Below are positions 1-64,000 of a stretch of 64,000 nucleotides of DNA, piece after piece. A model generated the notes under the pieces. That model made no database searches, was not told where the DNA came from, and saw only the letters and a program-made list of their open reading frames with translations. The DNA comes from an uncultured Sphingomonadales bacterium. Its GTDB lineage: Bacteria > Pseudomonadota > Alphaproteobacteria > Sphingomonadales > Rhodothalassiaceae. Made by a program: the position numbers and the translations under genes. Each line of letters starts with the position of its first letter. Positions within the stretch are counted from its first letter, which is position 1. The stretch is taken from NCBI GenBank assembly GCA_947499155.1, contig CANMND010000003.1:248001-312000 (forward strand). Reading direction: 5' to 3'.

Positions 1-2
1 TC

Positions 3-62
3 GCCCAGGATATTTTGTCAGATCAGGCGGATAATATCCGTGCACGGGAAGCGGCCATATGA
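3..62 (+). CDS. 3' end of an unidentified CDS (partial)
   Basis: An open frame enters from the left edge and stops at TGA 60-62, overlapping the ATG of the next gene in an ATGA junction. Only 19 residues are visible, ending in REAAI, too few to name a family. The 4-base overlap indicates translational coupling, so this gene is probably part of the same sugar pathway as neuB, for example a cytidylyltransferase or a glycosyltransferase. That role is inferred from position only. Confidence 0.6.
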   Translation, partial: AQDILSDQADNIRAREAAI

Positions 63-1162
63 AGGATGAGAATAAGACCTGCTTCATCATCGCCGAGGCC
101 GGTGTCAATCATAATGGCGATGTGACATTGGCGCACCAGCTTGTGGATATGGCAGCAGACGCTGGTGCTGATGCCATCAAGTTTCAGACCTTTGATCCAT
201 CCGCCCTAGCCACCCATAAGGCTGAAAAAGCCGCCTACCAGAAGTCTGCCACTGGCAATGACGGCGGTCAGCGCGCCATGCTGGAAAAGCTGGCATTAAA
301 TGACTCGGACTTTACCGCCCTCAAGGAGGCTGCCGAAAAGCGCGGGCTTTTGTTCATGTCCACAGCCTTTGACAACAAGAGCCTTGATTTTCTATCCGAT
401 ACATTAGGACTTCGGCTGCTGAAAATCGCATCGGGAGAGATAACCAATGCGCCCTTTTTGTACCGGCATGCCCAAAAGCCGGGACGATTGATCCTGTCTA
501 CCGGCATGGCAGATATCGCTGATATTGCCTTTGCACTGGGGATTATCGCTTACGCCACCCTTCGCCCGTCGCCCCCTTATACCCGCGAAGACATTGTGCG
601 CGTATTTGAAAGCTCCAGGGGCCAGCAGGTTCTGCAAGAACGGGTAACCTTGTTGCAATGTACCAGCGCCTACCCCGCACCGGACGACAGTCTTGACCTT
701 AAAAGCATTGTCACCCTGAAAAACCACTTCCATATCCCCACAGGATTTTCCGACCATAGCGAAGGTATAGCCGCCGCCATAGCCGCCACAGCCCTTGGTG
801 CCACAATGGTGGAAAAACACATCACGCTGGATCGCTCGCTTCCCGGACCGGACCACAGTGCATCCCTGGAGTTTGATGCCTTAAAAGCCATGGTGGATGG
901 TATTCGCACCGTAGAAAAGGCATTGGGCGATGGTGAAAAGCAGCTGAGAGATGTGGAGACTGACAATCGCCGCCTTGCACGCAAGTCTGTTGTTGCAACA
1001 AGACCCATCCAAAAGGGTGCGCTGTTTTCAGAAGACAATCTCGGCTGCAAGCGCCCTGGCACTGGCCTTGACCCGTTTCACGTCTGGACCCTTATGGGCC
1101 AGCCCGCTACACGTGATTATGAGACCGACGACCTGATTACAATGTTCGAACAAGACGTTTAA
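59..1162 (+). CDS. neuB: NeuB-family nonulosonate synthase (legionaminate synthase type)
   Basis: Predicted to condense phosphoenolpyruvate with a six-carbon N-acetylated sugar to make a sialic-acid-like nonulosonate. The 367-residue protein has the NeuB barrel: AEAGVNHNGD at residues 12-21, GFSDHSEG at 229-236 and EKHITLDR at 252-259. A C-terminal SAF (antifreeze-like) domain covers about 306-365. An insert at about 160-195 resembles LegI-type N,N'-diacetyllegionaminate synthases more than the shorter sialate enzymes, and the LegC-like aminotransferase nearby agrees. The gene is coupled to the partial CDS upstream and converges on the deacetylase gene 21 bases downstream. Family assignment is firm; the exact substrate is inference. 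Confidence 0.9.
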   Translation: MKDENKTCFIIAEAGVNHNGDVTLAHQLVDMAADAGADAIKFQTFDPSALATHKAEKAAYQKSATGNDGGQRAMLEKLALNDSDFTALKEAAEKRGLLFMSTAFDNKSLDFLSDTLGLRLLKIASGEITNAPFLYRHAQKPGRLILSTGMADIADIAFALGIIAYATLRPSPPYTREDIVRVFESSRGQQVLQERVTLLQCTSAYPAPDDSLDLKSIVTLKNHFHIPTGFSDHSEGIAAAIAATALGATMVEKHITLDRSLPGPDHSASLEFDALKAMVDGIRTVEKALGDGEKQLRDVETDNRRLARKSVVATRPIQKGALFSEDNLGCKRPGTGLDPFHVWTLMGQPATRDYETDDLITMFEQDV

Positions 1163-1183
1163 GCCTCGTAGCGCAGCCGTTTC

Positions 1184-1852
1184 CTAGCGTCGTTCGCGCA
1201 ACAGCATGAAGGCTTCCGCCGCCTCAACACCGATCGCAGACCCTCTTAGCCGGGCAAGAGCTTCCACACTCGTCATGCTGCGAGGAAAGGGATGTGTGCC
1301 CAGTTCATCGGGATAAAGGTCCAGAGCCTCAAGCTTTTGCGCCAGAAAGTCAGAAATATCCATGAACAGATTGGGCCTGAAGGCTGCAGCCGTCGGGTCG
1401 ATGCCGAAATCCGTTTCCGACAGGGTTTCATAGGCCCGGACAGAACGCACCGACGGACAGCGGAACGCCTTGGTCGCCGCCACGCCAGCCTCAAACACCG
1501 CACGATGATCTGTATGCACATCACCCGGATAGGGCAGATAGACAATCTCTGGCCTGATGGCGTCCACTAACTCTACAAACGCGCCCACAAGGTCATTGCG
1601 AGGGATCTGGTCAAGGCCCGCTGGCGGCAAACCAAGTTCGGCCACATCCGAAAAGCCATAGTACTTCCTGACGGCCTGCACTGTCCGTGCCCGCTTTTCT
1701 GCCTCGTCAGCGCTATAGCCATGCTGCTCCAGCACCGATGTCACAAGCAGCCAGTGAATGCTGTCACCATCATTGCGATGACGCAAAAGCGTGCCACCAA
1801 CGCCATAGGTTTCATCGTCTCCGTGCGGCGCGATAACCAGAACCTTGCTCAT
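1184..1852 (-). CDS. PIG-L/LmbE family deacetylase
   Basis: A 222-residue PIG-L family protein, typically a zinc-dependent N-deacetylase of N-acetylglucosamine-type substrates. The N-terminal metal motif PHGDDE (residues 9-14) is followed by the usual second motif DVHTDH (about 115-120). Its start overlaps the stop of the upstream 2-epimerase gene by 4 bases, so it belongs to the LegC-GNAT-epimerase operon. Standard legionaminic acid pathways lack a PIG-L enzyme, so it may remove an acetyl group so that a different acyl group can be installed. That role is inferred. Confidence 0.85.
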   Translation of the reverse strand: MSKVLVIAPHGDDETYGVGGTLLRHRNDGDSIHWLLVTSVLEQHGYSADEAEKRARTVQAVRKYYGFSDVAELGLPPAGLDQIPRNDLVGAFVELVDAIRPEIVYLPYPGDVHTDHRAVFEAGVAATKAFRCPSVRSVRAYETLSETDFGIDPTAAAFRPNLFMDISDFLAQKLEALDLYPDELGTHPFPRSMTSVEALARLRGSAIGVEAAEAFMLLRERR

Positions 1853-3027
1853 TGGCTGTCTTCTTCCTTGTCGAGATGGCGTTTAAATAACAAGCGGTCC
1901 TTGTCGGCCATATCCGTCAATATGGCGACCATTCTTCTGGCTGCATCCCCTTCACCATAAAGCGACGGGGCCGAGGTAACGACCGATTTATACGGCTGGT
2001 CATAAAGCGCGCGTTGCAAGGCCGTCTCGATACTGGCCCTGTCCGGCTCGACGAACTGAACCGTCTCGCCATGCTCGCGCCCCCGCTGGCGCAGGCCCAC
2101 ATTGACCGCTGGCAGTTTCAAGAAAGGCGCCTCGATCAACCCGGCGCTGGAATTGCCAAGCAACACCGACGCCCGCCGCATGAGATTAACGAAGAGAGTA
2201 TTATCAAGTGTCTGATAGGCGTGAAGTCTGGGGTTATCGCCCGCCGCAGCTTTTATCGCCCGGATGACGCCGCTATGGCCCGTATCGGAATTGGGGGCGC
2301 TGACAAATGCTGGCAGGCCCAGCCGCCGCACCGCCTCAAGACTTTCCGTCATATGGCGTTCCGCATTCTCTTCATCACCCAAAATCGGGTGCTGGATCAC
2401 CACAATCACCGGATCATCACCGGGATCATGATCCAGAGCCTGCCACAAGTCACTATCTGCCATGCTTGGCGTTGTCACAAAGCGCTCCAGACTGGGTGAG
2501 CCTGTCACATGCACACGCCAGGGCTCTTCCCCCATGGCAATAAGACGGTCGGCGCTTTTTTGCGTCAGACAGAAATGAAGATGGGCAAGCTTTGAGGCGG
2601 CATGGCGTACCGCATTATCCACATTGCCATCGTCGGCATGGTCACCGGCTGCGATCTGCACCACCGGAATCCGCAGATAAGCACCAGCCAGGGCACCCAT
2701 CATCGCTTCTTCCCGGTCCCCCACCACCACCAGAAAATCAGGGGGTGCGGCCGACAGCATATCCATCAGGCCCTGCAGCAAATGGGCCGCCGATTTTCCC
2801 CGGCTTGCGGGCCTGTCCGACGCCAGCAGATTGTCAATAACGCCCGCAATCCGATAGCCGCCTTCTTCAATCAAGTGCACACTATTGCCAAAGCCGGGGG
2901 CGAGATGCATGCCGCTGACAAGAAAAGCGGGCAGGAACTCACCTGATGCCTCGGCCTCGCGATATAGGCTTGTGAAATAATCAAATTCCGATCGCGCACC
3001 GGTCAGAAAATATAAAGAGCGTTTCAT
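1849..3027 (-). CDS. UDP-N-acetylglucosamine 2-epimerase (hydrolysing), NeuC/LegG type
   Basis: Predicted to hydrolyse and epimerise a UDP-N-acetylamino sugar to the free 2-epimer used by the NeuB enzyme. The protein shows the GT-B-like epimerase pattern: TGARSEFDY near the N terminus, a central VVVGDREE segment and a C-terminal NSSAGLIEAPFL segment that matches the family's conserved sugar-nucleotide site. I chose the ATG at 3027 (MKRSLYF) because GAGAAGCCC lies just upstream; an in-frame ATG at 3045 would overlap the preceding gene and has a weaker site. It is coupled to the deacetylase by a 4-base overlap. Whether it acts on UDP-GlcNAc or on the bacillosamine-like intermediate cannot be decided. 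Confidence 0.88.
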   Translation of the reverse strand: MKRSLYFLTGARSEFDYFTSLYREAEASGEFLPAFLVSGMHLAPGFGNSVHLIEEGGYRIAGVIDNLLASDRPASRGKSAAHLLQGLMDMLSAAPPDFLVVVGDREEAMMGALAGAYLRIPVVQIAAGDHADDGNVDNAVRHAASKLAHLHFCLTQKSADRLIAMGEEPWRVHVTGSPSLERFVTTPSMADSDLWQALDHDPGDDPVIVVIQHPILGDEENAERHMTESLEAVRRLGLPAFVSAPNSDTGHSGVIRAIKAAAGDNPRLHAYQTLDNTLFVNLMRRASVLLGNSSAGLIEAPFLKLPAVNVGLRQRGREHGETVQFVEPDRASIETALQRALYDQPYKSVVTSAPSLYGEGDAARRMVAILTDMADKDRLLFKRHLDKEEDSQ

Positions 3028-3034
3028 GGGCTTC

Positions 3035-3979
3035 TCAAAAGACATCTGACGCGATCATCGGCAAGCGCCACAATCGCATGTCATATGGGTCATAAGCAGG
3101 AGATTCAAACCAGCGCGCCCCCAGCATGGTGACAGGGGCATCCGCCATAAAGCCTGCCCGCTCCAGAACCCCGCGAAATGGATGGAACAAGGACAGCCAC
3201 ACCTGCAGGCGCTGCTTTTTTTCCTGCTGTGCAAGAGCAATAACAAGGGCAATAAGGGCGCGGGCTGCATGTTCATCACGTGCAACAAAATCAGGGATAT
3301 CAAAAGATCCCGCACCATAGGGCTTTATCACCACAAAGCCCGCCTTCTCATGACCCTGCATCAGGGTGAAGGCCCTATAGGGAGTGCCATGCGCATGGCG
3401 CACCCGCCAGTCATAAAATCCACTGGCACGGCCAAGCCGCAAACAGCCATTCCCCTCATTCTTTGCTATTAAATCAAGATCGGGCAACGCATCTTCACAA
3501 GGCACCTGCCGGAAAGCGCTGTCAGGCGTCTCAATCCGGGCCTCTTTCAAAGTAAGCGTCAGGGTCGGGATTTCACCGATATCGCGCCACTGCAGCCTGT
3601 TGTTAAAAAGACGATGGCTAAAGCGGTTGGGAAAGCCCCAGACACAGGCAAAACCCGCCTTCTCCAGACGCTCATAAAGCCGGTCGGCCAGACGGCCAAA
3701 CAGATCCTGCCCGCGATAATCCGGATGCGTCATGGTGGTCATGGACAGGGCTGTCAGCAGCCTGCTTTCCCCATGGACCAGTTCCTGAGGCGAGATGGCA
3801 TAATGGCCAGCCAATCGGTCGCCGTCCCAGGCCAGTTCAATCCATGGCCCGCCCAAAGGATTATCCATGAAGCGCCACGTCCAGAAGGATGGGTCCATCG
3901 GGCGGCCAAAGCTTGCTTCAAACAAAGCCAGGATGGCGGTCTCATTGCCCTCTTCATAGGGTCTGAACGTCAAGGTCAC
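3035..3979 (-). CDS. GNAT-family N-acetyltransferase
   Basis: A protein of about 314 residues with a GNAT fold in its N-terminal half: the acetyl-CoA region is MTTMTHPDYRGQDLFGRLAD, followed by WGFPNRFSHRLF. The C-terminal half is an extra domain with a second GNAT-like look (FDIPDFVARDEHAARALIALV), so it may be a tandem-fold enzyme. I prefer the GTG at 3979 because GGAGGGG lies 8 bases before it; an in-frame GTG at 3997 is the longer alternative. It lies between legC and the epimerase gene and probably acylates the amino group made by LegC. The acyl donor is unknown. Confidence 0.8.
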   Translation of the reverse strand: MTLTFRPYEEGNETAILALFEASFGRPMDPSFWTWRFMDNPLGGPWIELAWDGDRLAGHYAISPQELVHGESRLLTALSMTTMTHPDYRGQDLFGRLADRLYERLEKAGFACVWGFPNRFSHRLFNNRLQWRDIGEIPTLTLTLKEARIETPDSAFRQVPCEDALPDLDLIAKNEGNGCLRLGRASGFYDWRVRHAHGTPYRAFTLMQGHEKAGFVVIKPYGAGSFDIPDFVARDEHAARALIALVIALAQQEKKQRLQVWLSLFHPFRGVLERAGFMADAPVTMLGARWFESPAYDPYDMRLWRLPMIASDVF

Positions 3980-4041
3980 ATTAATCCCCTCCACCACAAA
4001 CGATGCCGCAGCTTTTCAGGAAGGGCAAGACGGAAGCGTCG

Positions 4042-5226
4042 TTATCGTGGCAAAGAAGGTGCCAGATGCGCGCTTGATGGCAGTGTGAGGATACGGGATT
4101 CCAGCATTTCCGCCACATCAAGCCCGCCCCGTGGCGTATCTTTGTACATGGGCAGACGATGCAACAAGTCCCACACAGGCCGCAGCATATAACCAGCATC
4201 ATGGGCCTGTTCGATCAATGCATCTCGGGCTTCCAGCGTCTCGCATTCGGCATCAACAGCCACCAGCCAGTGATTGGGCGCGACGCGCTCGGGAATATCC
4301 CAAATGCGGACCCCTGCCACATCGGCCAGTGCCGTAGCATAAGCATCCGCAAGCCTTGCTTTTTGCTGCAAATAATCAGGCAGGCGCGAAAGCTGTGCCA
4401 CGCCAAGGGCGGCATTGAGATTGGGCAGGCGGTAATTGTAGGCGACCCGGTCATGGTGATAGCGAAAGCGGTGCGGGGCCTTGGCGGTTGTGGCAAGGGC
4501 GCGGATGTCACGGGCCAGATCCTCGTCATCGACCAGAACCGCCCCGCCGCCACCGGTTGTGACGATCTTGTTGCCATTGAAGCTGAGCGCCCCACACAGC
4601 CCCATATGACCCACATGATCGCCGCCCTCACGACTTCCCAATGCCTCTGCCGCATCTTCCACGATAGGCAGGCCAAACCTGTCTGCCACCTGCTTCAAGG
4701 CGGCCATGCCTGCCGGAATTCCAAAGATATGGACCACGAGGATGGCGCGAATCACTCGCCCTGTTTCACGATTATACAAAGCACCGTCACGCCGCTCCCC
4801 AATCGCCTCCAGCCGTTTTGCCAGTGCCTGCGGGCAAAGGCCAAGCCTATGCTGCTCAATATCAACAAAATGCGGCACCGCTCCTGCATGGGCCACAGCA
4901 TTGGCCGTTGCGACAAAGCTCAAGGGCGGGACAATCACCTCATCCCCCGGCCTCACCCCCGCAGCAAGGCATGCCAAATGTAGGGCCGCCGTGCCGTTCA
5001 CTGTGGCAATGACATGTTTTGCCCCGGTGATCTCAGCCAGCATGGCCTCAAAGCGGTCCACTTCGGGCCCGACCGACGACACCCAGCCCGATTGAAGACA
5101 CGCCAGAACCCGTTTTTTGTCCTCTTCATCAAATATGGGTTCATGCAAGGCCACAGGCTTTGCTGCATGCCCGATCACCCGGTCCAGTGCCGCTATCATC
5201 CCCTTTTTATCCACGCTCATGCCCAT
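4042..5226 (-). CDS. legC: LegC-family PLP aminotransferase
   Basis: A DegT/DnrJ/EryC1 aminotransferase of 394 residues, predicted to aminate the C4 keto group of a UDP-4-keto-6-deoxy-GlcNAc intermediate. The PLP lysine is K220 in SFNGNKIVTTGGGG, and VNGTAALHLA (76-85) and EDAAEALGS (190-198) are typical. The opening HEPIFDEEDKKRVLACLQSG and SFVATANAVAHAGA match the LegC subgroup as I know it, which points to legionaminic acid. The start overlaps the end of the upstream alpha/beta hydrolase gene by 10 bases. The matching 4,6-dehydratase (LegB) and cytidylyltransferase (LegF) are not in the window and may lie to the left. Confidence 0.88.
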   Translation of the reverse strand: MGMSVDKKGMIAALDRVIGHAAKPVALHEPIFDEEDKKRVLACLQSGWVSSVGPEVDRFEAMLAEITGAKHVIATVNGTAALHLACLAAGVRPGDEVIVPPLSFVATANAVAHAGAVPHFVDIEQHRLGLCPQALAKRLEAIGERRDGALYNRETGRVIRAILVVHIFGIPAGMAALKQVADRFGLPIVEDAAEALGSREGGDHVGHMGLCGALSFNGNKIVTTGGGGAVLVDDEDLARDIRALATTAKAPHRFRYHHDRVAYNYRLPNLNAALGVAQLSRLPDYLQQKARLADAYATALADVAGVRIWDIPERVAPNHWLVAVDAECETLEARDALIEQAHDAGYMLRPVWDLLHRLPMYKDTPRGGLDVAEMLESRILTLPSSAHLAPSLPR

Positions 5227-5963
5227 AGTTCCTGAAGTGTGCTCCCAAGCTGTGCGATATCAGCATCCGTACTCAGGCGATGGTCTCCGGACTTGATGAA
5301 TGTGGCTTTCACATCATGGCTCTCAAGTCTGTCCACCAGCTCAAGTGACATGCGCCAGGGCACGTCTACATCTTTCTGGCCATGCAGGATCCGAACTGCG
5401 GCAGTAATCGGGATCGGGTCATCAAGCATAAGATGGCGCCGTCCGTCTTCAATCAGGGAACGGGTGATCACATAAGGCTCATCGGAATATTCGCTTGGCT
5501 GCTCATAACGACCGGTTCTGATGATGGTGGCCCGGATTTCGTCAGAAAAAGTCTGCCACATCAATCTTTCGGTAAAGTCAGGAGCAGGCGCGATCAGAAC
5601 CAGTCCCTTCACACGCTCAGGCCGGGCGCGCGCCGCCAAAAGCGCAAGCCAGCCCCCCATGGAGCTTCCAACCAGAATTTGGGGGCCATCAGTCACCTGA
5701 TCCAGAATACCAAGGGTATCTGCAAGCCAATCACTCATGGTGCAGTCCTCAAACCGGCCAGACGACTGGCCGTGTCCTGAATAATCAAAGCGGGTGAACG
5801 ATCGCCCATGCTTCATGCACATATTCTGGAGAGCCAGCGCCTTTGTTCCTTCCATATCGGATTTGAACCCGCCAAGGAACATGACACCTGGCCCTTTGCC
5901 TTTCATATGGTGGAAGGCGATTCTGGCACCATGATCCAAGTGCTTTTCCGAAGGCACGCTCAC
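5217..5963 (-). CDS. Alpha/beta hydrolase, ABHD10-like
   Basis: A 248-residue alpha/beta hydrolase. The nucleophile elbow is GSSMG (99-103, Ser101), the acid is in HGQKDVDVP and the catalytic His is in SGDHRLS. The GGFKSDMEGTKA segment (31-42) and FDYSGHGQSSG resemble ABHD10-like serine esterases, which act as thioesterases or acyl-glucuronide esterases. It is first in the operon with legC (10-base overlap), but this family also sits alone in many alphaproteobacteria, so a sugar-pathway role is only suggested by position. Translation starts at GTG 5963 or possibly the in-frame GTG at 5957, which is better spaced from GAGG. Confidence 0.82.
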   Translation of the reverse strand: MSVPSEKHLDHGARIAFHHMKGKGPGVMFLGGFKSDMEGTKALALQNMCMKHGRSFTRFDYSGHGQSSGRFEDCTMSDWLADTLGILDQVTDGPQILVGSSMGGWLALLAARARPERVKGLVLIAPAPDFTERLMWQTFSDEIRATIIRTGRYEQPSEYSDEPYVITRSLIEDGRRHLMLDDPIPITAAVRILHGQKDVDVPWRMSLELVDRLESHDVKATFIKSGDHRLSTDADIAQLGSTLQELWA

Positions 5964-6078
5964 ATCCTCACCCTTTCTTAAAGCAACAGGACTGTATATC
6001 TTGCAGATAGCAAAAATGGTATTGACTCATGATCTTAGCATTGCTTTCAGCAAGAAGAAACGCAGCGTAAAATCAAGG

Positions 6079-6810
6079 TTATGCCCGACGCAGCCAACCG
6101 GTCAAAGCATATCGATACCCTCCGGCAAAGGGTGTCACATAGGTGACGGCATGCTCGGTCGGCACCATGAAAAGATTGAGAAGATTAAAGCCCGGAACAT
6201 AGCCGCCCACAGGTCTGCCATCGTCATAAAACTCCAGCACTCCTCCCCAATCTACACGCCAGTGCGGCGTCAGATTAAGCACATATGCGGCGACCCTTTT
6301 TTTCCCTGCCACATCGTCATCATGGAGCGTTAAGAACTGGCCAGGACCGTAACGCGTCGCCTGACAATCAGCAAAGGCGATATCGGAAACGCCCGTCAAG
6401 CGTCGCATCAGCGATAAAAATGCCTCGCTGTTTATCAGATCATATGCGGCCATAAGGGTGGGATTTTTAAGCGTACCCGATTGCCTTGACTCATAAATAG
6501 GAAAGCCGTCGTAAAAATACTGAAAGCCGTGCCGTGCTGTTTTATGAACAATCTGGTGCAAGGTATCCCATTGTTGGGGCGTCATGGCTGCGACCTGATT
6601 CGGGAACAACTCGAATTTCTTGCCCTCGTCCGTTGACTGGACCTGCCAGGAAATCTCTTTGGCAAGACAGTGATAAAGCCGTTCTGCATCTTTTAGTTCA
6701 AGGAAGTCGGGCAACTGCACCCTGCGCTCTGCCCTTAATTTCATTGCCGCCTGCTTGTCGGCATTGTCCGGGCGAGGCGTGATGTGAAGTGCTGGAACTG
6801 ATAAAGACAT
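6079..6810 (-). CDS. 2OG-Fe(II) oxygenase family protein
   Basis: A prolyl-4-hydroxylase-like iron and 2-oxoglutarate dependent dioxygenase. The facial triad is visible: HDDD in FLTLHDDDV, and a distal His in TEHAVTYV followed by the Arg of GYRYALTGW that would bind 2-oxoglutarate. WRVDWGGVLEFYDD precedes the distal His as in the family. I chose the ATG at 6810 (MSLSVPAL), which has CAGGGA 7-8 bases upstream; an in-frame ATG at 6834 gives an N terminus eight residues longer with no good ribosome site. The substrate is unknown. A perfect inverted repeat lies in its upstream region at 6847-6870. Confidence 0.82.
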   Translation of the reverse strand: MSLSVPALHITPRPDNADKQAAMKLRAERRVQLPDFLELKDAERLYHCLAKEISWQVQSTDEGKKFELFPNQVAAMTPQQWDTLHQIVHKTARHGFQYFYDGFPIYESRQSGTLKNPTLMAAYDLINSEAFLSLMRRLTGVSDIAFADCQATRYGPGQFLTLHDDDVAGKKRVAAYVLNLTPHWRVDWGGVLEFYDDGRPVGGYVPGFNLLNLFMVPTEHAVTYVTPFAGGYRYALTGWLRRA

Positions 6811-7145
6811 TGATTTTCCCTGACGGGTTTCCATGTCGTCGGACTAATAATACAAGTTAAAATGTATTATGTCGCATCACTCAATGCCTTATATCCACCA
6901 TTAAATCGCTGCACGTAGCGAATTGACCAGCGGGCTGGTGTCCAGCTTCGATTTATCAAACAATTTTTCCTTGCCGCCACCTTATGAAAAACAACATCTG
7001 GATGACTTTATGGATTATACTGCAAGCGCACATTGCCTTCGGTTTCGCATTCGCATTAACAGGGGTCAATGCATCACCGTTCCGCTCGCTCCATCATCGG
7101 ATCAGCGCACAGGCTACTGTGCCAGCAATCAGGAAAGGTATAGCC
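6811..7145. other. Divergent intergenic region between oxygenase and dodecin genes
   Basis: This 335-base region separates the divergent 2OG oxygenase and dodecin genes. It holds the 8+8 inverted repeat at 6847-6870 and otherwise no gene I can support. Plus-strand open frames (6923-7198 and 6984-7349) cross it, but they lack ribosome sites and family character upstream of the dodecin start. Confidence 0.5.
6847..6870. promoter_or_regulatory. Inverted repeat, possible operator
   Basis: ATAATACA, 8 bases, TGTATTAT: a perfect 8-bp inverted repeat 36 bases upstream of the 2OG oxygenase start. The arms and spacing would suit a dimeric repressor. It is not followed by a T-run and its arms are very AT-rich, so a terminator is unlikely. 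The binding protein is unknown. Confidence 0.4.
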
Positions 7146-7349
7146 ATGTCCACGGTAAAAGTTATCGAAGTCATCGCCCAGTCCAACGAAAGCTTTGACG
7201 CAGCAGCTCAGGCTGCTGTTAGCGAGGCTGCAAAAACAATACGTGACATAAAGCAGATCAATATCAAAGACATGAACGCCAAAGTCGAAAACGGCAAGAT
7301 CACGCACTACCGCGTCACCGCCAAGATCAGCTTTTTGTTGTCCGACTGA
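7146..7349 (+). CDS. Dodecin family flavin-binding protein
   Basis: A 67-residue dodecin: MSTVKVIEVIAQSNESFDAA opens the protein and HYRVTAKISFLLSD closes it, both characteristic of the small dodecamer that stores or buffers flavins in the cytoplasm. AGGAAAGG lies about 8 bases before ATG 7146. An open frame extends further upstream to an ATG at 6984, but that part has no ribosome site and is not part of the family. It stands alone, divergent from the 2OG oxygenase. Confidence 0.92.
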   Translation: MSTVKVIEVIAQSNESFDAAAQAAVSEAAKTIRDIKQINIKDMNAKVENGKITHYRVTAKISFLLSD

Positions 7350-7486
7350 CCTTCAGCGCGGCTTAACCTGCAATATGACCGCCATTGGTGTGTAACTGAT
7401 AGCGGCAGGGAACGTGTTGGCCAGACCCACAAGCCCCTGCCCATGCGGCCCTGATCCTATGGGAGCCTAGTACCGCATTCCAGACG

Positions 7487-7505
7487 AAGACATTGATTTT
7501 CCCTG
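7487..7505 (-). repeat. Copy of the oxygenase translation-start segment
   Basis: Nineteen bases at 7487-7505 are identical to 6804-6822, which on the minus strand carry the ribosome site and first codons of the 2OG oxygenase gene. About ten bases further, ATGTCG also recurs (6832-6837 and 7516-7521). Here the start opens a frame of only eight codons (MSSSGMRY) before a stop. It looks like a decayed duplicate of the gene's 5' end, or a second use of the same leader. Confidence 0.45.
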
Positions 7506-7643
7506 TTGGCCTGCTATGTCGATGGGATCGACAAAGCAACGAAGCATAGTCCGCAAAATGCAAAATGCCTTTATAGTCAGGATTATGAAAATGCCGGACG
7601 TTTCATGATCGATCCGTGCGACTGAACCGGGAGAACTGAACTC

Positions 7644-8090
7644 ATGGCAATGAACTATCTGCATACGATGGTACGGGTGTCTGATCTCGACGCATCGCTT
7701 GATTTCTACTGCACGAAACTTGGTCTTGTGGAAATGCGCCGGGTTGATGTGGAAAAGGGTCGCTTTACTCTGGTGTTTCTCGCAGCCCCCGGTGACGTGG
7801 ATCAGGCAAAAGAACATCAAGCCCCATTGCTGGAACTAACCTACAACTGGGACCCCGAAACCTATGATGGCGGACGGAATTTCGGCCACCTGGCCTTCCG
7901 CGTCGACAATATTTATGAAACCTGCGACCAGCTTATGAAGGCCGGTGTCGTCATCAACCGCCCACCGCGCGACGGCTATATGGCATTCATCCGTTCTCCT
8001 GATGGTATCTCCATTGAATTGTTGCAGCGTGGTGAAAAGCTCGACCCGTCCGAGCCCTGGATGTCCATGGAGAATACTGGCAGCTGGTAG
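7644..8090 (+). CDS. gloA: Lactoylglutathione lyase (glyoxalase I)
   Basis: Converts the methylglyoxal-glutathione hemithioacetal to S-lactoylglutathione. The 148-residue vicinal-oxygen-chelate protein has the four expected metal ligands: His7 (YLHTMVRV), Glu in LLELTYNW, His in NFGHLAF and Glu in SIELLQ. Length and motifs fit the short single-domain bacterial enzyme. GGGAGA lies 11 bases before the ATG. It stands alone between dodecin and argG. Confidence 0.93.
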
Positions 8091-8186
8091 AGTACCGGCC
8101 GCCAGTCTGTAAAATATGCTTCCCCTTGTTGCCGTCCTCCATTAGGACAGCATCCAAGTGTTCAATCCTGTTGAAAGTATCCGACC

Positions 8187-9398
8187 ATGTCCCAGTCCGC
8201 GCCCAAAAAAGTTGTCCTAGCCTATTCCGGTGGTCTCGATACCTCGGTCATCCTTAAATGGCTTGAGAGCACCTATGGCTGCGAGGTAGTGACCTTCACG
8301 GCCGATCTTGGTCAAGGCGCTGAACTGGAAGACGCCCGGCGCAAGGCGGAAATGATGGGCATCAAGGACATCTTTATCGAAGACCTGCGCGAAGACTTTG
8401 TCCGTGACTATGTCTTCCCCATGATGCGCGCCAATGCGGTCTATGAAGGACTTTATCTGCTAGGCACGTCCATCGCCCGGCCGTTGATCGCCAAACGCCA
8501 GATTGAAATTGCGCGCGAAACAGGCGCGGATGCGGTCTGCCACGGGGCCACAGGCAAGGGCAATGACCAGGTGCGGTTTGAACTGGCCTATTACGCGCTG
8601 GAGCCGGATATCAAGGTGATTGCTCCATGGCGCGAATGGGACTTGAACTCTCGCACCAAACTGATTGAATTTGCAGAAAAACACCAGATCCCGGTGCCCA
8701 AGGACAAGCGCGGCGAAGCACCTTTCTCCGTCGATGCCAATCTGCTGCACACCTCATCAGAGGGCAATGCGCTGGAAGATCCGGCGATTGAGGCTGAAGA
8801 GTTTGTCTATTCACGCACCGGCTCGCCTGAAGATGCACCGGACCAGCCCCACTATGTGGAAATTGGATTTGAACGGGGCGATGCGGTCTCGGTTGATGGC
8901 AAGGCACTGTCCCCTGCCACCTTGCTTGAAACCCTCAATGAGCTTGGCCGTGTCCATGGTATCGGGCGGCTTGATCTGGTGGAAAACCGTTTTGTCGGCA
9001 TGAAGTCGCGCGGCATTTATGAAACGCCGGGCGGCACCATCCTGCTTGCGGCCCATCGCGGCATTGAACAGATCACCCTTGATCGCGGCGCGGCCCATTT
9101 AAAAGACGAACTGATGCCGCGCTATGCAGAGCTGATCTATAACGGCCTGTGGTTCTCGCCTGAGCGCGAAATGCTGCAAGCCGCCATCGACTTGAGCCAG
9201 CAGCATGTAGACGGCACCGTCAGGCTGAAGCTTTACAAGGGCGGCGTTCATATCGTTGGCCGCAGCTCGCCAAAATCACTCTACAGCCTTGAGCATGTGA
9301 CGTTTGAAGAAGACGCGGTCTATGACCAGCGCGACGCGGAAGGCTTCATCAAGCTGAACGCCCTGCGCCTGCGCCTCCTCGCACGCCGGGGGACTTAA
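8187..9398 (+). CDS. argG: Argininosuccinate synthase
   Basis: Joins citrulline and aspartate with ATP in arginine biosynthesis. The 403-residue protein begins with the N-type ATP pyrophosphatase loop [11 protein letters not shown]. Other conserved stretches are [15 protein letters not shown] and [13 protein letters not shown]. Length matches the usual 400-410. The start ATG at 8187 agrees with the family N terminus. It is a single gene converging on the marC-like gene with 22 bases between the stops; no terminator is obvious in that gap. Confidence 0.97.
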
Positions 9399-9420
9399 AT
9401 GCAACCGCTATAGGCGGCAT

Positions 9421-10044
9421 TCACGCGATAAAGAAATTGAGAATGCCATCCAGAATGAACTGGGTGGCAAAGGCAGCGAGGATGATACCCAATACTCGGG
9501 AGATGATGGTGGAAGCTGTTGCCCCCATCACTGCCATCAAACGCGATGCAGCCAGAAATGTCACAAGGGTAAGTGCAAGGGTGAGGCCAAGGGCTGACAG
9601 CACTATTCCTTTCGCCAGCAAATCTCCTTCGTGGCTTGCCATCAGCAAGATAATGGATGCAATAGCCCCTGGACCTGCCAAAAGCGGAATAGCAATCGGG
9701 AAAACAGAGATATCTTCAGGATGCTCCTGGTGACTGCGTTCTGCTGAGTTCTCGCGACGCGAGGTACGCTTTTCAAACACCATTTCAAGAGCGATCAAAA
9801 ACAGCATGACGCCACCTGCTACCTTGAGCGCTTGCAGCGAAATGCCAAGAGCTGACAGAAATGGCTCACCCACCGCTGCAAAGAACAGCAATATCCCAAC
9901 CGCAATCACTGTCCCCTTGATTGCCATCATCTTCTGATGCCGAGGGGCTGTGCCCTGGGTGAGGCTGGCAAAAACCGGGGCAATGCCAACTGGGTCAATA
10001 ATCACGAAAAAGGTCACAAAAGCAGTGATAAAAACTTCAAGCAT
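9421..10044 (-). CDS. MarC family integral membrane protein
   Basis: A 207-residue protein with about six hydrophobic segments, opening with FITAFVTFFVIIDPVGIAPVF, the conserved first helix of the MarC/UPF0056 family. A charged cytoplasmic loop (EKRTSRRENSAERSHQEHPED) is at about residues 90-112. MarC proteins are inner-membrane proteins of unclear transport function; the old link to multiple antibiotic resistance was not confirmed. It is last in the probable YggT-DUF167-folD-marC operon. Confidence 0.9.
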   Translation of the reverse strand: MLEVFITAFVTFFVIIDPVGIAPVFASLTQGTAPRHQKMMAIKGTVIAVGILLFFAAVGEPFLSALGISLQALKVAGGVMLFLIALEMVFEKRTSRRENSAERSHQEHPEDISVFPIAIPLLAGPGAIASIILLMASHEGDLLAKGIVLSALGLTLALTLVTFLAASRLMAVMGATASTIISRVLGIILAAFATQFILDGILNFFIA

Positions 10045-10085
10045 TCTGTGCCCCTGCCTTAAAAAATCCCGAGATTAGCCGGATA

Positions 10086-10982
10086 CTAGTCCACCAATGC
10101 CGCATGGTCGATGCCCTTTGACAGACACATGGCCCGCACTGTGTTGGATAACAGAACCGCAATGGTCATGGGACCAACACCACCAGGTACCGGCGTAATG
10201 GCTCCGGCCGCTTCTTTTGCATCATCGAAATCCACGTCCCCCACAAGCCGGGTCTTGCCCTCGCCCTTCTCAGGGGCAGGTATGCGGTTGATACCCACAT
10301 CAATGACGGTGGCGCCGGGCTTAATCCAGTCGCCCTTGATCATCTGTGGACGACCGACCGCAGCAATTACAATATCGGCGCGGCGACAAAGGGCAGGCAG
10401 GTCACGGGTGCGGGAATGGGCAATGGTCACAGTGCAATTGGCCGCCAGAAGCAGGCTGGCCATGGGCTTGCCCACAATGTTGGACCGCCCAACCACAACG
10501 GCATCAAGACCCGACAGGTCGCCAAGACGATCCTGCAACAGCATCAGGCATCCCAAAGGCGTGCAGGGTACAAGCCCAGCACCGCCGGTATTCAGCAGCC
10601 CCACATTCAGCAAATGAAAGCCGTCCACATCCTTTGCAGGATCAATGGCCGAAATCACAGACGCCTCATCAATCTGGGGCGGTAGGGGAAGCTGCACCAA
10701 TATGCCATGAACGTCTTTGTCATCATTGAGTTGCCGGACCAGTGCCAGCAGGGTTGCCTCGTCCGTATCTATCGGCAGGCGATGTGCAAAGGACCGCATC
10801 CCCGCCTCTTCGGTTTGCTTTACCTTGTTACGCACATAAATGCCGCTTGCCGCATCATCCCCAACGAGAACAACGGCTAGACCAGGTGTACAGCCAAAAT
10901 CCGCCTTCAACCGTGCGACCTGGCGTGCCACTTTTTCTCGCACTCTTGCAGCAAACGCCTTGCCATTGATGATATCCGCCAT
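10086..10982 (-). CDS. folD: Bifunctional methylenetetrahydrofolate dehydrogenase/cyclohydrolase
   Basis: Interconverts 5,10-methylene-, methenyl- and 10-formyl-tetrahydrofolate. Family motifs are present: [13 protein letters not shown] with the catalytic Lys, [21 protein letters not shown] for NADP binding, and [11 protein letters not shown] chose the ATG at 10982 (MADIINGK) because ATGAGGAACGGC gives a good ribosome site just before it; an in-frame ATG at 10994 would place that site inside the gene. It lies in the operon with YggT and DUF167 genes, a common alphaproteobacterial order. Confidence 0.96.
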
Positions 10983-11028
10983 GCCGTTCCTCATTTGCGT
11001 CTTCAGGCCTCACAGGTCTTCGGCCTGA

Positions 11029-11385
11029 TTAATCTATGAAGCCCTGCTGTTTCAGGATTTTCCCGATATCGTCAAGCAAGGATTGCGTATTCCCTGATAT
11101 TTCCACCGTCTTCAGGCGGCTGACCTCCCCTGCCTGAATCGTAATATCCCGTTTGGCCAGACCCAATTCCTTGGCAAGCAGGCCCACCAGCGCCTTGTTG
11201 GCCTTGCCCTTTTCAGGGACAGCCGTAACAGACACCCGCAACCGCGCCTGTCCATCTCCGTCCATCTCTACCCTGTCCAGACGGTTGGCCGCAGCTTTTG
11301 GCGTCAGCTTGATAAACAGGCGCACCGCATCCGGTCGCCGCTCAAGAATATCAAAGGCTGTATAGGACGGGGACGATTGTGTCAT
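11029..11385 (-). CDS. DUF167/YggU family protein
   Basis: A small cytoplasmic protein of unknown function. The core LFIKLTPKAAANRLDR followed by RLRVSVTAVPEKGKANKALV and LAKRDITIQAGEVSRLKTV is the DUF167 signature. I place the start at 11385 (MTQSSPSY), giving 118 residues and a 35-base overlap with the YggT gene; a longer frame to 11445 only reads the yggT sequence in another frame. YggT and YggU genes are commonly neighbours. Confidence 0.88.
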   Translation of the reverse strand: MTQSSPSYTAFDILERRPDAVRLFIKLTPKAAANRLDRVEMDGDGQARLRVSVTAVPEKGKANKALVGLLAKELGLAKRDITIQAGEVSRLKTVEISGNTQSLLDDIGKILKQQGFID

Positions 11386-11647
11386 TGAAGAAAATCTGGA
11401 GCGCATAAACCAAAAGAAGCGCGATGAGCGGTGAGATATCCACATTTCCCAGGTCAGGCACTATCCGGCGTATCGGCCGCAGGACAGGTTCGGTCGCCTG
11501 ATACAGGAAATTCATCATCGTGCTGACGAACTGGCTATGGGTGTTGATCACATTAAATGCGACAAGCCAACTCAGGATCACCCATAAAATCAGGATCCAT
11601 TTATAGATGCCGATGGCGGAATTGACCAAAAATATCAGGGCGCTCAT
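11351..11647 (-). CDS. YggT family membrane protein
   Basis: A protein of about 98 residues with two hydrophobic helices flanking TEPVLRPIRRIVPDLGNVDISP, the conserved YggT loop. These inner-membrane proteins are linked to osmotic-shock tolerance and cell division in some bacteria; here the role is unknown. I prefer ATG 11647 (MSALIFL), preceded by AAAGGCG, over ATG 11668. It is first in a four-gene minus-strand operon ending with the MarC gene. Confidence 0.88.
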   Translation of the reverse strand: MSALIFLVNSAIGIYKWILILWVILSWLVAFNVINTHSQFVSTMMNFLYQATEPVLRPIRRIVPDLGNVDISPLIALLLVYALQIFFNDTIVPVLYSL

Positions 11648-11828
11648 AACTGTTATCGCCTTTCGCATTCCTAAAGCCGTTTAAGTCAGTCAGATGTAAC
11701 TGCCAGAACGCACATGTGCAAGAGTCCTCACCGCCGGGCACTCGGAAACAGATTAAATGTAAACCATCTCTTAACAGGACTTCTTGTAAAGTGGATCAAG
11801 GAGCGGGTTTTTTGGCATTGGAACGGTT

Positions 11829-14735
11829 ATGGCTCTATTCGGCTCCATCTTTGGCGGCAATGGCGGTCTGTTCAGCACTTTGAAGCAGCAACAGGCGCAA
11901 AAGGACATGCGCCCCCAGATCCGCCAGTTCGACGTCTCGGTTTTGGCGTTTGCCAATCCTGTGCGACTGCCGCAAAGTGCCTTCAATACACAGCCAGCAG
12001 TTAAGGCGCCGTGGGAAATCCCGCAAGAATCCCAAACCCTTGCCCGCCGCATCAATATGGTGCGCGATTTAGGCAATTTCATTGATCAGAAGGCCAAAGG
12101 CGTTGATTCCCTGGGTGTAAGCAATGATGCCCGTTCCACATTCATTGCTTTTGACGCCTTGACCAAGCTTGAAACGCTGGCCCAGTTTGCCGCTGAAAAC
12201 TCTACGCCCAAAGCAAGTCTTGCCCGGCTGGACGAGCAGTTTCAAAAAGGGCTTCAGCAAGTCCGCGACTTCATTACCCAGGCTCCCACCGACAAGCTCG
12301 ATCTTCTGACCGGCCCCCGCTCTGCCACAACACGCAGTCTCATTGAGCCGGGCAAGGATTCGCAAAGCTTTACAGGAACATCTGTTGCAACAGGATCCCG
12401 AGACGACCCCATTCCCGGCCTGTTTGGTGACGAGGTTTTCACATTGCGCATGACGCGTTTTGGTGAAACGGAAGATATCGTCATTAATCTTGCCGATATC
12501 GGTGGTCCGCCATCCATCAATGCCATAGTCGACCATGTGAATGCCGCCATCACGGCCATCAAGGCTTTTGATGAATTTGGCAATCCGATTCTGGACCCCA
12601 ACGGCGACCCGGTACCCAAATTCTCGACCCGCTTCAGTGTTGAGACGGACGAGAACTTCGACCACGCACTCAAGGTCTCCACTACCCGCTTTGAAGAAGC
12701 ACGCCTTATCCCCGCTGTAGCAGAACCAGAATTGATCATCGCCAGCAATCGCGTTGATATCCGGGGAAACACCCCGCAAACTGCACGGCTTGTGCGCTTT
12801 GGCGACCTGTCCGGCGCCTTGGCCCAAGGGGCTAGAACCGACATTTTCGGACTTGACCGCGATGCCACGACGATCGCCGCATTTGCCGGGACCGATGATA
12901 CCGATATAGCAGACGCACTTGATGATACAGAGGCTGCGAATGCCAAAAAATCTGAATCAGACACAGAAGCCGTAAGCGTTGCCGCCAACACCCGCACCGC
13001 AGCCATTGCCGTGGACAGCGAGGGCTTTGTCTACACCCTTGGCACCAGTGCTGGCGATTTTGGCAATCATATCAACACGTCAGGGTCAGACGACGTCTTC
13101 CTTACCAAGCATGACAGTGCTGGCAATATCGTATTTTCACGCCTGGTCGGCAGCCGGGACAAAGCAGAGGGCTTTGCGCTGGCCATTGACTCAAAAGACA
13201 ATGTGATCATCGCTGGCAGCACTAGCGACAATATTGCATCAGGTGCCCGGGTTCCGGGAATTGACAGCTTCGTCACAAAATTCAATAGCCGGGGCGACAC
13301 GCTTTTCACTTATCAGCTGGATACGGCAGCAGAAGATGTCCCCGCAGCCATCACCATCGACAGCAATGACAATATCATCCTCACCGGTTTCAGCCGGGGT
13401 GCTATTGATGCCTCGACCCCGTCTCATGGCGGTCAGGATACCATGTTGTTGAAAATTGACGGCCAAACCGGCGTTCGGACCGATCAGATCCTGTTAGGTG
13501 GCACAGGAGATGAACGCGGACAGGCAGTTGCTGTTGCAAATGATGGCAATCTGCTGGTGGCCTCCAACGAAAACGGCCGCGCCATTTTGCGCAAGATTGA
13601 TGTGAATGACCTTGGCAATGTCCTGTTTGAGCAGGACCTTGGTCTCATTACTTCATCTGGCTCCATCAGCGCTATCCGCGTTTCCGGCTCGGATATTTTT
13701 CTGGCTGGCAGTACGTCGAACGCCGCATTCGATGGCAGTGCGGCAAGTGTGGTCAACGGGCCATCGGGCGGCATGGACGGCTTTTTGATGAAACTTCAGG
13801 ATCAGGGAGCCAGCGCCACAGCCGACTACATCACATTTGTCGGCACCAACGCCACCGATCAGGTGCAAGATATCGCCCTTGGCGCATCATCGGTTTATCT
13901 TGCCGGCTCAACCCGAGGCGACCTGTCCGGAGAGGGACGACACGGGACCCAGGACGGATTTGTTGCCCGCATCAACATGGCGACAGGACAAACTGAGAAT
14001 ATCTCACAATTTGGCACGATGCTGACCGACACCCGGTCGTCGGGTCTGGCACTTGCCCCTACCGGCAAGTCAGTCGTTGATTTACTGGGACTGCCACTGG
14101 GTAATCTTGATCGCATTGAGAGCCGTAATATCGAGGCACAGAGCACCGCACGGGCCGGTGATTATTTTGAGATATCCATTAATGGCGGACGCGCCCAAAA
14201 GATTGAACTGAAAGCAGGAGACACCCTTGAAAGCCTGGCGGCACAGGTCAACCGCCTTTCTACCCGCCGCGAGGTGGAAGCAGAAGTGATCGGCGGTGAA
14301 CTCTTTCTTCGTGCCCAGGGTACGGCAAAAATCGATATTTTCAGCGGGAAAAACGACCGGGACCTTTTAGCCGGTCTTGGCATAAAGCCGCAGCGCTTGC
14401 TGGGCACGCAGGCATTGTTCAATCTGGATGACAAAAAACCACAGCGCTCATCTGTCAAGGCCGAGCCTAAATTGGGCGGGGCCTTTGCCTTTAATCTTGA
14501 CCAGCCGCTTAGTCTGAAAAACAAGCAGGCCGCTGCTTTCACCCTCAAGCAGGTGGAAAACGCCATCAATACCGCCAAGCGGGCTTTCCGGTCCCTCACC
14601 CCGAACCTTCTTGACAGTCTCGGCGGGCCAAAGGGCACGGTTCCTCCCCAATTATCGAAGGAACTGGCCAATTATTCAGCAGCACTCCAGCGGCTTCAGG
14701 CCGGTCAGATCGGTGGTGGCGGCTTCTTTATCTGA
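11829..14735 (+). CDS. Large flagellar-type protein with beta-propeller repeats and hook IN motif
   Basis: A 968-residue protein with no signal peptide. The N-terminal 330 residues are specific to the family and open with MALFGSIFGGNGG. Residues about 385-745 are SBBP-type beta-propeller repeats of the form AIAVDSEGFVYTLGTSAG and AIDSKDNVIIAGSTSDN. At about 777-845, YFEISINGGRAQKIEL with GDTLESLAAQVN resembles the flagellin hook IN motif of hook-associated proteins. Overall it recalls the FlaEY proteins of Caulobacter as I remember them, but I could not compare sequences. It starts at ATG 11829 after GGAACGG. Its place near the nonulosonate genes supports a role in filament assembly or flagellin control. 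Confidence 0.6.
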   Translation: MALFGSIFGGNGGLFSTLKQQQAQKDMRPQIRQFDVSVLAFANPVRLPQSAFNTQPAVKAPWEIPQESQTLARRINMVRDLGNFIDQKAKGVDSLGVSNDARSTFIAFDALTKLETLAQFAAENSTPKASLARLDEQFQKGLQQVRDFITQAPTDKLDLLTGPRSATTRSLIEPGKDSQSFTGTSVATGSRDDPIPGLFGDEVFTLRMTRFGETEDIVINLADIGGPPSINAIVDHVNAAITAIKAFDEFGNPILDPNGDPVPKFSTRFSVETDENFDHALKVSTTRFEEARLIPAVAEPELIIASNRVDIRGNTPQTARLVRFGDLSGALAQGARTDIFGLDRDATTIAAFAGTDDTDIADALDDTEAANAKKSESDTEAVSVAANTRTAAIAVDSEGFVYTLGTSAGDFGNHINTSGSDDVFLTKHDSAGNIVFSRLVGSRDKAEGFALAIDSKDNVIIAGSTSDNIASGARVPGIDSFVTKFNSRGDTLFTYQLDTAAEDVPAAITIDSNDNIILTGFSRGAIDASTPSHGGQDTMLLKIDGQTGVRTDQILLGGTGDERGQAVAVANDGNLLVASNENGRAILRKIDVNDLGNVLFEQDLGLITSSGSISAIRVSGSDIFLAGSTSNAAFDGSAASVVNGPSGGMDGFLMKLQDQGASATADYITFVGTNATDQVQDIALGASSVYLAGSTRGDLSGEGRHGTQDGFVARINMATGQTENISQFGTMLTDTRSSGLALAPTGKSVVDLLGLPLGNLDRIESRNIEAQSTARAGDYFEISINGGRAQKIELKAGDTLESLAAQVNRLSTRREVEAEVIGGELFLRAQGTAKIDIFSGKNDRDLLAGLGIKPQRLLGTQALFNLDDKKPQRSSVKAEPKLGGAFAFNLDQPLSLKNKQAAAFTLKQVENAINTAKRAFRSLTPNLLDSLGGPKGTVPPQLSKELANYSAALQRLQAGQIGGGGFFI

Positions 14736-14863
14736 CAACGGGCGTATCCCTGATTTTGTCGGGTATGATGGAGAAGGCACTTGCATTAATCTGGACGGTT
14801 CAGCCATGGTTAAGCTCTTCCCGGTCAAGCTTCATTCATGACGTGCAAGCATCCATATCAAGT

Positions 14864-15292
14864 ATGAGCAAAATTCATGAGACCAAAGTGGTTCGCAATA
14901 TGATGCAGCCGTTTTTCCTCGCCTGCACGTTTGCATGGGCATTGATTACCCTTGGTTCCGCCAATGCTGAAGAACCCAATGACGCCTTGCCAGCCGTCGC
15001 ACAAACCCTGGCCACGGACGACACCGTCGGCAATTGCGTGCGGACCAACCGCATCCGCCGCACCCGGATTCTTGATGATCAGACAATTATACTTGATATG
15101 GCGGGCGGCGATAATCTTGTCATGCACCTGAAATACCGTTGTCCCCAGCTCTCATTCCACGATTTTTTCAGCTATGAGCCAACGCTGGGCCAGCTTTGCG
15201 CCGAGCTGGATCACATTGTCACCAGAGCGGGGTTTCACTGCGATATTGGCAGTTTTAGCCTTTACAAAGATGAGGACAAGGCAAAAAGCTGA
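14864..15292 (+). CDS. Small exported protein, possibly DUF6491-like
   Basis: I do not firmly recognise this gene. From ATG 14864 it encodes 142 residues: a hydrophobic signal segment (MMQPFFLACTFAWALITLGS, ending at ANA), then a domain with three cysteines: CVRTNRIRRTRILDDQTIIL, YRCPQLSFHDFF and FHCDIGSF. The pattern of a Cys-Arg start and repeated short beta strands is reminiscent of DUF6491. An open frame extends up to 14756 but lacks sense there. Its stop at 15292 abuts the stop of the convergent TAXI gene with no base between. Confidence 0.6.
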   Translation: MSKIHETKVVRNMMQPFFLACTFAWALITLGSANAEEPNDALPAVAQTLATDDTVGNCVRTNRIRRTRILDDQTIILDMAGGDNLVMHLKYRCPQLSFHDFFSYEPTLGQLCAELDHIVTRAGFHCDIGSFSLYKDEDKAKS

Positions 15293-16639
15293 TTAAAGCC
15301 CACGTCTTTCCAACCGCTTTCGTATCTGTCGGATATGAAATTTCAGGTCATAAAGCTTGTCTGCATAGGTTGGCGGTACTGAAAGCTCATTAACGTCCTT
15401 TTCCACTTCAGCCAGTTTCTCCAAGGCTTCTGACTCACGTGCAGTCATAGCCTCGATATGCCGCAAAGCCTTGTAGGGTCGGGCGATTCGCGCCCTGATT
15501 CGCCAGCTGTATAGTGGAGGCAAAAGACGGGCGAGCGGTAATAAAAGCGTGAGCAGTGGCAGCAGCATGACCAGCCAGCGGTCAAGCAGGGTCGCAGCCC
15601 AAAATGGCAGGACACGCTGCAAGAAGGACGGACCACGCCGCAAAAACCGCCGCGCATTCTCATTATGGGGCAAGGATATTTTATAGGCGGACGGAAACGC
15701 TTCCTCAGGCTCAAACAGGCCGCCATCGGCATGAATGTCAGTCGCCGCCATCAACAACAGATCCACCAGCGCCGGATGAAGATCTTCACGGGCAACCAGC
15801 ATCGCGGTTGTGGCAATCAGGGATGTATCAGCAGGTGGCATATTGGCAGCCAGGTCAAGAGTCCCTTCCGGCAAATTCAACTCTTCAATATAGGGCAGAA
15901 TTCGCGCATAGGCCTTCGCCCTATGAAAAGAATGAAGGCTGAGACCTGGATCAGCCAGCAAATCGTTTATCACCTGCGTCTCCACACCTCCAACAAGCAA
16001 AGCCGCATCCACCTGCCCCAGAATAAGGGCTGCAACTGCATCCACTCCGCCAATCCTGCTTTCTGGCGTTTGCGGCACTTGAAGGCCATTAAGAGCGTAC
16101 AAGGTCTCGGCCATGGCGCGGCTTCCAGAGCCATCGCTCCCCACCGCCACGCGCAAAGCCGACAGGTCACGCAGGTCTGGAAGGTGGATATCTTTCCGCA
16201 CAAATAGCCAGACCGGCTCATAATACAGGCTGGCCAAAGCCTCAATCTGCCCTGCCTTACTGGCCTCCTGCAGTGTTGGTGTGACCCCGGCCTGAACAAA
16301 GGCGATGGTGCTGCTTGCATCATCGCCATCAACGGCCTGAAGACGGTTCAGATTATCCACAGAACCAGATGTTTCCACCACCTCCGCCATTATGCCGTTC
16401 TCTTTAAGCGCTTCTTGGTAACGAAGAGCGGTCCGGTAATAAATGCCGTCCTCGGAGCCTGCCAGTATCCGGATATGATCGGGAGGTGCGGGCTTCACAA
16501 ACTGGAATGCGATATAAAACGCGCCGACCACAAGCAACAGCATCGGCAGGGTTATTTTGAGGGCCTCAGACACACCGGCAGGTACAAGCGATGCACGAAT
16601 GAAAGCTTTTGGTTTCAAGGTCGCAGTCCTCTTCGTCAC
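15293..16639 (-). CDS. Membrane-anchored TAXI-family solute-binding protein
   Basis: A TAXI-type TRAP substrate-binding protein of 448 residues. A transmembrane anchor spans about 28-48. The binding domain follows (ILAGSEDGIYYRTALRYQ, VETSGSVDNLNRLQ, LRVAVGSDGSGSRAMAETLY). After about residue 350 there is a second hydrophobic stretch (LLDRWLVMLLPLLTLLLPLA) and a basic coiled-coil-like tail. Most TAXI proteins are free in the periplasm; anchored versions with a membrane tail exist in alphaproteobacteria without known function. No TRAP permease gene is next to it. Translation starts at GTG 16639. Confidence 0.82.
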   Translation of the reverse strand: MTKRTATLKPKAFIRASLVPAGVSEALKITLPMLLLVVGAFYIAFQFVKPAPPDHIRILAGSEDGIYYRTALRYQEALKENGIMAEVVETSGSVDNLNRLQAVDGDDASSTIAFVQAGVTPTLQEASKAGQIEALASLYYEPVWLFVRKDIHLPDLRDLSALRVAVGSDGSGSRAMAETLYALNGLQVPQTPESRIGGVDAVAALILGQVDAALLVGGVETQVINDLLADPGLSLHSFHRAKAYARILPYIEELNLPEGTLDLAANMPPADTSLIATTAMLVAREDLHPALVDLLLMAATDIHADGGLFEPEEAFPSAYKISLPHNENARRFLRRGPSFLQRVLPFWAATLLDRWLVMLLPLLTLLLPLARLLPPLYSWRIRARIARPYKALRHIEAMTARESEALEKLAEVEKDVNELSVPPTYADKLYDLKFHIRQIRKRLERRGL

Positions 16640-16784
16640 ACTTCACCATTCAGACCTGGTCCGCATAAAATCGTTCTGATCATACGCGCCTCACTGTCTT
16701 GGCAGGCACTCAGACTTGTCGTCGTGGCAAAGCTGCCTTACAAGCTCTTCACTGGCAACTTACTTTAACAAGGGAGCGCGGCTG

Positions 16785-17339
16785 ATGGCGATCATGTCCG
16801 ACCGCTGGATCCGGGAAAAAAGTCTTAATGACAATATGATAGAGCCGTTTATGGACCGTCAGCACCGCGATGGCACCATTTCCTATGGCTTGAGCTCATA
16901 TGGCTATGATGCCCGTGTGTCGGATGAATTCAAGATTTTTACCAATGTGGACAGCGCTGTGGTGGATCCAAAGGATTTTTCCCCAAGCAGCTTTGTCGAT
17001 CGTAAAACTGATATCTGCATAATTCCGCCCAACAGCTTTGCACTGGCACGCACGGTGGAGTATTTTCGCATCCCCGATGATGTGCTGGTGATTTGTCTTG
17101 GCAAGTCCACCTATGCCCGCTGTGGGATTATCGTCAATGTGACACCATTGGAGCCGGGCTGGGAAGGCCATGTGACGCTGGAATTTTCCAACACCACGCC
17201 GCTTCCTGCAAAAATCTACGCCAATGAAGGCGCGTGTCAGTTCTTGTTTTTGCAGGGCAATGAACCCTGTGAGGTTACCTACAGGGACAGAGCCGGAAAA
17301 TATCAGGGTCAGCGCGGTGTCACACTTCCCAAAATATAA
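16785..17339 (+). CDS. dcd: dCTP deaminase
   Basis: Deaminates dCTP to dUTP, the main source of dUMP for thymidylate. The signature [13 protein letters not shown] and the trimer catalytic region [17 protein letters not shown] are present, as is [13 protein letters not shown] start at ATG 16785 (MAIMSDRWI), preceded by AAGGGAG, which gives 184 residues, the usual length; an open frame from 16716 adds 23 unrelated residues. It stands alone upstream of murA, separated by 124 bases. Confidence 0.96.
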
Positions 17340-17463
17340 AAAGAAGCCCACTGTGGTGAACTTGCCCCACCCTTGCCATACCTCTGCCGCATCGGCCGTG
17401 AAAAGTCAGCGCCAACAGGCCTTTTAAGGCTATCCCCATGAAGCAACAGGACAGACCCTACAC

Positions 17464-18750
17464 ATGGACAAGCTGATTATTCGCGGCGGAAAAAGACTCT
17501 CGGGCCAGATACAGATTTCCGGTGCGAAAAATGCAGCACTGCCCTTGATGGCCGCAAGCCTTTTGACAGACAAGCCCTTGCGCCTGTCCAATCTGCCACG
17601 TCTGGCCGATATCACCACCATGGGCGATCTTCTCAACACCCATGGCGCGACTGTTACCATCGAGGGCGCTATGGGCAATGGCAGTCCCTATGGACGAATC
17701 CTGTCGCTGCACGCCCGCACAATTACTGACACCACCGCGCCTTATGACATCGTTCGCAAGATGCGCGCCTCGATCCTCGTCCTGGGGCCGGTGCTTGCAC
17801 GAGAAGGTGTGGCCAAGGTTTCATTGCCCGGCGGTTGCGCTATCGGTACACGGCCCATTGATCTTCATCTGGAAGGCCTGAAAGCCCTTGGTGCGGAAAT
17901 TGCGCTTGATAGCGGTTATGTAACAGCCCGTGCTCCTCGTGGCGGCTTGCAAGGCAACAGGATTGTCTTCCCGTCTGTCTCTGTCGGTGCCACAGAAAAC
18001 CTGATGATGGCTGCGTGTCTGGCAGCAGGTGACACCGTGCTTGAAAATGCGGCCCGTGAACCGGAAATCATTGATCTTGGCCGTTGTCTTCTGGCCATGG
18101 GTGCCAAAATCGAAGGCCTTGGTACCGGCACCATCCATATAACGGGCCAGTCCGGTCTTAAAGGCGCAGACTACGCAACCATGGCTGACCGGATTGAAGC
18201 AGGCTCTTATGCCGTCGCCGCCGCAATCACTGGCGGTGATGTGTTTTTAAAGAATGCCGATGGTGCGATAATGGAAGCCGTGATCCGGTGTCTGGAAATG
18301 GCAGGTGCAACTGTCATCCAAAGCGCAAACGGTCTCCAGATATCCCGCACGGGGCCTTTGCAACCGATAACCTGCAAGACACAGCCCTATCCAGGCTTTC
18401 CCACTGACATGCAGGCACAGATGATGGCCCTTGTCACTCTGGCTGAGGGTGAATCAGTGATCCGGGAAGCGATATTTGAAAACCGGTTCATGCATGTGCT
18501 GGAATTGGCGCGCATGGGGGCAGACATCACTATTGATGGTGCCAAAGCCACCATTCGCGGCGTCAAAAAGCTGACAGGCGCCCCGGTTATGGCAACGGAT
18601 CTCCGCGCCAGCATGGGTCTGGCTCTTGCGGGATTGGCCGCAGAAGGAGAAACCCATGTCCAGCGACTATACCACCTTGACCGGGGCTATGAGCGGATAG
18701 AAGATAAACTGACGGGTCTTGGTGCCGATGTGGAGCGTGTTGCCACTTGA
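17464..18750 (+). CDS. murA: UDP-N-acetylglucosamine 1-carboxyvinyltransferase
   Basis: First committed step of peptidoglycan synthesis: transfers enolpyruvate from PEP to UDP-GlcNAc. The 428-residue protein has Lys22-Asn23 in [10 protein letters not shown] and the catalytic Cys125 in [11 protein letters not shown], so the fosfomycin-binding cysteine is present. The EPSP-synthase fold is complete to the C-terminal [17 protein letters not shown]. It heads a plus-strand block of DUF2948, hisG, hisD, UPF0262 and phosphatase genes typical of alphaproteobacteria. Confidence 0.97.
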
Positions 18751-18782
18751 GATTTTCGCATAATTTCCCCAAAGTCCTGCAT

Positions 18783-19238
18783 ATGACACAGCCCTTGAGA
18801 TTACTTGCCCACAGTACAGCCGATATCGATGTGATCTCTGCCGTGCTTCAGGATGCCGCCATGACTGTCGGGGACATGACCTATCTCCCCGCCCAGAAAC
18901 GCTTTGCTATCGTTGCCAATCGCTTTGTGTGGGAAGCTCAACACCAAACCGGCCCCGGCAATCGCAAAAAAGGCACCGGACGCAGAAAACGGGCAGGCCT
19001 GCATTTTGACGATGTTCAAAAGACGGAAATACAGCTTATTCCGCGGGAAAGGAAAGATCATGTGCTGTCCCTTCTCGCCATTATGGTAACAGACCATGAT
19101 GACGGAACAGCCAGCATCATGCTCAACTTTGCCGGTGGCGGCAAAATCCGGCTGGTGGTTGAATGCATCAATGCCACCCTGATGGACTTGGGCGATTCCT
19201 GGCCTGCACTGCGGACGCCGCAACACAATGCCGACTGA
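18783..19238 (+). CDS. DUF2948 family protein
   Basis: A cytoplasmic protein of 151 residues of unknown function, opening MTQPLRLLAHSTADIDVISA, with LPAQKRFAIVANRFVWE and the C-terminal GGGKIRLVVECINATLMDLG. This pattern and the position directly after murA fit DUF2948. ATG 18783 is chosen; a TTG at 18747 overlapping the murA stop is possible but adds residues that do not look like the family. A strong ribosome site is not seen, consistent with coupling to murA. Confidence 0.82.
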   Translation: MTQPLRLLAHSTADIDVISAVLQDAAMTVGDMTYLPAQKRFAIVANRFVWEAQHQTGPGNRKKGTGRRKRAGLHFDDVQKTEIQLIPRERKDHVLSLLAIMVTDHDDGTASIMLNFAGGGKIRLVVECINATLMDLGDSWPALRTPQHNAD

Positions 19239-19298
19239 TGCCAATCAGTGGATTACATGGTCATGACCTTGACTTGAAGAACACCGACGGAGTTTAGC

Positions 19299-19967
19299 AT
19301 GCTGTCCGAAAATCTGGTTCTCGCCCTTCCCAAGGGGCGTATTTTAAAAGACGTCATGCCATTGATTCGGGCAGCAGGTATTGAACCTGAACCCGACTTT
19401 GACGACCCTGCGTGTCGCAAATTGCATTTTTCCACCTCTGTGGATGGCTTGTCGATCATTCGGGTGCGGGCCTTTGATGTCGCGACATTTGTAGCCTTTG
19501 GCGCCGCACAAATCGGCGTTGCCGGCAATGATGTACTTTTGGAATTCGATTATCCTGAAATATACGCACCACTTGATCTCGACATCGGCCATTGCCGGGT
19601 CTCCCTTGCCGAACCAGAGAATCTGGAGACCAGAGAAGACCCAGGCCAGTGGTCCCATGTCCGTATTGCCACCAAATACCCCAATATCACCCGACGCCAT
19701 TTCGCAGCCCGCGGAATTCAGGCGGAATGCATCAAGCTGAATGGCGCGATGGAACTGGCACCATCTCTTGGTCTTTGCCGCCGCATTGTTGATCTGGTAT
19801 CCACCGGCTCCACATTGCGCGCCAATGGCTTGCGGGAAGTGGAAGTGCTGACCCACATCACATCGCGTTTGATCGTCAACCGGGCCGCTTTCAAAACCCG
19901 TCCGGACACGATCGGCGGCTGGGTGGAACGTGTTCGCAAGGCACTGGGAGAGACCCGTGCCGCTTGA
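19299..19967 (+). CDS. hisG: ATP phosphoribosyltransferase (short form)
   Basis: First step of histidine biosynthesis, joining ATP and PRPP. The 222-residue length and [18 protein letters not shown] opening fit the short HisG form that normally needs HisZ. The PRPP-site region [15 protein letters not shown] is present. No hisZ gene is in the window, so it must be elsewhere if the enzyme is of the hetero-octameric type. It overlaps hisD by 11 bases. Confidence 0.95.
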
Positions 19968-21273
19968 TCTTGATAAGGCTGCACCTGATTTCGAGGAACG
20001 CTTTCAGGCCTTTCTTGATCTGAAACGCGCGCAGACAGTGGATGTAAGGCAGGTTGTCGCCGATATTCTTCACGCTGTAGCCGAAAATGGTGACGATGCC
20101 GTCATCGCTTATACCAGGCGCTTTGACAACTCCGGGCTTACACCGGAAACCATGCGGGTGCGTCAAAGTGAAATCGAGGCGGCGCAAAAGCTGTGTGACA
20201 GTCAAACGATTGAGGCACTGACACTGGCAGCGGAGCGCATTGCCGCTTTTCACAAAACGGAAATACCGCAAGACAACAGCTATACAGATGAGGTCGGCGT
20301 TCGTCTCGGCCATCGCTGGACCGCCATTGATGCAGTTGGGCTTTATGTGCCCGGTGGCCTTGCAAGCTATCCGTCTTCTGTCTTGATGAACGCCATACCA
20401 GCGCGCATTGCAGGCGTACCCCGTATCGTCATGACCGTGCCAGCACCCAATGGCGTGATTAATCCGTTGGTCCTGGTGGCAGCAGACCTTGCCGGTGTCG
20501 ACGAAATATACCGGATCGGTGGGGCACAGGCCATTGGCGCCCTTGCATATGGCACAGCCAGTATTCCGGCTGTGGACAAGATTGTGGGACCAGGGAATGC
20601 CTATGTGGCAGAAGCCAAGCGACAGGTATTCGGCCGGGTCGGTATCGACACCATTGCCGGGCCTTCAGAAATTCTGGTGGTGGCAGACAAGGACAACGAC
20701 CCTTCATGGATTGCCGCTGACCTCCTTAGCCAGGCAGAGCACGGGGAAGACGCGCAAGCCATTCTCATAACCGATGACAACGACTTTGCCGATCAGGTGA
20801 AAAGCGCCATTCACACCCATCTGGAATCCCTTGATCGTGCAGATATCGCAGCCAAAAGCTGGCGTGACTATGGCGCCGTCATTGTGGTTGGAACACTGGA
20901 CGAGGCCATACCCCTTATCAATCGCATTGCCCCTGAACATCTGGAACTTGCCATTGATGATGCAGACGGATTTGCCACCCAAATTCGCCATGCAGGCGCA
21001 ATCTTTCTTGGCCGTTATACGCCTGAGGCGATTGGGGATTATGTGGCAGGGCCAAATCATGTCCTCCCCACATCAAAAGCTGCACGCTTTTCCGGCGGGC
21101 TTTATGTGGCAGACTTCATGAAGCGCACTACATTTGTCGGCTGTACAAAGGAAAGTCTTGCCCGCATAGGCCCAGCTGCGGTTCAGCTTGCACGAACGGA
21201 AGGTCTGGATGCCCATGGCCGATCCGTGAGCATCCGCCTGCAACACTCCAATGGGGATCAAGGCTCGCCATGA
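19957..21273 (+). CDS. hisD: Histidinol dehydrogenase
   Basis: Oxidises L-histidinol to L-histidine in two NAD-dependent steps at a zinc site. Conserved stretches include [48 protein letters not shown] and [27 protein letters not shown] choose GTG 19957 (giving 438 residues), which has GGGAGA just upstream and lies inside the end of hisG; a GTG at 19930 is the longer alternative. The stop overlaps the next start in ATGA. Confidence 0.96.
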
Positions 21274-21773
21274 CCGGGCCTGCCCCACAAAACAGCAAGG
21301 CGCGTCTGGTTGATGTGACGCTGGATGACAGCAGCATCATCCGATGGAGCCAGGACGTGGATCATGAGCGCCGCGTTGCCATCTTTGATCTGCTGCAACA
21401 CAACTTTTTTTCGCCCAAAGGTCCACTGCCCGGCGGCTATGGCGGGCCGTTCCGTCTGCATCTAAGTGTGACTGAAGGGCGTCTGGAATTCGATATTTCT
21501 GAAGAAAACGGAAACTTTATCACCTCGTTCCGGCTGCCGCTCACCCCTTTCCGGCGGGTGATCAAGGACTATTTCGCCATTTGTGATTCTTATTTTCAGG
21601 CAATCAAAACTGCCAGCCCGTCACAGATTGAAGCCATAGACATGGGTCGTCGCAGCCTTCACAATGAAGGTTCAGATCTTCTGATAGAGCGTCTTGGGAA
21701 GAAAGTCAGTGTCGATAACAATACGGCAAGACGGCTGTTCACCCTGATCTGCGTTCTGCATATCAGGGCCTGA
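21270..21773 (+). CDS. UPF0262 family protein
   Basis: A 167-residue protein of unknown function found next to hisD in many alphaproteobacteria. Recognised from [39 protein letters not shown] and the C-terminal [15 protein letters not shown]. Translationally coupled to hisD by a 4-base overlap, and followed after 3 bases by the phosphatase gene. Confidence 0.9.
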
Positions 21774-21776
21774 CTG

Positions 21777-22247
21777 ATGACCCCCATCACAGCAGCACCT
21801 GCGCTGCATATGCCAGAACATGTCCTGTTTTTATGTACCCGCAATGCGGTGCGCTCACCCATGGCCGAAGCTCTTGGCGAGCGGCATTGCCGACGACGAG
21901 TCCTGTTCCAGTCCGCCGGAATTGAAGCCGGTGAGCTCGATCCATTTGCCGTTCAGGTTATGATGGAACTGGGACTTGATATATCCCGTCACCAGCCAAA
22001 AAGTCTGGAAGATCTGCAATTAGAGGCCTTTAGCGGCCTGATCATCTCGCTTAGCCCTGAGGCGCATCACAGTGCCATCGAACTTACCCGCAACCCAAAA
22101 ATATCAGCGGAGTACTGGGCAACAGCCGACCCCACCTTCACAGAAGGAAACCGGATGCAAAAGCTCGACGCCTACAAGGCCGTGCGTGACGGACTGCTGG
22201 CGCGTATTGAGCGGCGCTTTCCCATCCTCTCGCCCGGCCATTTATAG
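21777..22247 (+). CDS. Low-molecular-weight protein-tyrosine-phosphatase-like protein
   Basis: A 156-residue protein with the phosphate-binding loop C20-TRNAV-R26-S (CX5RS) near the N terminus and a possible general-acid Asp in ATADPTF. This is the LMW phosphatase / arsenate-reductase-like fold. It is the last gene of the murA-hisD block; its substrate there is unknown. The start at 21777 is in a TGATG-type junction, 3 bases after the UPF0262 stop. Confidence 0.88.
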   Translation: MTPITAAPALHMPEHVLFLCTRNAVRSPMAEALGERHCRRRVLFQSAGIEAGELDPFAVQVMMELGLDISRHQPKSLEDLQLEAFSGLIISLSPEAHHSAIELTRNPKISAEYWATADPTFTEGNRMQKLDAYKAVRDGLLARIERRFPILSPGHL

Positions 22248-22267
22248 GCCTTCGACTATCCGCCGCC

Positions 22268-22310
22268 CAGTATACGAGATGTCTTGCTACACATTCGTCC
22301 CTCAGTATAC
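22268..22310. repeat. Pair of CAGTATAC direct repeats
   Basis: CAGTATAC occurs at 22268-22275 and 22303-22310, 35 bases apart, in the 100-base gap before the S9 peptidase gene. Each contains the palindrome GTATAC. They may be paired regulatory sites, but the short length makes chance possible. Confidence 0.25.
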
Positions 22311-22347
22311 TTGCGTTCTCTGATTATAGGCCAAACATGGGAGGTCA

Positions 22348-24525
22348 GTGGTGGACAGCGGGACATCGGTAATTCTAAAACGGCTGTGCGCAGCAAGTAT
22401 GGTGATGATTATGGCACAACTGTCCGGGTTCGGAACAACGGCTTTGGCCAATGAAAAGACAGAAAGTCAATCTGAAGCAATGGTTAAAGACAAGACCGCC
22501 GAAGACCCGTTTTTATGGCTTGAGGACGTGGACGGTGAACAAGCACTTCAATGGGCGACGGAACAAAATGCCGTTTCCCTGCAACGACTCCAAAGCGACG
22601 AGCGCTATGAGCCGGCACGCTCAGCAATCGAATCCATTCTGACCGCGTCTGACCGTATCCCTTATGGCCACATCGTCGGCGATGATGTCCGCAATTTCTG
22701 GCAGGATGATACCCATATTCGCGGATTGTGGCGCACCACATCGCTTCAGGACTACCACACCGATTCGCCAACATGGGACACTATCCTCGATATTGACGCG
22801 CTGGCAGCGACTGATGGGGAAAATTGGGTCTGGAAGGGTGCAAACTGTCTGGCACCCGACGAGCAGCGCTGTCTGATAAGCCTGTCACGTGGTGGGGCTG
22901 ATGCCGTTGTCGTCCGTGAATTTGACATTAAAAATCGTCGGTTCATTGAAGACGGTTTTGCGCTGGACGAAGAAAAGCATACGCTGGACTGGATCGATGC
23001 CGACACACTTTTGATAGCAAGCCCCCTTGAAGGCGGAGCAAAGAACACATCGGGATATGCCCGGACCATCCGTATCTGGAAACGCGGCACCGCACTTGCA
23101 GATGCCAAAACCGTATTCACCGGGCCTGAGACCGATGCCTTTGCTTTCCCTGCCGTCATGCACAGACCGGAAGGTGTGGAACGCTTCATCATTCAGGCAC
23201 CTGATTTCTTTCATCAGACCGTTCATTATCTCGATGCCGATGACAGCCTGATCACCTTGCCTCTGCCGGATGATGTCAATCTGCAGGGGATAATGGACGG
23301 GCGTCTAATCTTGCTACTGCGCAATGACTGGCAAGCAGGCGAGACAAAGGCCAAGTCAGGCTCTGTCGTCTCGGTCCCGCTCAGCACTCTTCTGGACGGG
23401 ACGATCGCAAATGTTCAGACCATTGTCGAACCCACCGATACCCTGTCCATCGAAAATGTCCGTATCGGACGCGACAGCGTCTATGTGGCGCTTCTTGATA
23501 TGGTGAAAGGCCGCCTGATCCGGGCCAATTATCAGGAGACTGGCTGGACTTATGAGGATGTGGCCCTTCCTGAACAAGGTTCCCTCAATATTATATCCGC
23601 CAGTGCGTATTCCAACCGGCTGATGGTGAACTTTGAAACCTTCCTTCAGCCCGATACACTTTATGTTCTGGACGATGCAACATCACCAGAAGCGATCAAA
23701 ACTGCACCCGCCCGTTTTGATGCGTCAAATTTCGTGTCAGAACAGAAATTTGCCACCAGCGATGACGGCACCCGCATTCCTTATTTTCTGATCCATGCCA
23801 GGGATGTCCCCATGGACGGGACAACGCCCACTATTCTTTATGGCTATGGCGGCTTTGAAATCTCGCTCACTCCCGGCTATCTGTCACCCATGGCCATAGA
23901 ATGGCTGAAACATGGGGGTGCCTACGCCATTGCCAATATTCGGGGCGGTGGCGAGTTTGGTCCAGGCTGGCACAATGCAGCCTTGAAAGAAAATCGTCCG
24001 CGAGCCTATGAGGACTTTGCAGCCGTTGCCCGTGCCATTGCCGCAAGCGGTCTTGCCAATGCGGACCATTTGGGCATTTACGGTGGATCCAATGGCGGGC
24101 TTTTAACTGGTGCCAGCATGGTGCGCACGCCGGACCTGTTTGGTGCTGTTGTCTCTGCCGTGCCACTGCTTGATATGATGCGCTATCACAAGCTGTTGGC
24201 CGGTGCCTCCTGGATTGGTGAATATGGCAACCCGGATATCCCTGAGGAACGCGACTGGATTGCCGCTTATTCGCCTTATCAAAAGGTCGCAAGGGACGTC
24301 ACCTATCCGCCGGCATTTTTCACAACATCCACCCGTGACGACCGGGTGCATCCCGGCCATGCCCGCAAGATGTCAGCAAAGATGCTGGATCAGGGTCATG
24401 AGGTTTTATATTACGAAAACATGGAAGGTGGCCACGCAGGGGCTGCAAATCTCAAGCAGCGTGCCATGCGTGACGCCCTGATCATTGTCTGGTTCCTGCA
24501 GGAACTGGCCGACCAGGACAAATAA
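22348..24525 (+). CDS. Prolyl oligopeptidase family (S9A) serine peptidase, exported
   Basis: A 725-residue peptidase with an N-terminal hydrophobic signal segment (LCAASMVMIMAQLSGFGTTALA), so probably periplasmic. DPFLWLEDVDGEQALQW is the usual start of the mature S9A protein, followed by the beta-propeller. The C-terminal hydrolase domain carries the nucleophile motif GIYGGSNGGLL, the Asp in STRDDRVHPGHARK and the His in EGGHAGAAN. Translation starts at GTG 22348 or 22351, preceded by GGGAGG. It stands alone and ends in a strong hairpin. Confidence 0.93.
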   Translation: MVDSGTSVILKRLCAASMVMIMAQLSGFGTTALANEKTESQSEAMVKDKTAEDPFLWLEDVDGEQALQWATEQNAVSLQRLQSDERYEPARSAIESILTASDRIPYGHIVGDDVRNFWQDDTHIRGLWRTTSLQDYHTDSPTWDTILDIDALAATDGENWVWKGANCLAPDEQRCLISLSRGGADAVVVREFDIKNRRFIEDGFALDEEKHTLDWIDADTLLIASPLEGGAKNTSGYARTIRIWKRGTALADAKTVFTGPETDAFAFPAVMHRPEGVERFIIQAPDFFHQTVHYLDADDSLITLPLPDDVNLQGIMDGRLILLLRNDWQAGETKAKSGSVVSVPLSTLLDGTIANVQTIVEPTDTLSIENVRIGRDSVYVALLDMVKGRLIRANYQETGWTYEDVALPEQGSLNIISASAYSNRLMVNFETFLQPDTLYVLDDATSPEAIKTAPARFDASNFVSEQKFATSDDGTRIPYFLIHARDVPMDGTTPTILYGYGGFEISLTPGYLSPMAIEWLKHGGAYAIANIRGGGEFGPGWHNAALKENRPRAYEDFAAVARAIAASGLANADHLGIYGGSNGGLLTGASMVRTPDLFGAVVSAVPLLDMMRYHKLLAGASWIGEYGNPDIPEERDWIAAYSPYQKVARDVTYPPAFFTTSTRDDRVHPGHARKMSAKMLDQGHEVLYYENMEGGHAGAANLKQRAMRDALIIVWFLQELADQDK

Positions 24526-24530
24526 TGGAC

Positions 24531-24566
24531 AAAGGGCCATGACATAGTCCGTCATGGCCCTTTTGA
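24531..24566 (+). terminator. Rho-independent terminator
   Basis: A perfect 13-bp inverted repeat: AAAGGGCCATGAC at 24531-24543, a 7-base loop, and GTCATGGCCCTTT at 24551-24563 followed by TTGATTTTT. It starts 6 bases after the peptidase stop and, because its left arm begins with A residues, could also serve the convergent EamA gene. Confidence 0.85.
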
Positions 24567-24569
24567 TTT

Positions 24570-25487
24570 TTAATGCTCAGCCAGATTGGATACTGGCACC
24601 TTGTTTCTGCGTGCCTGCATCCCTGCCCGTGCCAGCAGGATTCCACACAGAATGAGGAAGGCACCGCCAAACTCCAGCGGCCCCAGTGCTTCTCCAAACA
24701 GTATCCAGGCAACTATTGACGCAACAATAGGCTGCACCAAAAGGCTGAGTGCGGAAAAAGCCGCCGGCAGGTGGGCAAGGGCATATACGATCAGGCCCTG
24801 GCCAAGCACCTGACAAATGAGGGCAAGGCCAAGCAGGATCCACCAGCCATTCATGGTTTCGGGGAAGAAATTGGCTTCCGACATAAACGCCATCGGCAGC
24901 AGGGCAAGGGCTGTTACAAAGCCGGGGAACAACAAAACTTCTACCGCATCATAGCGTGACCTTAAACGCGATGCGGCTATAAAATATCCCGCATACATGG
25001 TCGCAGTCAGAATCCCCAGGATATCGCCCGACAGACGCTCAGGCGCAAACTCCAGACTTGAACCCAGCAAGGCAACAGCGCCGCCCATGGACGCGACAAG
25101 CCCGAACAAAAACAGGCCGCTGAAACGCTCCTTGAAAAACAGATAGCCAGCTATCGCCACGAATACCGGATTAAGATTGGCAAGCAAGGTGGCGTTGGCA
25201 ACAGTCGTAAGCGTAATGGACCAGTGCCACATGGAAAGATCAGCGGCAAAAAACAGTCCACATACAATCAACAGCCATGACCGGCCACGCGGTGCGATGC
25301 TTGTTCTTCTGACAGACAACCACACAAGAAGAAACGGCAAGGACAGCGCCATGCGCCAGAACGCGCTGGAAATCGGCCCTACATCAGAAAAGCGCACAAA
25401 TATTGGCGCAAATCCAATACCGACCGCTCCTAATAACAGACAGGCAAAGGCAAGCCCTGCCTGCCGTTTATCACCCACATCCACCAT
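24570..25487 (-). CDS. EamA/DMT-family transporter
   Basis: An inner-membrane protein of about 305 residues with ten hydrophobic segments arranged as two EamA repeats: GIGFAPIFVRFSDVGPISSA with WRMALSLPFLLVWLS in the first half and LVQPIVASIVAWILFGEALG in the second. These carry out drug/metabolite export, but the substrate cannot be read from sequence. I start at ATG 25487 (MVDVGDKRQAG); a GTG at 25520 is the longer alternative. It is a single gene. Confidence 0.88.
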   Translation of the reverse strand: MVDVGDKRQAGLAFACLLLGAVGIGFAPIFVRFSDVGPISSAFWRMALSLPFLLVWLSVRRTSIAPRGRSWLLIVCGLFFAADLSMWHWSITLTTVANATLLANLNPVFVAIAGYLFFKERFSGLFLFGLVASMGGAVALLGSSLEFAPERLSGDILGILTATMYAGYFIAASRLRSRYDAVEVLLFPGFVTALALLPMAFMSEANFFPETMNGWWILLGLALICQVLGQGLIVYALAHLPAAFSALSLLVQPIVASIVAWILFGEALGPLEFGGAFLILCGILLARAGMQARRNKVPVSNLAEH

Positions 25488-25598
25488 AACCACTGGCCCT
25501 GATACAAAAGACTGGAACACAGCCTGAGCATTATCAGTGGATCTGAATTTTGTCAGTAAAAGTTACGCCCTCCAGGCAACCGGATCGTATGAATGACC

Positions 25599-26216
25599 TC
25601 ATTCTTCAGCAAACAGACGGTATAAACTGATCAGATCCGGCACTCCTGTTACCTCTTCTCCATTATCTTTCTGAAAACTTTCAAAGGCTTTTTGTGTCGC
25701 TGGCCCATATTTTCCATCCGGGCTGGCATCAAGATATCCCTTTTCCCGCAGACGCTCCTGTGCTCTTTGGAGAATGGCTTCATAGATAGCGATCTGGTCT
25801 TCCCCCTCTCCCACTTGCAAAACCTTAGATGAAGCCTGCAGACGATCCGCGGACAAAACTCTGGCCATGACATCCACCGCGCGGAAAAATGTCATCTGCG
25901 GGTCAGTCTGGCAGATGCCCTGCAAGACCAGTGTCAGAATTTTTGTGTTTTGCCAGGGGACCAGATCGAACGTCTCCGGCTGGAAGCGGTTGATCCCGGT
26001 CACATAGCCTTGCATCCACCCCATGAAATAGGTGTATTCAACTGATCCCTGTTCTCCATCATCTTCAACTGCCAGGAAACTCTCACAGGTCCGTGCGCCG
26101 CCCCCTTCAACAGCAAATTGTCCATCCTGATCGGCGGACAAAGCCGGACCGCCAAAGGGAAACCCCATAAGCCCACCGCTGATGGCACTGACAGCGGCCA
26201 ATAACCTGATCGTCAT
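25599..26216 (-). CDS. Exported protein with peptidoglycan-binding domain
   Basis: A 205-residue protein with a signal peptide ending near ALSADQ (26-31). Residues about 40-125 form a domain with two cysteines (TCESF and GICQTDP) and the pattern TYFMGWMQGYVTGI then FFRAVDVMARVL, which resembles HdeA/Rap1a-type small periplasmic folds. Residues about 140-205 resemble PG_binding_1: LREKGYLDASPDGKYGPATQ followed by AFESFQKDNG. The combination suggests a periplasmic protein tethered to the cell wall. The function is unknown. It is a single gene. Confidence 0.72.
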   Translation of the reverse strand: MTIRLLAAVSAISGGLMGFPFGGPALSADQDGQFAVEGGGARTCESFLAVEDDGEQGSVEYTYFMGWMQGYVTGINRFQPETFDLVPWQNTKILTLVLQGICQTDPQMTFFRAVDVMARVLSADRLQASSKVLQVGEGEDQIAIYEAILQRAQERLREKGYLDASPDGKYGPATQKAFESFQKDNGEEVTGVPDLISLYRLFAEE

Positions 26217-26465
26217 AAGCCCAATTCCTTATTCATCATTATCCAAAAAGCGGAACCCAGTTCGGCACTTCATGTCAATTGTCGGTTTCCTTTACAAGAA
26301 TCACCAATATGTGCTCACTCGCTGGCAAGAATCCTGACACTCCTTAGGGCGAGAATCGAGTCAGAACCACTAAGCTCCCAATATATATTATAAAATAGAA
26401 TCGGCACATAAATTGCTTACATAGATTGAATTGTATATTTTCAACGATTCTTGGGGTGCACAGCT

Positions 26466-27815
26466 ATGAGAGCTTTATTATTGGGGGGTGTTGCGGCTTT
26501 GGCCGTTGCAGTGGCGTCATCGCCTGCCCATGCGATCAAGATTAATTTGAATTTTAATGCGGGCGCAGGACTCGATGCCGAAACCGCAGCTAAAGCAAAA
26601 GCAGGCTTTGAAGCTGCAGCAAATTTCTGGGAAGCGCGTTATACCGACCCCATCACCATCAATCTTGATGTTGGCTTCCAATCACTTAGACCTGGTGTTA
26701 TTGGTCAGACTGGGTCGGCGTCTGCCGCTGTCAATTATTCCATCATTCGGGATGCACTGAAAGATGACAGCAAAAGCCGTCGAGACAAATCTGCCACAGC
26801 CAATCTGGTAGAAGATGACAGCCTGTCCTTTTTCACCAATACGCTGGGCACATTTGAAGATGGTCCGGGTTTAAGTTTTGACAGTGCCGACAACAGCTCA
26901 TTTTCTTTGGTCGACAACTTTCTTCTTGACGTCAACACAGCCAATCTAAAGGCGCTCGGCTTTACCGGTCTTGAAAGTGTCGTCGATGGTTCCGTCACCT
27001 TCAATTCCGACTTCCTGTTCGATTTTGACCGCAGCGATGGCATTGATGCTGACGCTTTTGATTTTGTCGGTGTCGCGGCTCATGAAATTGGACATGCTCT
27101 TGGTTTCGTCAGCGGTGTCGATTTCGTCGACCAGTTCACCGGCGCTGGCCCCACTGCCGAATTTATTCGTGATGTGGTCGAAGACCCAATCAATGCAGAT
27201 TTCTTCCGCGCACTTCTTGGTTTGCCGGATGATGCCGTTATCACCCGTGATATTCTTGCCGATGTGAATATTTTTGAGTTGGTCAACGCAGTTTTTGATG
27301 TAGAGCCAACCTTTAATGCGGTTTTCAGCCCGCTTGACCTGTTCCGTTTTTCGGATCTGTCCTTCGATGATGATGGCAATTTCCTCGGCTTTGACTTCAC
27401 CACACATCTTGGGATTAACGGCCCAATAAGCTTTGATGATTTCGATCTTGCCTTCACCAATCGCACAGACATACCCTACTTTTCTATTGATGGTGGCAAA
27501 ACCCAATTGGCACCATTTTCATCAGGCAGTTTCAATGGTGGTTTTGAGTTTCGTTTCCCTGATGGAGAGATCATTACTTTAGGTGGGAACCAGGCGTCTC
27601 ATCTGATTGAGGTATTTGGCGTTATTTCTCCTTTCGGGATCATGGACCCAACTGCCGGACTCGGTGAACTTCTCAATCTTAGCGAGATTGATCTCATCGC
27701 TTTTGACGTAATTGGTTATGACATTCCACTACCAGCGACAGCCCTGTTGCTGGGAGGGGGATTGCTGGGCTTTGGTGCCATGAGGCGACGTCGGGAACTG
27801 AAGCAGATCTCCTGA
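26466..27815 (+). CDS. PEP-CTERM-sorted metalloprotease (NF038122-like)
   Basis: A 449-residue exported protein. The signal peptide ends near PAHA (20-23). HEIGHALGFVSGVD at 206-219 is a zinc-protease HExxH motif in the context known from NF038122-type proteins. The C terminus PLPATALLLGGGLLGFGAMR plus an Arg cluster is a PEP-CTERM sorting signal (motif, helix, basic tail), so it should be processed by an EpsH/exosortase-type system that is not in the window. Acidic, low-basic composition fits an extracellular protein. ATG 26466 is chosen, preceded by GGGGTG; TTG 26451 is an alternative. Confidence 0.85.
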   Translation: MRALLLGGVAALAVAVASSPAHAIKINLNFNAGAGLDAETAAKAKAGFEAAANFWEARYTDPITINLDVGFQSLRPGVIGQTGSASAAVNYSIIRDALKDDSKSRRDKSATANLVEDDSLSFFTNTLGTFEDGPGLSFDSADNSSFSLVDNFLLDVNTANLKALGFTGLESVVDGSVTFNSDFLFDFDRSDGIDADAFDFVGVAAHEIGHALGFVSGVDFVDQFTGAGPTAEFIRDVVEDPINADFFRALLGLPDDAVITRDILADVNIFELVNAVFDVEPTFNAVFSPLDLFRFSDLSFDDDGNFLGFDFTTHLGINGPISFDDFDLAFTNRTDIPYFSIDGGKTQLAPFSSGSFNGGFEFRFPDGEIITLGGNQASHLIEVFGVISPFGIMDPTAGLGELLNLSEIDLIAFDVIGYDIPLPATALLLGGGLLGFGAMRRRRELKQIS

Positions 27816-27844
27816 GCGACATCATTCCTGTTACTAAAGAATTT

Positions 27845-27880
27845 AATGCGCGCCTTACGCCAGTAAGACGCGCATTATTT
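27845..27880 (+). terminator. Rho-independent terminator
   Basis: AATGCGCG-C-CTTAC (27845-27858), loop GCCA, GTAAG-A-CGCGCATT (27863-27876), then ATTTAT. A 13-bp stem with one mismatch, 30 bases after the metalloprotease stop. Confidence 0.75.
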
Positions 27881-28127
27881 ATATATCAAGATCCCACTGA
27901 CCAGGAAACGCGTCACCAGTACTACTGCATTATTTTCCACTTTCGAGATACTCTGTTTCGCCAGACACCCCCTTTCACTTTTTCAGAAGAGACGTAACCA
28001 AAGCTGTGGCGATGGCCATGTTGCAGCGCTGGTCAATGTCCCTTTTTTTGTTAAGAACTGCCCGTCTTTTCTTGCAGGATGGCAAAAGCATACGTAGTCT
28101 TTGCGCAAACATATTACGGAGAAAATC
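27877..28127. other. Intergenic region without a supported gene
   Basis: Together with the terminator just before it, this makes a 312-base gap between the metalloprotease and methyltransferase-like genes. It should contain the promoter of the latter, but I cannot point to convincing -35 and -10 boxes. No supported open frame or RNA gene was seen. Confidence 0.4.
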
Positions 28128-28937
28128 ATGCGTTTATTGATCGCTACTGCTACAATTTTTACACTGATTTTCAGTCTGGCCGCCAGCGCATCCGATCGTA
28201 CGGCAATTGACCACGCGGTGAATGAGAATCCCTATCGGACCAATGCTCAAAAAGCCCGGGATGTATATCGGCACCCTACAGAGACCCTCGAGTTTTTCGG
28301 TCTGACTCCTGAAATGACGGTCGCGGAACCCTCCCCAGGCTGGTACACGGAAATCCTCGGCGGTTTGCTCCGTGACAAAGGTACTTATATCGCGCTCAAC
28401 TACGCACCCGACTTTTTCGAAGATGAGGCCCGACGCACATCGCAGGCTGCCTGGCCTGAAGCGTTCCTTAGGGACAAGGGGCCCATGCTGGGTGAACAGG
28501 CTCAAGCAAAGTTTATGTTAACAGAGACAGGGTTTGCTCCAGACAACAGCGTGGACGCGATCCTTGCTTTCCGTGCCTTTCATGGCTGGGTATATAATGG
28601 CGTCATTGAAGACGTATTGGCCGAATTTTATACGGCCCTGAAGCCCGGTGGCGTTCTTGGTATTGTCCAACACCGCGAGAATGAAGACTCTGCCAACACG
28701 CCTTCAGATCGCCGAGGTTATCTGAAGGAAAGCTTTGTTATTGCTGCAGCTGAACGCGCCGGATTCACACTGGCTGAAAAAAACGAAATAAATGCCAATC
28801 CAAAAGATACCAAGGATTATAAAATCGGCGTTTGGGCCCTGCCACCGGTTTTGCGCACGGAAAGCGATGAAGAACGACGGGCGCATCTCGCCATTGGCGA
28901 ATCGGACCGCATGACATTGAAGTTCATCAAGCCATAA
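28128..28937 (+). CDS. Exported methyltransferase-like protein (COG4798 type)
   Basis: A 269-residue protein with a signal peptide (LLIATATIFTLIFSLAASAS). The rest resembles the predicted methyltransferases of COG4798: RDVYRHPTETLEFFGLTPEM, VAEPSPGWYTEILGGLLRDK, AILAFRAFHGWVYNGVIEDV and LKPGGVLGIVQHRE. The usual glycine-rich loop before WYTEIL is reduced to SPGWYTEIL, so S-adenosylmethionine binding is uncertain. ATG 28128 is preceded by GGAG at good spacing. The export signal is usual in this group and its function is unknown. It is a single gene. Confidence 0.82.
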   Translation: MRLLIATATIFTLIFSLAASASDRTAIDHAVNENPYRTNAQKARDVYRHPTETLEFFGLTPEMTVAEPSPGWYTEILGGLLRDKGTYIALNYAPDFFEDEARRTSQAAWPEAFLRDKGPMLGEQAQAKFMLTETGFAPDNSVDAILAFRAFHGWVYNGVIEDVLAEFYTALKPGGVLGIVQHRENEDSANTPSDRRGYLKESFVIAAAERAGFTLAEKNEINANPKDTKDYKIGVWALPPVLRTESDEERRAHLAIGESDRMTLKFIKP

Positions 28938-28954
28938 ATCATCTGGACAGCATA

Positions 28955-28980
28955 CAGTTTTCGCTTAACTGCGGAAACTG
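28955..28980 (+). terminator. Hairpin after methyltransferase-like gene
   Basis: CAGTTTTCGC and GCGGAAACTG form a 10-bp stem with one G-T pair and a 6-base loop, 18 bases after the stop. There is no T-run after it, so it may be only a transcript-end stabilising hairpin. Confidence 0.35.
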
Positions 28981-29167
28981 CCGCCTGGCCATCTATCGCC
29001 TTGTCTTTATTTATGAAATCGATTGCATTATCATAGCCTGACCTTCACAGTCAGCTATGTATAAATTTGCGGGTTGCTTGTAGGGTAGACGTCAGTGACA
29101 TGGCATGATGAGCCAGACATAAAGCACGCAAAGCACTTTAAGACAGATATTGTTGCAAGGGGGACTC

Positions 29168-30658
29168 ATGCCAGACATACACAACCAATCAGGCCTTAAT
29201 GATCGCCCTGTTGATCTTGTCATCTTTGGCGGGACTGGCGATCTTGCCATGCGCATGTTGTTTCCATCACTGTACTTTCTGGAATATGACGGGCACCTGC
29301 CAGACAGCCTTCGAATCATCGCCGCAGCGCGGAAAGACATGACGCGCGATGAGTTTCTTGGCATTCTTGACAAGCGCTTGCAGGGTGTTGTTGGTGCTGG
29401 CTATCTCTGTGAAAACATAAAAACCCACCTGTATGACCGTCTCAGCTATCAGCCCCTTGATGTGGAAAGTGGTACAGGTTTTGAAAGTCTGGCAAAGAAA
29501 CTGCGTCACAAAGACTTGTGCGATATGGTTGCTTATTGCTCCACTGCGCCACGCCTTTATGGGCAGATCTGCGAACTGCTTGAAATTTATGGACTAACAG
29601 GCGACACATGCCGGATCGTACTGGAAAAGCCCATCGGCCATGACCTTCAATCATGCAAGGACGTAAATGACGCTGTGGGAGCGGTTTTTGACGAACAAAG
29701 AATTTATCGCATCGACCATTATCTGGGTAAAGAAACAGTCCAGAACCTCATGGCCTTGCGCTTTGCCAATTCGCTGTTCGAACCCTTATGGGACGCAAAT
29801 GGTATTGAACAGGTGCAGATCACCGTATCGGAGACCATTGGTGTAGAAGACCGCTGGGACTACTATAATGACTATGGAGCGCTTAAAGATATGGTGCAAA
29901 ACCACATCATGCAGCTGCTGTGCCTTGTGGCGATGGAGCCGCCCACGTCCATGGATGCAGATGCAGTGCGGGATGAAAAGCTCAAAGTCCTGCGTGCGCT
30001 AAGGCCCATTCCCTTGTCCGAACTCGCACAGAAAACCGTCGCTGGACAATATACGGCAGGGACTGTTGCTGGAAAAGACGTGCCCGGCTATCTGGATGAA
30101 GGCAAGAAACCTAGCAACACAGAAACATTTGTAGCGCTGCGGGCCGAAATCGATAATTGGCGCTGGGCGGGTGTGCCCTTTTATCTGCGTACGGGTAAAC
30201 GCCTGCCGTACAGGCACAGCCAGATTTTCATCCAGTTCAAGGGCGTGCCACATTCCATTTTCCCGGATGAAAGCAATCTTTCACTTGAGCCAAACAAGCT
30301 GGTGATTCATTTGCAGCCGGAAGAAAACATCAAGCTTTTGATGATGAACAAGGTCCCCGGCCTTGGCCGTGATGCGACGACCCTGCAAGAGGTCTCCCTT
30401 GACCTGTCCATAAGCCCCGAAGCACGATCAAGACGGCGCCCCATCGCCTATGAACGGCTTTTGCTGGACATCCTGGCGGATAGGTCCACGCTTTTTGTCC
30501 GGCGTGATGAAACAGAAGCTGCATGGCAATGGATCGACAATATTGCAAACGGCTGGAGCGCATTGGGGATGAAACCCAGCCCCTATGTTGCCGGGACCTG
30601 GAGCCCGCCCGCCAGTGTCGAATTAACCGAACGATATGGACATGACTGGCATGACTGA
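29168..30658 (+). CDS. zwf: Glucose-6-phosphate 1-dehydrogenase
   Basis: Oxidises glucose 6-phosphate to 6-phosphogluconolactone, the entry to the Entner-Doudoroff pathway encoded by this operon. The 496-residue protein has the dinucleotide motif FGGTGDLAMR and the substrate motif RIDHYLGKE. ATG 29168 is preceded by AAGGGGG, so I prefer it to the in-frame start at 29150. It overlaps pgl by 8 bases. Confidence 0.97.
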   Translation: MPDIHNQSGLNDRPVDLVIFGGTGDLAMRMLFPSLYFLEYDGHLPDSLRIIAAARKDMTRDEFLGILDKRLQGVVGAGYLCENIKTHLYDRLSYQPLDVESGTGFESLAKKLRHKDLCDMVAYCSTAPRLYGQICELLEIYGLTGDTCRIVLEKPIGHDLQSCKDVNDAVGAVFDEQRIYRIDHYLGKETVQNLMALRFANSLFEPLWDANGIEQVQITVSETIGVEDRWDYYNDYGALKDMVQNHIMQLLCLVAMEPPTSMDADAVRDEKLKVLRALRPIPLSELAQKTVAGQYTAGTVAGKDVPGYLDEGKKPSNTETFVALRAEIDNWRWAGVPFYLRTGKRLPYRHSQIFIQFKGVPHSIFPDESNLSLEPNKLVIHLQPEENIKLLMMNKVPGLGRDATTLQEVSLDLSISPEARSRRRPIAYERLLLDILADRSTLFVRRDETEAAWQWIDNIANGWSALGMKPSPYVAGTWSPPASVELTERYGHDWHD

Positions 30659-31364
30659 CCCGTTATTTTCCGAGTACAAAGACGCTGAGACGATGGCTGA
30701 AAGCCTCGCTGCCCGCATTTCCGGTGGCCTTAAAAAAGCAATCGAGCTGCGAGGGCAAGCGGGCCTTATCGTCTCTGGCGGGTCCACACCTCTCGCCCTG
30801 TTCGACTGCCTCGCACAAACAGACATACCCTGGGACAAGGTCACCATTACACTTGCAGACGAGCGTGTGGTCGATGATGTGCACGCTGACAGCAATGCCC
30901 GCCTTGTCCGCAGTCGCCTGTTACAAGCTTATGCCGGAGATGCACATTTCATCAGCCTTCTGGATCACAATCTGCCACCGGATGACAGGCTTGCCGACAC
31001 GCAAAAGCGACTTCGCGCATTTCCATGGCCATCTGTCTTTACTGTTCTTGGCATGGGCAATGACGGACATACTGCATCCCTGTTTCCCGGTGCTGACGAT
31101 CTGGCAAAAGCTCTGGACATGAAGACGCTCGACCGGGCGAGAGTGCTTAGCCCAAGGCCCCTGCCGGTTGAAGCCCCCTATCAGCGCATAACCCTGACGC
31201 TTCCCACACTTCTTGAAAGCAGTCATATTCTCTTGATGATCAAGGGATCAGACAAACGCCATACTTATGAGGCGGCTCTGTCGGGTTCCTCCATAGCCGA
31301 TATGCCAGTGCGGGCGATCCTGCACCAAAATCAGGTGCCCGTTGAAACCCATTGGGCACCATAG
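30651..31364 (+). CDS. pgl: 6-phosphogluconolactonase
   Basis: Hydrolyses the lactone made by Zwf to 6-phosphogluconate. The 237-residue protein (237 counted from ATG 30651) has the glucosamine-6-phosphate isomerase-like fold: VSGGSTPLALF near the N terminus, TLADERVV and GMGNDGHTASLFPGAD. Upstream in-frame ATGs at 30636 and 30642 are possible; all are inside the end of zwf, so translation is coupled. Confidence 0.94.
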   Translation: MTDPLFSEYKDAETMAESLAARISGGLKKAIELRGQAGLIVSGGSTPLALFDCLAQTDIPWDKVTITLADERVVDDVHADSNARLVRSRLLQAYAGDAHFISLLDHNLPPDDRLADTQKRLRAFPWPSVFTVLGMGNDGHTASLFPGADDLAKALDMKTLDRARVLSPRPLPVEAPYQRITLTLPTLLESSHILLMIKGSDKRHTYEAALSGSSIADMPVRAILHQNQVPVETHWAP

Positions 31365-31395
31365 GACGATATATTTAAAGGGGGGTTGGGACGTG

Positions 31396-32004
31396 ATGGG
31401 CGCTCCTGCCAGATACAGCATGTTACTCGCAGCGCTTTATAGCGGTGCAGCTCTCATGATCATTCCCCATAAAAGCCAGGCACAAATCGAATCTCATGAA
31501 CATAATGAAAGCACACCCACAGCCGATAGCCTCTCTCCATTGGAAGAAACCCAATGGCCGATTGTCTATCCACCTTTGGAAGTAGTCATCACCCCCAGGC
31601 ACCTGCGTCCAGATGACGAGGATGACAAGGAAAACATGCCACAACAGCTCATTGAGCTCTCGGATGGTAAATCCGGCAATCTCCTTAATTTCCTCCGCCA
31701 CAAGCGAGAGCACAAGACCGACTGGCAGGCAGACGAGGATTTCAGCGCTGCCATCCGTATCCTGAGACCGGAGCATGATATCATCGAACAGGACGAATAT
31801 TTGGTGGAGCAGACTGATTTTGCCACGATCATGGGGCGCAATTTCCTCGGCCTTGATCTGGGCCAGGTCTATACACATTTCGGCTTTGAGGCAGACGGCA
31901 CCAAGGTACGCCCATCAGGTCACGGCGCCATATCACCAATCAATCCGGTTGCTTGCCTTGAGGGTGGAATATCGTGCCGCGCTTCCCTGACCGGAAAGGA
32001 CTGA
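31396..32004 (+). CDS. Unknown exported protein inside the Entner-Doudoroff operon
   Basis: I do not recognise this 202-residue protein. It starts with a hydrophobic segment (MLLAALYSGAALMIIPHKSQA) that looks like a signal peptide, then an acidic and Pro-rich stretch (PPLEVVITPRHLRPDDEDDKE), and ends with two cysteines in NPVACLEGGISCRASL. No catalytic motif is visible. ATG 31396 or the adjacent GTG 31393 is preceded by AAAGGGGGG. It lies between pgl and edd, only 3 bases before edd, so it must be co-transcribed with them. Why a sugar-catabolic operon would carry an exported protein is unknown. Confidence 0.75.
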   Translation: MGAPARYSMLLAALYSGAALMIIPHKSQAQIESHEHNESTPTADSLSPLEETQWPIVYPPLEVVITPRHLRPDDEDDKENMPQQLIELSDGKSGNLLNFLRHKREHKTDWQADEDFSAAIRILRPEHDIIEQDEYLVEQTDFATIMGRNFLGLDLGQVYTHFGFEADGTKVRPSGHGAISPINPVACLEGGISCRASLTGKD

Positions 32005-32007
32005 GCC

Positions 32008-33822
32008 ATGCTTCATCCCAGTATCAAAAAGGTCACGGACCGAATTCGTGAACGCAGCAAGGACACACGTGCCACCTATCTTGAGCATATAGACGCGGCA
32101 AAACGGCAAGGTCCCAATCGCAGCACGCTGTCATGCGGGAATCTGGCCCATGGTTTTGCGGCATCCGGTGACGACAAGGCGCGTCTCAAGCAAGACACGG
32201 CACCCAATATTGCGATCATATCCGCCTATAATGACATGCTGTCCGCCCATCAGCCCTATCAGCGCTTTCCCAGCCTGATCAAGCTTGCCGCAAGGGAAGC
32301 AGGGGCAACCGCACAGTTTGCAGGCGGCGTTCCCGCCATGTGCGATGGCGTGACCCAGGGCAATCCGGGAATGGAGCTGTCTTTGTTTTCCCGCGATATC
32401 ATTGCACAGGCCACGGCCATTTCGCTTTCACACAACATGTTTGACGGCATTTTGCTGCTGGGTATCTGTGACAAGATCGTACCCGGCCTTTTAATCGGCG
32501 CGCTGAGTTTTGGTCATCTGCCCGCAATTTTTGTACCTGGTGGGCCCATGCCTTCGGGTCTGCCCAATGCGGAGAAAGCCCGGATCCGCGCTCTTTATGC
32601 AGAAGGCAAGATTGATCGTGCAGCCCTGCTTGACGCTGAATCAAAATCCTATCACAGCCCTGGTACCTGCACATTTTATGGTACCGCCAATTCAAACCAG
32701 ATGATGATGGAGATGATGGGCCTGCACCTGCCCGGCTCTGCGTTCATCAATCCCAATACCAAATTACGCGATGCGCTGACCATGGCGGCAACCAGACAGG
32801 TGGCACAGATCACAGCGCTGGGAAATGACTGGCGCCCCCTTGGCCATCTGGTGGACGAACGCGCCATTGTGAATGCCATTGTGGGTCTGGTGGCAACCGG
32901 CGGCTCCACCAACCACAGCATTCATCTCGTCGCCATCGCCCGCGCTGCTGGCATTCATATTGACTGGACGGATTTTTCTGACATTTCAGCCATAGTGCCG
33001 CTCATGACCCGCATTTATCCCAATGGGCTGGCGGATGTGAACCATTTTCATGCAGCGGGTGGCATCGGCTTTCTTATAAGAGAACTGGTATCTGCGGGCC
33101 TGCTCCATGGCGATATCCAGACTGTCCATGGCCTGCCCCTCAGCCAGCATACTCTGGAGCCTATCCTTGATCAGGACCATGTGATCTGGCGACCCGCAGC
33201 GGATAAAAGCGCCGACGAGACTGTCTTGCGGCCTGTCAGCAACCCGTTCGACCAGACGGGCGGCCTGCGTCTTCTCACCGGCAATCTGGGGCGCAGCATC
33301 ATCAAGACGTCTGCTGTTACCCCGTCCCACCATGTGGTAGAGGCCCCGGCACGGGTCTTTCACCATCAGGACGACATGATCGCAGCCTTCAAGGCGGGCG
33401 AGATGGAAAAAGACATGGTGGTGGTGGTCCGCTTTCAGGGACCACGGGCCAATGGCATGCCTGAACTCCACAAGCTCACACCAACTCTTGGTGTCCTGCA
33501 GGATCGCGGGCACAAGGTCGCACTCGTCACCGATGGCCGCATGTCCGGTGCGTCCGGCAAGGTGCCTTGCGCCATTCATCTGACACCTGAAGCGCTGGCT
33601 GATGGCCCCATCGCCCGGATCAGGGATGGCGATATCATCCGCCTTGACGCCACAAAGGGAACCCTTGATGTGAAGCTGTCAGCAGCAGACCTTGCAGCCC
33701 GGATGCCTGATACACCTGACCTCTCTGGCAACCATCACGGCATGGGGCGCGAACTGTTCGGGGCTGCCCGTGCCGCCGTATCTTCGGCAGAAGAAGGCGC
33801 AAGCTTTGCCCTTTGGTCATAA
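32008..33822 (+). CDS. edd: Phosphogluconate dehydratase
   Basis: Dehydrates 6-phosphogluconate to 2-keto-3-deoxy-6-phosphogluconate using an iron-sulfur cluster. The 604-residue length and motifs fit Edd of the IlvD/Edd family: [52 protein letters not shown] and [17 protein letters not shown]. Cysteines for the cluster are present in these segments. It follows the unknown exported gene after 3 bases and precedes eda by 15 bases. Confidence 0.97.
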
Positions 33823-33837
33823 GGAACGCCCGCGCTC

Positions 33838-34470
33838 ATGAATCATCTCAGCATCGATGCCATTATGACGTCCGGGCCTGTGATCCCGGTTCTTGCAATC
33901 AACCAATTGGACCATGCGGTACCCCTTGCAAAAGCGCTGGTTGCGGGCGGCCTGCGTGTTCTGGAGATAACACTTCGCACCGATTGCGCCCTGGCGGCGA
34001 TCACCTGCATCCGGCAGGCTGTGCCTGACGCCATTGTTGGCGCCGGTACTATTCGGACCGCCAGTCATGTCACAAGGGCGGCAGATGCAGGCGCACAATT
34101 CGCCGTTAGTCCCGGCTTTACACCTGACCTGGCCAAGGCTGCCATGTCCCAAACCATTCCGCTTTTACCCGGCGTTGCGACCGCATCTGAGATCATGAAC
34201 GCCCATGACCATGGTTTTACGCATCTGAAGTTCTTCCCCGCTGAAGCATCAGGTGGCGTTACCGCCCTGCAAAGTTTCAAAGGTCCTTTTCCTGACATCC
34301 GTTTTTGTCCAACCGGCGGCATCACCCTCCAGAATGCGCGTGCCTATCTTGCCCTGCCTAACGTTTTATGCGTAGGCGGGAGTTGGGTAGCGCCCCGGTC
34401 TCTGGTAGAAAAAAGCGATTGGAAGGGTATTGAGGCTCTGGCCGCCGCCACACTCGGTATTGGTGGCTAA
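33838..34470 (+). CDS. eda: 2-keto-3-deoxy-6-phosphogluconate aldolase
   Basis: Splits KDPG into pyruvate and glyceraldehyde 3-phosphate, completing the pathway begun by zwf. The 210-residue class I aldolase has the Schiff-base Lys in HLKFFPAE and FCPTGGI at the phosphate site, and VVPV-like opening GPVIPVLAINQLDHAVPLA. It is the last clear member of the operon; the GMC gene follows 66 bases later. Confidence 0.96.
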   Translation: MNHLSIDAIMTSGPVIPVLAINQLDHAVPLAKALVAGGLRVLEITLRTDCALAAITCIRQAVPDAIVGAGTIRTASHVTRAADAGAQFAVSPGFTPDLAKAAMSQTIPLLPGVATASEIMNAHDHGFTHLKFFPAEASGGVTALQSFKGPFPDIRFCPTGGITLQNARAYLALPNVLCVGGSWVAPRSLVEKSDWKGIEALAAATLGIGG

Positions 34471-34535
34471 GGCTCGGTTAAAAAGCGGTCTATACTCTGG
34501 TTCTGAAGATGCGAATAGCAAGGGGCATAGACCGC

Positions 34536-36203
34536 ATGGATGCATTTGATTTTATCATCATTGGCGCCGGATCTGCCGGATCGGTTCTGGCCAACCGTCT
34601 AAGCGCGGACCCCAAAAATACTGTCTTGTTGCTGGAGGCTGGACCCCAGGACAAAAGTCCATTTTTTCACATGCCCCTGGGGTATTCGGTGACGCTGAAA
34701 TCACGGCGGTTTAACTGGCAGTTCTATACCAATCCTGATCCCGGTACCGGCAACAGGCGACATAAATGGCCACGGGGAAAAGCACTTGGCGGGTCATCGT
34801 CCATCAATGCCATGATCTATATGCGCGGCAATCCCGGCGATTATGACGGCTGGCGGCAACAGGGCTGTGTCGGCTGGGGGGCCTCGGACATTTTGCCCTA
34901 TTTCATGCGGTCAGAAGACTATGAGCACGGCCATCTGCCAGGACATGGTGTCGGCGGCCCTTTACCCGTGCGCGAGCCCGCCTATGTCCACCCCATGTCG
35001 CGGGTATTGATGGATAGCTTTGCACATTACGGTCTGGAAGAACGGGCTGACTTCAATACCGGACTCCAGGAAGGCGTGGGTCTGTGCCAGTTCACCATCG
35101 ACAAGGGCCGCCGCATGTCTACGGCGCGTACATTTCTTAAGCTGGCAAAGCATCGTCCCAATCTTGAAATCCGAACGGATGCGCTGGCCCACAGAATCCT
35201 TTTTGACGGGCATCGCGCCAATGGTGTGCGCTATCAAAAACGTGGCCGCATAGTGGATTGCACCGCACGCCGCGAGGTGATCCTTGCAGGTGGCACCATC
35301 AACTCGCCCCATTTGCTTGAGCTTTCAGGTATTGGCGCGGCCAAGCGTTTGAAAACACAAGGTATCGAGCCTCTGGTCGATCTGCCCGGCGTTGGTGAAA
35401 ATCTCCAGGACCATTTCAATGTCGGCATAAGCTGGCAGTTTGTCTCTGGTACACCGTCGATCAACACCATGGCCCGAGGCCTGCCACTTGTACGGTCCCT
35501 GTGGCGTTACTGGACCCACCATGACGGCCTCATGTCCATTGGCCCTGCCCATGTCACCGCCTTTGCCCGTACAAGGCCTGAGTTGCATTGGCCGGATATT
35601 CAATTCCACGCAACGCCCGCCACACTGGACGGCGACGCCTACAGGGACAATCGGCTGGTTTTCCACCCTGAGCCGGGAATCACACTTGGTGTTTGCGTTC
35701 TACGCCCGGACAGTCGCGGATCGGTTCATGCCAAAAGCGCCAATCCCGCGGACCATCCCGCCATCTCTCCCCATTATCTCGACACGCAATCCGATCAGGA
35801 CACCATCGTTCGCGCCCTTCATTTGACGAGAGCAATCATGAAGGGTTCGCCCATGGCTCCCTTTATCGAACGAGAGCGGGAACCCGGCGCAGACTCCGTG
35901 TCCGATGACGATCTGCTGGCCTTTGCCCGAGAAACCGGCGGCACCCTCTTTCACCCAGTGGGGACCTGCGCCATGGGTCGCGCGGACGACCCGAATGCAG
36001 TGCTCACCCCTGACCTTAAAGTGAAAGGCGTAGACGGCCTGAGAGTGGCGGATGCCTCTGTCATGCCGCAGCTTATCTCGGGCAATACCAATGCACCGGC
36101 CATTATGATAGGCGAAAAGGCGGCAGACCTGGTCCTTGGCAATCCGCCGCCCACTCCTGTCGATTGGCCCGCCGGGGTGCATATGGAGATGGCCAAAGGC
36201 TGA
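34536..36203 (+). CDS. GMC-family FAD oxidoreductase
   Basis: A 555-residue flavoprotein of the glucose-methanol-choline family, similar to choline or aliphatic alcohol dehydrogenases. FIIIGAGSAGSVLANRL binds FAD at the N terminus, GGSSSINAMIYMRG is the family signature, and the catalytic His region is HPVGTCAMG. ATG 34536 is preceded by AAGGGGC. Substrate cannot be predicted; it does not have clear choline-specific context here. It may be co-transcribed with eda. Confidence 0.88.
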   Translation: MDAFDFIIIGAGSAGSVLANRLSADPKNTVLLLEAGPQDKSPFFHMPLGYSVTLKSRRFNWQFYTNPDPGTGNRRHKWPRGKALGGSSSINAMIYMRGNPGDYDGWRQQGCVGWGASDILPYFMRSEDYEHGHLPGHGVGGPLPVREPAYVHPMSRVLMDSFAHYGLEERADFNTGLQEGVGLCQFTIDKGRRMSTARTFLKLAKHRPNLEIRTDALAHRILFDGHRANGVRYQKRGRIVDCTARREVILAGGTINSPHLLELSGIGAAKRLKTQGIEPLVDLPGVGENLQDHFNVGISWQFVSGTPSINTMARGLPLVRSLWRYWTHHDGLMSIGPAHVTAFARTRPELHWPDIQFHATPATLDGDAYRDNRLVFHPEPGITLGVCVLRPDSRGSVHAKSANPADHPAISPHYLDTQSDQDTIVRALHLTRAIMKGSPMAPFIEREREPGADSVSDDDLLAFARETGGTLFHPVGTCAMGRADDPNAVLTPDLKVKGVDGLRVADASVMPQLISGNTNAPAIMIGEKAADLVLGNPPPTPVDWPAGVHMEMAKG

Positions 36204-36273
36204 GCACCCTCTTGCCACTTTTTTACGCGCATGATCTAAGATAACCCGCCTGTTCCCGGAAGTGAGACAAGAT

Positions 36274-36519
36274 ATGCGTCGTCCCTCGGTTTCGCAGATT
36301 ATCGGCCTGATTGTTGCCAGCCTGATTGTCGGGTTTTTCCTGAAAGTCGGTGATGTGACGCCATTGGAGTTCTGGCGTGGCTTATGGGAACGGATATCTG
36401 CCATGGCCTTGCTGGCATGGGAGTCGGTTGATTCCCTGATGGTCTACATTCTGATGGGTGCCGCCATCGTCGTCCCGCTTTATGTGATCATCCTGATTGT
36501 TCAAAGAAGACGGCGTTAG
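36274..36519 (+). CDS. Small two-helix membrane protein, DUF6460-like
   Basis: An 81-residue protein with two hydrophobic helices (IIGLIVASLIVGFFLKVGDV and VYILMGAAIVVPLYVIILIV) around a Trp-rich amphipathic segment (WRGLWERISAMALLAWESVD). The pattern resembles DUF6460 proteins of alphaproteobacteria. A GTG at 36262 is an alternative start. Function is unknown. Confidence 0.72.
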   Translation: MRRPSVSQIIGLIVASLIVGFFLKVGDVTPLEFWRGLWERISAMALLAWESVDSLMVYILMGAAIVVPLYVIILIVQRRRR

Positions 36520-36568
36520 AAAACTGGCCTTGAATATCCAGTCTGCGTCCTGGAATCATGACGGGTTT

Positions 36569-38521
36569 TTATCCTGACTTCGCAATACGACCAGTGGCTG
36601 TGTGAAAAATGAAATCGGCCGGGTCTGCTTCCCTGGTCATCCGCCAAAACGCATCATTGCGCCAAGGCGTAATCGCGACCACCCGTCCTCTGGAATTTCG
36701 ATACCAATTTTCAGTTCCCGGATGAGTCCAGACCAATTTGGCGTGCGCCTCATCGATCTTGTCATTATAGCTTTCGTAGACTTTCTCGCGAACTTCCACC
36801 TGGCCCGCACCTTTCTCAAACATGGTTGCAAGAATACTTAAGGCATAGTGGGTTTGGTTTTCGATAGACCGGATCATGCTGCCGCCATGGCCGGAGCCGA
36901 CATTGGGGCCTAACAGGATGAAGAAATTGGGGAAACCTGGGACAACTGTACCCAGATAGGCCTTGGCATTATCACCTTCCCAGTATTCTGCAAGACGCCT
37001 GCCATCGCGCCCTGTAACATCATAGGATCCCAACACTTCTGCTGCTTTAAAGCCGGTCGCAAGGACAATGGTATCCACGTCCACTTCCTGACCATCCCCA
37101 GCCATGAGCCTGCTCCCCCGGACTTCAGCAAGTCTTTGGGGAATGAGGGAAACATTATCTTTGGTCAACGTCCGGTACCAGCCATTATCAAGCAGCATGC
37201 GTTTTGCAAAAGGAGGGTAATCGGGCAAAACATGCTTAAGCAGATCCTGTCGGTCGCCCAATTCCTCGATCACATATCTGGTAAAATATTCCCGATGACC
37301 ATCATTAATGGCATTGATCGAGCGTTGCGGATCGTGCCAGTCCGGATCACGGAACAGGGTCCCATGCACCCGGTCATTAAAAGTCCAGGTCAGGCGTTGC
37401 TCGTACCACGCCTTGTAAAGCGGCACTGCACGAATGAGATAGCGTACGCCTTCAGGCACTTTCTTTCGGAATTGCGGAAAAGGGGCCGCCCACTGTTTTG
37501 ACCTTGCAAATACCGTGAGATGTGAGGCTTTCCTGGCCAATTCAGGGACCACCTGCATCGCTGAGGCGCCATTGCCGATAACGGCTACACGCTTGCCTTC
37601 AATGTCTTCATTGAAATTCTCAGGCCAGTCAGACGTATGAACGACACGACCTTTAAAATTCTCCATCCCCTTGATTTCAGGGATCATGGGAGTATTGAGA
37701 ATGCCAACTGCACTGAAAACAATATCTGCATAATGGTCAGCTATGCTGCCATCGGCCCTTTCCACTACCACGTGCCACTTGGCCCGATCTTCCAGCCAGT
37801 TGGCGCTTTTGACGGTGGTCTCAAATTCAGTGACCTTGTAAAGATCAAATGCCTCCGCTGTCTCTTTGAAATATGCGGAGATTTCTGCCTGAAGCGGAAA
37901 ATATCGGCTCCAGTCAGCATCTCTGAAAGAGAAGGTGTATGTCAGATTGGGCGTATCAACGCCGCAGCCCGGATATCTGTTTTCCCACCAGGTACCGCCA
38001 AACTCTTCATTCTTCTCAAAAATTCTGGCTTTTATGCCCATTTTCTGAAGCTGGACTGCAGCACATATGCCTGAGACGCCTGCTCCTATAATGATGGCAT
38101 CTACTGGCCGTTGTATTTCTGGCCCGCGCGTTTCCGGCTCAAGCTGCATATTGAAGGCCAATATTTCTCCATAACCTTCAGGAATATCCTCTGCCATTGC
38201 GACGCTGAGCATATGCTCCAGATCTTTATTGTCAGGCACCGGCAAAGCCATATCTTTCCCATCAAGCCATGCCATGATCGCATCAAATGCAGCTTCCCTT
38301 ATTTCATCTTGAAGATCCTGTTCCAGTCCTGCGGTATCATTATCATCCAGGCCACGGCCCCGGCGCGGTTTATAAGGATCGTCCAGCCATTTTCTGTCGC
38401 CCGTCATTTGAACCAGACACATCAGAAGTGATGGAATATTTGCCTGATCAACACCAGTCTTCAGCAGGTCTGTATCAATCGCACTGCAAGAAATTGGTCT
38501 TTTGGTAATTTTGAGCAACAT
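36569..38521 (-). CDS. Flavin-containing monooxygenase, Baeyer-Villiger type
   Basis: A 650-residue type I Baeyer-Villiger monooxygenase, predicted to convert a ketone to an ester or lactone with FAD, NADPH and oxygen. The order is an N-terminal extension of about 135 residues, the FAD site IIIGAGVSGICAAVQLQ, GTWWENRYPGCGVDTPN, the family fingerprint FKGRVVHTSDWP, and the NADPH site GNGASAMQ with later ATGFK. The long N-terminal extension recalls 4-hydroxyacetophenone monooxygenases. ATG 38521 is chosen because CAGGAACAAA precedes it at ideal spacing; ATG 38536 and 38572 are upstream in frame. It is divergent from the MBL hydrolase gene with a candidate TetR operator between them. Confidence 0.9.
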   Translation of the reverse strand: MLLKITKRPISCSAIDTDLLKTGVDQANIPSLLMCLVQMTGDRKWLDDPYKPRRGRGLDDNDTAGLEQDLQDEIREAAFDAIMAWLDGKDMALPVPDNKDLEHMLSVAMAEDIPEGYGEILAFNMQLEPETRGPEIQRPVDAIIIGAGVSGICAAVQLQKMGIKARIFEKNEEFGGTWWENRYPGCGVDTPNLTYTFSFRDADWSRYFPLQAEISAYFKETAEAFDLYKVTEFETTVKSANWLEDRAKWHVVVERADGSIADHYADIVFSAVGILNTPMIPEIKGMENFKGRVVHTSDWPENFNEDIEGKRVAVIGNGASAMQVVPELARKASHLTVFARSKQWAAPFPQFRKKVPEGVRYLIRAVPLYKAWYEQRLTWTFNDRVHGTLFRDPDWHDPQRSINAINDGHREYFTRYVIEELGDRQDLLKHVLPDYPPFAKRMLLDNGWYRTLTKDNVSLIPQRLAEVRGSRLMAGDGQEVDVDTIVLATGFKAAEVLGSYDVTGRDGRRLAEYWEGDNAKAYLGTVVPGFPNFFILLGPNVGSGHGGSMIRSIENQTHYALSILATMFEKGAGQVEVREKVYESYNDKIDEAHAKLVWTHPGTENWYRNSRGRVVAITPWRNDAFWRMTREADPADFIFHTATGRIAKSG

Positions 38522-38620
38522 TTTGTTCCTGGACATGGATGACTTTAAGGGCTCGGACTTTTCACACAGCAATGGCTAATCATAGATAGTCACATACTGA
38601 CTCAGAACTAGCATTAAAAA

Positions 38621-38642
38621 AAATATACTGACAGGTATTTTT
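38621..38642. promoter_or_regulatory. Candidate TetR operator, site 1
   Basis: AAATATAC-TGACAG-GTATTTTT in the divergent region between the BVMO and MBL hydrolase genes. The core ATAC-N6-GTAT is identical in form to the sites at 43381, 44892 and 45035. An extra half-site ATACTGAC lies at 38594-38601. Binding by the TetR protein encoded at 41502-42149 is inferred from site placement. Confidence 0.65.
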
Positions 38643-38785
38643 TTGTCAATCAGTCGCATTAATTATGCTAGATTACTGTGTCGACGGCTATGAAGGCTGG
38701 AAAAGCCATTGCGCTCTCACGGGCGCATCACAATCGTGCGCATGCGTATGACGGCCATGAAAATCCTCAGGGGGGACAGTTATTT

Positions 38786-39709
38786 ATGAACAGGTTCACA
38801 ATCGGATCGATAAAAGTCACCAGAATTGAAGAATGGCAAGGTGGGTTTTCAGCTCCTGAATATCTTTTCCCCAGTTGCACCGCAGAGGACTGGACATCTC
38901 TTGAAGAGGAATTCACCCCTGAATATTTCGATGCCCGGTCGGGAAAACTTTACGCATTTCTTCAAAGCTGGGTTCTTGATACTGGTGAGTATCGCATCCT
39001 CTTTGATACTGGGGCCGGTAACGATAAACCAAGGCCAAACCTTCCCATATTCTCAAACCTGAAGACCGACTTTTTGTTAAATCTGGCCAAGGCCGGGTAT
39101 CAGCCAGAAGACATAGACTATGTCGTCTGTTCTCATGTCCACGTCGATCATGTCGGGTGGAACACACGGCTTATCGACGGCAAATGGGAAGCCACTTTCC
39201 GCAATGCGCAATATCTGTTGCCTCTTGCAGATAGAGATTATTGGAATCCGCAGGTAACGGAAATTGGGCCGGGAGAAATTGGCAGGCTTGTCAATGATGG
39301 CATGTTCGAGGACAGCGTCAGGCCACTTATGAACTCAGGCCGATTGGTCTGGACCGAGGACGGACACGAGATACTCCCTGGTATAGTCTTGCGCACATTT
39401 CCCGGACACACTCCCGGAAGCACGGTTATGAATGTGCATTCAGGAAACATGAAGGCGATGTTCGTCGGTGATCTTATGCACCATCCGGCACAGATCTATC
39501 ACCCTTACTGGAACAGCCAGTTCTGCGAGGATCAGGAAATTGCAATATTATCGCGCCTCCGGATGCTCAAGCAGGCGGCTTCAACAGATGCCGTGGTCAT
39601 TCCTGCTCATTTTGGCGGGGAGCACATCGTTAAAATCGCAAGTGAGGGATCAGGATTCCGGCCAATTTACCTCAAAAGTGCGACTGGCCAGGGCGGCTTT
39701 TCCGCTTAA
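38786..39709 (+). CDS. MBL-fold metallo-hydrolase, YtnP-like (candidate lactonase)
   Basis: A 307-residue metallo-beta-lactamase-fold protein with the two-metal motif SHVHVDHVGWNTR (HxHxDH), later TFPGHTPGST and FVGDLMHHPAQ, and a final His in PAHFGGEH. This arrangement resembles YtnP-type lactonases. Since it faces the BVMO gene across a shared operator, the simplest idea is that it opens the lactone made by the BVMO; that is inference. ATG 38786 is preceded by GGGGGG 12 bases away; the longer frame to 38678 has no ribosome site. Confidence 0.85.
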   Translation: MNRFTIGSIKVTRIEEWQGGFSAPEYLFPSCTAEDWTSLEEEFTPEYFDARSGKLYAFLQSWVLDTGEYRILFDTGAGNDKPRPNLPIFSNLKTDFLLNLAKAGYQPEDIDYVVCSHVHVDHVGWNTRLIDGKWEATFRNAQYLLPLADRDYWNPQVTEIGPGEIGRLVNDGMFEDSVRPLMNSGRLVWTEDGHEILPGIVLRTFPGHTPGSTVMNVHSGNMKAMFVGDLMHHPAQIYHPYWNSQFCEDQEIAILSRLRMLKQAASTDAVVIPAHFGGEHIVKIASEGSGFRPIYLKSATGQGGFSA

Positions 39710-39810
39710 AGCATTTCAAAAGCACTACGCAATCAGGTGATGGTATGGACAACAGTGCCGATCTTCTTGCTGCCACTGTTGTCCACTGACTTCTATGCGG
39801 GCGACCCCCT

Positions 39811-41451
39811 TCAATCGGCAAACCGCTCACGTTTGACACGCATTTTTGCCGCTTCCCGGTCCCAAGTATCTGCCGTAATCCCTTCGGTACGCAAATCAAC
39901 TTTCAGCACTTTTTCTGAGGGGGTTTTGGGCAGGTTATCCATGATCCTGATATAGCGCGGAACCATGAAATACGGCATCTTGTCTATAAGAAATTCTGAG
40001 AGTTCCACAGGGTCTATGGTGCGTCCAGGTACCGGTGCGATCACAATCATGACCTCGTCTTCAGAATATTCGCTGGGGACAGCGATTGCTGCCACTTCGC
40101 GGACATCAGGATGGGAACATACTTCTGCTTCAACCTCAAAAGAGGAGATATTCTCCCCACGGCGACGGATTGAATCCTTTACCCTGTCTACGAAATAAAA
40201 ATATTTGTCTTCATCTTGCCTGAAGCCATCGCCGGTGTGAAACCAGCCGTTTCTCCATGCCTTGGCCGTTGCCTCGGGGTCGGCATTATAGCCGCTGTTC
40301 ATGGCCCATGGACGGTCCGTACGAACCAGCATTTCGCCGGCCACACCAATCGGGACCTCGCAATCATTTTCATCGACCAATCTCACTTCGACGCCGGGAC
40401 GAACCTTGCCGCATGTTCCGCGTTTTTTAGGGTTTGGCTCAGATATAATCGGCGAGGATATTTCGGTCATATTGAATATGGTATAGACATCAATCCCAAA
40501 GCGCTCATTAAAGGCTGTGCTGTCATCACTCAGCGGAACCATGAACGCAATTCTCACTTTATGATCGCGTTCTTCAGGGGTCGCGGGACGTTTCATCAGG
40601 AAGCTGGCCATTACTCCCAGCAGGAAAATGACGGTTGCCTCCGTCTGCTTGGCGATTTCCCAGAAACGGTCCGTGGAAAACTCATTGATAATGGCAACAG
40701 ATGCGCCGCGAGCAAGCATAACAAACGGTGGCAGCATGCCGCCAATATGGAATATAGGCGCGACTGTCAGATAACGGTCATGCTCTCCAACCATGTGCCA
40801 TGTTTCTGGCCCTGCATTAGAAAACATGTGCAGATAAGATGACAGGACACCCTTGGAGGGACCTGTGGTTCCTGAAGTATAGATGATGGCCTGGATATCC
40901 CAGGGATCTATCGGCCTTTCCAATGGCTTAAGACTGGACTCATCTTCGTCCAGTTCATCGAACCGGACATAGGGCAAAGGAGAACTCTGCACGGCCCTAT
41001 CGGTTGTCACCACCAGTTTCTCAAGATTTGCCGTATCGATTTCGGTCAATCTCTCTATCAGATCCGGATGAACAATCATCACTTTGGCGGCTGAATTTGC
41101 AACCACATGTGCCAGCAACTTTCCCTTATACGCCGTATTAAATGGAACAAAAATGGCACCGATATAATTTATGGCATAAAACGCCACGATTGCATCAGGC
41201 CCGTTGGGTAGCCAGAGAGCCACGCGGTCGCCCTGTTTAATTCCAAGTTTCTGCAACCCACTGGCTTTTTTCCTGACACGTGCACGCACTTCAGAAAAGC
41301 TCCAAGCCTCCCCATCCTGATATACAATATGCGTATCCTCAGGCTTAACGTCAGCCCACTTGTCCAGGACATAACGTAATACACACTTGTCTCTGTTTGG
41401 TATCCGTGGATCAGCAAAGTCTCGCTTGAACCCTACTTCTTGATCAGACAT
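39811..41451 (-). CDS. Acyl-CoA ligase, AMP-binding (CaiC-like)
   Basis: A 546-residue adenylate-forming ligase, predicted to activate a carboxylic acid intermediate to its CoA thioester. IIYTSGTTGPSKGVL is the P-loop motif, WFHTGDGFRQDEDKYFYFVDRVKDSIRRRGENIS covers the hinge in its central part, and the catalytic Lys near the C terminus is in KTPSEKVLKVDL. The type resembles crotonobetaine/carnitine-CoA ligases. ATG 41451 (MSDQEVGF) is preceded by GGGGAG; ATG 41487 is in frame upstream. It is last in the operon ADH-tetR-ligase. Confidence 0.9.
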   Translation of the reverse strand: MSDQEVGFKRDFADPRIPNRDKCVLRYVLDKWADVKPEDTHIVYQDGEAWSFSEVRARVRKKASGLQKLGIKQGDRVALWLPNGPDAIVAFYAINYIGAIFVPFNTAYKGKLLAHVVANSAAKVMIVHPDLIERLTEIDTANLEKLVVTTDRAVQSSPLPYVRFDELDEDESSLKPLERPIDPWDIQAIIYTSGTTGPSKGVLSSYLHMFSNAGPETWHMVGEHDRYLTVAPIFHIGGMLPPFVMLARGASVAIINEFSTDRFWEIAKQTEATVIFLLGVMASFLMKRPATPEERDHKVRIAFMVPLSDDSTAFNERFGIDVYTIFNMTEISSPIISEPNPKKRGTCGKVRPGVEVRLVDENDCEVPIGVAGEMLVRTDRPWAMNSGYNADPEATAKAWRNGWFHTGDGFRQDEDKYFYFVDRVKDSIRRRGENISSFEVEAEVCSHPDVREVAAIAVPSEYSEDEVMIVIAPVPGRTIDPVELSEFLIDKMPYFMVPRYIRIMDNLPKTPSEKVLKVDLRTEGITADTWDREAAKMRVKRERFAD

Positions 41452-41501
41452 GGAAACTCCCCGAACAGGTGATGCTGTTACTACCAACTTTGTTATAGTG
41501 C

Positions 41502-42149
41502 TCAGCCAACCCCGACCAACCTGAGACAGGCCGTTACAACCTCATCGACAACCTTTTCACTTGATCGACTGCTTCCTGGCCGGTAGCAGGTGGTAATCCA
41601 TGTAAGCAACCCGGCCATCCAGGCAGACATTGCGCTGGCATTTTCAATAGTTACATAACCGTCTTCCTCGCAAGCAGCGACCAGCCTGGCTATTTTCAAG
41701 TCGAACTCGTGACGCAGACGAAGAATGCGCTGGGCGTCGTCGCGGTCCAGATTCATCATCTCGCGCTGATATACTACCAGGTACTCATGATGTTCGATGA
41801 TGATCCGTGCGACTTCCCTAAGAGATGCCTCCAGCCTCTCCAAAGAGTTGCCCTCATGCTGGGCGATATGGCCAAGCGCTGCCAGGGATTCCTTTACTCC
41901 CAGCTCGCAAATGGCGCTCAAAATATCGCCCTTGTTTTTAAAATATGTATAAAGAAACGGTTTGGTCACGCTCAGCCGATTGGCGAGTGCTTCCAGGGTC
42001 GCTCCTTCGTACCCTCTTTCGTAGAAAAGAGCGCTGGCTTCTTTCAAGATGGTGGCGCGTTTATATGCAATCACACCTGATTTCAATTCACGCTGCCGCT
42101 CTTTAGCTTCAGACTTCACATCAAATGAATTATCAACTGCAGGGCGCAT
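41502..42149 (-). CDS. TetR/AcrR family regulator of the catabolic cluster
   Basis: A 215-residue TetR protein. The helix-turn-helix is at about residues 40-85: FYERGYEGATLEALANRLSV followed by TKPFLYTYFKNKGDILSAI. The C-terminal ligand domain has no assigned effector. Its start codon shares one base with the stop of the alcohol dehydrogenase gene (TAATG), so it is in that operon and probably autoregulated through the operator at 43381. It is the only regulator within the cluster and the natural candidate for binding the four ATAC-N6-GTAT sites. Confidence 0.92.
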   Translation of the reverse strand: MRPAVDNSFDVKSEAKERQRELKSGVIAYKRATILKEASALFYERGYEGATLEALANRLSVTKPFLYTYFKNKGDILSAICELGVKESLAALGHIAQHEGNSLERLEASLREVARIIIEHHEYLVVYQREMMNLDRDDAQRILRLRHEFDLKIARLVAACEEDGYVTIENASAMSAWMAGLLTWITTCYRPGSSRSSEKVVDEVVTACLRLVGVG

Positions 42150-43327
42150 TAAGCTGCTCTCCTAAGTATCTCCATAATATCGTCCGGTGTCCGCACAGGC
42201 CGTGAGTTTGTTCGGCCCCACATATCAAGCATGGTATATTCAGCAATTTTTTGGAATTGATCTTTGGTCACCCCCACCTCACTCAAAGTTCGGGGCATTC
42301 CCAGTCCGCGTATGAATTCATCCAGTGCCACAGAGGCACTTTTATTTGCATCACCCAGGCATTCTGATATGCGCTTTTGGCGGCTGTCATCATATTCCGC
42401 ATTCCACGCAAGGACATAGGGCGACATCACACAAGATGTATATCCGTGAGGAACATCGCAAGTACCGCCCAGTATATGACCAATAGCATGGCTCGCACCC
42501 ATTGGAACTCCACCAATGATTGAGATCATCGATTGCCACGCGCCGATCTGGCACTTCAGTCTGCCTTCCAGATCGTCCGGATCGGATTTGACCCGCGTCA
42601 GCCCCTCCACAAGCAACAACAAGGCACTCGCCGCCAGACCATCTGCAAAATCATTGGATCGATAGGAACTCAGTGTCTCGACAGCATGGTCAACTGAACG
42701 CACTCCAGTGGAAATCCATAACCATTCGGGCGTGTGAACGGTAACGGCCGGATCGAGCACAACCATCACCGGCGCCATCTTCCGATGTTCATATCCCTGT
42801 TTGTGCTGTGTTGCCTCGTCTGTTGCACCGGAGAGATCGTTAAACTCGCCGCCAGATAATGTTGTAGGAATACAAATAACAGGAATATCCGGTCCGACCT
42901 CGATCGGATTGATCACATTGCCTTCATCATCAACATATGTTCTTAACGGCTCGAAATCTTCAACCGCCTGCACATCATGCTTTATAAGCAGCGGGACAAT
43001 TTTTCCCGCATCAGTCACAGAACCGCCCCCTAGCGTCACCACGCAATCTGCACCGGCGTGCCTTGCTGCCTTGGCAGCTTTCAGCACGTCAGACCGTGGT
43101 GCATGGGGCGCTATACCGCTCCATGTCCCTGCGTGGTTACCACCTAATGCTTTTTCTAGCTTTGCCACTTCATCGGTTTTTTTCCTCAAAGAGGTAGACG
43201 CTATAAGAAAGACCCGCCTGGCACCTGTTTTCCTGATCTGATCCGACACCACATCGACGGCAGGATGCCCCATGGTCACGCGTTCGGTTACGGTAAATGT
43301 CAACTCACCATTAAAATTTCCGCCCAA
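42149..43327 (-). CDS. Iron-containing alcohol dehydrogenase (maleylacetate-reductase-like)
   Basis: A 392-residue group III alcohol dehydrogenase. The NAD site GGGSVTDAGK is at about 100-109 and the metal region contains VRSVDHAVETL, then ASHAIGHILGG and DVPHGYTSC with the conserved histidines. The sequence pattern is close to maleylacetate reductases, but related enzymes act on many alcohols and ketones. Within this cluster it may oxidise a hydroxyl group made by the P450 or BVMO route; this is inferred. It is the first gene of the operon with tetR and a CoA ligase, downstream of operator site 2. Confidence 0.88.
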   Translation of the reverse strand: MGGNFNGELTFTVTERVTMGHPAVDVVSDQIRKTGARRVFLIASTSLRKKTDEVAKLEKALGGNHAGTWSGIAPHAPRSDVLKAAKAARHAGADCVVTLGGGSVTDAGKIVPLLIKHDVQAVEDFEPLRTYVDDEGNVINPIEVGPDIPVICIPTTLSGGEFNDLSGATDEATQHKQGYEHRKMAPVMVVLDPAVTVHTPEWLWISTGVRSVDHAVETLSSYRSNDFADGLAASALLLLVEGLTRVKSDPDDLEGRLKCQIGAWQSMISIIGGVPMGASHAIGHILGGTCDVPHGYTSCVMSPYVLAWNAEYDDSRQKRISECLGDANKSASVALDEFIRGLGMPRTLSEVGVTKDQFQKIAEYTMLDMWGRTNSRPVRTPDDIMEILRRAA

Positions 43328-43380
43328 AGCGCCCTCCTGTCTGCATGTGTCTTCTTGGACGGGTTATACTGACATGCCGC

Positions 43381-43402
43381 AAATATACTGTCTAGTATGT
43401 AA
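43381..43402. promoter_or_regulatory. Candidate TetR operator, site 2
   Basis: AAATATAC-TGTCTA-GTATGTAA lies 54 bases upstream of the alcohol dehydrogenase start and also in front of the divergent AMACR-like gene. The core matches sites 1, 3 and 4. A further half-site ATACTGAC is at 43366-43373. Confidence 0.65.
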
Positions 43403-43623
43403 AAATACCGATTATTATGCAATGCTCTTGACGAGCGTGCAAAAAATCAGAATAAAGCCATTTCTATATGGCGTGACCGTATGGTTGGCCCTCAAACGGA
43501 GATACTCTGAACTTGTGAACAGCATCATTTCAATTTCGCTCATAAGCCCGAATAGATGCTGGTTCATATTTGGCTGGACCTTCCATAACGAGCCTTCTTA
43601 AAATCACAGGACACGCACGCGGC

Positions 43624-44778
43624 ATGACCAGTAGCCCCCTTTCATCTTTTAAAATAATCGAGTTCGCTGGATTGGGCCCGACGCCCTTTACAGCAATGAT
43701 GCTGGCAGATCTGGGGGCCGATATTTTAAGGATCGAGCGCCCGACAATTGATAACGAGCCGCTGGTCAATAACAGCCTGAACTACCTCAACAGAGGCCGA
43801 CCATCGGTCACACTGGATCTGCGGTCTCCCGAAGGCGTTAACCTTGCCCGCGAATTGTGCAACAGAGCAGACGTATTAATCGAGGGGTTTCGTCCCGGCA
43901 CGATGGAGCGGCTGGGGCTTGGCCCGAAAGATGTCATGGAGGACAATCCAGGGCTGATTTACGCTCGCACCACAGGATGGGGACAAACCGGACCGCTGGC
44001 TGACAAAGCAGGCCATGACATCAATTATCTGTCTCTTACTGGTGCACTGCAATTGATGGGGCCACCTGACCGCCCCCCACACCCGCCACTTAATATCATG
44101 GGGAATTTTGGCGGTGGCGCGATGTTCAATGTCACCGGCATTCTTGCTGCCATAATCGAGCGATCACGCAGTGGCCTTGGGCAGGTTATAGATACAGCCA
44201 TGCTGGATGGGGCATCTGTACTGCTCACACAGATTTTTTCCTGGAAAGACATGGGATTCTGGCACCCCGAACGAGGCCGTAACCTTCTGGATGGCGGCGC
44301 CTATTTTTATCGCTGCTACGAAACCAAAGATAACAGATACATGGCTGTCGGCGCGCTGGAACAAGAGTTCCATGATGAACTGGTGCAGGCATTGGGGTTT
44401 AAGCTGTCGGACTTTGACGACTATATGAACAGGGATCTATGGCCCGAACGACACCTTCTATTTGCCGAAGCCTTTATCACCAAAACACGTGACGAATGGT
44501 GCGAAATCCTGAAGACTCATGACGCATGTGTAACCCCTGTCCTCTCCCTCGATGAAGCTGTCGCCCACCCCGCCAATATTGAGCGAAAGGTCCACAAAAC
44601 CGACCATTTATTGCGCGCACAGCCTGCACCAGCGCCACGGCTGTCGCGTACACCCGCCATTGCGGGCACCCCTCCCAGTCTCGCCGGAGAAGGCGGTGCG
44701 CACAGTCTGTCTGACTGGGGGATTGACAGTGCGTTGATATCAGGCCTGACCGACAAGGGAATACTACAGGCTCACTAA
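43624..44778 (+). CDS. AMACR-like CoA-family protein with Asp-to-Asn change
   Basis: A 384-residue CaiB/BaiF family protein whose opening IIEFAGLGPTPFTAMMLADL matches alpha-methylacyl-CoA racemases. The catalytic His131 (AGHDINYLS) and Glu246 (VGALE) are present, but the catalytic Asp expected 30 residues after the His is Asn161 (MGNFGGG, codon AAT at 44104-44106). The change may slow racemisation or indicate another reaction, such as CoA transfer. ATG 43624 is chosen; TTG 43570 is upstream in frame. Divergent from the alcohol dehydrogenase operon and before the TonB receptor gene. Confidence 0.87.
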   Translation: MTSSPLSSFKIIEFAGLGPTPFTAMMLADLGADILRIERPTIDNEPLVNNSLNYLNRGRPSVTLDLRSPEGVNLARELCNRADVLIEGFRPGTMERLGLGPKDVMEDNPGLIYARTTGWGQTGPLADKAGHDINYLSLTGALQLMGPPDRPPHPPLNIMGNFGGGAMFNVTGILAAIIERSRSGLGQVIDTAMLDGASVLLTQIFSWKDMGFWHPERGRNLLDGGAYFYRCYETKDNRYMAVGALEQEFHDELVQALGFKLSDFDDYMNRDLWPERHLLFAEAFITKTRDEWCEILKTHDACVTPVLSLDEAVAHPANIERKVHKTDHLLRAQPAPAPRLSRTPAIAGTPPSLAGEGGAHSLSDWGIDSALISGLTDKGILQAH

Positions 44779-44888
44779 AGCGTTATGCAGGCCCTGGCTT
44801 CCATACCTTGATCTGATGCTGGCAGCATCTCCCGCTGCAGAAGTTATCCACGACCTCTCAAGCCAATTTGTCAGGTTACAGCCCCGCC

Positions 44889-44908
44889 TTAATACTGGGC
44901 AGTATGTG
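44889..44908. promoter_or_regulatory. Candidate TetR operator, site 4 (weaker)
   Basis: CTTAATAC-TGGGCA-GTATGTGA keeps the ATAC-N6-GTAT core of the other sites, with a less AT-rich left flank. It lies 143 bases upstream of site 3, a spacing that would allow looping or a second, upstream contact. Confidence 0.5.
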
Positions 44909-45034
44909 ATGCGAACCCATTGTACTTTTTTCTCAGATTCGGCCCACAGGCCCATCGGATATTTGCCTCATCCGACCCACAAAATCGAACAAAAATCGCT
45001 TAAATTGACAGAATAGTGTAGGCTCACGCCTCAT

Positions 45035-45070
45035 AAATATACTTGACGGTATATTTTTAATATATATGGT
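45035..45070 (+). promoter_or_regulatory. Candidate TetR operator site 3 overlapping a promoter
   Basis: AAATATAC-TTGACG-GTATATTT (45035-45056) is a perfect 8+8 palindrome. Its 6-base centre TTGACG (45043-45048) would be the -35 box of a promoter with TATGGT (45065-45070) as -10, 16 bases away. A repressor bound here would block RNA polymerase directly. It precedes the TonB receptor-P450-cyclase genes. Confidence 0.65.
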
Positions 45071-45129
45071 AATTTTAAGGGTAAACTAGATGTGAAAAAG
45101 TCACCAATTCCCCTGGGAGGTAAAAACTA

Positions 45130-47358
45130 ATGCTGAAAGTGTTCCGCCGGACATATGGCTGGCCGTCCTTAATGATTCTGCCCGTTGGTTTTATGGTCAG
45201 TCCAGCAGTCCTTGCCCAGACGGACACCACAGTGCGTGAGCGACAGCCTGCGGAAATCACCGAGATTATCACCTCAACAAGAAAGGTGGAATCACTGTAC
45301 CGGACTGCGGCTTCCGTAAATGCACTTAACGCCGACAGGATGTCAGAAACCGGCATCGACAGCATTGAAGATATACAGTATCTGGTGCCGAATCTGTCCG
45401 TAGGGGATCAGTTCGGCGTCAGCCGTATATTTATCCGTGGAATTGGTCTCACCAGCATTGATCTGGGAGCAGACGGTGCAGTCGCGGTCCTTCTCGACAG
45501 CGCTGCAATCGCACGGCCAGCGGCTCAAATGACCGGCTTTTTCGATGTTGAACGCGTTGAGGTTCTGCGCGGCCCCCAAGGCACCCTTTATGGAAGGGGA
45601 GCCACAGCCGGTGCCATCAACATCATTTCCAAAAAGCCGACTGATGACTTTGAGGGTTATGCAAATCTGACTTATGGCAATTACGACCATTATGGCGTCG
45701 AGGCGGCCATGGGCGGCCCCCTGATTGGCGACGTGGTACTAGGCAGGGTTGCTGTCAAATACGACAACCGGGATGGCTATGGCAAAAACCTGTTCACCGG
45801 AAATGACATTGACGATCAGGATCGTTTGTCCCTGCGCGCCAGCCTTACGCTTAGGCCCAGCTCGACTCTGACCGTAGACCTCGTCGGGGATTATCACCGC
45901 GAGGATGACAATAATTACGCATTCCACTTCTTCGGCGCCACCACGCAGGATCCGCTACTGGCCCAGGTTCTTGGCGGGAAAACAATATTTGATGTTTATG
46001 ACGACCCGGACTTTCATGATCTTTTTTCCAATGAAGACCCTCTCAATGACCGTGAAGGCTATGGCTTCACAGGGACGATAAATTGGGACAAGGACCGCTG
46101 GAATTTCAAATCAATCTCATCTTTTCGCGATTTTGACCGCGTTAACGTAGCCGACCTTGATGTGACTGATATCTCGGCTTTTGGAAAGATCATCTACACG
46201 GAAGACAGCACGACCTTCAGTCAGGACTTCCTCTTGTCCTACACTGAAGCAAAGTACGATGTGCTTGTTGGTGCCACGTATTTCAATGAAAGGCTTGATG
46301 GTACTGTTCAGGTTCCACTTACCAATATCGACCTGATTTTCCCAACTGTGCCGCCAGGGTCAAATTTCCTGCAGGAGGGCAGAATTGATATTGATGCCTT
46401 TGGTGCTTTTATTCAGGGAACATATGAGCTTCTACCCAACCTCCGGGCAACGGCCGGTGTAAGATACAGCTATGAAAAGCGTAAAGGTGTCGGATCATTC
46501 AGCTTTGTTGATACTGTAGCCGGCACTGGCGATCCCTTCACCATACCTACGGACAAATCGGAAAGCTGGAACGCGGTTACACCAAAATTTGTGCTCGATT
46601 ACACCTTTGCCAACGACATGCTGGTCTATGGCTCCGTTTCACGTGGCTTTAAATCAGGCGTCGTCAATATCGGCAGTCTCAACCCTGTGATCGATCCGGA
46701 ATTTGTCTGGGCGTATGAAATCGGCACCAAAGGCACAGCGCTCAATAATTTCCTGCGCTACTCGGCGGCTGCATTCTATTATGATTACAGCAACCTCCAG
46801 GTTGGCCGGGTGAATGAGCAAAGTACGATCACCACGGAAAATGCTGCATCTGCCGAGAATTTTGGCATTGAACTGCAGACCGACTTCCAGTTGACCCCAC
46901 GCTTTCTGGTAGAAACGAGCTTTACATGGCTTGATGCAACATTCACGTCGTTTGACACATTCGAACCAAACCGCCCCGGATTGGGCGAACAGAATCTTTC
47001 AGGCAATCACCTCCCCAACGCCCCTAAATTCACCTTCATGGTGGGTGCTGCTTACAACCAGCCTATTGATAATTTCGGTACAATCACCGTCTCTGGTGAT
47101 GTGAGCTGGACCGATGACCTCTTTTTCTCTGAGTTTAATAACTCGGATGCCTTCCAAAGCGCCTACGCCCTGGTCAATGCAGGTCTGCGTTTCGAATCGG
47201 AAAACAACCGTTGGGGTTTTGATGTTTTCGCCAGAAACCTCGCAAACAAAGAAGCCATTGCCAACAATATCGTCGCAGCGCCTCTGTTCTCATTCGCACG
47301 GGTTGGATCAACCATAGCACCCAGAACCTATGGTGCGACCCTCAGATTGAACTTTTGA
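45130..47358 (+). CDS. TonB-dependent outer-membrane receptor
   Basis: A 742-residue receptor with a signal peptide ending near AVLAQ (residues 28-32) and a possible TonB box in EITEIITSTR. The plug domain carries VERVEVLRGPQGTLYGRGAT and GAINIISKKP; the barrel ends in RTYGATLRLNF with a terminal Phe. It probably imports the substrate of this catabolic cluster or a related hydrophobic molecule across the outer membrane, judged by its co-regulation and operon with the P450. GGGAGG lies 12 bases before the ATG. No siderophore or heme genes are adjacent. Confidence 0.93.
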   Translation: MLKVFRRTYGWPSLMILPVGFMVSPAVLAQTDTTVRERQPAEITEIITSTRKVESLYRTAASVNALNADRMSETGIDSIEDIQYLVPNLSVGDQFGVSRIFIRGIGLTSIDLGADGAVAVLLDSAAIARPAAQMTGFFDVERVEVLRGPQGTLYGRGATAGAINIISKKPTDDFEGYANLTYGNYDHYGVEAAMGGPLIGDVVLGRVAVKYDNRDGYGKNLFTGNDIDDQDRLSLRASLTLRPSSTLTVDLVGDYHREDDNNYAFHFFGATTQDPLLAQVLGGKTIFDVYDDPDFHDLFSNEDPLNDREGYGFTGTINWDKDRWNFKSISSFRDFDRVNVADLDVTDISAFGKIIYTEDSTTFSQDFLLSYTEAKYDVLVGATYFNERLDGTVQVPLTNIDLIFPTVPPGSNFLQEGRIDIDAFGAFIQGTYELLPNLRATAGVRYSYEKRKGVGSFSFVDTVAGTGDPFTIPTDKSESWNAVTPKFVLDYTFANDMLVYGSVSRGFKSGVVNIGSLNPVIDPEFVWAYEIGTKGTALNNFLRYSAAAFYYDYSNLQVGRVNEQSTITTENAASAENFGIELQTDFQLTPRFLVETSFTWLDATFTSFDTFEPNRPGLGEQNLSGNHLPNAPKFTFMVGAAYNQPIDNFGTITVSGDVSWTDDLFFSEFNNSDAFQSAYALVNAGLRFESENNRWGFDVFARNLANKEAIANNIVAAPLFSFARVGSTIAPRTYGATLRLNF

Positions 47359-47378
47359 TCACCATAAGGAGCGAGGCC

Positions 47379-48626
47379 GTGCTGACCAGTTTAAAAACAG
47401 AAGGGTTTGATCCAACGGATCCAAATCTGACTGCGAACCCCTATCCGTTTTATGAGTACCTTCTGAAAGAAGATCCACTTCATCGTGCAAAACATGGATA
47501 CTGGGTGGTATCCCGCCATGAAGATGTGAGAAACCTGTTGCGGGCCAAAACATTCGGCCAGGGAGAATTCATAAACAATATCCAGCTCTTTTATGATGAT
47601 GGGTTCGATGTTCTCAGTCATTCATCTTATCGCTGGCTGTCCCAAATCTTCGTAATGCAGGATCCCCCCCAGCATACGCGGCTGCGCAATCAGGTTGTTC
47701 AGGCGCTAACGGCACGCAGGGTGGAAGCAATGCGCCCGCGTATTCAGGCAATAACAGACTCCTTGATTGAGTCCTCGCTTAAAGATGGCCGCATGGAAGT
47801 CATCCATGACTTTGCCTATCGGCTGCCCACTATCGTCATGTTTGACATGTTGGGGATACCCGAGGAAGAAATCGCTGGCGGGATGCTGGAAAAGCTTAAT
47901 CAGGCCATATCCGACAGCTTTATTGTCTTTGAAACCCGGGCATTCAGTGAAAAAGAGCTGGCTCTTGCCGATCAGCAAATAGATTTCCTGACCGACTTCT
48001 TTAATGAGTACTTTGACAGCAGACGAAAAAATCCAAAAGACGATCTGATGACCGCTCTTGTTGCCTCGCAATCAGAAGAAGGCGGCCTTACAACCGAAGA
48101 AGCGTCTGTTATCGCGATAGGCCTGTTTGGTGCAGGATTTGAGACTACAGCCCACATGATTGGCAATGGCCTTTATTCCTTGCACCAGAATCCTGAACAA
48201 TGGGACCTGCTGCGAAAGAACACTGACCTTTCCCGTAATGTTACGGAAGAGGTCTTGCGCTTTGAGCCATCACTCCAGGCATCTTATCGCACTGCACTGG
48301 AAGACACTGAGTTGGTGGGAAAGCCCATTAAAAAGGGCGAACGGATTTTGGCGCTCATTGGTGCAGCCGGACGTGATCCCGCAGTTTATGAGGATCCCAA
48401 TCGCTTCGACATTACCAGACAGCCAGTAAAGCCATTGGCCTTTGGGGGCGGCATTCATTATTGCGTCGGTGCCCAGCTTGCCCGCCTCGAAGGTGAAATC
48501 GCCTTTGCAACACTGGCGCGCCGTTTCCCCGACATGAATTTGGATATCGATCAGGCGACATGGCGCCCCGCTTTCTTCTTTCGGGGCCTGAATACGCTTC
48601 ATGCGTCATTTTCCACAAAGATCTGA
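47379..48626 (+). CDS. Cytochrome P450
   Basis: A 415-residue soluble bacterial P450. The I-helix motif is GAGFETTAHM, the ExxR motif EEVLRFEP, and the heme-thiolate loop FGGGIHYCVGAQLAR with the axial Cys. It should hydroxylate or epoxidise a hydrophobic substrate. GTG 47379 is preceded by AAGGAG at good spacing and follows the receptor stop by 20 bases; a TTG at 47355 is rejected. No ferredoxin or ferredoxin reductase gene is in the cluster, so electron partners must come from elsewhere. Confidence 0.93.
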   Translation: MLTSLKTEGFDPTDPNLTANPYPFYEYLLKEDPLHRAKHGYWVVSRHEDVRNLLRAKTFGQGEFINNIQLFYDDGFDVLSHSSYRWLSQIFVMQDPPQHTRLRNQVVQALTARRVEAMRPRIQAITDSLIESSLKDGRMEVIHDFAYRLPTIVMFDMLGIPEEEIAGGMLEKLNQAISDSFIVFETRAFSEKELALADQQIDFLTDFFNEYFDSRRKNPKDDLMTALVASQSEEGGLTTEEASVIAIGLFGAGFETTAHMIGNGLYSLHQNPEQWDLLRKNTDLSRNVTEEVLRFEPSLQASYRTALEDTELVGKPIKKGERILALIGAAGRDPAVYEDPNRFDITRQPVKPLAFGGGIHYCVGAQLARLEGEIAFATLARRFPDMNLDIDQATWRPAFFFRGLNTLHASFSTKI

Positions 48627-48653
48627 CGAATAACATCAGGGAGGTAACTAAAC

Positions 48654-49595
48654 GTGTTGAACAAAAAGAAGTTCGGCGAGCAATTGGATTACTGGCCTCA
48701 CCAAACCTATAATTGGGGCCGGTGGGATAATGACCGCGGAACCCTTAATCTTGCAGACAAGGCAGCGACTGCGCGCGGCATGGCATCGATTCAAAGTCAT
48801 GATGTACTCACCCTTGGTTCTGTCATGCGCGGCGACGATGTTCTAAATGAAACAGAATATGACTGTGATTTCGTGCACGATCTCCTTCGTGCCGGAAAAT
48901 ACGACTTTGGCCCCTCTGATGAACCGGTATTTGAGGCTGGAGACAGATTCTCGATCGCCATTCACGGCATGGTTAACGCTCATATTGATGCCTTGTGTCA
49001 TGTTGGTCACCACGGCTTAAGTTTTAATGGCATACCGTTTGAAGATGTTGTCACGCTGGAAAAAGGCGTGCGCAAATTTGATGTGATTGATCTGGGGAGC
49101 CTGGTAACACGCGCCTGGTTTATTGATGTGCCTGAGATGCGCGGGCTAAAAAGCCTGGAACCAGGAGACCCGGTAACAGCAGCGGACCTCATGCATTTTG
49201 CAGGCAAGGTGGAGCCGGGTGATGCCGTCGTCATAAGGACCGGTCGCTTTGCAGCAAAGGTCGTTTTGCCCGGTGAAGACGGCTCGCTTGATGATCATGG
49301 CAACTGGTGCGGTCTTCATGTTGACTGTATCGATGTCCTTGCGGATTGGGATGTCACAACCATAGCAACCGATGGACCTGGTGATAATTTCCCGTCAACC
49401 ACACCCCATTGTTCTGTCCCTATCCACGTGCTGACAGAGGTTTATCTGGGCCTGCCATTGATTCATCATCTGGACCTTGAACAACTGTCAGGGAAAATGG
49501 CGTCCCGTGAGGATAAAAGCTTCCTTTTCATGGCCGCCCCCCTTCAGATAAAAGGTGGCACAGGCTCACCTTTAAGCCCGCTTGCTGTCATCTGA
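48654..49595 (+). CDS. Cyclase family protein (kynurenine formamidase-like hydrolase)
   Basis: A 313-residue metal-dependent hydrolase of the cyclase/KynB-like family. The metal motif is AHIDALCHVGHH, where the first His, Asp and later His are the expected ligands; DDHGNWCGLHVDCIDVLADW follows in the usual place, shown here by its central residues. Known members hydrolyse formamides or open rings; ester or lactone hydrolysis in this cluster is possible but unproved. GTG 48654 has GGGAGG upstream. It follows the P450 by 27 bases and so belongs to the receptor-P450 operon. Confidence 0.88.
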   Translation: MLNKKKFGEQLDYWPHQTYNWGRWDNDRGTLNLADKAATARGMASIQSHDVLTLGSVMRGDDVLNETEYDCDFVHDLLRAGKYDFGPSDEPVFEAGDRFSIAIHGMVNAHIDALCHVGHHGLSFNGIPFEDVVTLEKGVRKFDVIDLGSLVTRAWFIDVPEMRGLKSLEPGDPVTAADLMHFAGKVEPGDAVVIRTGRFAAKVVLPGEDGSLDDHGNWCGLHVDCIDVLADWDVTTIATDGPGDNFPSTTPHCSVPIHVLTEVYLGLPLIHHLDLEQLSGKMASREDKSFLFMAAPLQIKGGTGSPLSPLAVI

Positions 49596-49734
49596 ATGGC
49601 GCGGTCATTTATGAATGATCTATTCGTGTCGCGGACTGTTATCGGGTTACAATAAGTCCGATATCTGATGCTCACATAAGGAACTGGCACCCGCACAATT
49701 GTTATTATGCCGGACATAAAGAAAGGACGCGGCC

Positions 49735-51351
49735 ATCAGTAAATACCAGAAGGATCTAGGCCCCACGTCTGCCAATTATGCACCATTGTCACCCGTTTCT
49801 TTTGTGCGCCGGGCAGCTTTGGCCTTTCCTGATGCTCCGGCTATCCTGTTTGATGGAAAAAGCCAGACTTGGGCGGCAACAGATAGGCGTTGCCGCCGCC
49901 TTGCCAGCGCATTGCGTGCAGCAGGTGTCGGCCCTGATTCAACGGTTGCCGTTTTGGCTCGCAACATACCGGCATCCGTTGAACTGGCCTATGCAGTGCC
50001 CATGGCCCGTGGCGTTTTGAATATGATCAATACGCGGCTGGATCCGTCAGGGGTCGCCTATATCCTTGACCATGGAGAGGCAGAGCTTTTCATAGTGGAC
50101 AAGGCATTGGCGCCAACCGCAGAAGCGGCTCTGAAGCTCACAAAAGTCCGGCCCAAAATAATCATTACAGACGCACATGACGGGCCCACAGACTCAAATC
50201 TTGATGGCGAGGATTATGAGACCTTTCTGGCAGCACATGAGCCGATCGCACCCGCCGATATATTGCCGGCAGATGAATGGGACGCCATTGCCTTGAACTA
50301 TACATCGGGTACGACTGGCTCTCCCAAAGGTGCTATCTACCATCATCGCGGCGCCTATCTCAATGCCTTGGGAAATGCGCTGGAATGGTCCTTGCCTGCC
50401 CAGCCACGCTATTTATGGACGCTCCCGCTCTTTCATTGCAATGGCTGGTGTTTTCCGTGGACCATAGCTGCGAAAGCCGGGGTCAATATCTGTCTGCGCG
50501 CACCTGTCGCCTCCGATATCATCGATGCGATTACTGATCATGCTGTTACCCATCTTTGTGGCGCGCCTATTGTCCTTAATATGGCGGTTATGGAGCTTGA
50601 AGCCCGGAAACAGACGCTCCCAACGCCCGTGCGCATGATGACTGCGGGCGCACCACCGCCAGCACAGGTTCTTTTGCGTGCAGAGGCCGTCGGCTTCGAC
50701 ATCACGCACGTCTATGGCCTTACCGAAGTCTATGGACCCACAGCCATCTGCGCCTGGCGGCCGGAATGGGATGCTCTCTCGCCACCAGACCGTGCTGCAA
50801 AAAGAGCGCGGCAAGGGGTCAATTACACCGTTCTTGAAGAGCTAAGCGTGCGCGACCCTGAAACCATGATGGAAACTGCCAATGATGGAGTGACAATCGG
50901 GGAAATAATGTTTCGCGGAAATGTGGTGATGAAGGGCTATCTGAAGAATTCAGCCGCCACGAAAGAAGCGCTTTCAGGAGGGCATTTTCATTCAGGCGAC
51001 CTTGGCGTTCGTCATCCTGACGGCCATATTGAGCTTAAGGACCGTTCTAAAGATATCATCATTTCCGGTGGTGAGAACATATCTTCAATTGAGGTCGAAA
51101 ATATTCTCTACAAGCATCCGGCAGTGGTCGAAGCAGCCGTTGTCGCCGCTCCCAGTGAAAAATGGGGCGAAACTCCTGTTGCCTTCATCGAATTAAAAGA
51201 TGGCGTAAAAACCAGTGAGGCTGAAATCATTGCCTTCTGCAGGAGCAATCTTGCCCATTTCAAATGCCCAACCAAAGTGACATTTACAAAGCTTCCAAAA
51301 ACATCGACCGGGAAGATACAAAAATTTCAGCTCCGGGACATGCTGAAATAA
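49735..51351 (+). CDS. Acyl-CoA ligase, AMP-binding, probable ATC start
   Basis: An adenylate-forming CoA ligase resembling medium-chain or methylmercaptopropionate-type ligases. Motifs are NYTSGTTGSPKGAIYHHRGA, TLPLFHCNGWCFPW and, near the end, KTSTGKIQKFQLRDML with the catalytic Lys. The family N terminus (YxxxLGPTxANYxPLSPVSF) is encoded from about 49744, upstream of any ATG, GTG or TTG in frame except TTG 49786, which would cut it. The only fitting start is ATC 49735 (then SKYQKDLG), with AAAGGA 7 bases before it. It lies 139 bases after the cyclase gene. Confidence 0.8.
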   Translation: MSKYQKDLGPTSANYAPLSPVSFVRRAALAFPDAPAILFDGKSQTWAATDRRCRRLASALRAAGVGPDSTVAVLARNIPASVELAYAVPMARGVLNMINTRLDPSGVAYILDHGEAELFIVDKALAPTAEAALKLTKVRPKIIITDAHDGPTDSNLDGEDYETFLAAHEPIAPADILPADEWDAIALNYTSGTTGSPKGAIYHHRGAYLNALGNALEWSLPAQPRYLWTLPLFHCNGWCFPWTIAAKAGVNICLRAPVASDIIDAITDHAVTHLCGAPIVLNMAVMELEARKQTLPTPVRMMTAGAPPPAQVLLRAEAVGFDITHVYGLTEVYGPTAICAWRPEWDALSPPDRAAKRARQGVNYTVLEELSVRDPETMMETANDGVTIGEIMFRGNVVMKGYLKNSAATKEALSGGHFHSGDLGVRHPDGHIELKDRSKDIIISGGENISSIEVENILYKHPAVVEAAVVAAPSEKWGETPVAFIELKDGVKTSEAEIIAFCRSNLAHFKCPTKVTFTKLPKTSTGKIQKFQLRDMLK

Positions 51352-51390
51352 GATCGCCAGTCCCTGACAATGCATGAAGATGACGGCCTT

Positions 51391-51406
51391 GCACCATCTA
51401 TGGTGC
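51391..51406. terminator. Short hairpin after the CoA ligase gene
   Basis: GCACCAT-CT-ATGGTGC is a perfect 7-bp stem with a 2-base loop, 40 bases after the ligase stop. No T-run follows, so its role as a terminator is uncertain. Confidence 0.3.
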
Positions 51407-51446
51407 CAGAGGCAAAATACGTATCTGACTTCACTGATATGAAAAA

Positions 51447-51462
51447 GCTGATATATATCAGC
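51447..51462. promoter_or_regulatory. 16-bp perfect palindrome
   Basis: GCTGATATATATCAGC is a continuous palindrome of 16 bases between the end of the catabolic cluster and the tRNA-Leu gene. It could be an operator or a structural boundary element; nothing else in the window matches it by eye. Confidence 0.3.
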
Positions 51463-51544
51463 AGGCACCTGTCATAAAGAGCGCAGGTGGATAAACCGCC
51501 GCTAAAGCCTGTTCCCTGCCCCGATATAACCTCAAAGCAGGAAA

Positions 51545-51631
<87 letters not shown>

Positions 51632-51845
51632 AAGGGGCAGTGATGGCGATAGCTAAGGTGGTGTTCGTTGCTTGTCAAGCGTGATATGTGCTTTGTCATG
51701 AAACTGGTACCAGAGCGTACTCAATCAATTGCACAGTGCGCCTCTGGTGGATAAACTGCGCTCGATTCGTCTTCATTTCGCGCCGGCTCCCACAGAACAA
51801 TGGTCTGTAAACAGACTGGAACGTTGGCACATTCAGGAGAGAAAT

Positions 51846-52799
51846 ATGTCCAGCCCTTTGGCAACCGTATTTGGAGGTTCAGGTTTCCTTGGCCGCTATG
51901 TGGTGCAAAGGCTGGCCCGGCACGGCTACCGTATTCGTGTAGTTGTCCGCAGGCCTGAAAGGGCAATTGATCTGCAGCCCTTGGGGTCTGTTGGCCAAAT
52001 TCAGATCGTCAAGGCCAATATCCTGGATGACGCCTCATGCAGACGCATGCTTGCGGGTTCGGAACTCGCCATTAATCTGGTAGGCGTCCTCACCCCGTCT
52101 GGCCGTCAAACCTTCAGGGCCATCCACGAACAAGGTGCCGCCAATGTCGCCAAAGCAGCGCAACTAGCCGGTGTCAAAACACTAATTCATATTTCTGCCA
52201 TTGGAGCAGGCCCCGACGCGCCATCTGCTTACGGCAAAAGCAAGGCGAAAGGTGAAGCGGAAGTGCTGTCTGCATTTCCCAATGCAACGATCCTGCGGCC
52301 ATCTGTTGTCTTTGGGCCAGAGGATGATTTTACCAACCGCTTTGCCGCCCTTGGCCGCCGTCTGCCCTTCATGCCGGTAATTTGTGGCGATACACGCTTC
52401 CAGCCCGTCTATGCTGGGGACGTGGCCGATGCAGTCCTTGCGGTGATAAAGGCTGGTGGCGATGCCATGGGAAAAACCTATGAATTGGGCGGGCCAACAA
52501 TTTACAGCTTCCGTGACCTGCTAAAGCTGATCATGACAGAAGCGATGATCGATCGCCCACTAGTGGATGTGCCAAATTTTATTGCCAGGTTCATGGCATC
52601 GGTCGGACGCTTCATGCCCAAGCCGCCGATTACTCCGGACCAATTGCTCTCGCTTGGGCGTGACACGGTCGTATCGGACAATGCACTTACCCTTGAAACC
52701 CTTGGGATCAGCCCAACACCGGCAGAGGCTGTTATACCAGCCTATCTGCGTCGTTATCGCCCCAAGGGACAATTTTCACGTCTCGACAAGCAAGGCTGA
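51846..52799 (+). CDS. Complex I NDUFA9-like NAD(P)-binding protein
   Basis: A 317-residue atypical short-chain dehydrogenase/reductase. The nucleotide-binding motif is VFGGSGFLGRYVVQRLARHG at the start; IHISAIGAGPDAPSAYGKSK and LRPSVVFGPEDDF follow. These match the complex I NDUFA9 subunit-type proteins of alphaproteobacteria, which are structural NADPH-binding subunits in mitochondria. ATG 51846 is preceded by AGGAG. A possible hairpin after the stop (CAGGGC-TTGCC-GCCCTG, 52832-52848) may end transcription. Confidence 0.88.
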   Translation: MSSPLATVFGGSGFLGRYVVQRLARHGYRIRVVVRRPERAIDLQPLGSVGQIQIVKANILDDASCRRMLAGSELAINLVGVLTPSGRQTFRAIHEQGAANVAKAAQLAGVKTLIHISAIGAGPDAPSAYGKSKAKGEAEVLSAFPNATILRPSVVFGPEDDFTNRFAALGRRLPFMPVICGDTRFQPVYAGDVADAVLAVIKAGGDAMGKTYELGGPTIYSFRDLLKLIMTEAMIDRPLVDVPNFIARFMASVGRFMPKPPITPDQLLSLGRDTVVSDNALTLETLGISPTPAEAVIPAYLRRYRPKGQFSRLDKQG

Positions 52800-52831
52800 C
52801 AGATAGCATCAAAGGTTCGCATCCGGCCCGG

Positions 52832-52852
52832 CAGGGCTTGCCGCCCTGACAT
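52832..52852 (+). terminator. Possible terminator hairpin
   Basis: CAGGGC-TTGCC-GCCCTG at 52832-52848, 33 bases after the NDUFA9-like stop, followed by ACATGATTTTG. The stem is short and the T-run is displaced, so confidence is low. Confidence 0.35.
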
Positions 52853-53073
52853 GATTTTGCCGCCATATCCGCCCTCATCGCCCATGTCTCATGTCTATAA
52901 TCGAGCCTGACATAAGCTACGGCAAGCCCGATCAGGCTCACTTACAATGCACTTTCTGTCATAAACCAAATATTTTGCTCTCGCCCCTCAAGACTGGCCT
53001 GAACCTTGCTAGGATTATCCTGTCAAGGAGCATCCCCGTTCGCCGGGTACAACCCCATTCCGGCATGTTGCAT

Positions 53074-53328
53074 ATGAAGGCCAGTTTTATGAGACAACAG
53101 ACACACCCAAACGACAGCCTTCGTTTATCCATGGACCCTGAAGATGACCCAGCCATGATCATGGCTCGCAACAGACGGCAGCGAATCGACCGCGCCAGGG
53201 CCTTGATCGAGGCCCGCATCAAGGGTGAGAACACAACTGAGCTTGATATGGGAGGCAAGAAAAACCGCCTTAACCCCCGCGCTGTTGCTCACACCCTGCG
53301 TCACGCCCTGAAGCGAACGCCCTCATAA
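53074..53328 (+). CDS. Small hypothetical protein
   Basis: I do not recognise this gene. From ATG 53074 it encodes 84 residues rich in Arg and Asp, with MDPEDDPAMIMARNRRQRID and a basic C terminus (PRAVAHTLRHALKRTPS). There is no signal peptide or transmembrane helix; it could be a small cytoplasmic or nucleic-acid-associated protein. Earlier in-frame starts at 53065 and 52891 are possible, and no clear ribosome site is seen for any. It converges on uppP. Confidence 0.4.
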   Translation: MKASFMRQQTHPNDSLRLSMDPEDDPAMIMARNRRQRIDRARALIEARIKGENTTELDMGGKKNRLNPRAVAHTLRHALKRTPS

Positions 53329-53359
53329 GTCTAAAATTCCCGCTCTCAGATATCAGGCA

Positions 53360-54184
53360 TCAGGCCAGAGTCAGCCATAAAAGCAGGCCAATTCCCAAAG
53401 CAACGCGGTAAACCACAAAAATGGTCATGCTGGCCCGTTCCAGCCAGCGCATCAGAAAATGGATGGAAACAAGCGCGGCAAGAAATGCAAACCCAGCCCC
53501 GATCAAGGCATCACGCCACTGCCCGTCCAACCCTTCCTGTATCAGTTCCACCGCACCAAGAGCACCAGCTGCCAATATGGTGGGAATGGCAAGCAGCATG
53601 GAAAACCGGGCTGCGTCAATACGGTTGAACCCAAGGGCGCGCCCAGCCGTCATGGTAATACCGGCGCGGCTGGTCCCTGGGATAAGGGCAAGAATTTGCG
53701 CCAACCCGATCATCAGGGCCGGCTTTAAGGTCATAGTGTTCATTGTCTTGTGGCGCGCCATTCGCTGGTCGGCCCAATAAAGCAACAGCCCAAAAATGAT
53801 ACTGGTGAAGGCAATGACATAGGCACTGCGCATGGCTTCATGAAGATCCATGAGTTTCAGGCCCAGACCCACGATCACAACTGGCAAGGTGGCAAGGACC
53901 AAAGCCCAGAATAGGGCGCTGTAGCGCGTGCCCGCCACCGCCCGGCGGGCAGGTGCCACACCAAAACTTCCCAAAGCCGCCAAAGTAAGGCCGCGTGTAT
54001 CTCGATGGAAATAAACCAGAACCGCCACCAGAGTTCCCACATGAACTGCCACATCAAGCAATAGACCCTGATCCGGCCAACCGGTCAAAACAGGTACCAG
54101 CACCAGATGCGCAGAGGATGAAATAGGAAGAAATTCCGTAATACCCTGGACAAGCGCCAGAATGAAAAGATGCAAAAGCGGCAT
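53360..54184 (-). CDS. uppP: Undecaprenyl-diphosphatase
   Basis: Recycles undecaprenyl pyrophosphate for cell-wall synthesis at the inner membrane; overproduction gives bacitracin resistance in other bacteria. The 274-residue protein has the two BacA/UppP motifs: LVQGITEFLPISSSAHLVL near the N terminus and PGTSRAGITMTAGRALG in the middle, within about eight membrane segments. ATG 54184 is chosen; the longer frame to 54283 adds residues outside the family. Divergent from the DUF2059 gene. Confidence 0.94.
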   Translation of the reverse strand: MPLLHLFILALVQGITEFLPISSSAHLVLVPVLTGWPDQGLLLDVAVHVGTLVAVLVYFHRDTRGLTLAALGSFGVAPARRAVAGTRYSALFWALVLATLPVVIVGLGLKLMDLHEAMRSAYVIAFTSIIFGLLLYWADQRMARHKTMNTMTLKPALMIGLAQILALIPGTSRAGITMTAGRALGFNRIDAARFSMLLAIPTILAAGALGAVELIQEGLDGQWRDALIGAGFAFLAALVSIHFLMRWLERASMTIFVVYRVALGIGLLLWLTLA

Positions 54185-54446
54185 AAAGCATATCCCAGAA
54201 CTGACTATAACTGGCACTGCCAGAAAGTGAGAAAGGCGAGATGTAGCCCGGATAACAAGCCAGCCGGGCACCCTTTTACTCAATCCCTATACAGACTTGA
54301 TGGGCTTATATCAGGGCTGTCATGGATTACAAAGCTCCAGGGGTCGGTCACAGGGCAGATTGGGAAAAATCATTGCCAGACCCCTTGCAGAGCGCAAATA
54401 TTTACGCGAGCATGATCGCTCACATTTCAAACCAAGAGTAGTCACC

Positions 54447-54980
54447 ATGAAGCCCATTATCCCTGCCACAGTCCCTGTCCTTGTCCTTGCGTTCAGCCTG
54501 GTGCTCTTGCCGATAAAGTCGTCTGCCCAGACTGAGACGGATAATTCAGATATCGAAAGACAGATCGCCGCCACCGAATTGGTCGCCGTCTCTCAGGTCG
54601 ATGCCATGACGGAGCAATTAAAGTTCCTTTTCACCAATGACATCCTGCCTTTGCTGATCCAGTCCAACCCTGGCAAGGAAGAAGCCCTGAGTAAAATTGT
54701 TACAGAAGAAGTCGGCGGTGCAGCCGCTGATATCGCGCCCCAGATGATTTCATTCATGAGCGAGATTTGGGCGCGCCATTTTACAGTGGAAGAAATTCGC
54801 GCGATGACGGAATTTTACCGCACTCCCGCTGGCAAGAAACTGCTAAAAATGCAGCCCGTTATCGCCCAGGAGAGCAATAAGGCCGGTGTCGAGCTGTCAA
54901 AGCAGGCGTCCTATTACGCAATGAGCCGTCTGAGAGAGCGTATGAACGCAGAAGACCTTGTTATTCCTGATCGCCTTTAA
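54447..54980 (+). CDS. DUF2059 family exported protein
   Basis: A 177-residue protein with a signal peptide ending near SSAQT, then a helical domain. IWARHFTVEEIRAMTEFYRT and PAGKKLLKMQPVIAQES match DUF2059. These periplasmic proteins have no known function. ATG 54447 is chosen because the residues encoded upstream do not continue the family. It converges on the ABC permease gene. Confidence 0.88.
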   Translation: MKPIIPATVPVLVLAFSLVLLPIKSSAQTETDNSDIERQIAATELVAVSQVDAMTEQLKFLFTNDILPLLIQSNPGKEEALSKIVTEEVGGAAADIAPQMISFMSEIWARHFTVEEIRAMTEFYRTPAGKKLLKMQPVIAQESNKAGVELSKQASYYAMSRLRERMNAEDLVIPDRL

Positions 54981-55008
54981 AGCCATTTGATACAATCGAA
55001 ACAACCAG

Positions 55009-55032
55009 GGACAGGGGGCTACCCCCCCGTCC
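55009..55032. terminator. Bidirectional hairpin overlapping a stop codon
   Basis: GGAC-A-GGGGG (55009-55018), loop CTA, CCCCC-CC-GTCC (55022-55032). The loop bases are the TAG stop codon of the minus-strand ABC permease gene. The stem lies 28 bases after the DUF2059 stop on the plus strand, so it could end transcription from both sides, although no strong T-run is present. Confidence 0.55.
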
Positions 55033-56608
55033 TTAAAAGGCGAATGAGCTGACCAATTTTCGGAGCCTTGCCGGTAAACAAAACAGCAATCCGAAACACT
55101 TTGCCCGATGCCCACAACAAACCCCCAATGGTCAGGATCTGAACCGCGATCGACCCTGCAATATCAGCAACCTGGGGATCAGACGTTGCCCGTGCCATCA
55201 TCATGAACGGCCCAAAAAAGGGCAACCAGGAGAGAATTCTGGCCCCACTTCCACTTGGATCGTCGGCAAAGGCCCAAACAACCAGCGGCACCACCAGCAT
55301 CAGCAGAGTGACCGGGGTTGAGAGATTCTGCACATCCTTTGCCGTTTCGCAAAAAGCGCCAAGCGTCAGGAAGATGCCGGCGAACAGGAAATAGCCCAGA
55401 ACGAAATAAACCAGCATGGCAGGCAGGATCGGGGTATTGACCAGCAATCCCAAGATAACACCCGAAAACTCCACAAACATGCTCCCCCCCGCCAGAAGCA
55501 TGATGGCCATGAATGTGACAACTGTGAAGCTGAACATGGTGAGAGCGACTAGAGAGGATCCCAAAAGCTTACCCACCATCAACTGATTGGGTGTGATCGA
55601 ATTGACCAGAACCTCGATAATGCGGTTGGCCTTTTCCTCCATGGTGTTCGACATCAGCATGTACATATTGATGTACAAAAAATAGATCAGCATGAAAGAC
55701 AAGATGCGAGGCAAGGCCCGTGCGATCATATCTGCAGGGGTCACTTCCCGTCCTTCTGGCGCAGAAATATCCAGCTCCAGCATCGGTGCGCGATAGCCCG
55801 CATGGTCAAGAATTTCCGGATTTCCTGCGGCTGCCACCAATGCATCCTTGCGAAAGGCGGCGTCTATGGCACTGGGAAGACGAGAGGACAAGCTGTCTGA
55901 TAGCGGGCCGTCGCTCCAGATCTGCACGCTGTCAGCCATCGAGCCATAACCCAGTGCCCCAAGGGAATCAGGCGCGGCAGGATTGGTTCCTCGCGGGATA
56001 ATAACAGCTGCGTGGAGCCTCTCTTCGGTCCCGCTGATTACAAGCTTTCGGTCCCCGTTGAGCCATGGCCGCAACAAAGACGCTGGATCATCTGCAAGCC
56101 CTGCCTTGTCCATATTGTGTGGCAGATCCACAAGCCTGATGGACTTGGACTCAATAGTGGGCGGCGGCGAGCCGGGCCGAAGAAATGGCATGGCGATGGC
56201 CATGGCCCAAGTCAGGCCGCCATTTTGCAAAAAAGCATCTGCATCCCTGTCTGTGAAGTCATTGTGGCGCTTCAGCAATAAGGACGGCAGCTTTTCCGCA
56301 TCCAGACTTTGGTCTATTTTATAGTCAGGCAACGCATAGGCACGCACATGGGCTGTGACAGAGGCCAGCGCCTTGCGGGCGTAGGCGCGCTCCAGCTCCT
56401 GTGCGACACGATCACCATAAGTGCCATTGTCAGTCATATCCACAATGACGACATTGCGCGTAACAGCGGTCGAACTGGCAAGCCAGCCAGGCACGAACAA
56501 TCCCAAAGCCAGCAATGCAGGTATTAAGGCCAGTGAAAATATAAAACTTTTGGTCCGCACGGTTTCCAGAAACTCATGGCGGGCAACAAGATAAATTGCC
56601 TTGTTCAT
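55019..56608 (-). CDS. ABC transporter permease (NatB-like)
   Basis: A 529-residue ABC-2 type permease. An N-terminal helix (FIFSLALIPALLALGLFVPG) is followed by a large extracytoplasmic domain (about 45-290) and five or six further helices, including FMLIYFLYINMYMLMSNTME and GKLLGSSLVALTMFSFTVVT. The layout resembles NatB sodium exporters, but substrate is not determined by this similarity. It is coupled to the ATPase gene upstream by a 4-base overlap. Confidence 0.87.
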   Translation of the reverse strand: MNKAIYLVARHEFLETVRTKSFIFSLALIPALLALGLFVPGWLASSTAVTRNVVIVDMTDNGTYGDRVAQELERAYARKALASVTAHVRAYALPDYKIDQSLDAEKLPSLLLKRHNDFTDRDADAFLQNGGLTWAMAIAMPFLRPGSPPPTIESKSIRLVDLPHNMDKAGLADDPASLLRPWLNGDRKLVISGTEERLHAAVIIPRGTNPAAPDSLGALGYGSMADSVQIWSDGPLSDSLSSRLPSAIDAAFRKDALVAAAGNPEILDHAGYRAPMLELDISAPEGREVTPADMIARALPRILSFMLIYFLYINMYMLMSNTMEEKANRIIEVLVNSITPNQLMVGKLLGSSLVALTMFSFTVVTFMAIMLLAGGSMFVEFSGVILGLLVNTPILPAMLVYFVLGYFLFAGIFLTLGAFCETAKDVQNLSTPVTLLMLVVPLVVWAFADDPSGSGARILSWLPFFGPFMMMARATSDPQVADIAGSIAVQILTIGGLLWASGKVFRIAVLFTGKAPKIGQLIRLLRTGG

Positions 56609-57558
56609 GACAACGCCTCTCTTTCAGCGCCGGTCTCTTGACGCGTATCCTGTCCCACCAGATGTACGAAAACTTCGTGCAGGCTTGGCTCGATCATGGC
56701 GAAATGGTCAATTCCGATGCCATTTTTTGCGCATAATTCAACAAGCCGCTCCACCGTCAAGGACTTGTCTGCCTCAAATCGCCATTCAATCATCGTGTCT
56801 TCGCGGTTCACCTCTGTCACATCCGAGATGACGGACAGCTGTTTTAAAGGCGTAATATCCTGAGCTGTTCGCAGGTGAATATGAGGCGTCAACAGGCGCT
56901 TTGCTTCTCGGACCGTGCCACTGAAAACATCACGGCCCCGCGCAATCAACCCGATACGGTCACATAAGCGTTCAGCATGCTGCATGACATGGGTGGAGAA
57001 AATAATGGTTTTCCCTTCCTCGCGCATGTCTGACAATAATTGTTCCAGAATCTGCTGATTGACGGGATCAAGCCCTGAAAACGGTTCATCCAGGACCAAT
57101 AGATCCGGATCATGAACGAAGGTACTTAAAACCTGCACCTTTTGCGCCATGCCTTTTGAGAGCTGTTTGACCTTTTTCTTTGCTGCATCGCCCAGACCAT
57201 AACGATCTAGCAGAATACGGGCGCGGTTGATTGCGGCCTTGCCATCCATTCCTTTCAGCCGACCCAGATAGGCAATCACACGTTCTGCTGACATGTTCTT
57301 GTAAAGTCCACGTTCTTCAGGCAAATATCCAATACGACGGGCCACATCAAAGGCCCGGCTATGGCCCATGATTTCACGTTGACCGCTGTCCTGATCAATA
57401 ATGCCTAAAAGAATACGGATGCTTGTGGTCTTGCCTGCACCATTGGGTCCCAGAAACCCATAAACCTGTCCAGCCTCCACCTGCATTGAAAGATCGTCCA
57501 CAGCTACATGATTTCCGTATTGCTTGTGGATATTGGACAGTGAAACCACAGCCCCCAT
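56605..57558 (-). CDS. ABC transporter ATP-binding protein (NatA-like)
   Basis: A 317-residue ATPase partner of the downstream permease. Walker A is GPNGAGKTTS, the signature motif is reduced to KQLSKGMAQKVQ, and Walker B is LLVLDEPFSGLDP, followed by the switch His in STHVMQHAE. A C-terminal extension of about 90 residues is typical for export-type NatA-like ATPases. ATGA overlap with the permease indicates one two-gene operon. Confidence 0.92.
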   Translation of the reverse strand: MGAVVSLSNIHKQYGNHVAVDDLSMQVEAGQVYGFLGPNGAGKTTSIRILLGIIDQDSGQREIMGHSRAFDVARRIGYLPEERGLYKNMSAERVIAYLGRLKGMDGKAAINRARILLDRYGLGDAAKKKVKQLSKGMAQKVQVLSTFVHDPDLLVLDEPFSGLDPVNQQILEQLLSDMREEGKTIIFSTHVMQHAERLCDRIGLIARGRDVFSGTVREAKRLLTPHIHLRTAQDITPLKQLSVISDVTEVNREDTMIEWRFEADKSLTVERLVELCAKNGIGIDHFAMIEPSLHEVFVHLVGQDTRQETGAEREALS

Positions 57559-57664
57559 AGTGTTTCCTTTTCTGGATTGGTATCAGGCATCATGCTATTT
57601 CAAATCAATGCGGCAAGACAAGGATGACAATGGTCTTTAACGCCTTTTTCGGTGATGGTTTCTA

Positions 57665-58330
57665 ATGCAGGTTTTATATCATAACTGGCTGGATGCAGGA
57701 TCACGTCTGGTACGGCTCGTGCTTGAAGAAAAAGCATTACCCGTCCGGCTCAGGCTGGAAAAGCCCTGGGAGAGACGGATGGATTTCTTGCGCCTGAACC
57801 CTGCGGGCACGGTCCCGGTCCTTGTCAATGACTCCACTATTCTGGCCAATGCCATCGCTATTGCGGAATATCTGGACGAAACAGTCTCAGAGCCGGGACT
57901 TATTGGTGAGCAGCCTTCAGAACGAGCGGAAGTGCGCCGTCTGGTAGGCTGGTTCATGGACAAGTGTGAACGCGAAGTCACAAGCCTTTTGATCACTGAA
58001 AAGCTGATGAAGCGCTTTTTACGGATGGGAGAACCGGACAGCAGTGCCATCCGGTCAGCCCACCACAATCTCAAAATCCATCTTGATTATGTGAACTTTT
58101 TGTCGGAACGACGTAATTATCTCGCTGGCAGTCATTTCAGCCTTGCTGACGCCGCCGCCGCTGCCCATTTCTCTATTGCCGACTATTTTGGCGATATCCT
58201 GTGGGATCGGCACCCGGCAGCAAAGGAATGGTACATGCGGGTGAAATCACGGCGTTCCATGCGTTTGCTTCTGGCTGATCGCATTCCGGGACTGATGCCG
58301 CCAAAGTATTATGAAAAGCCGGATTTTTAA
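57665..58330 (+). CDS. Glutathione S-transferase family protein
   Basis: A 221-residue GST. The N-terminal thioredoxin-like domain has LYHNWLDAGSRLVRLVLEEK with a possible catalytic Ser13, and NPAGTVPVLV with the cis-proline at the glutathione site; the helical C-terminal domain includes FSLADAAAAAHFSIADYFG. The substrate is unknown. It is 5 bases before queG and probably co-transcribed; this gene pair is common in alphaproteobacteria. Confidence 0.9.
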   Translation: MQVLYHNWLDAGSRLVRLVLEEKALPVRLRLEKPWERRMDFLRLNPAGTVPVLVNDSTILANAIAIAEYLDETVSEPGLIGEQPSERAEVRRLVGWFMDKCEREVTSLLITEKLMKRFLRMGEPDSSAIRSAHHNLKIHLDYVNFLSERRNYLAGSHFSLADAAAAAHFSIADYFGDILWDRHPAAKEWYMRVKSRRSMRLLLADRIPGLMPPKYYEKPDF

Positions 58331-58335
58331 ACGCC

Positions 58336-59454
58336 ATGACCAGGACGATCAGTCATGAAATCCGCGAAATGGCCCGGGCCATTGGTTTCGATACGGTGGG
58401 GATAGCCGATCCTGACCAGGTGGCAGATGCAGGCCTGCGGCTTGACCGCTTTCTGGAACTGGGCCGTCATGGCGACATGGCCTGGATGCAGGAAAAAGCC
58501 GACAGGCGCCGTCACCCCAAGGCATTATGGCCAGAGGTGCGTTCGGTCATCATGCTGGGGATGAATTATGGCCCCGGCTTTAACCCCATGGTACAACAGG
58601 ATTGGCGAGACAAAGGGATCATTTCCGTCTATGCCCGCAACCGCGACTATCATGATCTGGTAAAGTCAAAGCTGAAGGCCATGGCCCGCCATCTAGCCCA
58701 AAATCATGAGGCAGGTGTGAAGGTCTTTGTCGATACCGCCCCGGTCATGGAAAAACCACTGGCAATGGCGGCCGGGATCGGCTGGGCGGGCAAACACACC
58801 AATATCGTCTCACGGGATCATGGAAGCTGGCTGTTTCTGGGGGCGATTTTCACCACCCTGGACCTGGAGCCAGACACACCCCATGAAGACCATTGTGGCG
58901 CTTGTCGCCGCTGTCTTGATATTTGCCCCACCCATGCTTTTCCTGCACCCTATCAGCTTGATGCCCGGCGCTGCATTTCTTATCTGACCATTGAATATAA
59001 AGGCCATATAGATCCTGACCTGCGGCACGGCATGGGCAACCATATTTATGGCTGCGACGATTGCCTGTCTGTTTGTCCATGGAACAAGTTCGCCCAAAAG
59101 GCCCATGAAGTTGGCCTGTTCCCTAGACCGGAAAACACAGCTCCCGATCTCGCAGATCTGGCAGAGCTGGATGATGCGGGCTTTCGTCAGGTCTTTGCCG
59201 GCTCACCGATCAAACGCACCGGGCGGGACCGGTTTGTCCGAAATGTCATGATCGCCATCGGCAACAGTAATGATGTCGCCCTTGTACCAACCGTCCTGGC
59301 CCGCCTTGATGACAGTTCAGCCCTTGTGCGGGCCATGGCGGTCTGGGCTTTGTGGCGGCTGGAGACAACAGAGGCTTTTGAGCGTGAACGGGACGCACGC
59401 CTTGACCATGAAGCAGATGAGGCCGTTCGGAATGAATGGCTCCATCCCGCCTAA
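58336..59454 (+). CDS. queG: Epoxyqueuosine reductase
   Basis: Last step of queuosine tRNA modification: reduces epoxyqueuosine in tRNA using cobalamin and iron-sulfur clusters. The 372-residue protein carries both 4Fe-4S motifs, CGACRRCLDICPTHAF and CDDCLSVCPW, and the conserved VDTAPVMEKPLA. C-terminal HEAT-like residues follow (RLDDSSALVRAMAVWALWRL). Its stop overlaps the stop of the convergent dehydrogenase gene. Confidence 0.96.
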   Translation: MTRTISHEIREMARAIGFDTVGIADPDQVADAGLRLDRFLELGRHGDMAWMQEKADRRRHPKALWPEVRSVIMLGMNYGPGFNPMVQQDWRDKGIISVYARNRDYHDLVKSKLKAMARHLAQNHEAGVKVFVDTAPVMEKPLAMAAGIGWAGKHTNIVSRDHGSWLFLGAIFTTLDLEPDTPHEDHCGACRRCLDICPTHAFPAPYQLDARRCISYLTIEYKGHIDPDLRHGMGNHIYGCDDCLSVCPWNKFAQKAHEVGLFPRPENTAPDLADLAELDDAGFRQVFAGSPIKRTGRDRFVRNVMIAIGNSNDVALVPTVLARLDDSSALVRAMAVWALWRLETTEAFERERDARLDHEADEAVRNEWLHPA

Positions 59455-60449
59455 AGCCATTCGTCCAGAATCCGGTCAGGTGGCGCATGGCCATCAATGA
59501 AGGTTTTGATATTGATCAGAACCTTCTCTCCCATATCAATCCTGCCTTCTTCCGTTGCCGATCCCATATGGGGCAGGGCCACCACATTGGGAAGCGCCAG
59601 CAGGCGTGGGCTGACGATCGGCTCATGCTCATAGACGTCAAGACCGGCACCGGCCAGTTCTCCCGCCTCCAGCATATGCAGCATGGCTGCCTCGTCGATC
59701 ACTTCGCCTCGGGCTGTATTGATAACATAGGCATGCCTTGACAGATGACTAAGCCTGCGGGCCGATAACAGATGATAGGTGGCAGGTGTGTGTGGGCAAT
59801 GCACCGTCACCATATCCATACGCGCCAGCATCTGATCAAGACTCTCCCAATAATGCGCCCCAAGCTCCTGCTCTACTCGCGCCGGCAGTTGCCTGCGATT
59901 ATGATAGTGGATCTCCATCCCGAACGCCCGCGCCCTTTTGGCCACCGCCTGTCCGATCCGCCCCATGCCCAGAATACCAAGCTTCATGCCCCTGATTCGG
60001 TGACCAAGAAGCCCCGTCGGTGACCATCCTGTCCATTCGCCCTTTTCTATAAGACGTACACCATTCAGAAGGCGGCGCGGCAGGGCAAGGATCAGGGCCA
60101 TGGTCATGTCCGCTGTATCTTCCGTCAGGACACCAGGAGTATTGGTGACCGTCACCCCCTGCTTTCGCGCGGTGGACAGATCGATATGATCGACACCATT
60201 ACCGAAATTGGCGATCAGTTTCAGGCGTGGACCTGCCATGGACAAGACATTGGCACTGATCCTGTCTGTAACAGTCGGAACCAGCACATCGGCTTTTCTC
60301 ACAGCCTCAATCAGTTCAGCTTCGGTCAGGGGAGTGTCTGTCTGATTAAATGTGGCATCAAACAGTTCTCCCAGCCGTACCTCTGTCGGTTCAGGCAGAC
60401 GTCGCGTAACAATGACACAGGGCTTTTCATTGTTTGTTGTTTTGCGCAT
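59451..60449 (-). CDS. D-2-hydroxyacid dehydrogenase (glyoxylate/hydroxypyruvate reductase type)
   Basis: A 332-residue NAD(P)-dependent dehydrogenase. The Rossmann motif is LGILGMGRIGQAVAKRARAF, the substrate Arg is in NTARGEVIDE, and the catalytic His in ALPHMGSAT. This order fits the glyoxylate reductase (GyaR/GhrB) branch, though phosphoglycerate-like or formate-like relatives are possible. It is a single gene, convergent with queG. Confidence 0.9.
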   Translation of the reverse strand: MRKTTNNEKPCVIVTRRLPEPTEVRLGELFDATFNQTDTPLTEAELIEAVRKADVLVPTVTDRISANVLSMAGPRLKLIANFGNGVDHIDLSTARKQGVTVTNTPGVLTEDTADMTMALILALPRRLLNGVRLIEKGEWTGWSPTGLLGHRIRGMKLGILGMGRIGQAVAKRARAFGMEIHYHNRRQLPARVEQELGAHYWESLDQMLARMDMVTVHCPHTPATYHLLSARRLSHLSRHAYVINTARGEVIDEAAMLHMLEAGELAGAGLDVYEHEPIVSPRLLALPNVVALPHMGSATEEGRIDMGEKVLINIKTFIDGHAPPDRILDEWL

Positions 60450-60665
60450 ACACTTTCGTCCTTGTCCCGGCTTTTCTCATGTGCAGTCTTTGCGTGGCCA
60501 AATTCCACCGCCAATTTCGATTTGATCGGCTGCAAATCTCCCTGACAGCCACATGCCACTCTTTCAAAGATGAGGCAATCATGCCAGCAATCCATAGCGA
60601 ATAAAGCCTCGAAAACCATCGACAAAACCGCTAGCCTGCTCGCAACCATCCATGAGGCCAGATAA

Positions 60666-61187
60666 ATGAGATACCTGACGATCATAGCGTTCATAATGCT
60701 GTCAACCATTGGTCTTTATGTCCCAACAGCCGGAAGCCAGATGGTGGATCGAGTCGATCATACCCCCGGCCCGTCCGGGCTTCCCTTGCCACGGTTCGTC
60801 TCCCTTGCGTCCAGTGAAGCCCATATGCGGACAGGACCAGGACAGCAATATCCGATATTGTGGACCTATATAAGACAAGGGTTGCCGCTTGAGATAACAG
60901 CTGAATATGGCAATTGGCGCCGGGTTCGCGATCATGACGGCACCCAGGGCTGGATGCACGGCGCCCTTTTATCAGGTGTCAGAACGGCGATAATAACAGG
61001 GTCAACCCGCACATTGTACAGCAAGCCTCAGCCCGATTCACGGGTCGTTGCACAGGCTGAGGTCGGCGTCCAAATCAGGTTGCTGCGCTGCAATCCCGGC
61101 TGGTGTCGGACCGAAATCGCCGGTCAGAAAGCCTGGGTTTCCCGGTCTGCCATCTGGGGTACATACCGTGGTGAAAAGATGGATTGA
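60666..61187 (+). CDS. Exported SH3-domain protein
   Basis: A 173-residue protein with a signal peptide (YLTIIAFIMLSTIGLYVPTA) and two bacterial SH3-like domains: residues about 40-100 with SSEAHMRTGPGQQYPILWTY and DGTQGWMHGALLSG, and about 105-165 with PGWCRTEIAGQKAWVSRSAI. Such domains usually bind cell-wall peptides. It diverges from the D-2-hydroxyacid dehydrogenase gene. Role unknown. Confidence 0.87.
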   Translation: MRYLTIIAFIMLSTIGLYVPTAGSQMVDRVDHTPGPSGLPLPRFVSLASSEAHMRTGPGQQYPILWTYIRQGLPLEITAEYGNWRRVRDHDGTQGWMHGALLSGVRTAIITGSTRTLYSKPQPDSRVVAQAEVGVQIRLLRCNPGWCRTEIAGQKAWVSRSAIWGTYRGEKMD

Positions 61188-61223
61188 ATTCAAAATTCAA
61201 TGGTCGAACCCATAGGAAATCAG

Positions 61224-61667
61224 TCAATCTTCAATAATGATCATGACATGAACAGCTTTCACTTCCGCACCGTTGGGTGGCGTAGGCAGACACGATACAA
61301 CCAGATCATCTCCAGGGATGTCGTAAAGTACGCCCGTATCCTGGTTATAAAAATGGTGGTGAGAGTCCGTATTCGTGTCAAAATATGTGCGCTCTGAATC
61401 GACAACCAATTCTGTCAAAAGCCCTGCATCTGTAAACTGGTGCAAAGTATTATAGACGGTTGCCAATGACACCTTAACGCCGTCCATCATGGCCTCTTCA
61501 TGTAATTGTTCTGCCGTGACATGGCGAGGTTCATCACCATGAAACAATAACTTGGCTAAGGAAAGTCTTTGGCGAGTTGGCCTTAATCCAGCATTTCGGA
61601 GGATATTAAGACTTGCAGCATAAGGACGTATAGCCTCTGTCTGCGTCAGTCCTTCGGAGCTTATCAT
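61224..61667 (-). CDS. irr: Irr/Fur-family transcriptional regulator
   Basis: A 147-residue Fur superfamily regulator. The winged helix contains LRPTRQRLSLAKLLFHGDEP and VSLATVYNTLHQFTDAGLL; TNTDSHHHFYNQDTG provides the HHH region that in Irr replaces the Fur metal site. The N-terminal heme motif seen in the Bradyrhizobium protein is absent, as in most alphaproteobacterial Irr proteins. It lies 97 bases after the flavin oxidoreductase gene, in the same direction. It probably controls iron and heme genes elsewhere. Confidence 0.87.
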   Translation of the reverse strand: MISSEGLTQTEAIRPYAASLNILRNAGLRPTRQRLSLAKLLFHGDEPRHVTAEQLHEEAMMDGVKVSLATVYNTLHQFTDAGLLTELVVDSERTYFDTNTDSHHHFYNQDTGVLYDIPGDDLVVSCLPTPPNGAEVKAVHVMIIIED

Positions 61668-61764
61668 CGAGTATCTCCCGTCCCTGACTAAAAGTATTCC
61701 GAATAATGATCTTGCAACACTCTTTTTACAAGCAAAAAGCGGATAATTTATCTGACGGATGATA

Positions 61765-63159
61765 TTAATCGCCGCTCATAATTCTATCCACAAGTTGCTT
61801 TACCGTTGGGATAAAGCCGTTTGAATAAAATGGGTCATCTTTGAAACGAAAAGCATTGTGACCAGCAAATACCAGATTCTGGTCAAGCGATGCACCATGG
61901 GCCACATCTTGCAGTGTCTTTTGGATACAAAAGCTTCTGGGGTCAGTCTTGCGTCCAGTTGAATTCTTTTCATTGTCGGCCCAGTTTGAGAACTGGCAAT
62001 GGGAAAGACACCCCATACAGTCCGCCTGGTCACGCCTGATCAGGTCCCGACGCTCAGCTGTGACAAAAATAAGAGTACTGTCAGGCGTTTTCATCGCTTC
62101 TGTGTAACCCAGTGCCATCCAGCTTCGTGCCCGTTCAAGATCCTTGGGGGTGACATAAAATTTTCGCCGTGATCCATCGGTTAGCAATACAGTGTGGTCG
62201 CCTACAGGCTGGGGTGAAAACGGAATCTGGCGTGCGCTGCGCTCCACCATTTCCATGATAAAATCATTCTTGACAGCAGAGGAATAAAATCCGGTCGGTG
62301 AGAACTGGTGCAACAGGACGTCACCATCCTGCAATGTCAAAAGCATCTGCTTCCATTCTTCAGGAATTGGGCTTTCCTTGGTGACAAGCGGTCTCGTTCC
62401 AAACTGAAAGGCAATGGGACCAAGTTCGGGGTTGTCAAACCAGTCGCTCCATTCACGCAGATGCCAGACACCGCCAGCCATGACGATGGGCACTTCAGGA
62501 CAGCCTGCCTCGCGCATGGTCTTACGCAATTGGACAACCCGTGGATAGGGGTCTTCCGGCACCAATGGATCTTCTGTATTGCTCAGACCATTATGGCCAC
62601 CTGCACGCCACGGATCCTCATAAACGACAGCGCCCAGATATGCGGCAAATTTGAAATACGCCCGCTTCCAAAGAGCACGAAAAGCACGGCCCGACGATAC
62701 GATTGGATAATAATGAACGCCATAATTGGCGCAGACTTCCGCCAGCTTATAAGGCATGCCTGCACCGCAGGTGACACCATGTACAAGGTCGCGTGTCTTA
62801 TCCAGAACACCTTTCAGAACCCTTTGGGCGCCGCCCATTTCCCATAATATATTGATATTGATGGCGCCAGCACCCTGCGAGACATCAAAGGCACGGCGCA
62901 CCTGTTCGACGCCACCTTCAATGGCGTAGCGCACCAGTTCTTCATGGCGTTCGCGTCTTGTGCGTCCATGATAGATCTGGGGAATGATATTGCCATATGC
63001 ATCATATGAGTCCGCATTGACCGCAGACACGGTGCCAATACCACCTGCTCGCGCCCAAGGACCGGATGACGCGCCACTGGTCACAGAAATGCCTTTGCCA
63101 CCCTCGACCAGGGGAAGCAGTTCTTTTCCGCCCAGATTAATCGCGTTCAATGCCTTCAT
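61765..63159 (-). CDS. NAD(P)H-dependent flavin oxidoreductase (nitronate monooxygenase family)
   Basis: A 464-residue FMN-dependent TIM-barrel enzyme of the nitronate monooxygenase/enoyl reductase II family. GAGAININILWEMGGAQRVL, VTCGAGMPYKL, PIVMAGGVWHLREW and IAFQFGTRPLVTKESP mark the barrel. The C-terminal part (from about 380) has RDLIRRDQADCMGCLSHCQF with three Cys, absent from short family members. Substrate is not known. It precedes irr in the same direction and follows pnp after a hairpin. Confidence 0.85.
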   Translation of the reverse strand: MKALNAINLGGKELLPLVEGGKGISVTSGASSGPWARAGGIGTVSAVNADSYDAYGNIIPQIYHGRTRRERHEELVRYAIEGGVEQVRRAFDVSQGAGAININILWEMGGAQRVLKGVLDKTRDLVHGVTCGAGMPYKLAEVCANYGVHYYPIVSSGRAFRALWKRAYFKFAAYLGAVVYEDPWRAGGHNGLSNTEDPLVPEDPYPRVVQLRKTMREAGCPEVPIVMAGGVWHLREWSDWFDNPELGPIAFQFGTRPLVTKESPIPEEWKQMLLTLQDGDVLLHQFSPTGFYSSAVKNDFIMEMVERSARQIPFSPQPVGDHTVLLTDGSRRKFYVTPKDLERARSWMALGYTEAMKTPDSTLIFVTAERRDLIRRDQADCMGCLSHCQFSNWADNEKNSTGRKTDPRSFCIQKTLQDVAHGASLDQNLVFAGHNAFRFKDDPFYSNGFIPTVKQLVDRIMSGD

Positions 63160-63218
63160 CAGTCATCTCCTGACCACCGGAACTCATAATCCGACAACAC
63201 CAGACTTTAATACAAAAC

Positions 63219-63255
63219 GCAAACGCCGAGTTGGCAGATTGTCCCCCGGCGTTTG
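63219..63255 (-). terminator. Terminator after pnp
   Basis: CAAACGCCG (63220-63228) and CGGCGTTTG (63247-63255) form a 9-bp stem with an 18-base loop, 32 bases downstream of the pnp stop on the minus strand. After the stem the minus strand reads CGTTTTGTATT. It fits the end of the pnp transcript. Confidence 0.55.
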
Positions 63256-63286
63256 TATTCTTTTTTGAATTTAGCTCACAGCAGGA

Positions 63287-64000
63287 TCAGTCGCGACCCT
63301 GACTGCTGCCCTTTGGAGGCCGCGTGTCTTCACGCTCGGCACCCGTTTCCTGATCCACGACACGCATGGACAGGCGAACCTTGCCGCGATCATCGATATC
63401 AAGAACTTTCACCTTCACCTTATCGCCTTCCTTGACGATATCCGTGACCTTGTCCACGCGGTGATCAGCCAGTTCTGAAATATGAACAAGGCCATCGCGG
63501 GTGCCGATGAAGTTGACGAACGCACCAAAATCCATGATCCGGACAACCTTACCGTCATAGATCCGGCCCAGCTCAGGCTCAGCAACTATGCCTTCGATCC
63601 AGGAACGGGCACGGGCAATAGCGTCCGTATCCGAACTTGAGATCTTGATCGTGCCATCATCTTCTATATCGATCTTCGCACCGGTAGTTTCAACTATCTC
63701 GCGGATTACCTTGCCGCCCGTGCCGATCACTTCACGGATTTTTTCCTTGTTGATCTGCATGGTCTCGATACGCGGTGCATGGGCAGACAGCTCCTGGCGT
63801 GCGCCGGTCAGGGCCTTGTTCATTTCCGCAAGGATATGGGCACGGCCGCCATGGGCCTGATCCAGTGCCTTTTGCATGATGTCTTCATTGATACCGGCAA
63901 TCTTGATATCCATCTGAAGCGACGTAATGCCCTTTTCAGTGCCGGCCACCTTGAAGTCCATGTCTCCCAGATGATCTTCATCGCCAAGAATGTCTGACAG
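63287..64000 (-). CDS. pnp: Polyribonucleotide nucleotidyltransferase, C-terminal part (partial)
   Basis: The C-terminal 237 residues of PNPase, a 3'-to-5' phosphorolytic exoribonuclease of the degradosome. The visible part starts in the second RNase PH-like core ([20 protein letters not shown]), then the KH domain ([20 protein letters not shown]) and the S1 domain ([20 protein letters not shown]). The rest of the gene is beyond the right edge; the frame is open at base 64000. The stop is at 63287-63289. The C-terminal tail is short. Confidence 0.96.

What the first reader, a model, noticed from the sequence alone, without database searches (positions are those of the whole stretch)
44104..44106. 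AMACR-like protein with catalytic Asp replaced by Asn
Residue 161 is Asn (codon AAT) at the position, 30 residues after His131, where racemases of this family have the catalytic Asp. His131 and Glu246 are intact, so it is not a general decay. The change predicts altered catalysis, for example CoA transfer or one-way deprotonation.
Basis: partly seen in the sequence, partly recalled or inferred. Interest (0 to 1): 0.55.

Follow-up and report, generated by a model that had tools for sequence, protein, structure and literature searches.

The report
Racemase-like enzyme with swapped catalytic residue
An enzyme resembling a well-known fatty-acid racemase has one of its two catalytic bases replaced by a look-alike that cannot carry a proton, and many other bacteria keep the same swap in a shared breakdown-pathway gene cluster, so it looks like a change of chemistry rather than an error.

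Summary
Codon AAT at 44104-44106 gives Asn161, aligned without gaps to catalytic Asp156 of the solved racemase MCR; His131 and Glu246 match His126 and Glu241. It is not a base-calling accident or decay: a motif scan of one genome per species (84,980 species) found 29 MCR homologues with Asn there (20 alphaproteobacterial, mostly sphingomonads; 9 actinobacterial). 26 of the 29 regions hold a Baeyer-Villiger monooxygenase (BVMO) homologue and 25 an iron alcohol dehydrogenase, as in the window. Searches started from neighbour genes instead of the Asn gave 23 Asn, 5 Asp and nothing else among 28 cluster-borne homologues, so Asn is predominant, not obligatory. All 28 share Trp207 and Arg230. Best reading: a one-base acyl-CoA enolising enzyme (His131/Glu246 as base, Asn161 in the oxyanion hole) serving a BVMO catabolic pathway, perhaps by beta-elimination. 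CoA transfer is unlikely, because that chemistry needs the missing Asp. Reaction and substrate are inferred, not shown. No paper on this was seen in the searches made (open-licence library only).

The parts
44104..44106 (+). AAT codon, Asn161, at the position of MCR catalytic Asp156
43624..44778 (+). MCR/AMACR-like protein, 384 aa (PF02515); His131, Glu246, Trp207, Arg230
   Evidence: inside the sphingomonad cluster-borne clade, support 100/100
36569..38572 (-). Baeyer-Villiger-type flavin monooxygenase with N-terminal extension
   Evidence: Pfam FMO-like; best solved relatives are steroid and cyclohexanone monooxygenases; homologue in 26 of 29 Asn regions; the BVMO fingerprint (recalled) is visible in the translation
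38678..39709 (+). metallo-beta-lactamase-fold hydrolase
   Evidence: Pfam; homologues in many sphingomonad clusters
39811..41487 (-). AMP-forming acyl-CoA ligase
   Evidence: Pfam; homologue in 19 of 20 sphingomonad Asn regions
41502..42149 (-). TetR-family regulator (TetR_C_24)
   Evidence: Pfam
42149..43327 (-). iron-containing alcohol dehydrogenase, divergent from the racemase-like gene
   Evidence: Pfam; homologue in 25 of 29 Asn regions
45130..47358 (+). TonB-dependent receptor
   Evidence: homologues in sphingomonad clusters
47355..48626 (+). cytochrome P450
   Evidence: Pfam; homologues in many sphingomonad clusters

Best explanation
The gene encodes a member of an MCR/AMACR-like subfamily that belongs to a conserved BVMO / CoA-ligase / iron-alcohol-dehydrogenase catabolic cluster. 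The enzyme most likely still binds an acyl-CoA and takes its alpha proton with the His131/Glu246 dyad. Asn161 keeps the shape and hydrogen bonding of the lost Asp in the oxyanion hole but cannot carry a proton, so catalysis is one-base and one-face. Such an enzyme is a poor two-way racemase and is better suited to a reaction that starts from one epimer or a prochiral acyl-CoA, such as beta-elimination or double-bond migration. Shown by sequence: the Asn, the intact dyad, the conservation, the cluster. Inferred: the one-base chemistry, the reaction and the substrate.
For: Alignment to MCR. Of 28 homologues found through neighbour genes, 23 have Asn, 5 Asp, none anything else; His131 in 28 of 28, Glu at 246 in 27 of 28, Trp207 and Arg230 in 28 of 28. 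26 of 29 motif-found Asn regions hold a BVMO homologue. Six close pairs of Asn members have dN/dS 0.06-0.29. In MCR, His126 deprotonates the S and Asp156 the R epimer, and Asp156 binds the thioester oxygen and Asn152 (PMC12246613, passages). MCR D156A kept kcat/Km 0.44 against 1.07 x 10^6 per M per s in an elimination assay, while an earlier radiochemical assay gave under 0.2% (PMC10967716, passages).
Against: Five cluster-borne members keep Asp with the same neighbours, so the pathway works with either residue, and the Asp/Asn choice may be nearly neutral. In the same elimination assay MCR H126A and E241A also kept 0.11 and 0.63 x 10^6, so elimination is not specific to loss of Asp, and the authors call the disagreement between assays unclear. 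No substrate is known, no assay was done, and the predicted model is unreliable at the active site. Three clusters with Fe-ADH, ligase and a BVMO homologue show no MCR homologue in the stretch read.
Confidence: 0.5

Rival explanations
1. It is still a working racemase or epimerase: the discrete enolate is reprotonated from solvent on the Asn side, so Asp and Asn are nearly interchangeable.
For: Five Asp and 23 Asn members in the same kind of cluster; the tree needs at least four Asp/Asn changes; AMACR forms a discrete enolate that is reprotonated without stereoselectivity (PMC8142540 and PMC12246613, passages).
Against: Under 0.2% activity of MCR D156A in the radiochemical assay cited in PMC10967716; the Asp is kept in all 56 close Asp-type rows compared; Asn is kept over long branches.
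Confidence: 0.25
2. It is a pseudo-enzyme, for instance a CoA-ester-binding or regulatory subunit of the pathway.
For: A canonical catalytic residue is lost while the window genome keeps a separate Asp-type homologue, L002.
Against: His131 and the 246 acid are kept in 28 of 28 (27 Glu, 1 Asp), the site is only Asn or Asp, and close pairs show purifying selection.
Confidence: 0.12
3. It is a CoA-transferase.
For: Pfam family name only.
Against: Best solved relatives are racemases at about 350 bits against 133 for the best CoA-transferase; NCBIfam CoA-transferase models score far below cut-off; the nucleophilic Asp of that mechanism (recalled) is missing.
Confidence: 0.03
4. Sequencing error or early decay of a racemase gene.
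For: Asp to Asn is one G-to-A change; the window gene is a fairly long branch (0.71); no reads are available.
Against: The same Asn in relatives from many organisms; open frame, dyad intact.
Confidence: 0.02

Closest known systems
MCR, alpha-methylacyl-CoA racemase of M. tuberculosis (PDB 1x74, 8rmw, 9i2t)
   Same: Full-length alignment at about 350 bits; His126, Glu241, Asp127, Tyr130, Asn152, Arg38, Arg85 and Arg91 have identical counterparts
   Different: Asp156 is Asn161; Met202 of the acyl pocket is Trp207; Asp225 is Arg230; Lys62 is Arg67 and Met111 is Thr116
FAR, probable fatty-acid-CoA racemase of M. tuberculosis (PDB 2g04)
   Same: Similar score, same catalytic dyad
   Different: Has Asp at the site
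Asp-type cluster members L182, L189, L190, L191, L192
   Same: 56-58% identical to the window protein, Trp207 and Arg230, same neighbour genes
   Different: Asp at 161
Family III CoA-transferases (succinate-HMG, formyl-CoA and others)
   Same: Same Pfam family
   Different: Much weaker matches (133 bits or less); their mechanism (recalled) needs the Asp that is missing here

Membership tests
Alpha-methylacyl-CoA racemase (AMACR/MCR) | Sequence similarity over the full length to characterised racemases | tested here: met
   residues 2-365, E about 1e-104
Alpha-methylacyl-CoA racemase (AMACR/MCR) | His126/Glu241 catalytic dyad | tested here: met
   His131 and Glu246
Alpha-methylacyl-CoA racemase (AMACR/MCR) | Second catalytic base, Asp156 | tested here: not met
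   Asn161
Alpha-methylacyl-CoA racemase (AMACR/MCR) | Racemisation of 2-methylacyl-CoA | not testable with these tools
   needs an enzyme assay
Family III CoA-transferase superfamily (PF02515) | Pfam model over its cut-off | tested here: met
   259.9 bits against 23.3
Family III CoA-transferase (as an activity) | Nucleophilic Asp at this position (mechanism recalled) | tested here: not met
   Asn161; six distant family III rows have Asp in 6 of 6
BVMO-linked Asn/Asp subfamily described here | Trp207 and Arg230 marks | tested here: met
   window has both; 28 of 28 neighbour-found members have both; among 54 close Asp-type rows from other loci one has Trp and two have Arg
BVMO-linked Asn/Asp subfamily described here | Cluster with BVMO, Fe-ADH and acyl-CoA ligase | tested here: met
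   window genes; relatives

The most novel reading that the evidence does not exclude
The subfamily is a new enzyme type: an acyl-CoA beta-lyase that evolved from a racemase by giving up one base. The BVMO inserts oxygen so that an acyloxy group lies beta to a CoA thioester; the Asn-type enzyme takes the alpha proton with His131/Glu246 and expels the carboxylate (E1cB), opening an ester or lactone without a hydrolase.
Probability: 0.15. Interest if true: 0.75.

Novelty: new variant of a known kind. Interest (0 to 1): 0.5.

Why it matters
AMACR/MCR is a classic two-base racemase and a drug target. A natural subfamily in which one base is replaced by its non-ionisable twin, with Asp-bearing sisters in the same kind of cluster, is a natural experiment on whether both bases are needed and on how a racemase can turn into a lyase or isomerase. 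Annotation of such genes as racemase or CoA-transferase should not be taken at face value. The cluster also marks a BVMO pathway, of unknown substrate, shared by sphingomonads and actinobacteria.

Tried and rejected
CoA-transferase reading: rejected (missing Asp). Sequencing error: rejected on the relatives. My first idea that Asn is universal in the subfamily was refuted by the neighbour-gene search, which found five Asp members. One clean origin of the Asn, as in the first tree (one clade plus Prauserella): with the Asp members added and column 161 removed, the best tree needs at least four changes; but AU tests reject neither actinobacterial and sphingomonad members as one clade (p 0.352), nor the same with Prauserella (p 0.237), nor the 26 intact sphingomonad Asn rows as one clade (p 0.0891), so the number of changes stays open. 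BVMO as a sufficient marker of Asn: rejected; an Asp-type homologue lies two genes downstream of a 48%-identical BVMO on a Rhodococcus opacus plasmid, and a Tistrella plasmid has BVMO and ligase with no CaiB/BaiF-type gene annotated in the stretch shown. Phytone as substrate: one paper search gave nothing useful; dropped. Paper searches on the cluster and on an Asn at this site: nothing on either seen in the listings. Structure prediction: mean pLDDT 68.9, under 50 at residues 119-164, so no fold search was made.

Full report
What is there. The frame at 43624-44778 (+) encodes 384 residues, Pfam CoA_transf_3. Against solved structures the best hits are the racemases MCR and FAR of M. tuberculosis at about 350 bits; the best CoA-transferase scores 133 bits. 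Asn161 stands opposite MCR Asp156, His131 and Glu246 opposite His126 and Glu241. Of MCR residues that hold CoA or the thioester, Arg38, Arg85, Arg91, Asp127, Tyr130 and Asn152 are identical in the window protein, while Lys62 is Arg67 and Met111 is Thr116 (roles from passages of PMC12246613 and PMC12682127).

Is the Asn an accident? A plasmid of Novosphingobium sp. EMRT-2 carries a 60%-identical protein with the same Asn. A scan of genome contigs (one genome for each of 84,980 species by the tool's description) for the DNA of the local motif with Asn gave 39 stretches; 29 are MCR homologues and 10 are unrelated. 20 are from sphingomonads or alphaproteobacterial bins, 9 from actinobacteria. Asn is there by construction; Glu246 is kept in 29 of 29, His131 in 27 of the 27 that reach it. 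The motif was exact, so variants were missed (for example L184, with Tyr after the Asn).

Neighbours. The 29 regions (several cut by contig ends) were searched with 12 window proteins. A BVMO homologue lies in 26 of 29 and the Fe-ADH in 25 of 29. The three without BVMO are L108 (starts at a contig end), L109 (contig starts 2.5 kb before the ligase match) and L124 (only the racemase-like gene found on a 7.5 kb contig). In the 20 sphingomonad-type regions the ligase is in 19; P450, lactamase-fold hydrolase, TetR and TonB receptor are frequent. In the 9 actinobacterial regions BVMO is in 9, a ligase family in 9, a TetR family in 7 and Fe-ADH in 6; ligase, TetR_C_24 regulator and monooxygenase were identified by Pfam in the Rhodococcus example. 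The same functions thus recur in two phyla.

A test that does not start from the Asn. The window's Fe-ADH was searched in 397 genomes of the family of G443 (the Sphingomonas echinoides genome): 22 matches at E 1e-110 or better. With wider stretches for 12 of them, 18 of 22 have an MCR homologue in the cluster: 13 Asn, 5 Asp, no other residue. Six of the 13 are genomes of the motif set. One of the 13 (L193) has an in-frame TAG and Asp at 246. Four of 22 show no MCR homologue in the stretch read. The Rhodococcus BVMO was searched in 381 genomes: 80 matched; loci came back for 30 places, of which 11 have a BVMO of 69% identity or more. 10 of these 11 have an MCR homologue within the 1.5 kb flank, all Asn, eight of them genomes of the motif set; the eleventh (L196) and the 19 loci with BVMOs of 67% or less show none in the flank. 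Together 28 members: 23 Asn, 5 Asp; His131 28 of 28; Glu at 246 in 27 of 28; Trp207 and Arg230 28 of 28.

Contrast. 54 close homologues from the window genome, 40 relatives and 385 alphaproteobacterial genomes (loci), plus MCR and FAR, all have Asp; six distant rows and one fragment (L065) were set aside before that count. By eye, among the places listed, no listed homologue except the window's lies within 20 kb of a listed BVMO; both lists are truncated. A counter-example outside that sample is the Asp-type homologue near a BVMO on a Rhodococcus opacus plasmid.

Subfamily. With column 161 removed, the sphingomonad cluster-borne proteins, window included, form one clade (100/100). Four of the five Asp members form the first branch and L182 (Asp) sits among Asn members; starred branches force at least four Asp/Asn changes. 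The actinobacterial Asn members join MCR in that tree, but a joint clade with the sphingomonads is not rejected (p 0.352), and the shared Trp207 and Arg230 speak for it; these marks are rare in the other Asp-type rows (one Trp, two Arg of 54). The Prauserella protein shares Asn, Arg230 and a BVMO neighbour but not Trp207; adding it to the clade is not rejected (p 0.237). Six close Asn pairs have dN/dS 0.06-0.29, one Asp pair 0.07. The window genome keeps an Asp-type homologue, L002, 45% identical; in the two other genomes of its genus that were searched the best match groups with L002, so the Asn-type gene was not seen there.

How it may work. In MCR, His126 takes the proton of the S epimer and Asp156 that of the R epimer; Asp156 also binds the thioester oxygen and Asn152 (PMC12246613, passages). 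Asn keeps shape and hydrogen bonding but not the proton. MCR D156A kept about 41% of kcat/Km in an assay of dinitrophenolate elimination, while an earlier radiochemical assay had given under 0.2% (PMC10967716, passages). The authors call the reason unclear; I read it as a hint that elimination needs only the dyad. Against that, H126A (0.11) and E241A (0.63 against 1.07 x 10^6) also kept activity in the same assay. AMACR can eliminate through an enolate (PMC8142540, passages). A BVMO can put an acyloxy group beta to a carboxyl group, a fitting leaving group; hence the lyase proposal, which is inference. That only Asn or Asp occurs at the site suggests that its shape or hydrogen bond matters even where its charge does not.

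Limits. No reads, no assay, no reliable active-site model. The paper library holds open-licence papers only; searches listed nothing on an Asn at this site or on this cluster.

Noticed in passing
36569-51631: G+C over 36001-52000 is 0.48-0.52 against mostly 0.53-0.58 elsewhere in the window (other dips exist), and a tRNA-Leu gene lies at 51545-51631 just past the cluster; the stretch may be an acquired island.
   Followed up: partly
48654-51351: A cyclase-family protein and a second AMP-forming ligase follow the P450. Cyclase-family and ligase genes also lie near BVMO homologues on a Rhodococcus opacus and a Sphingopyxis sp. FD7 plasmid.
   Followed up: no
L063:6910-7893, family F7: A quinone-oxidoreductase-like protein (PIG3 type, below the curated cut-off) is found in 11 of 30 cluster regions compared; it is not among the 12 window genes compared. 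Weak likeness to acryloyl-CoA reductases.
   Followed up: partly
L193:7988-9118: One relative's racemase-like gene has an in-frame TAG and Asp in place of Glu246; it may be inactive.
   Followed up: partly
L185, L186, L187: Three sphingomonad clusters with Fe-ADH, TetR, ligase and a BVMO homologue show no MCR homologue in the stretch read (L187 is cut by a contig end), so the step may be dispensable or done elsewhere.
   Followed up: no
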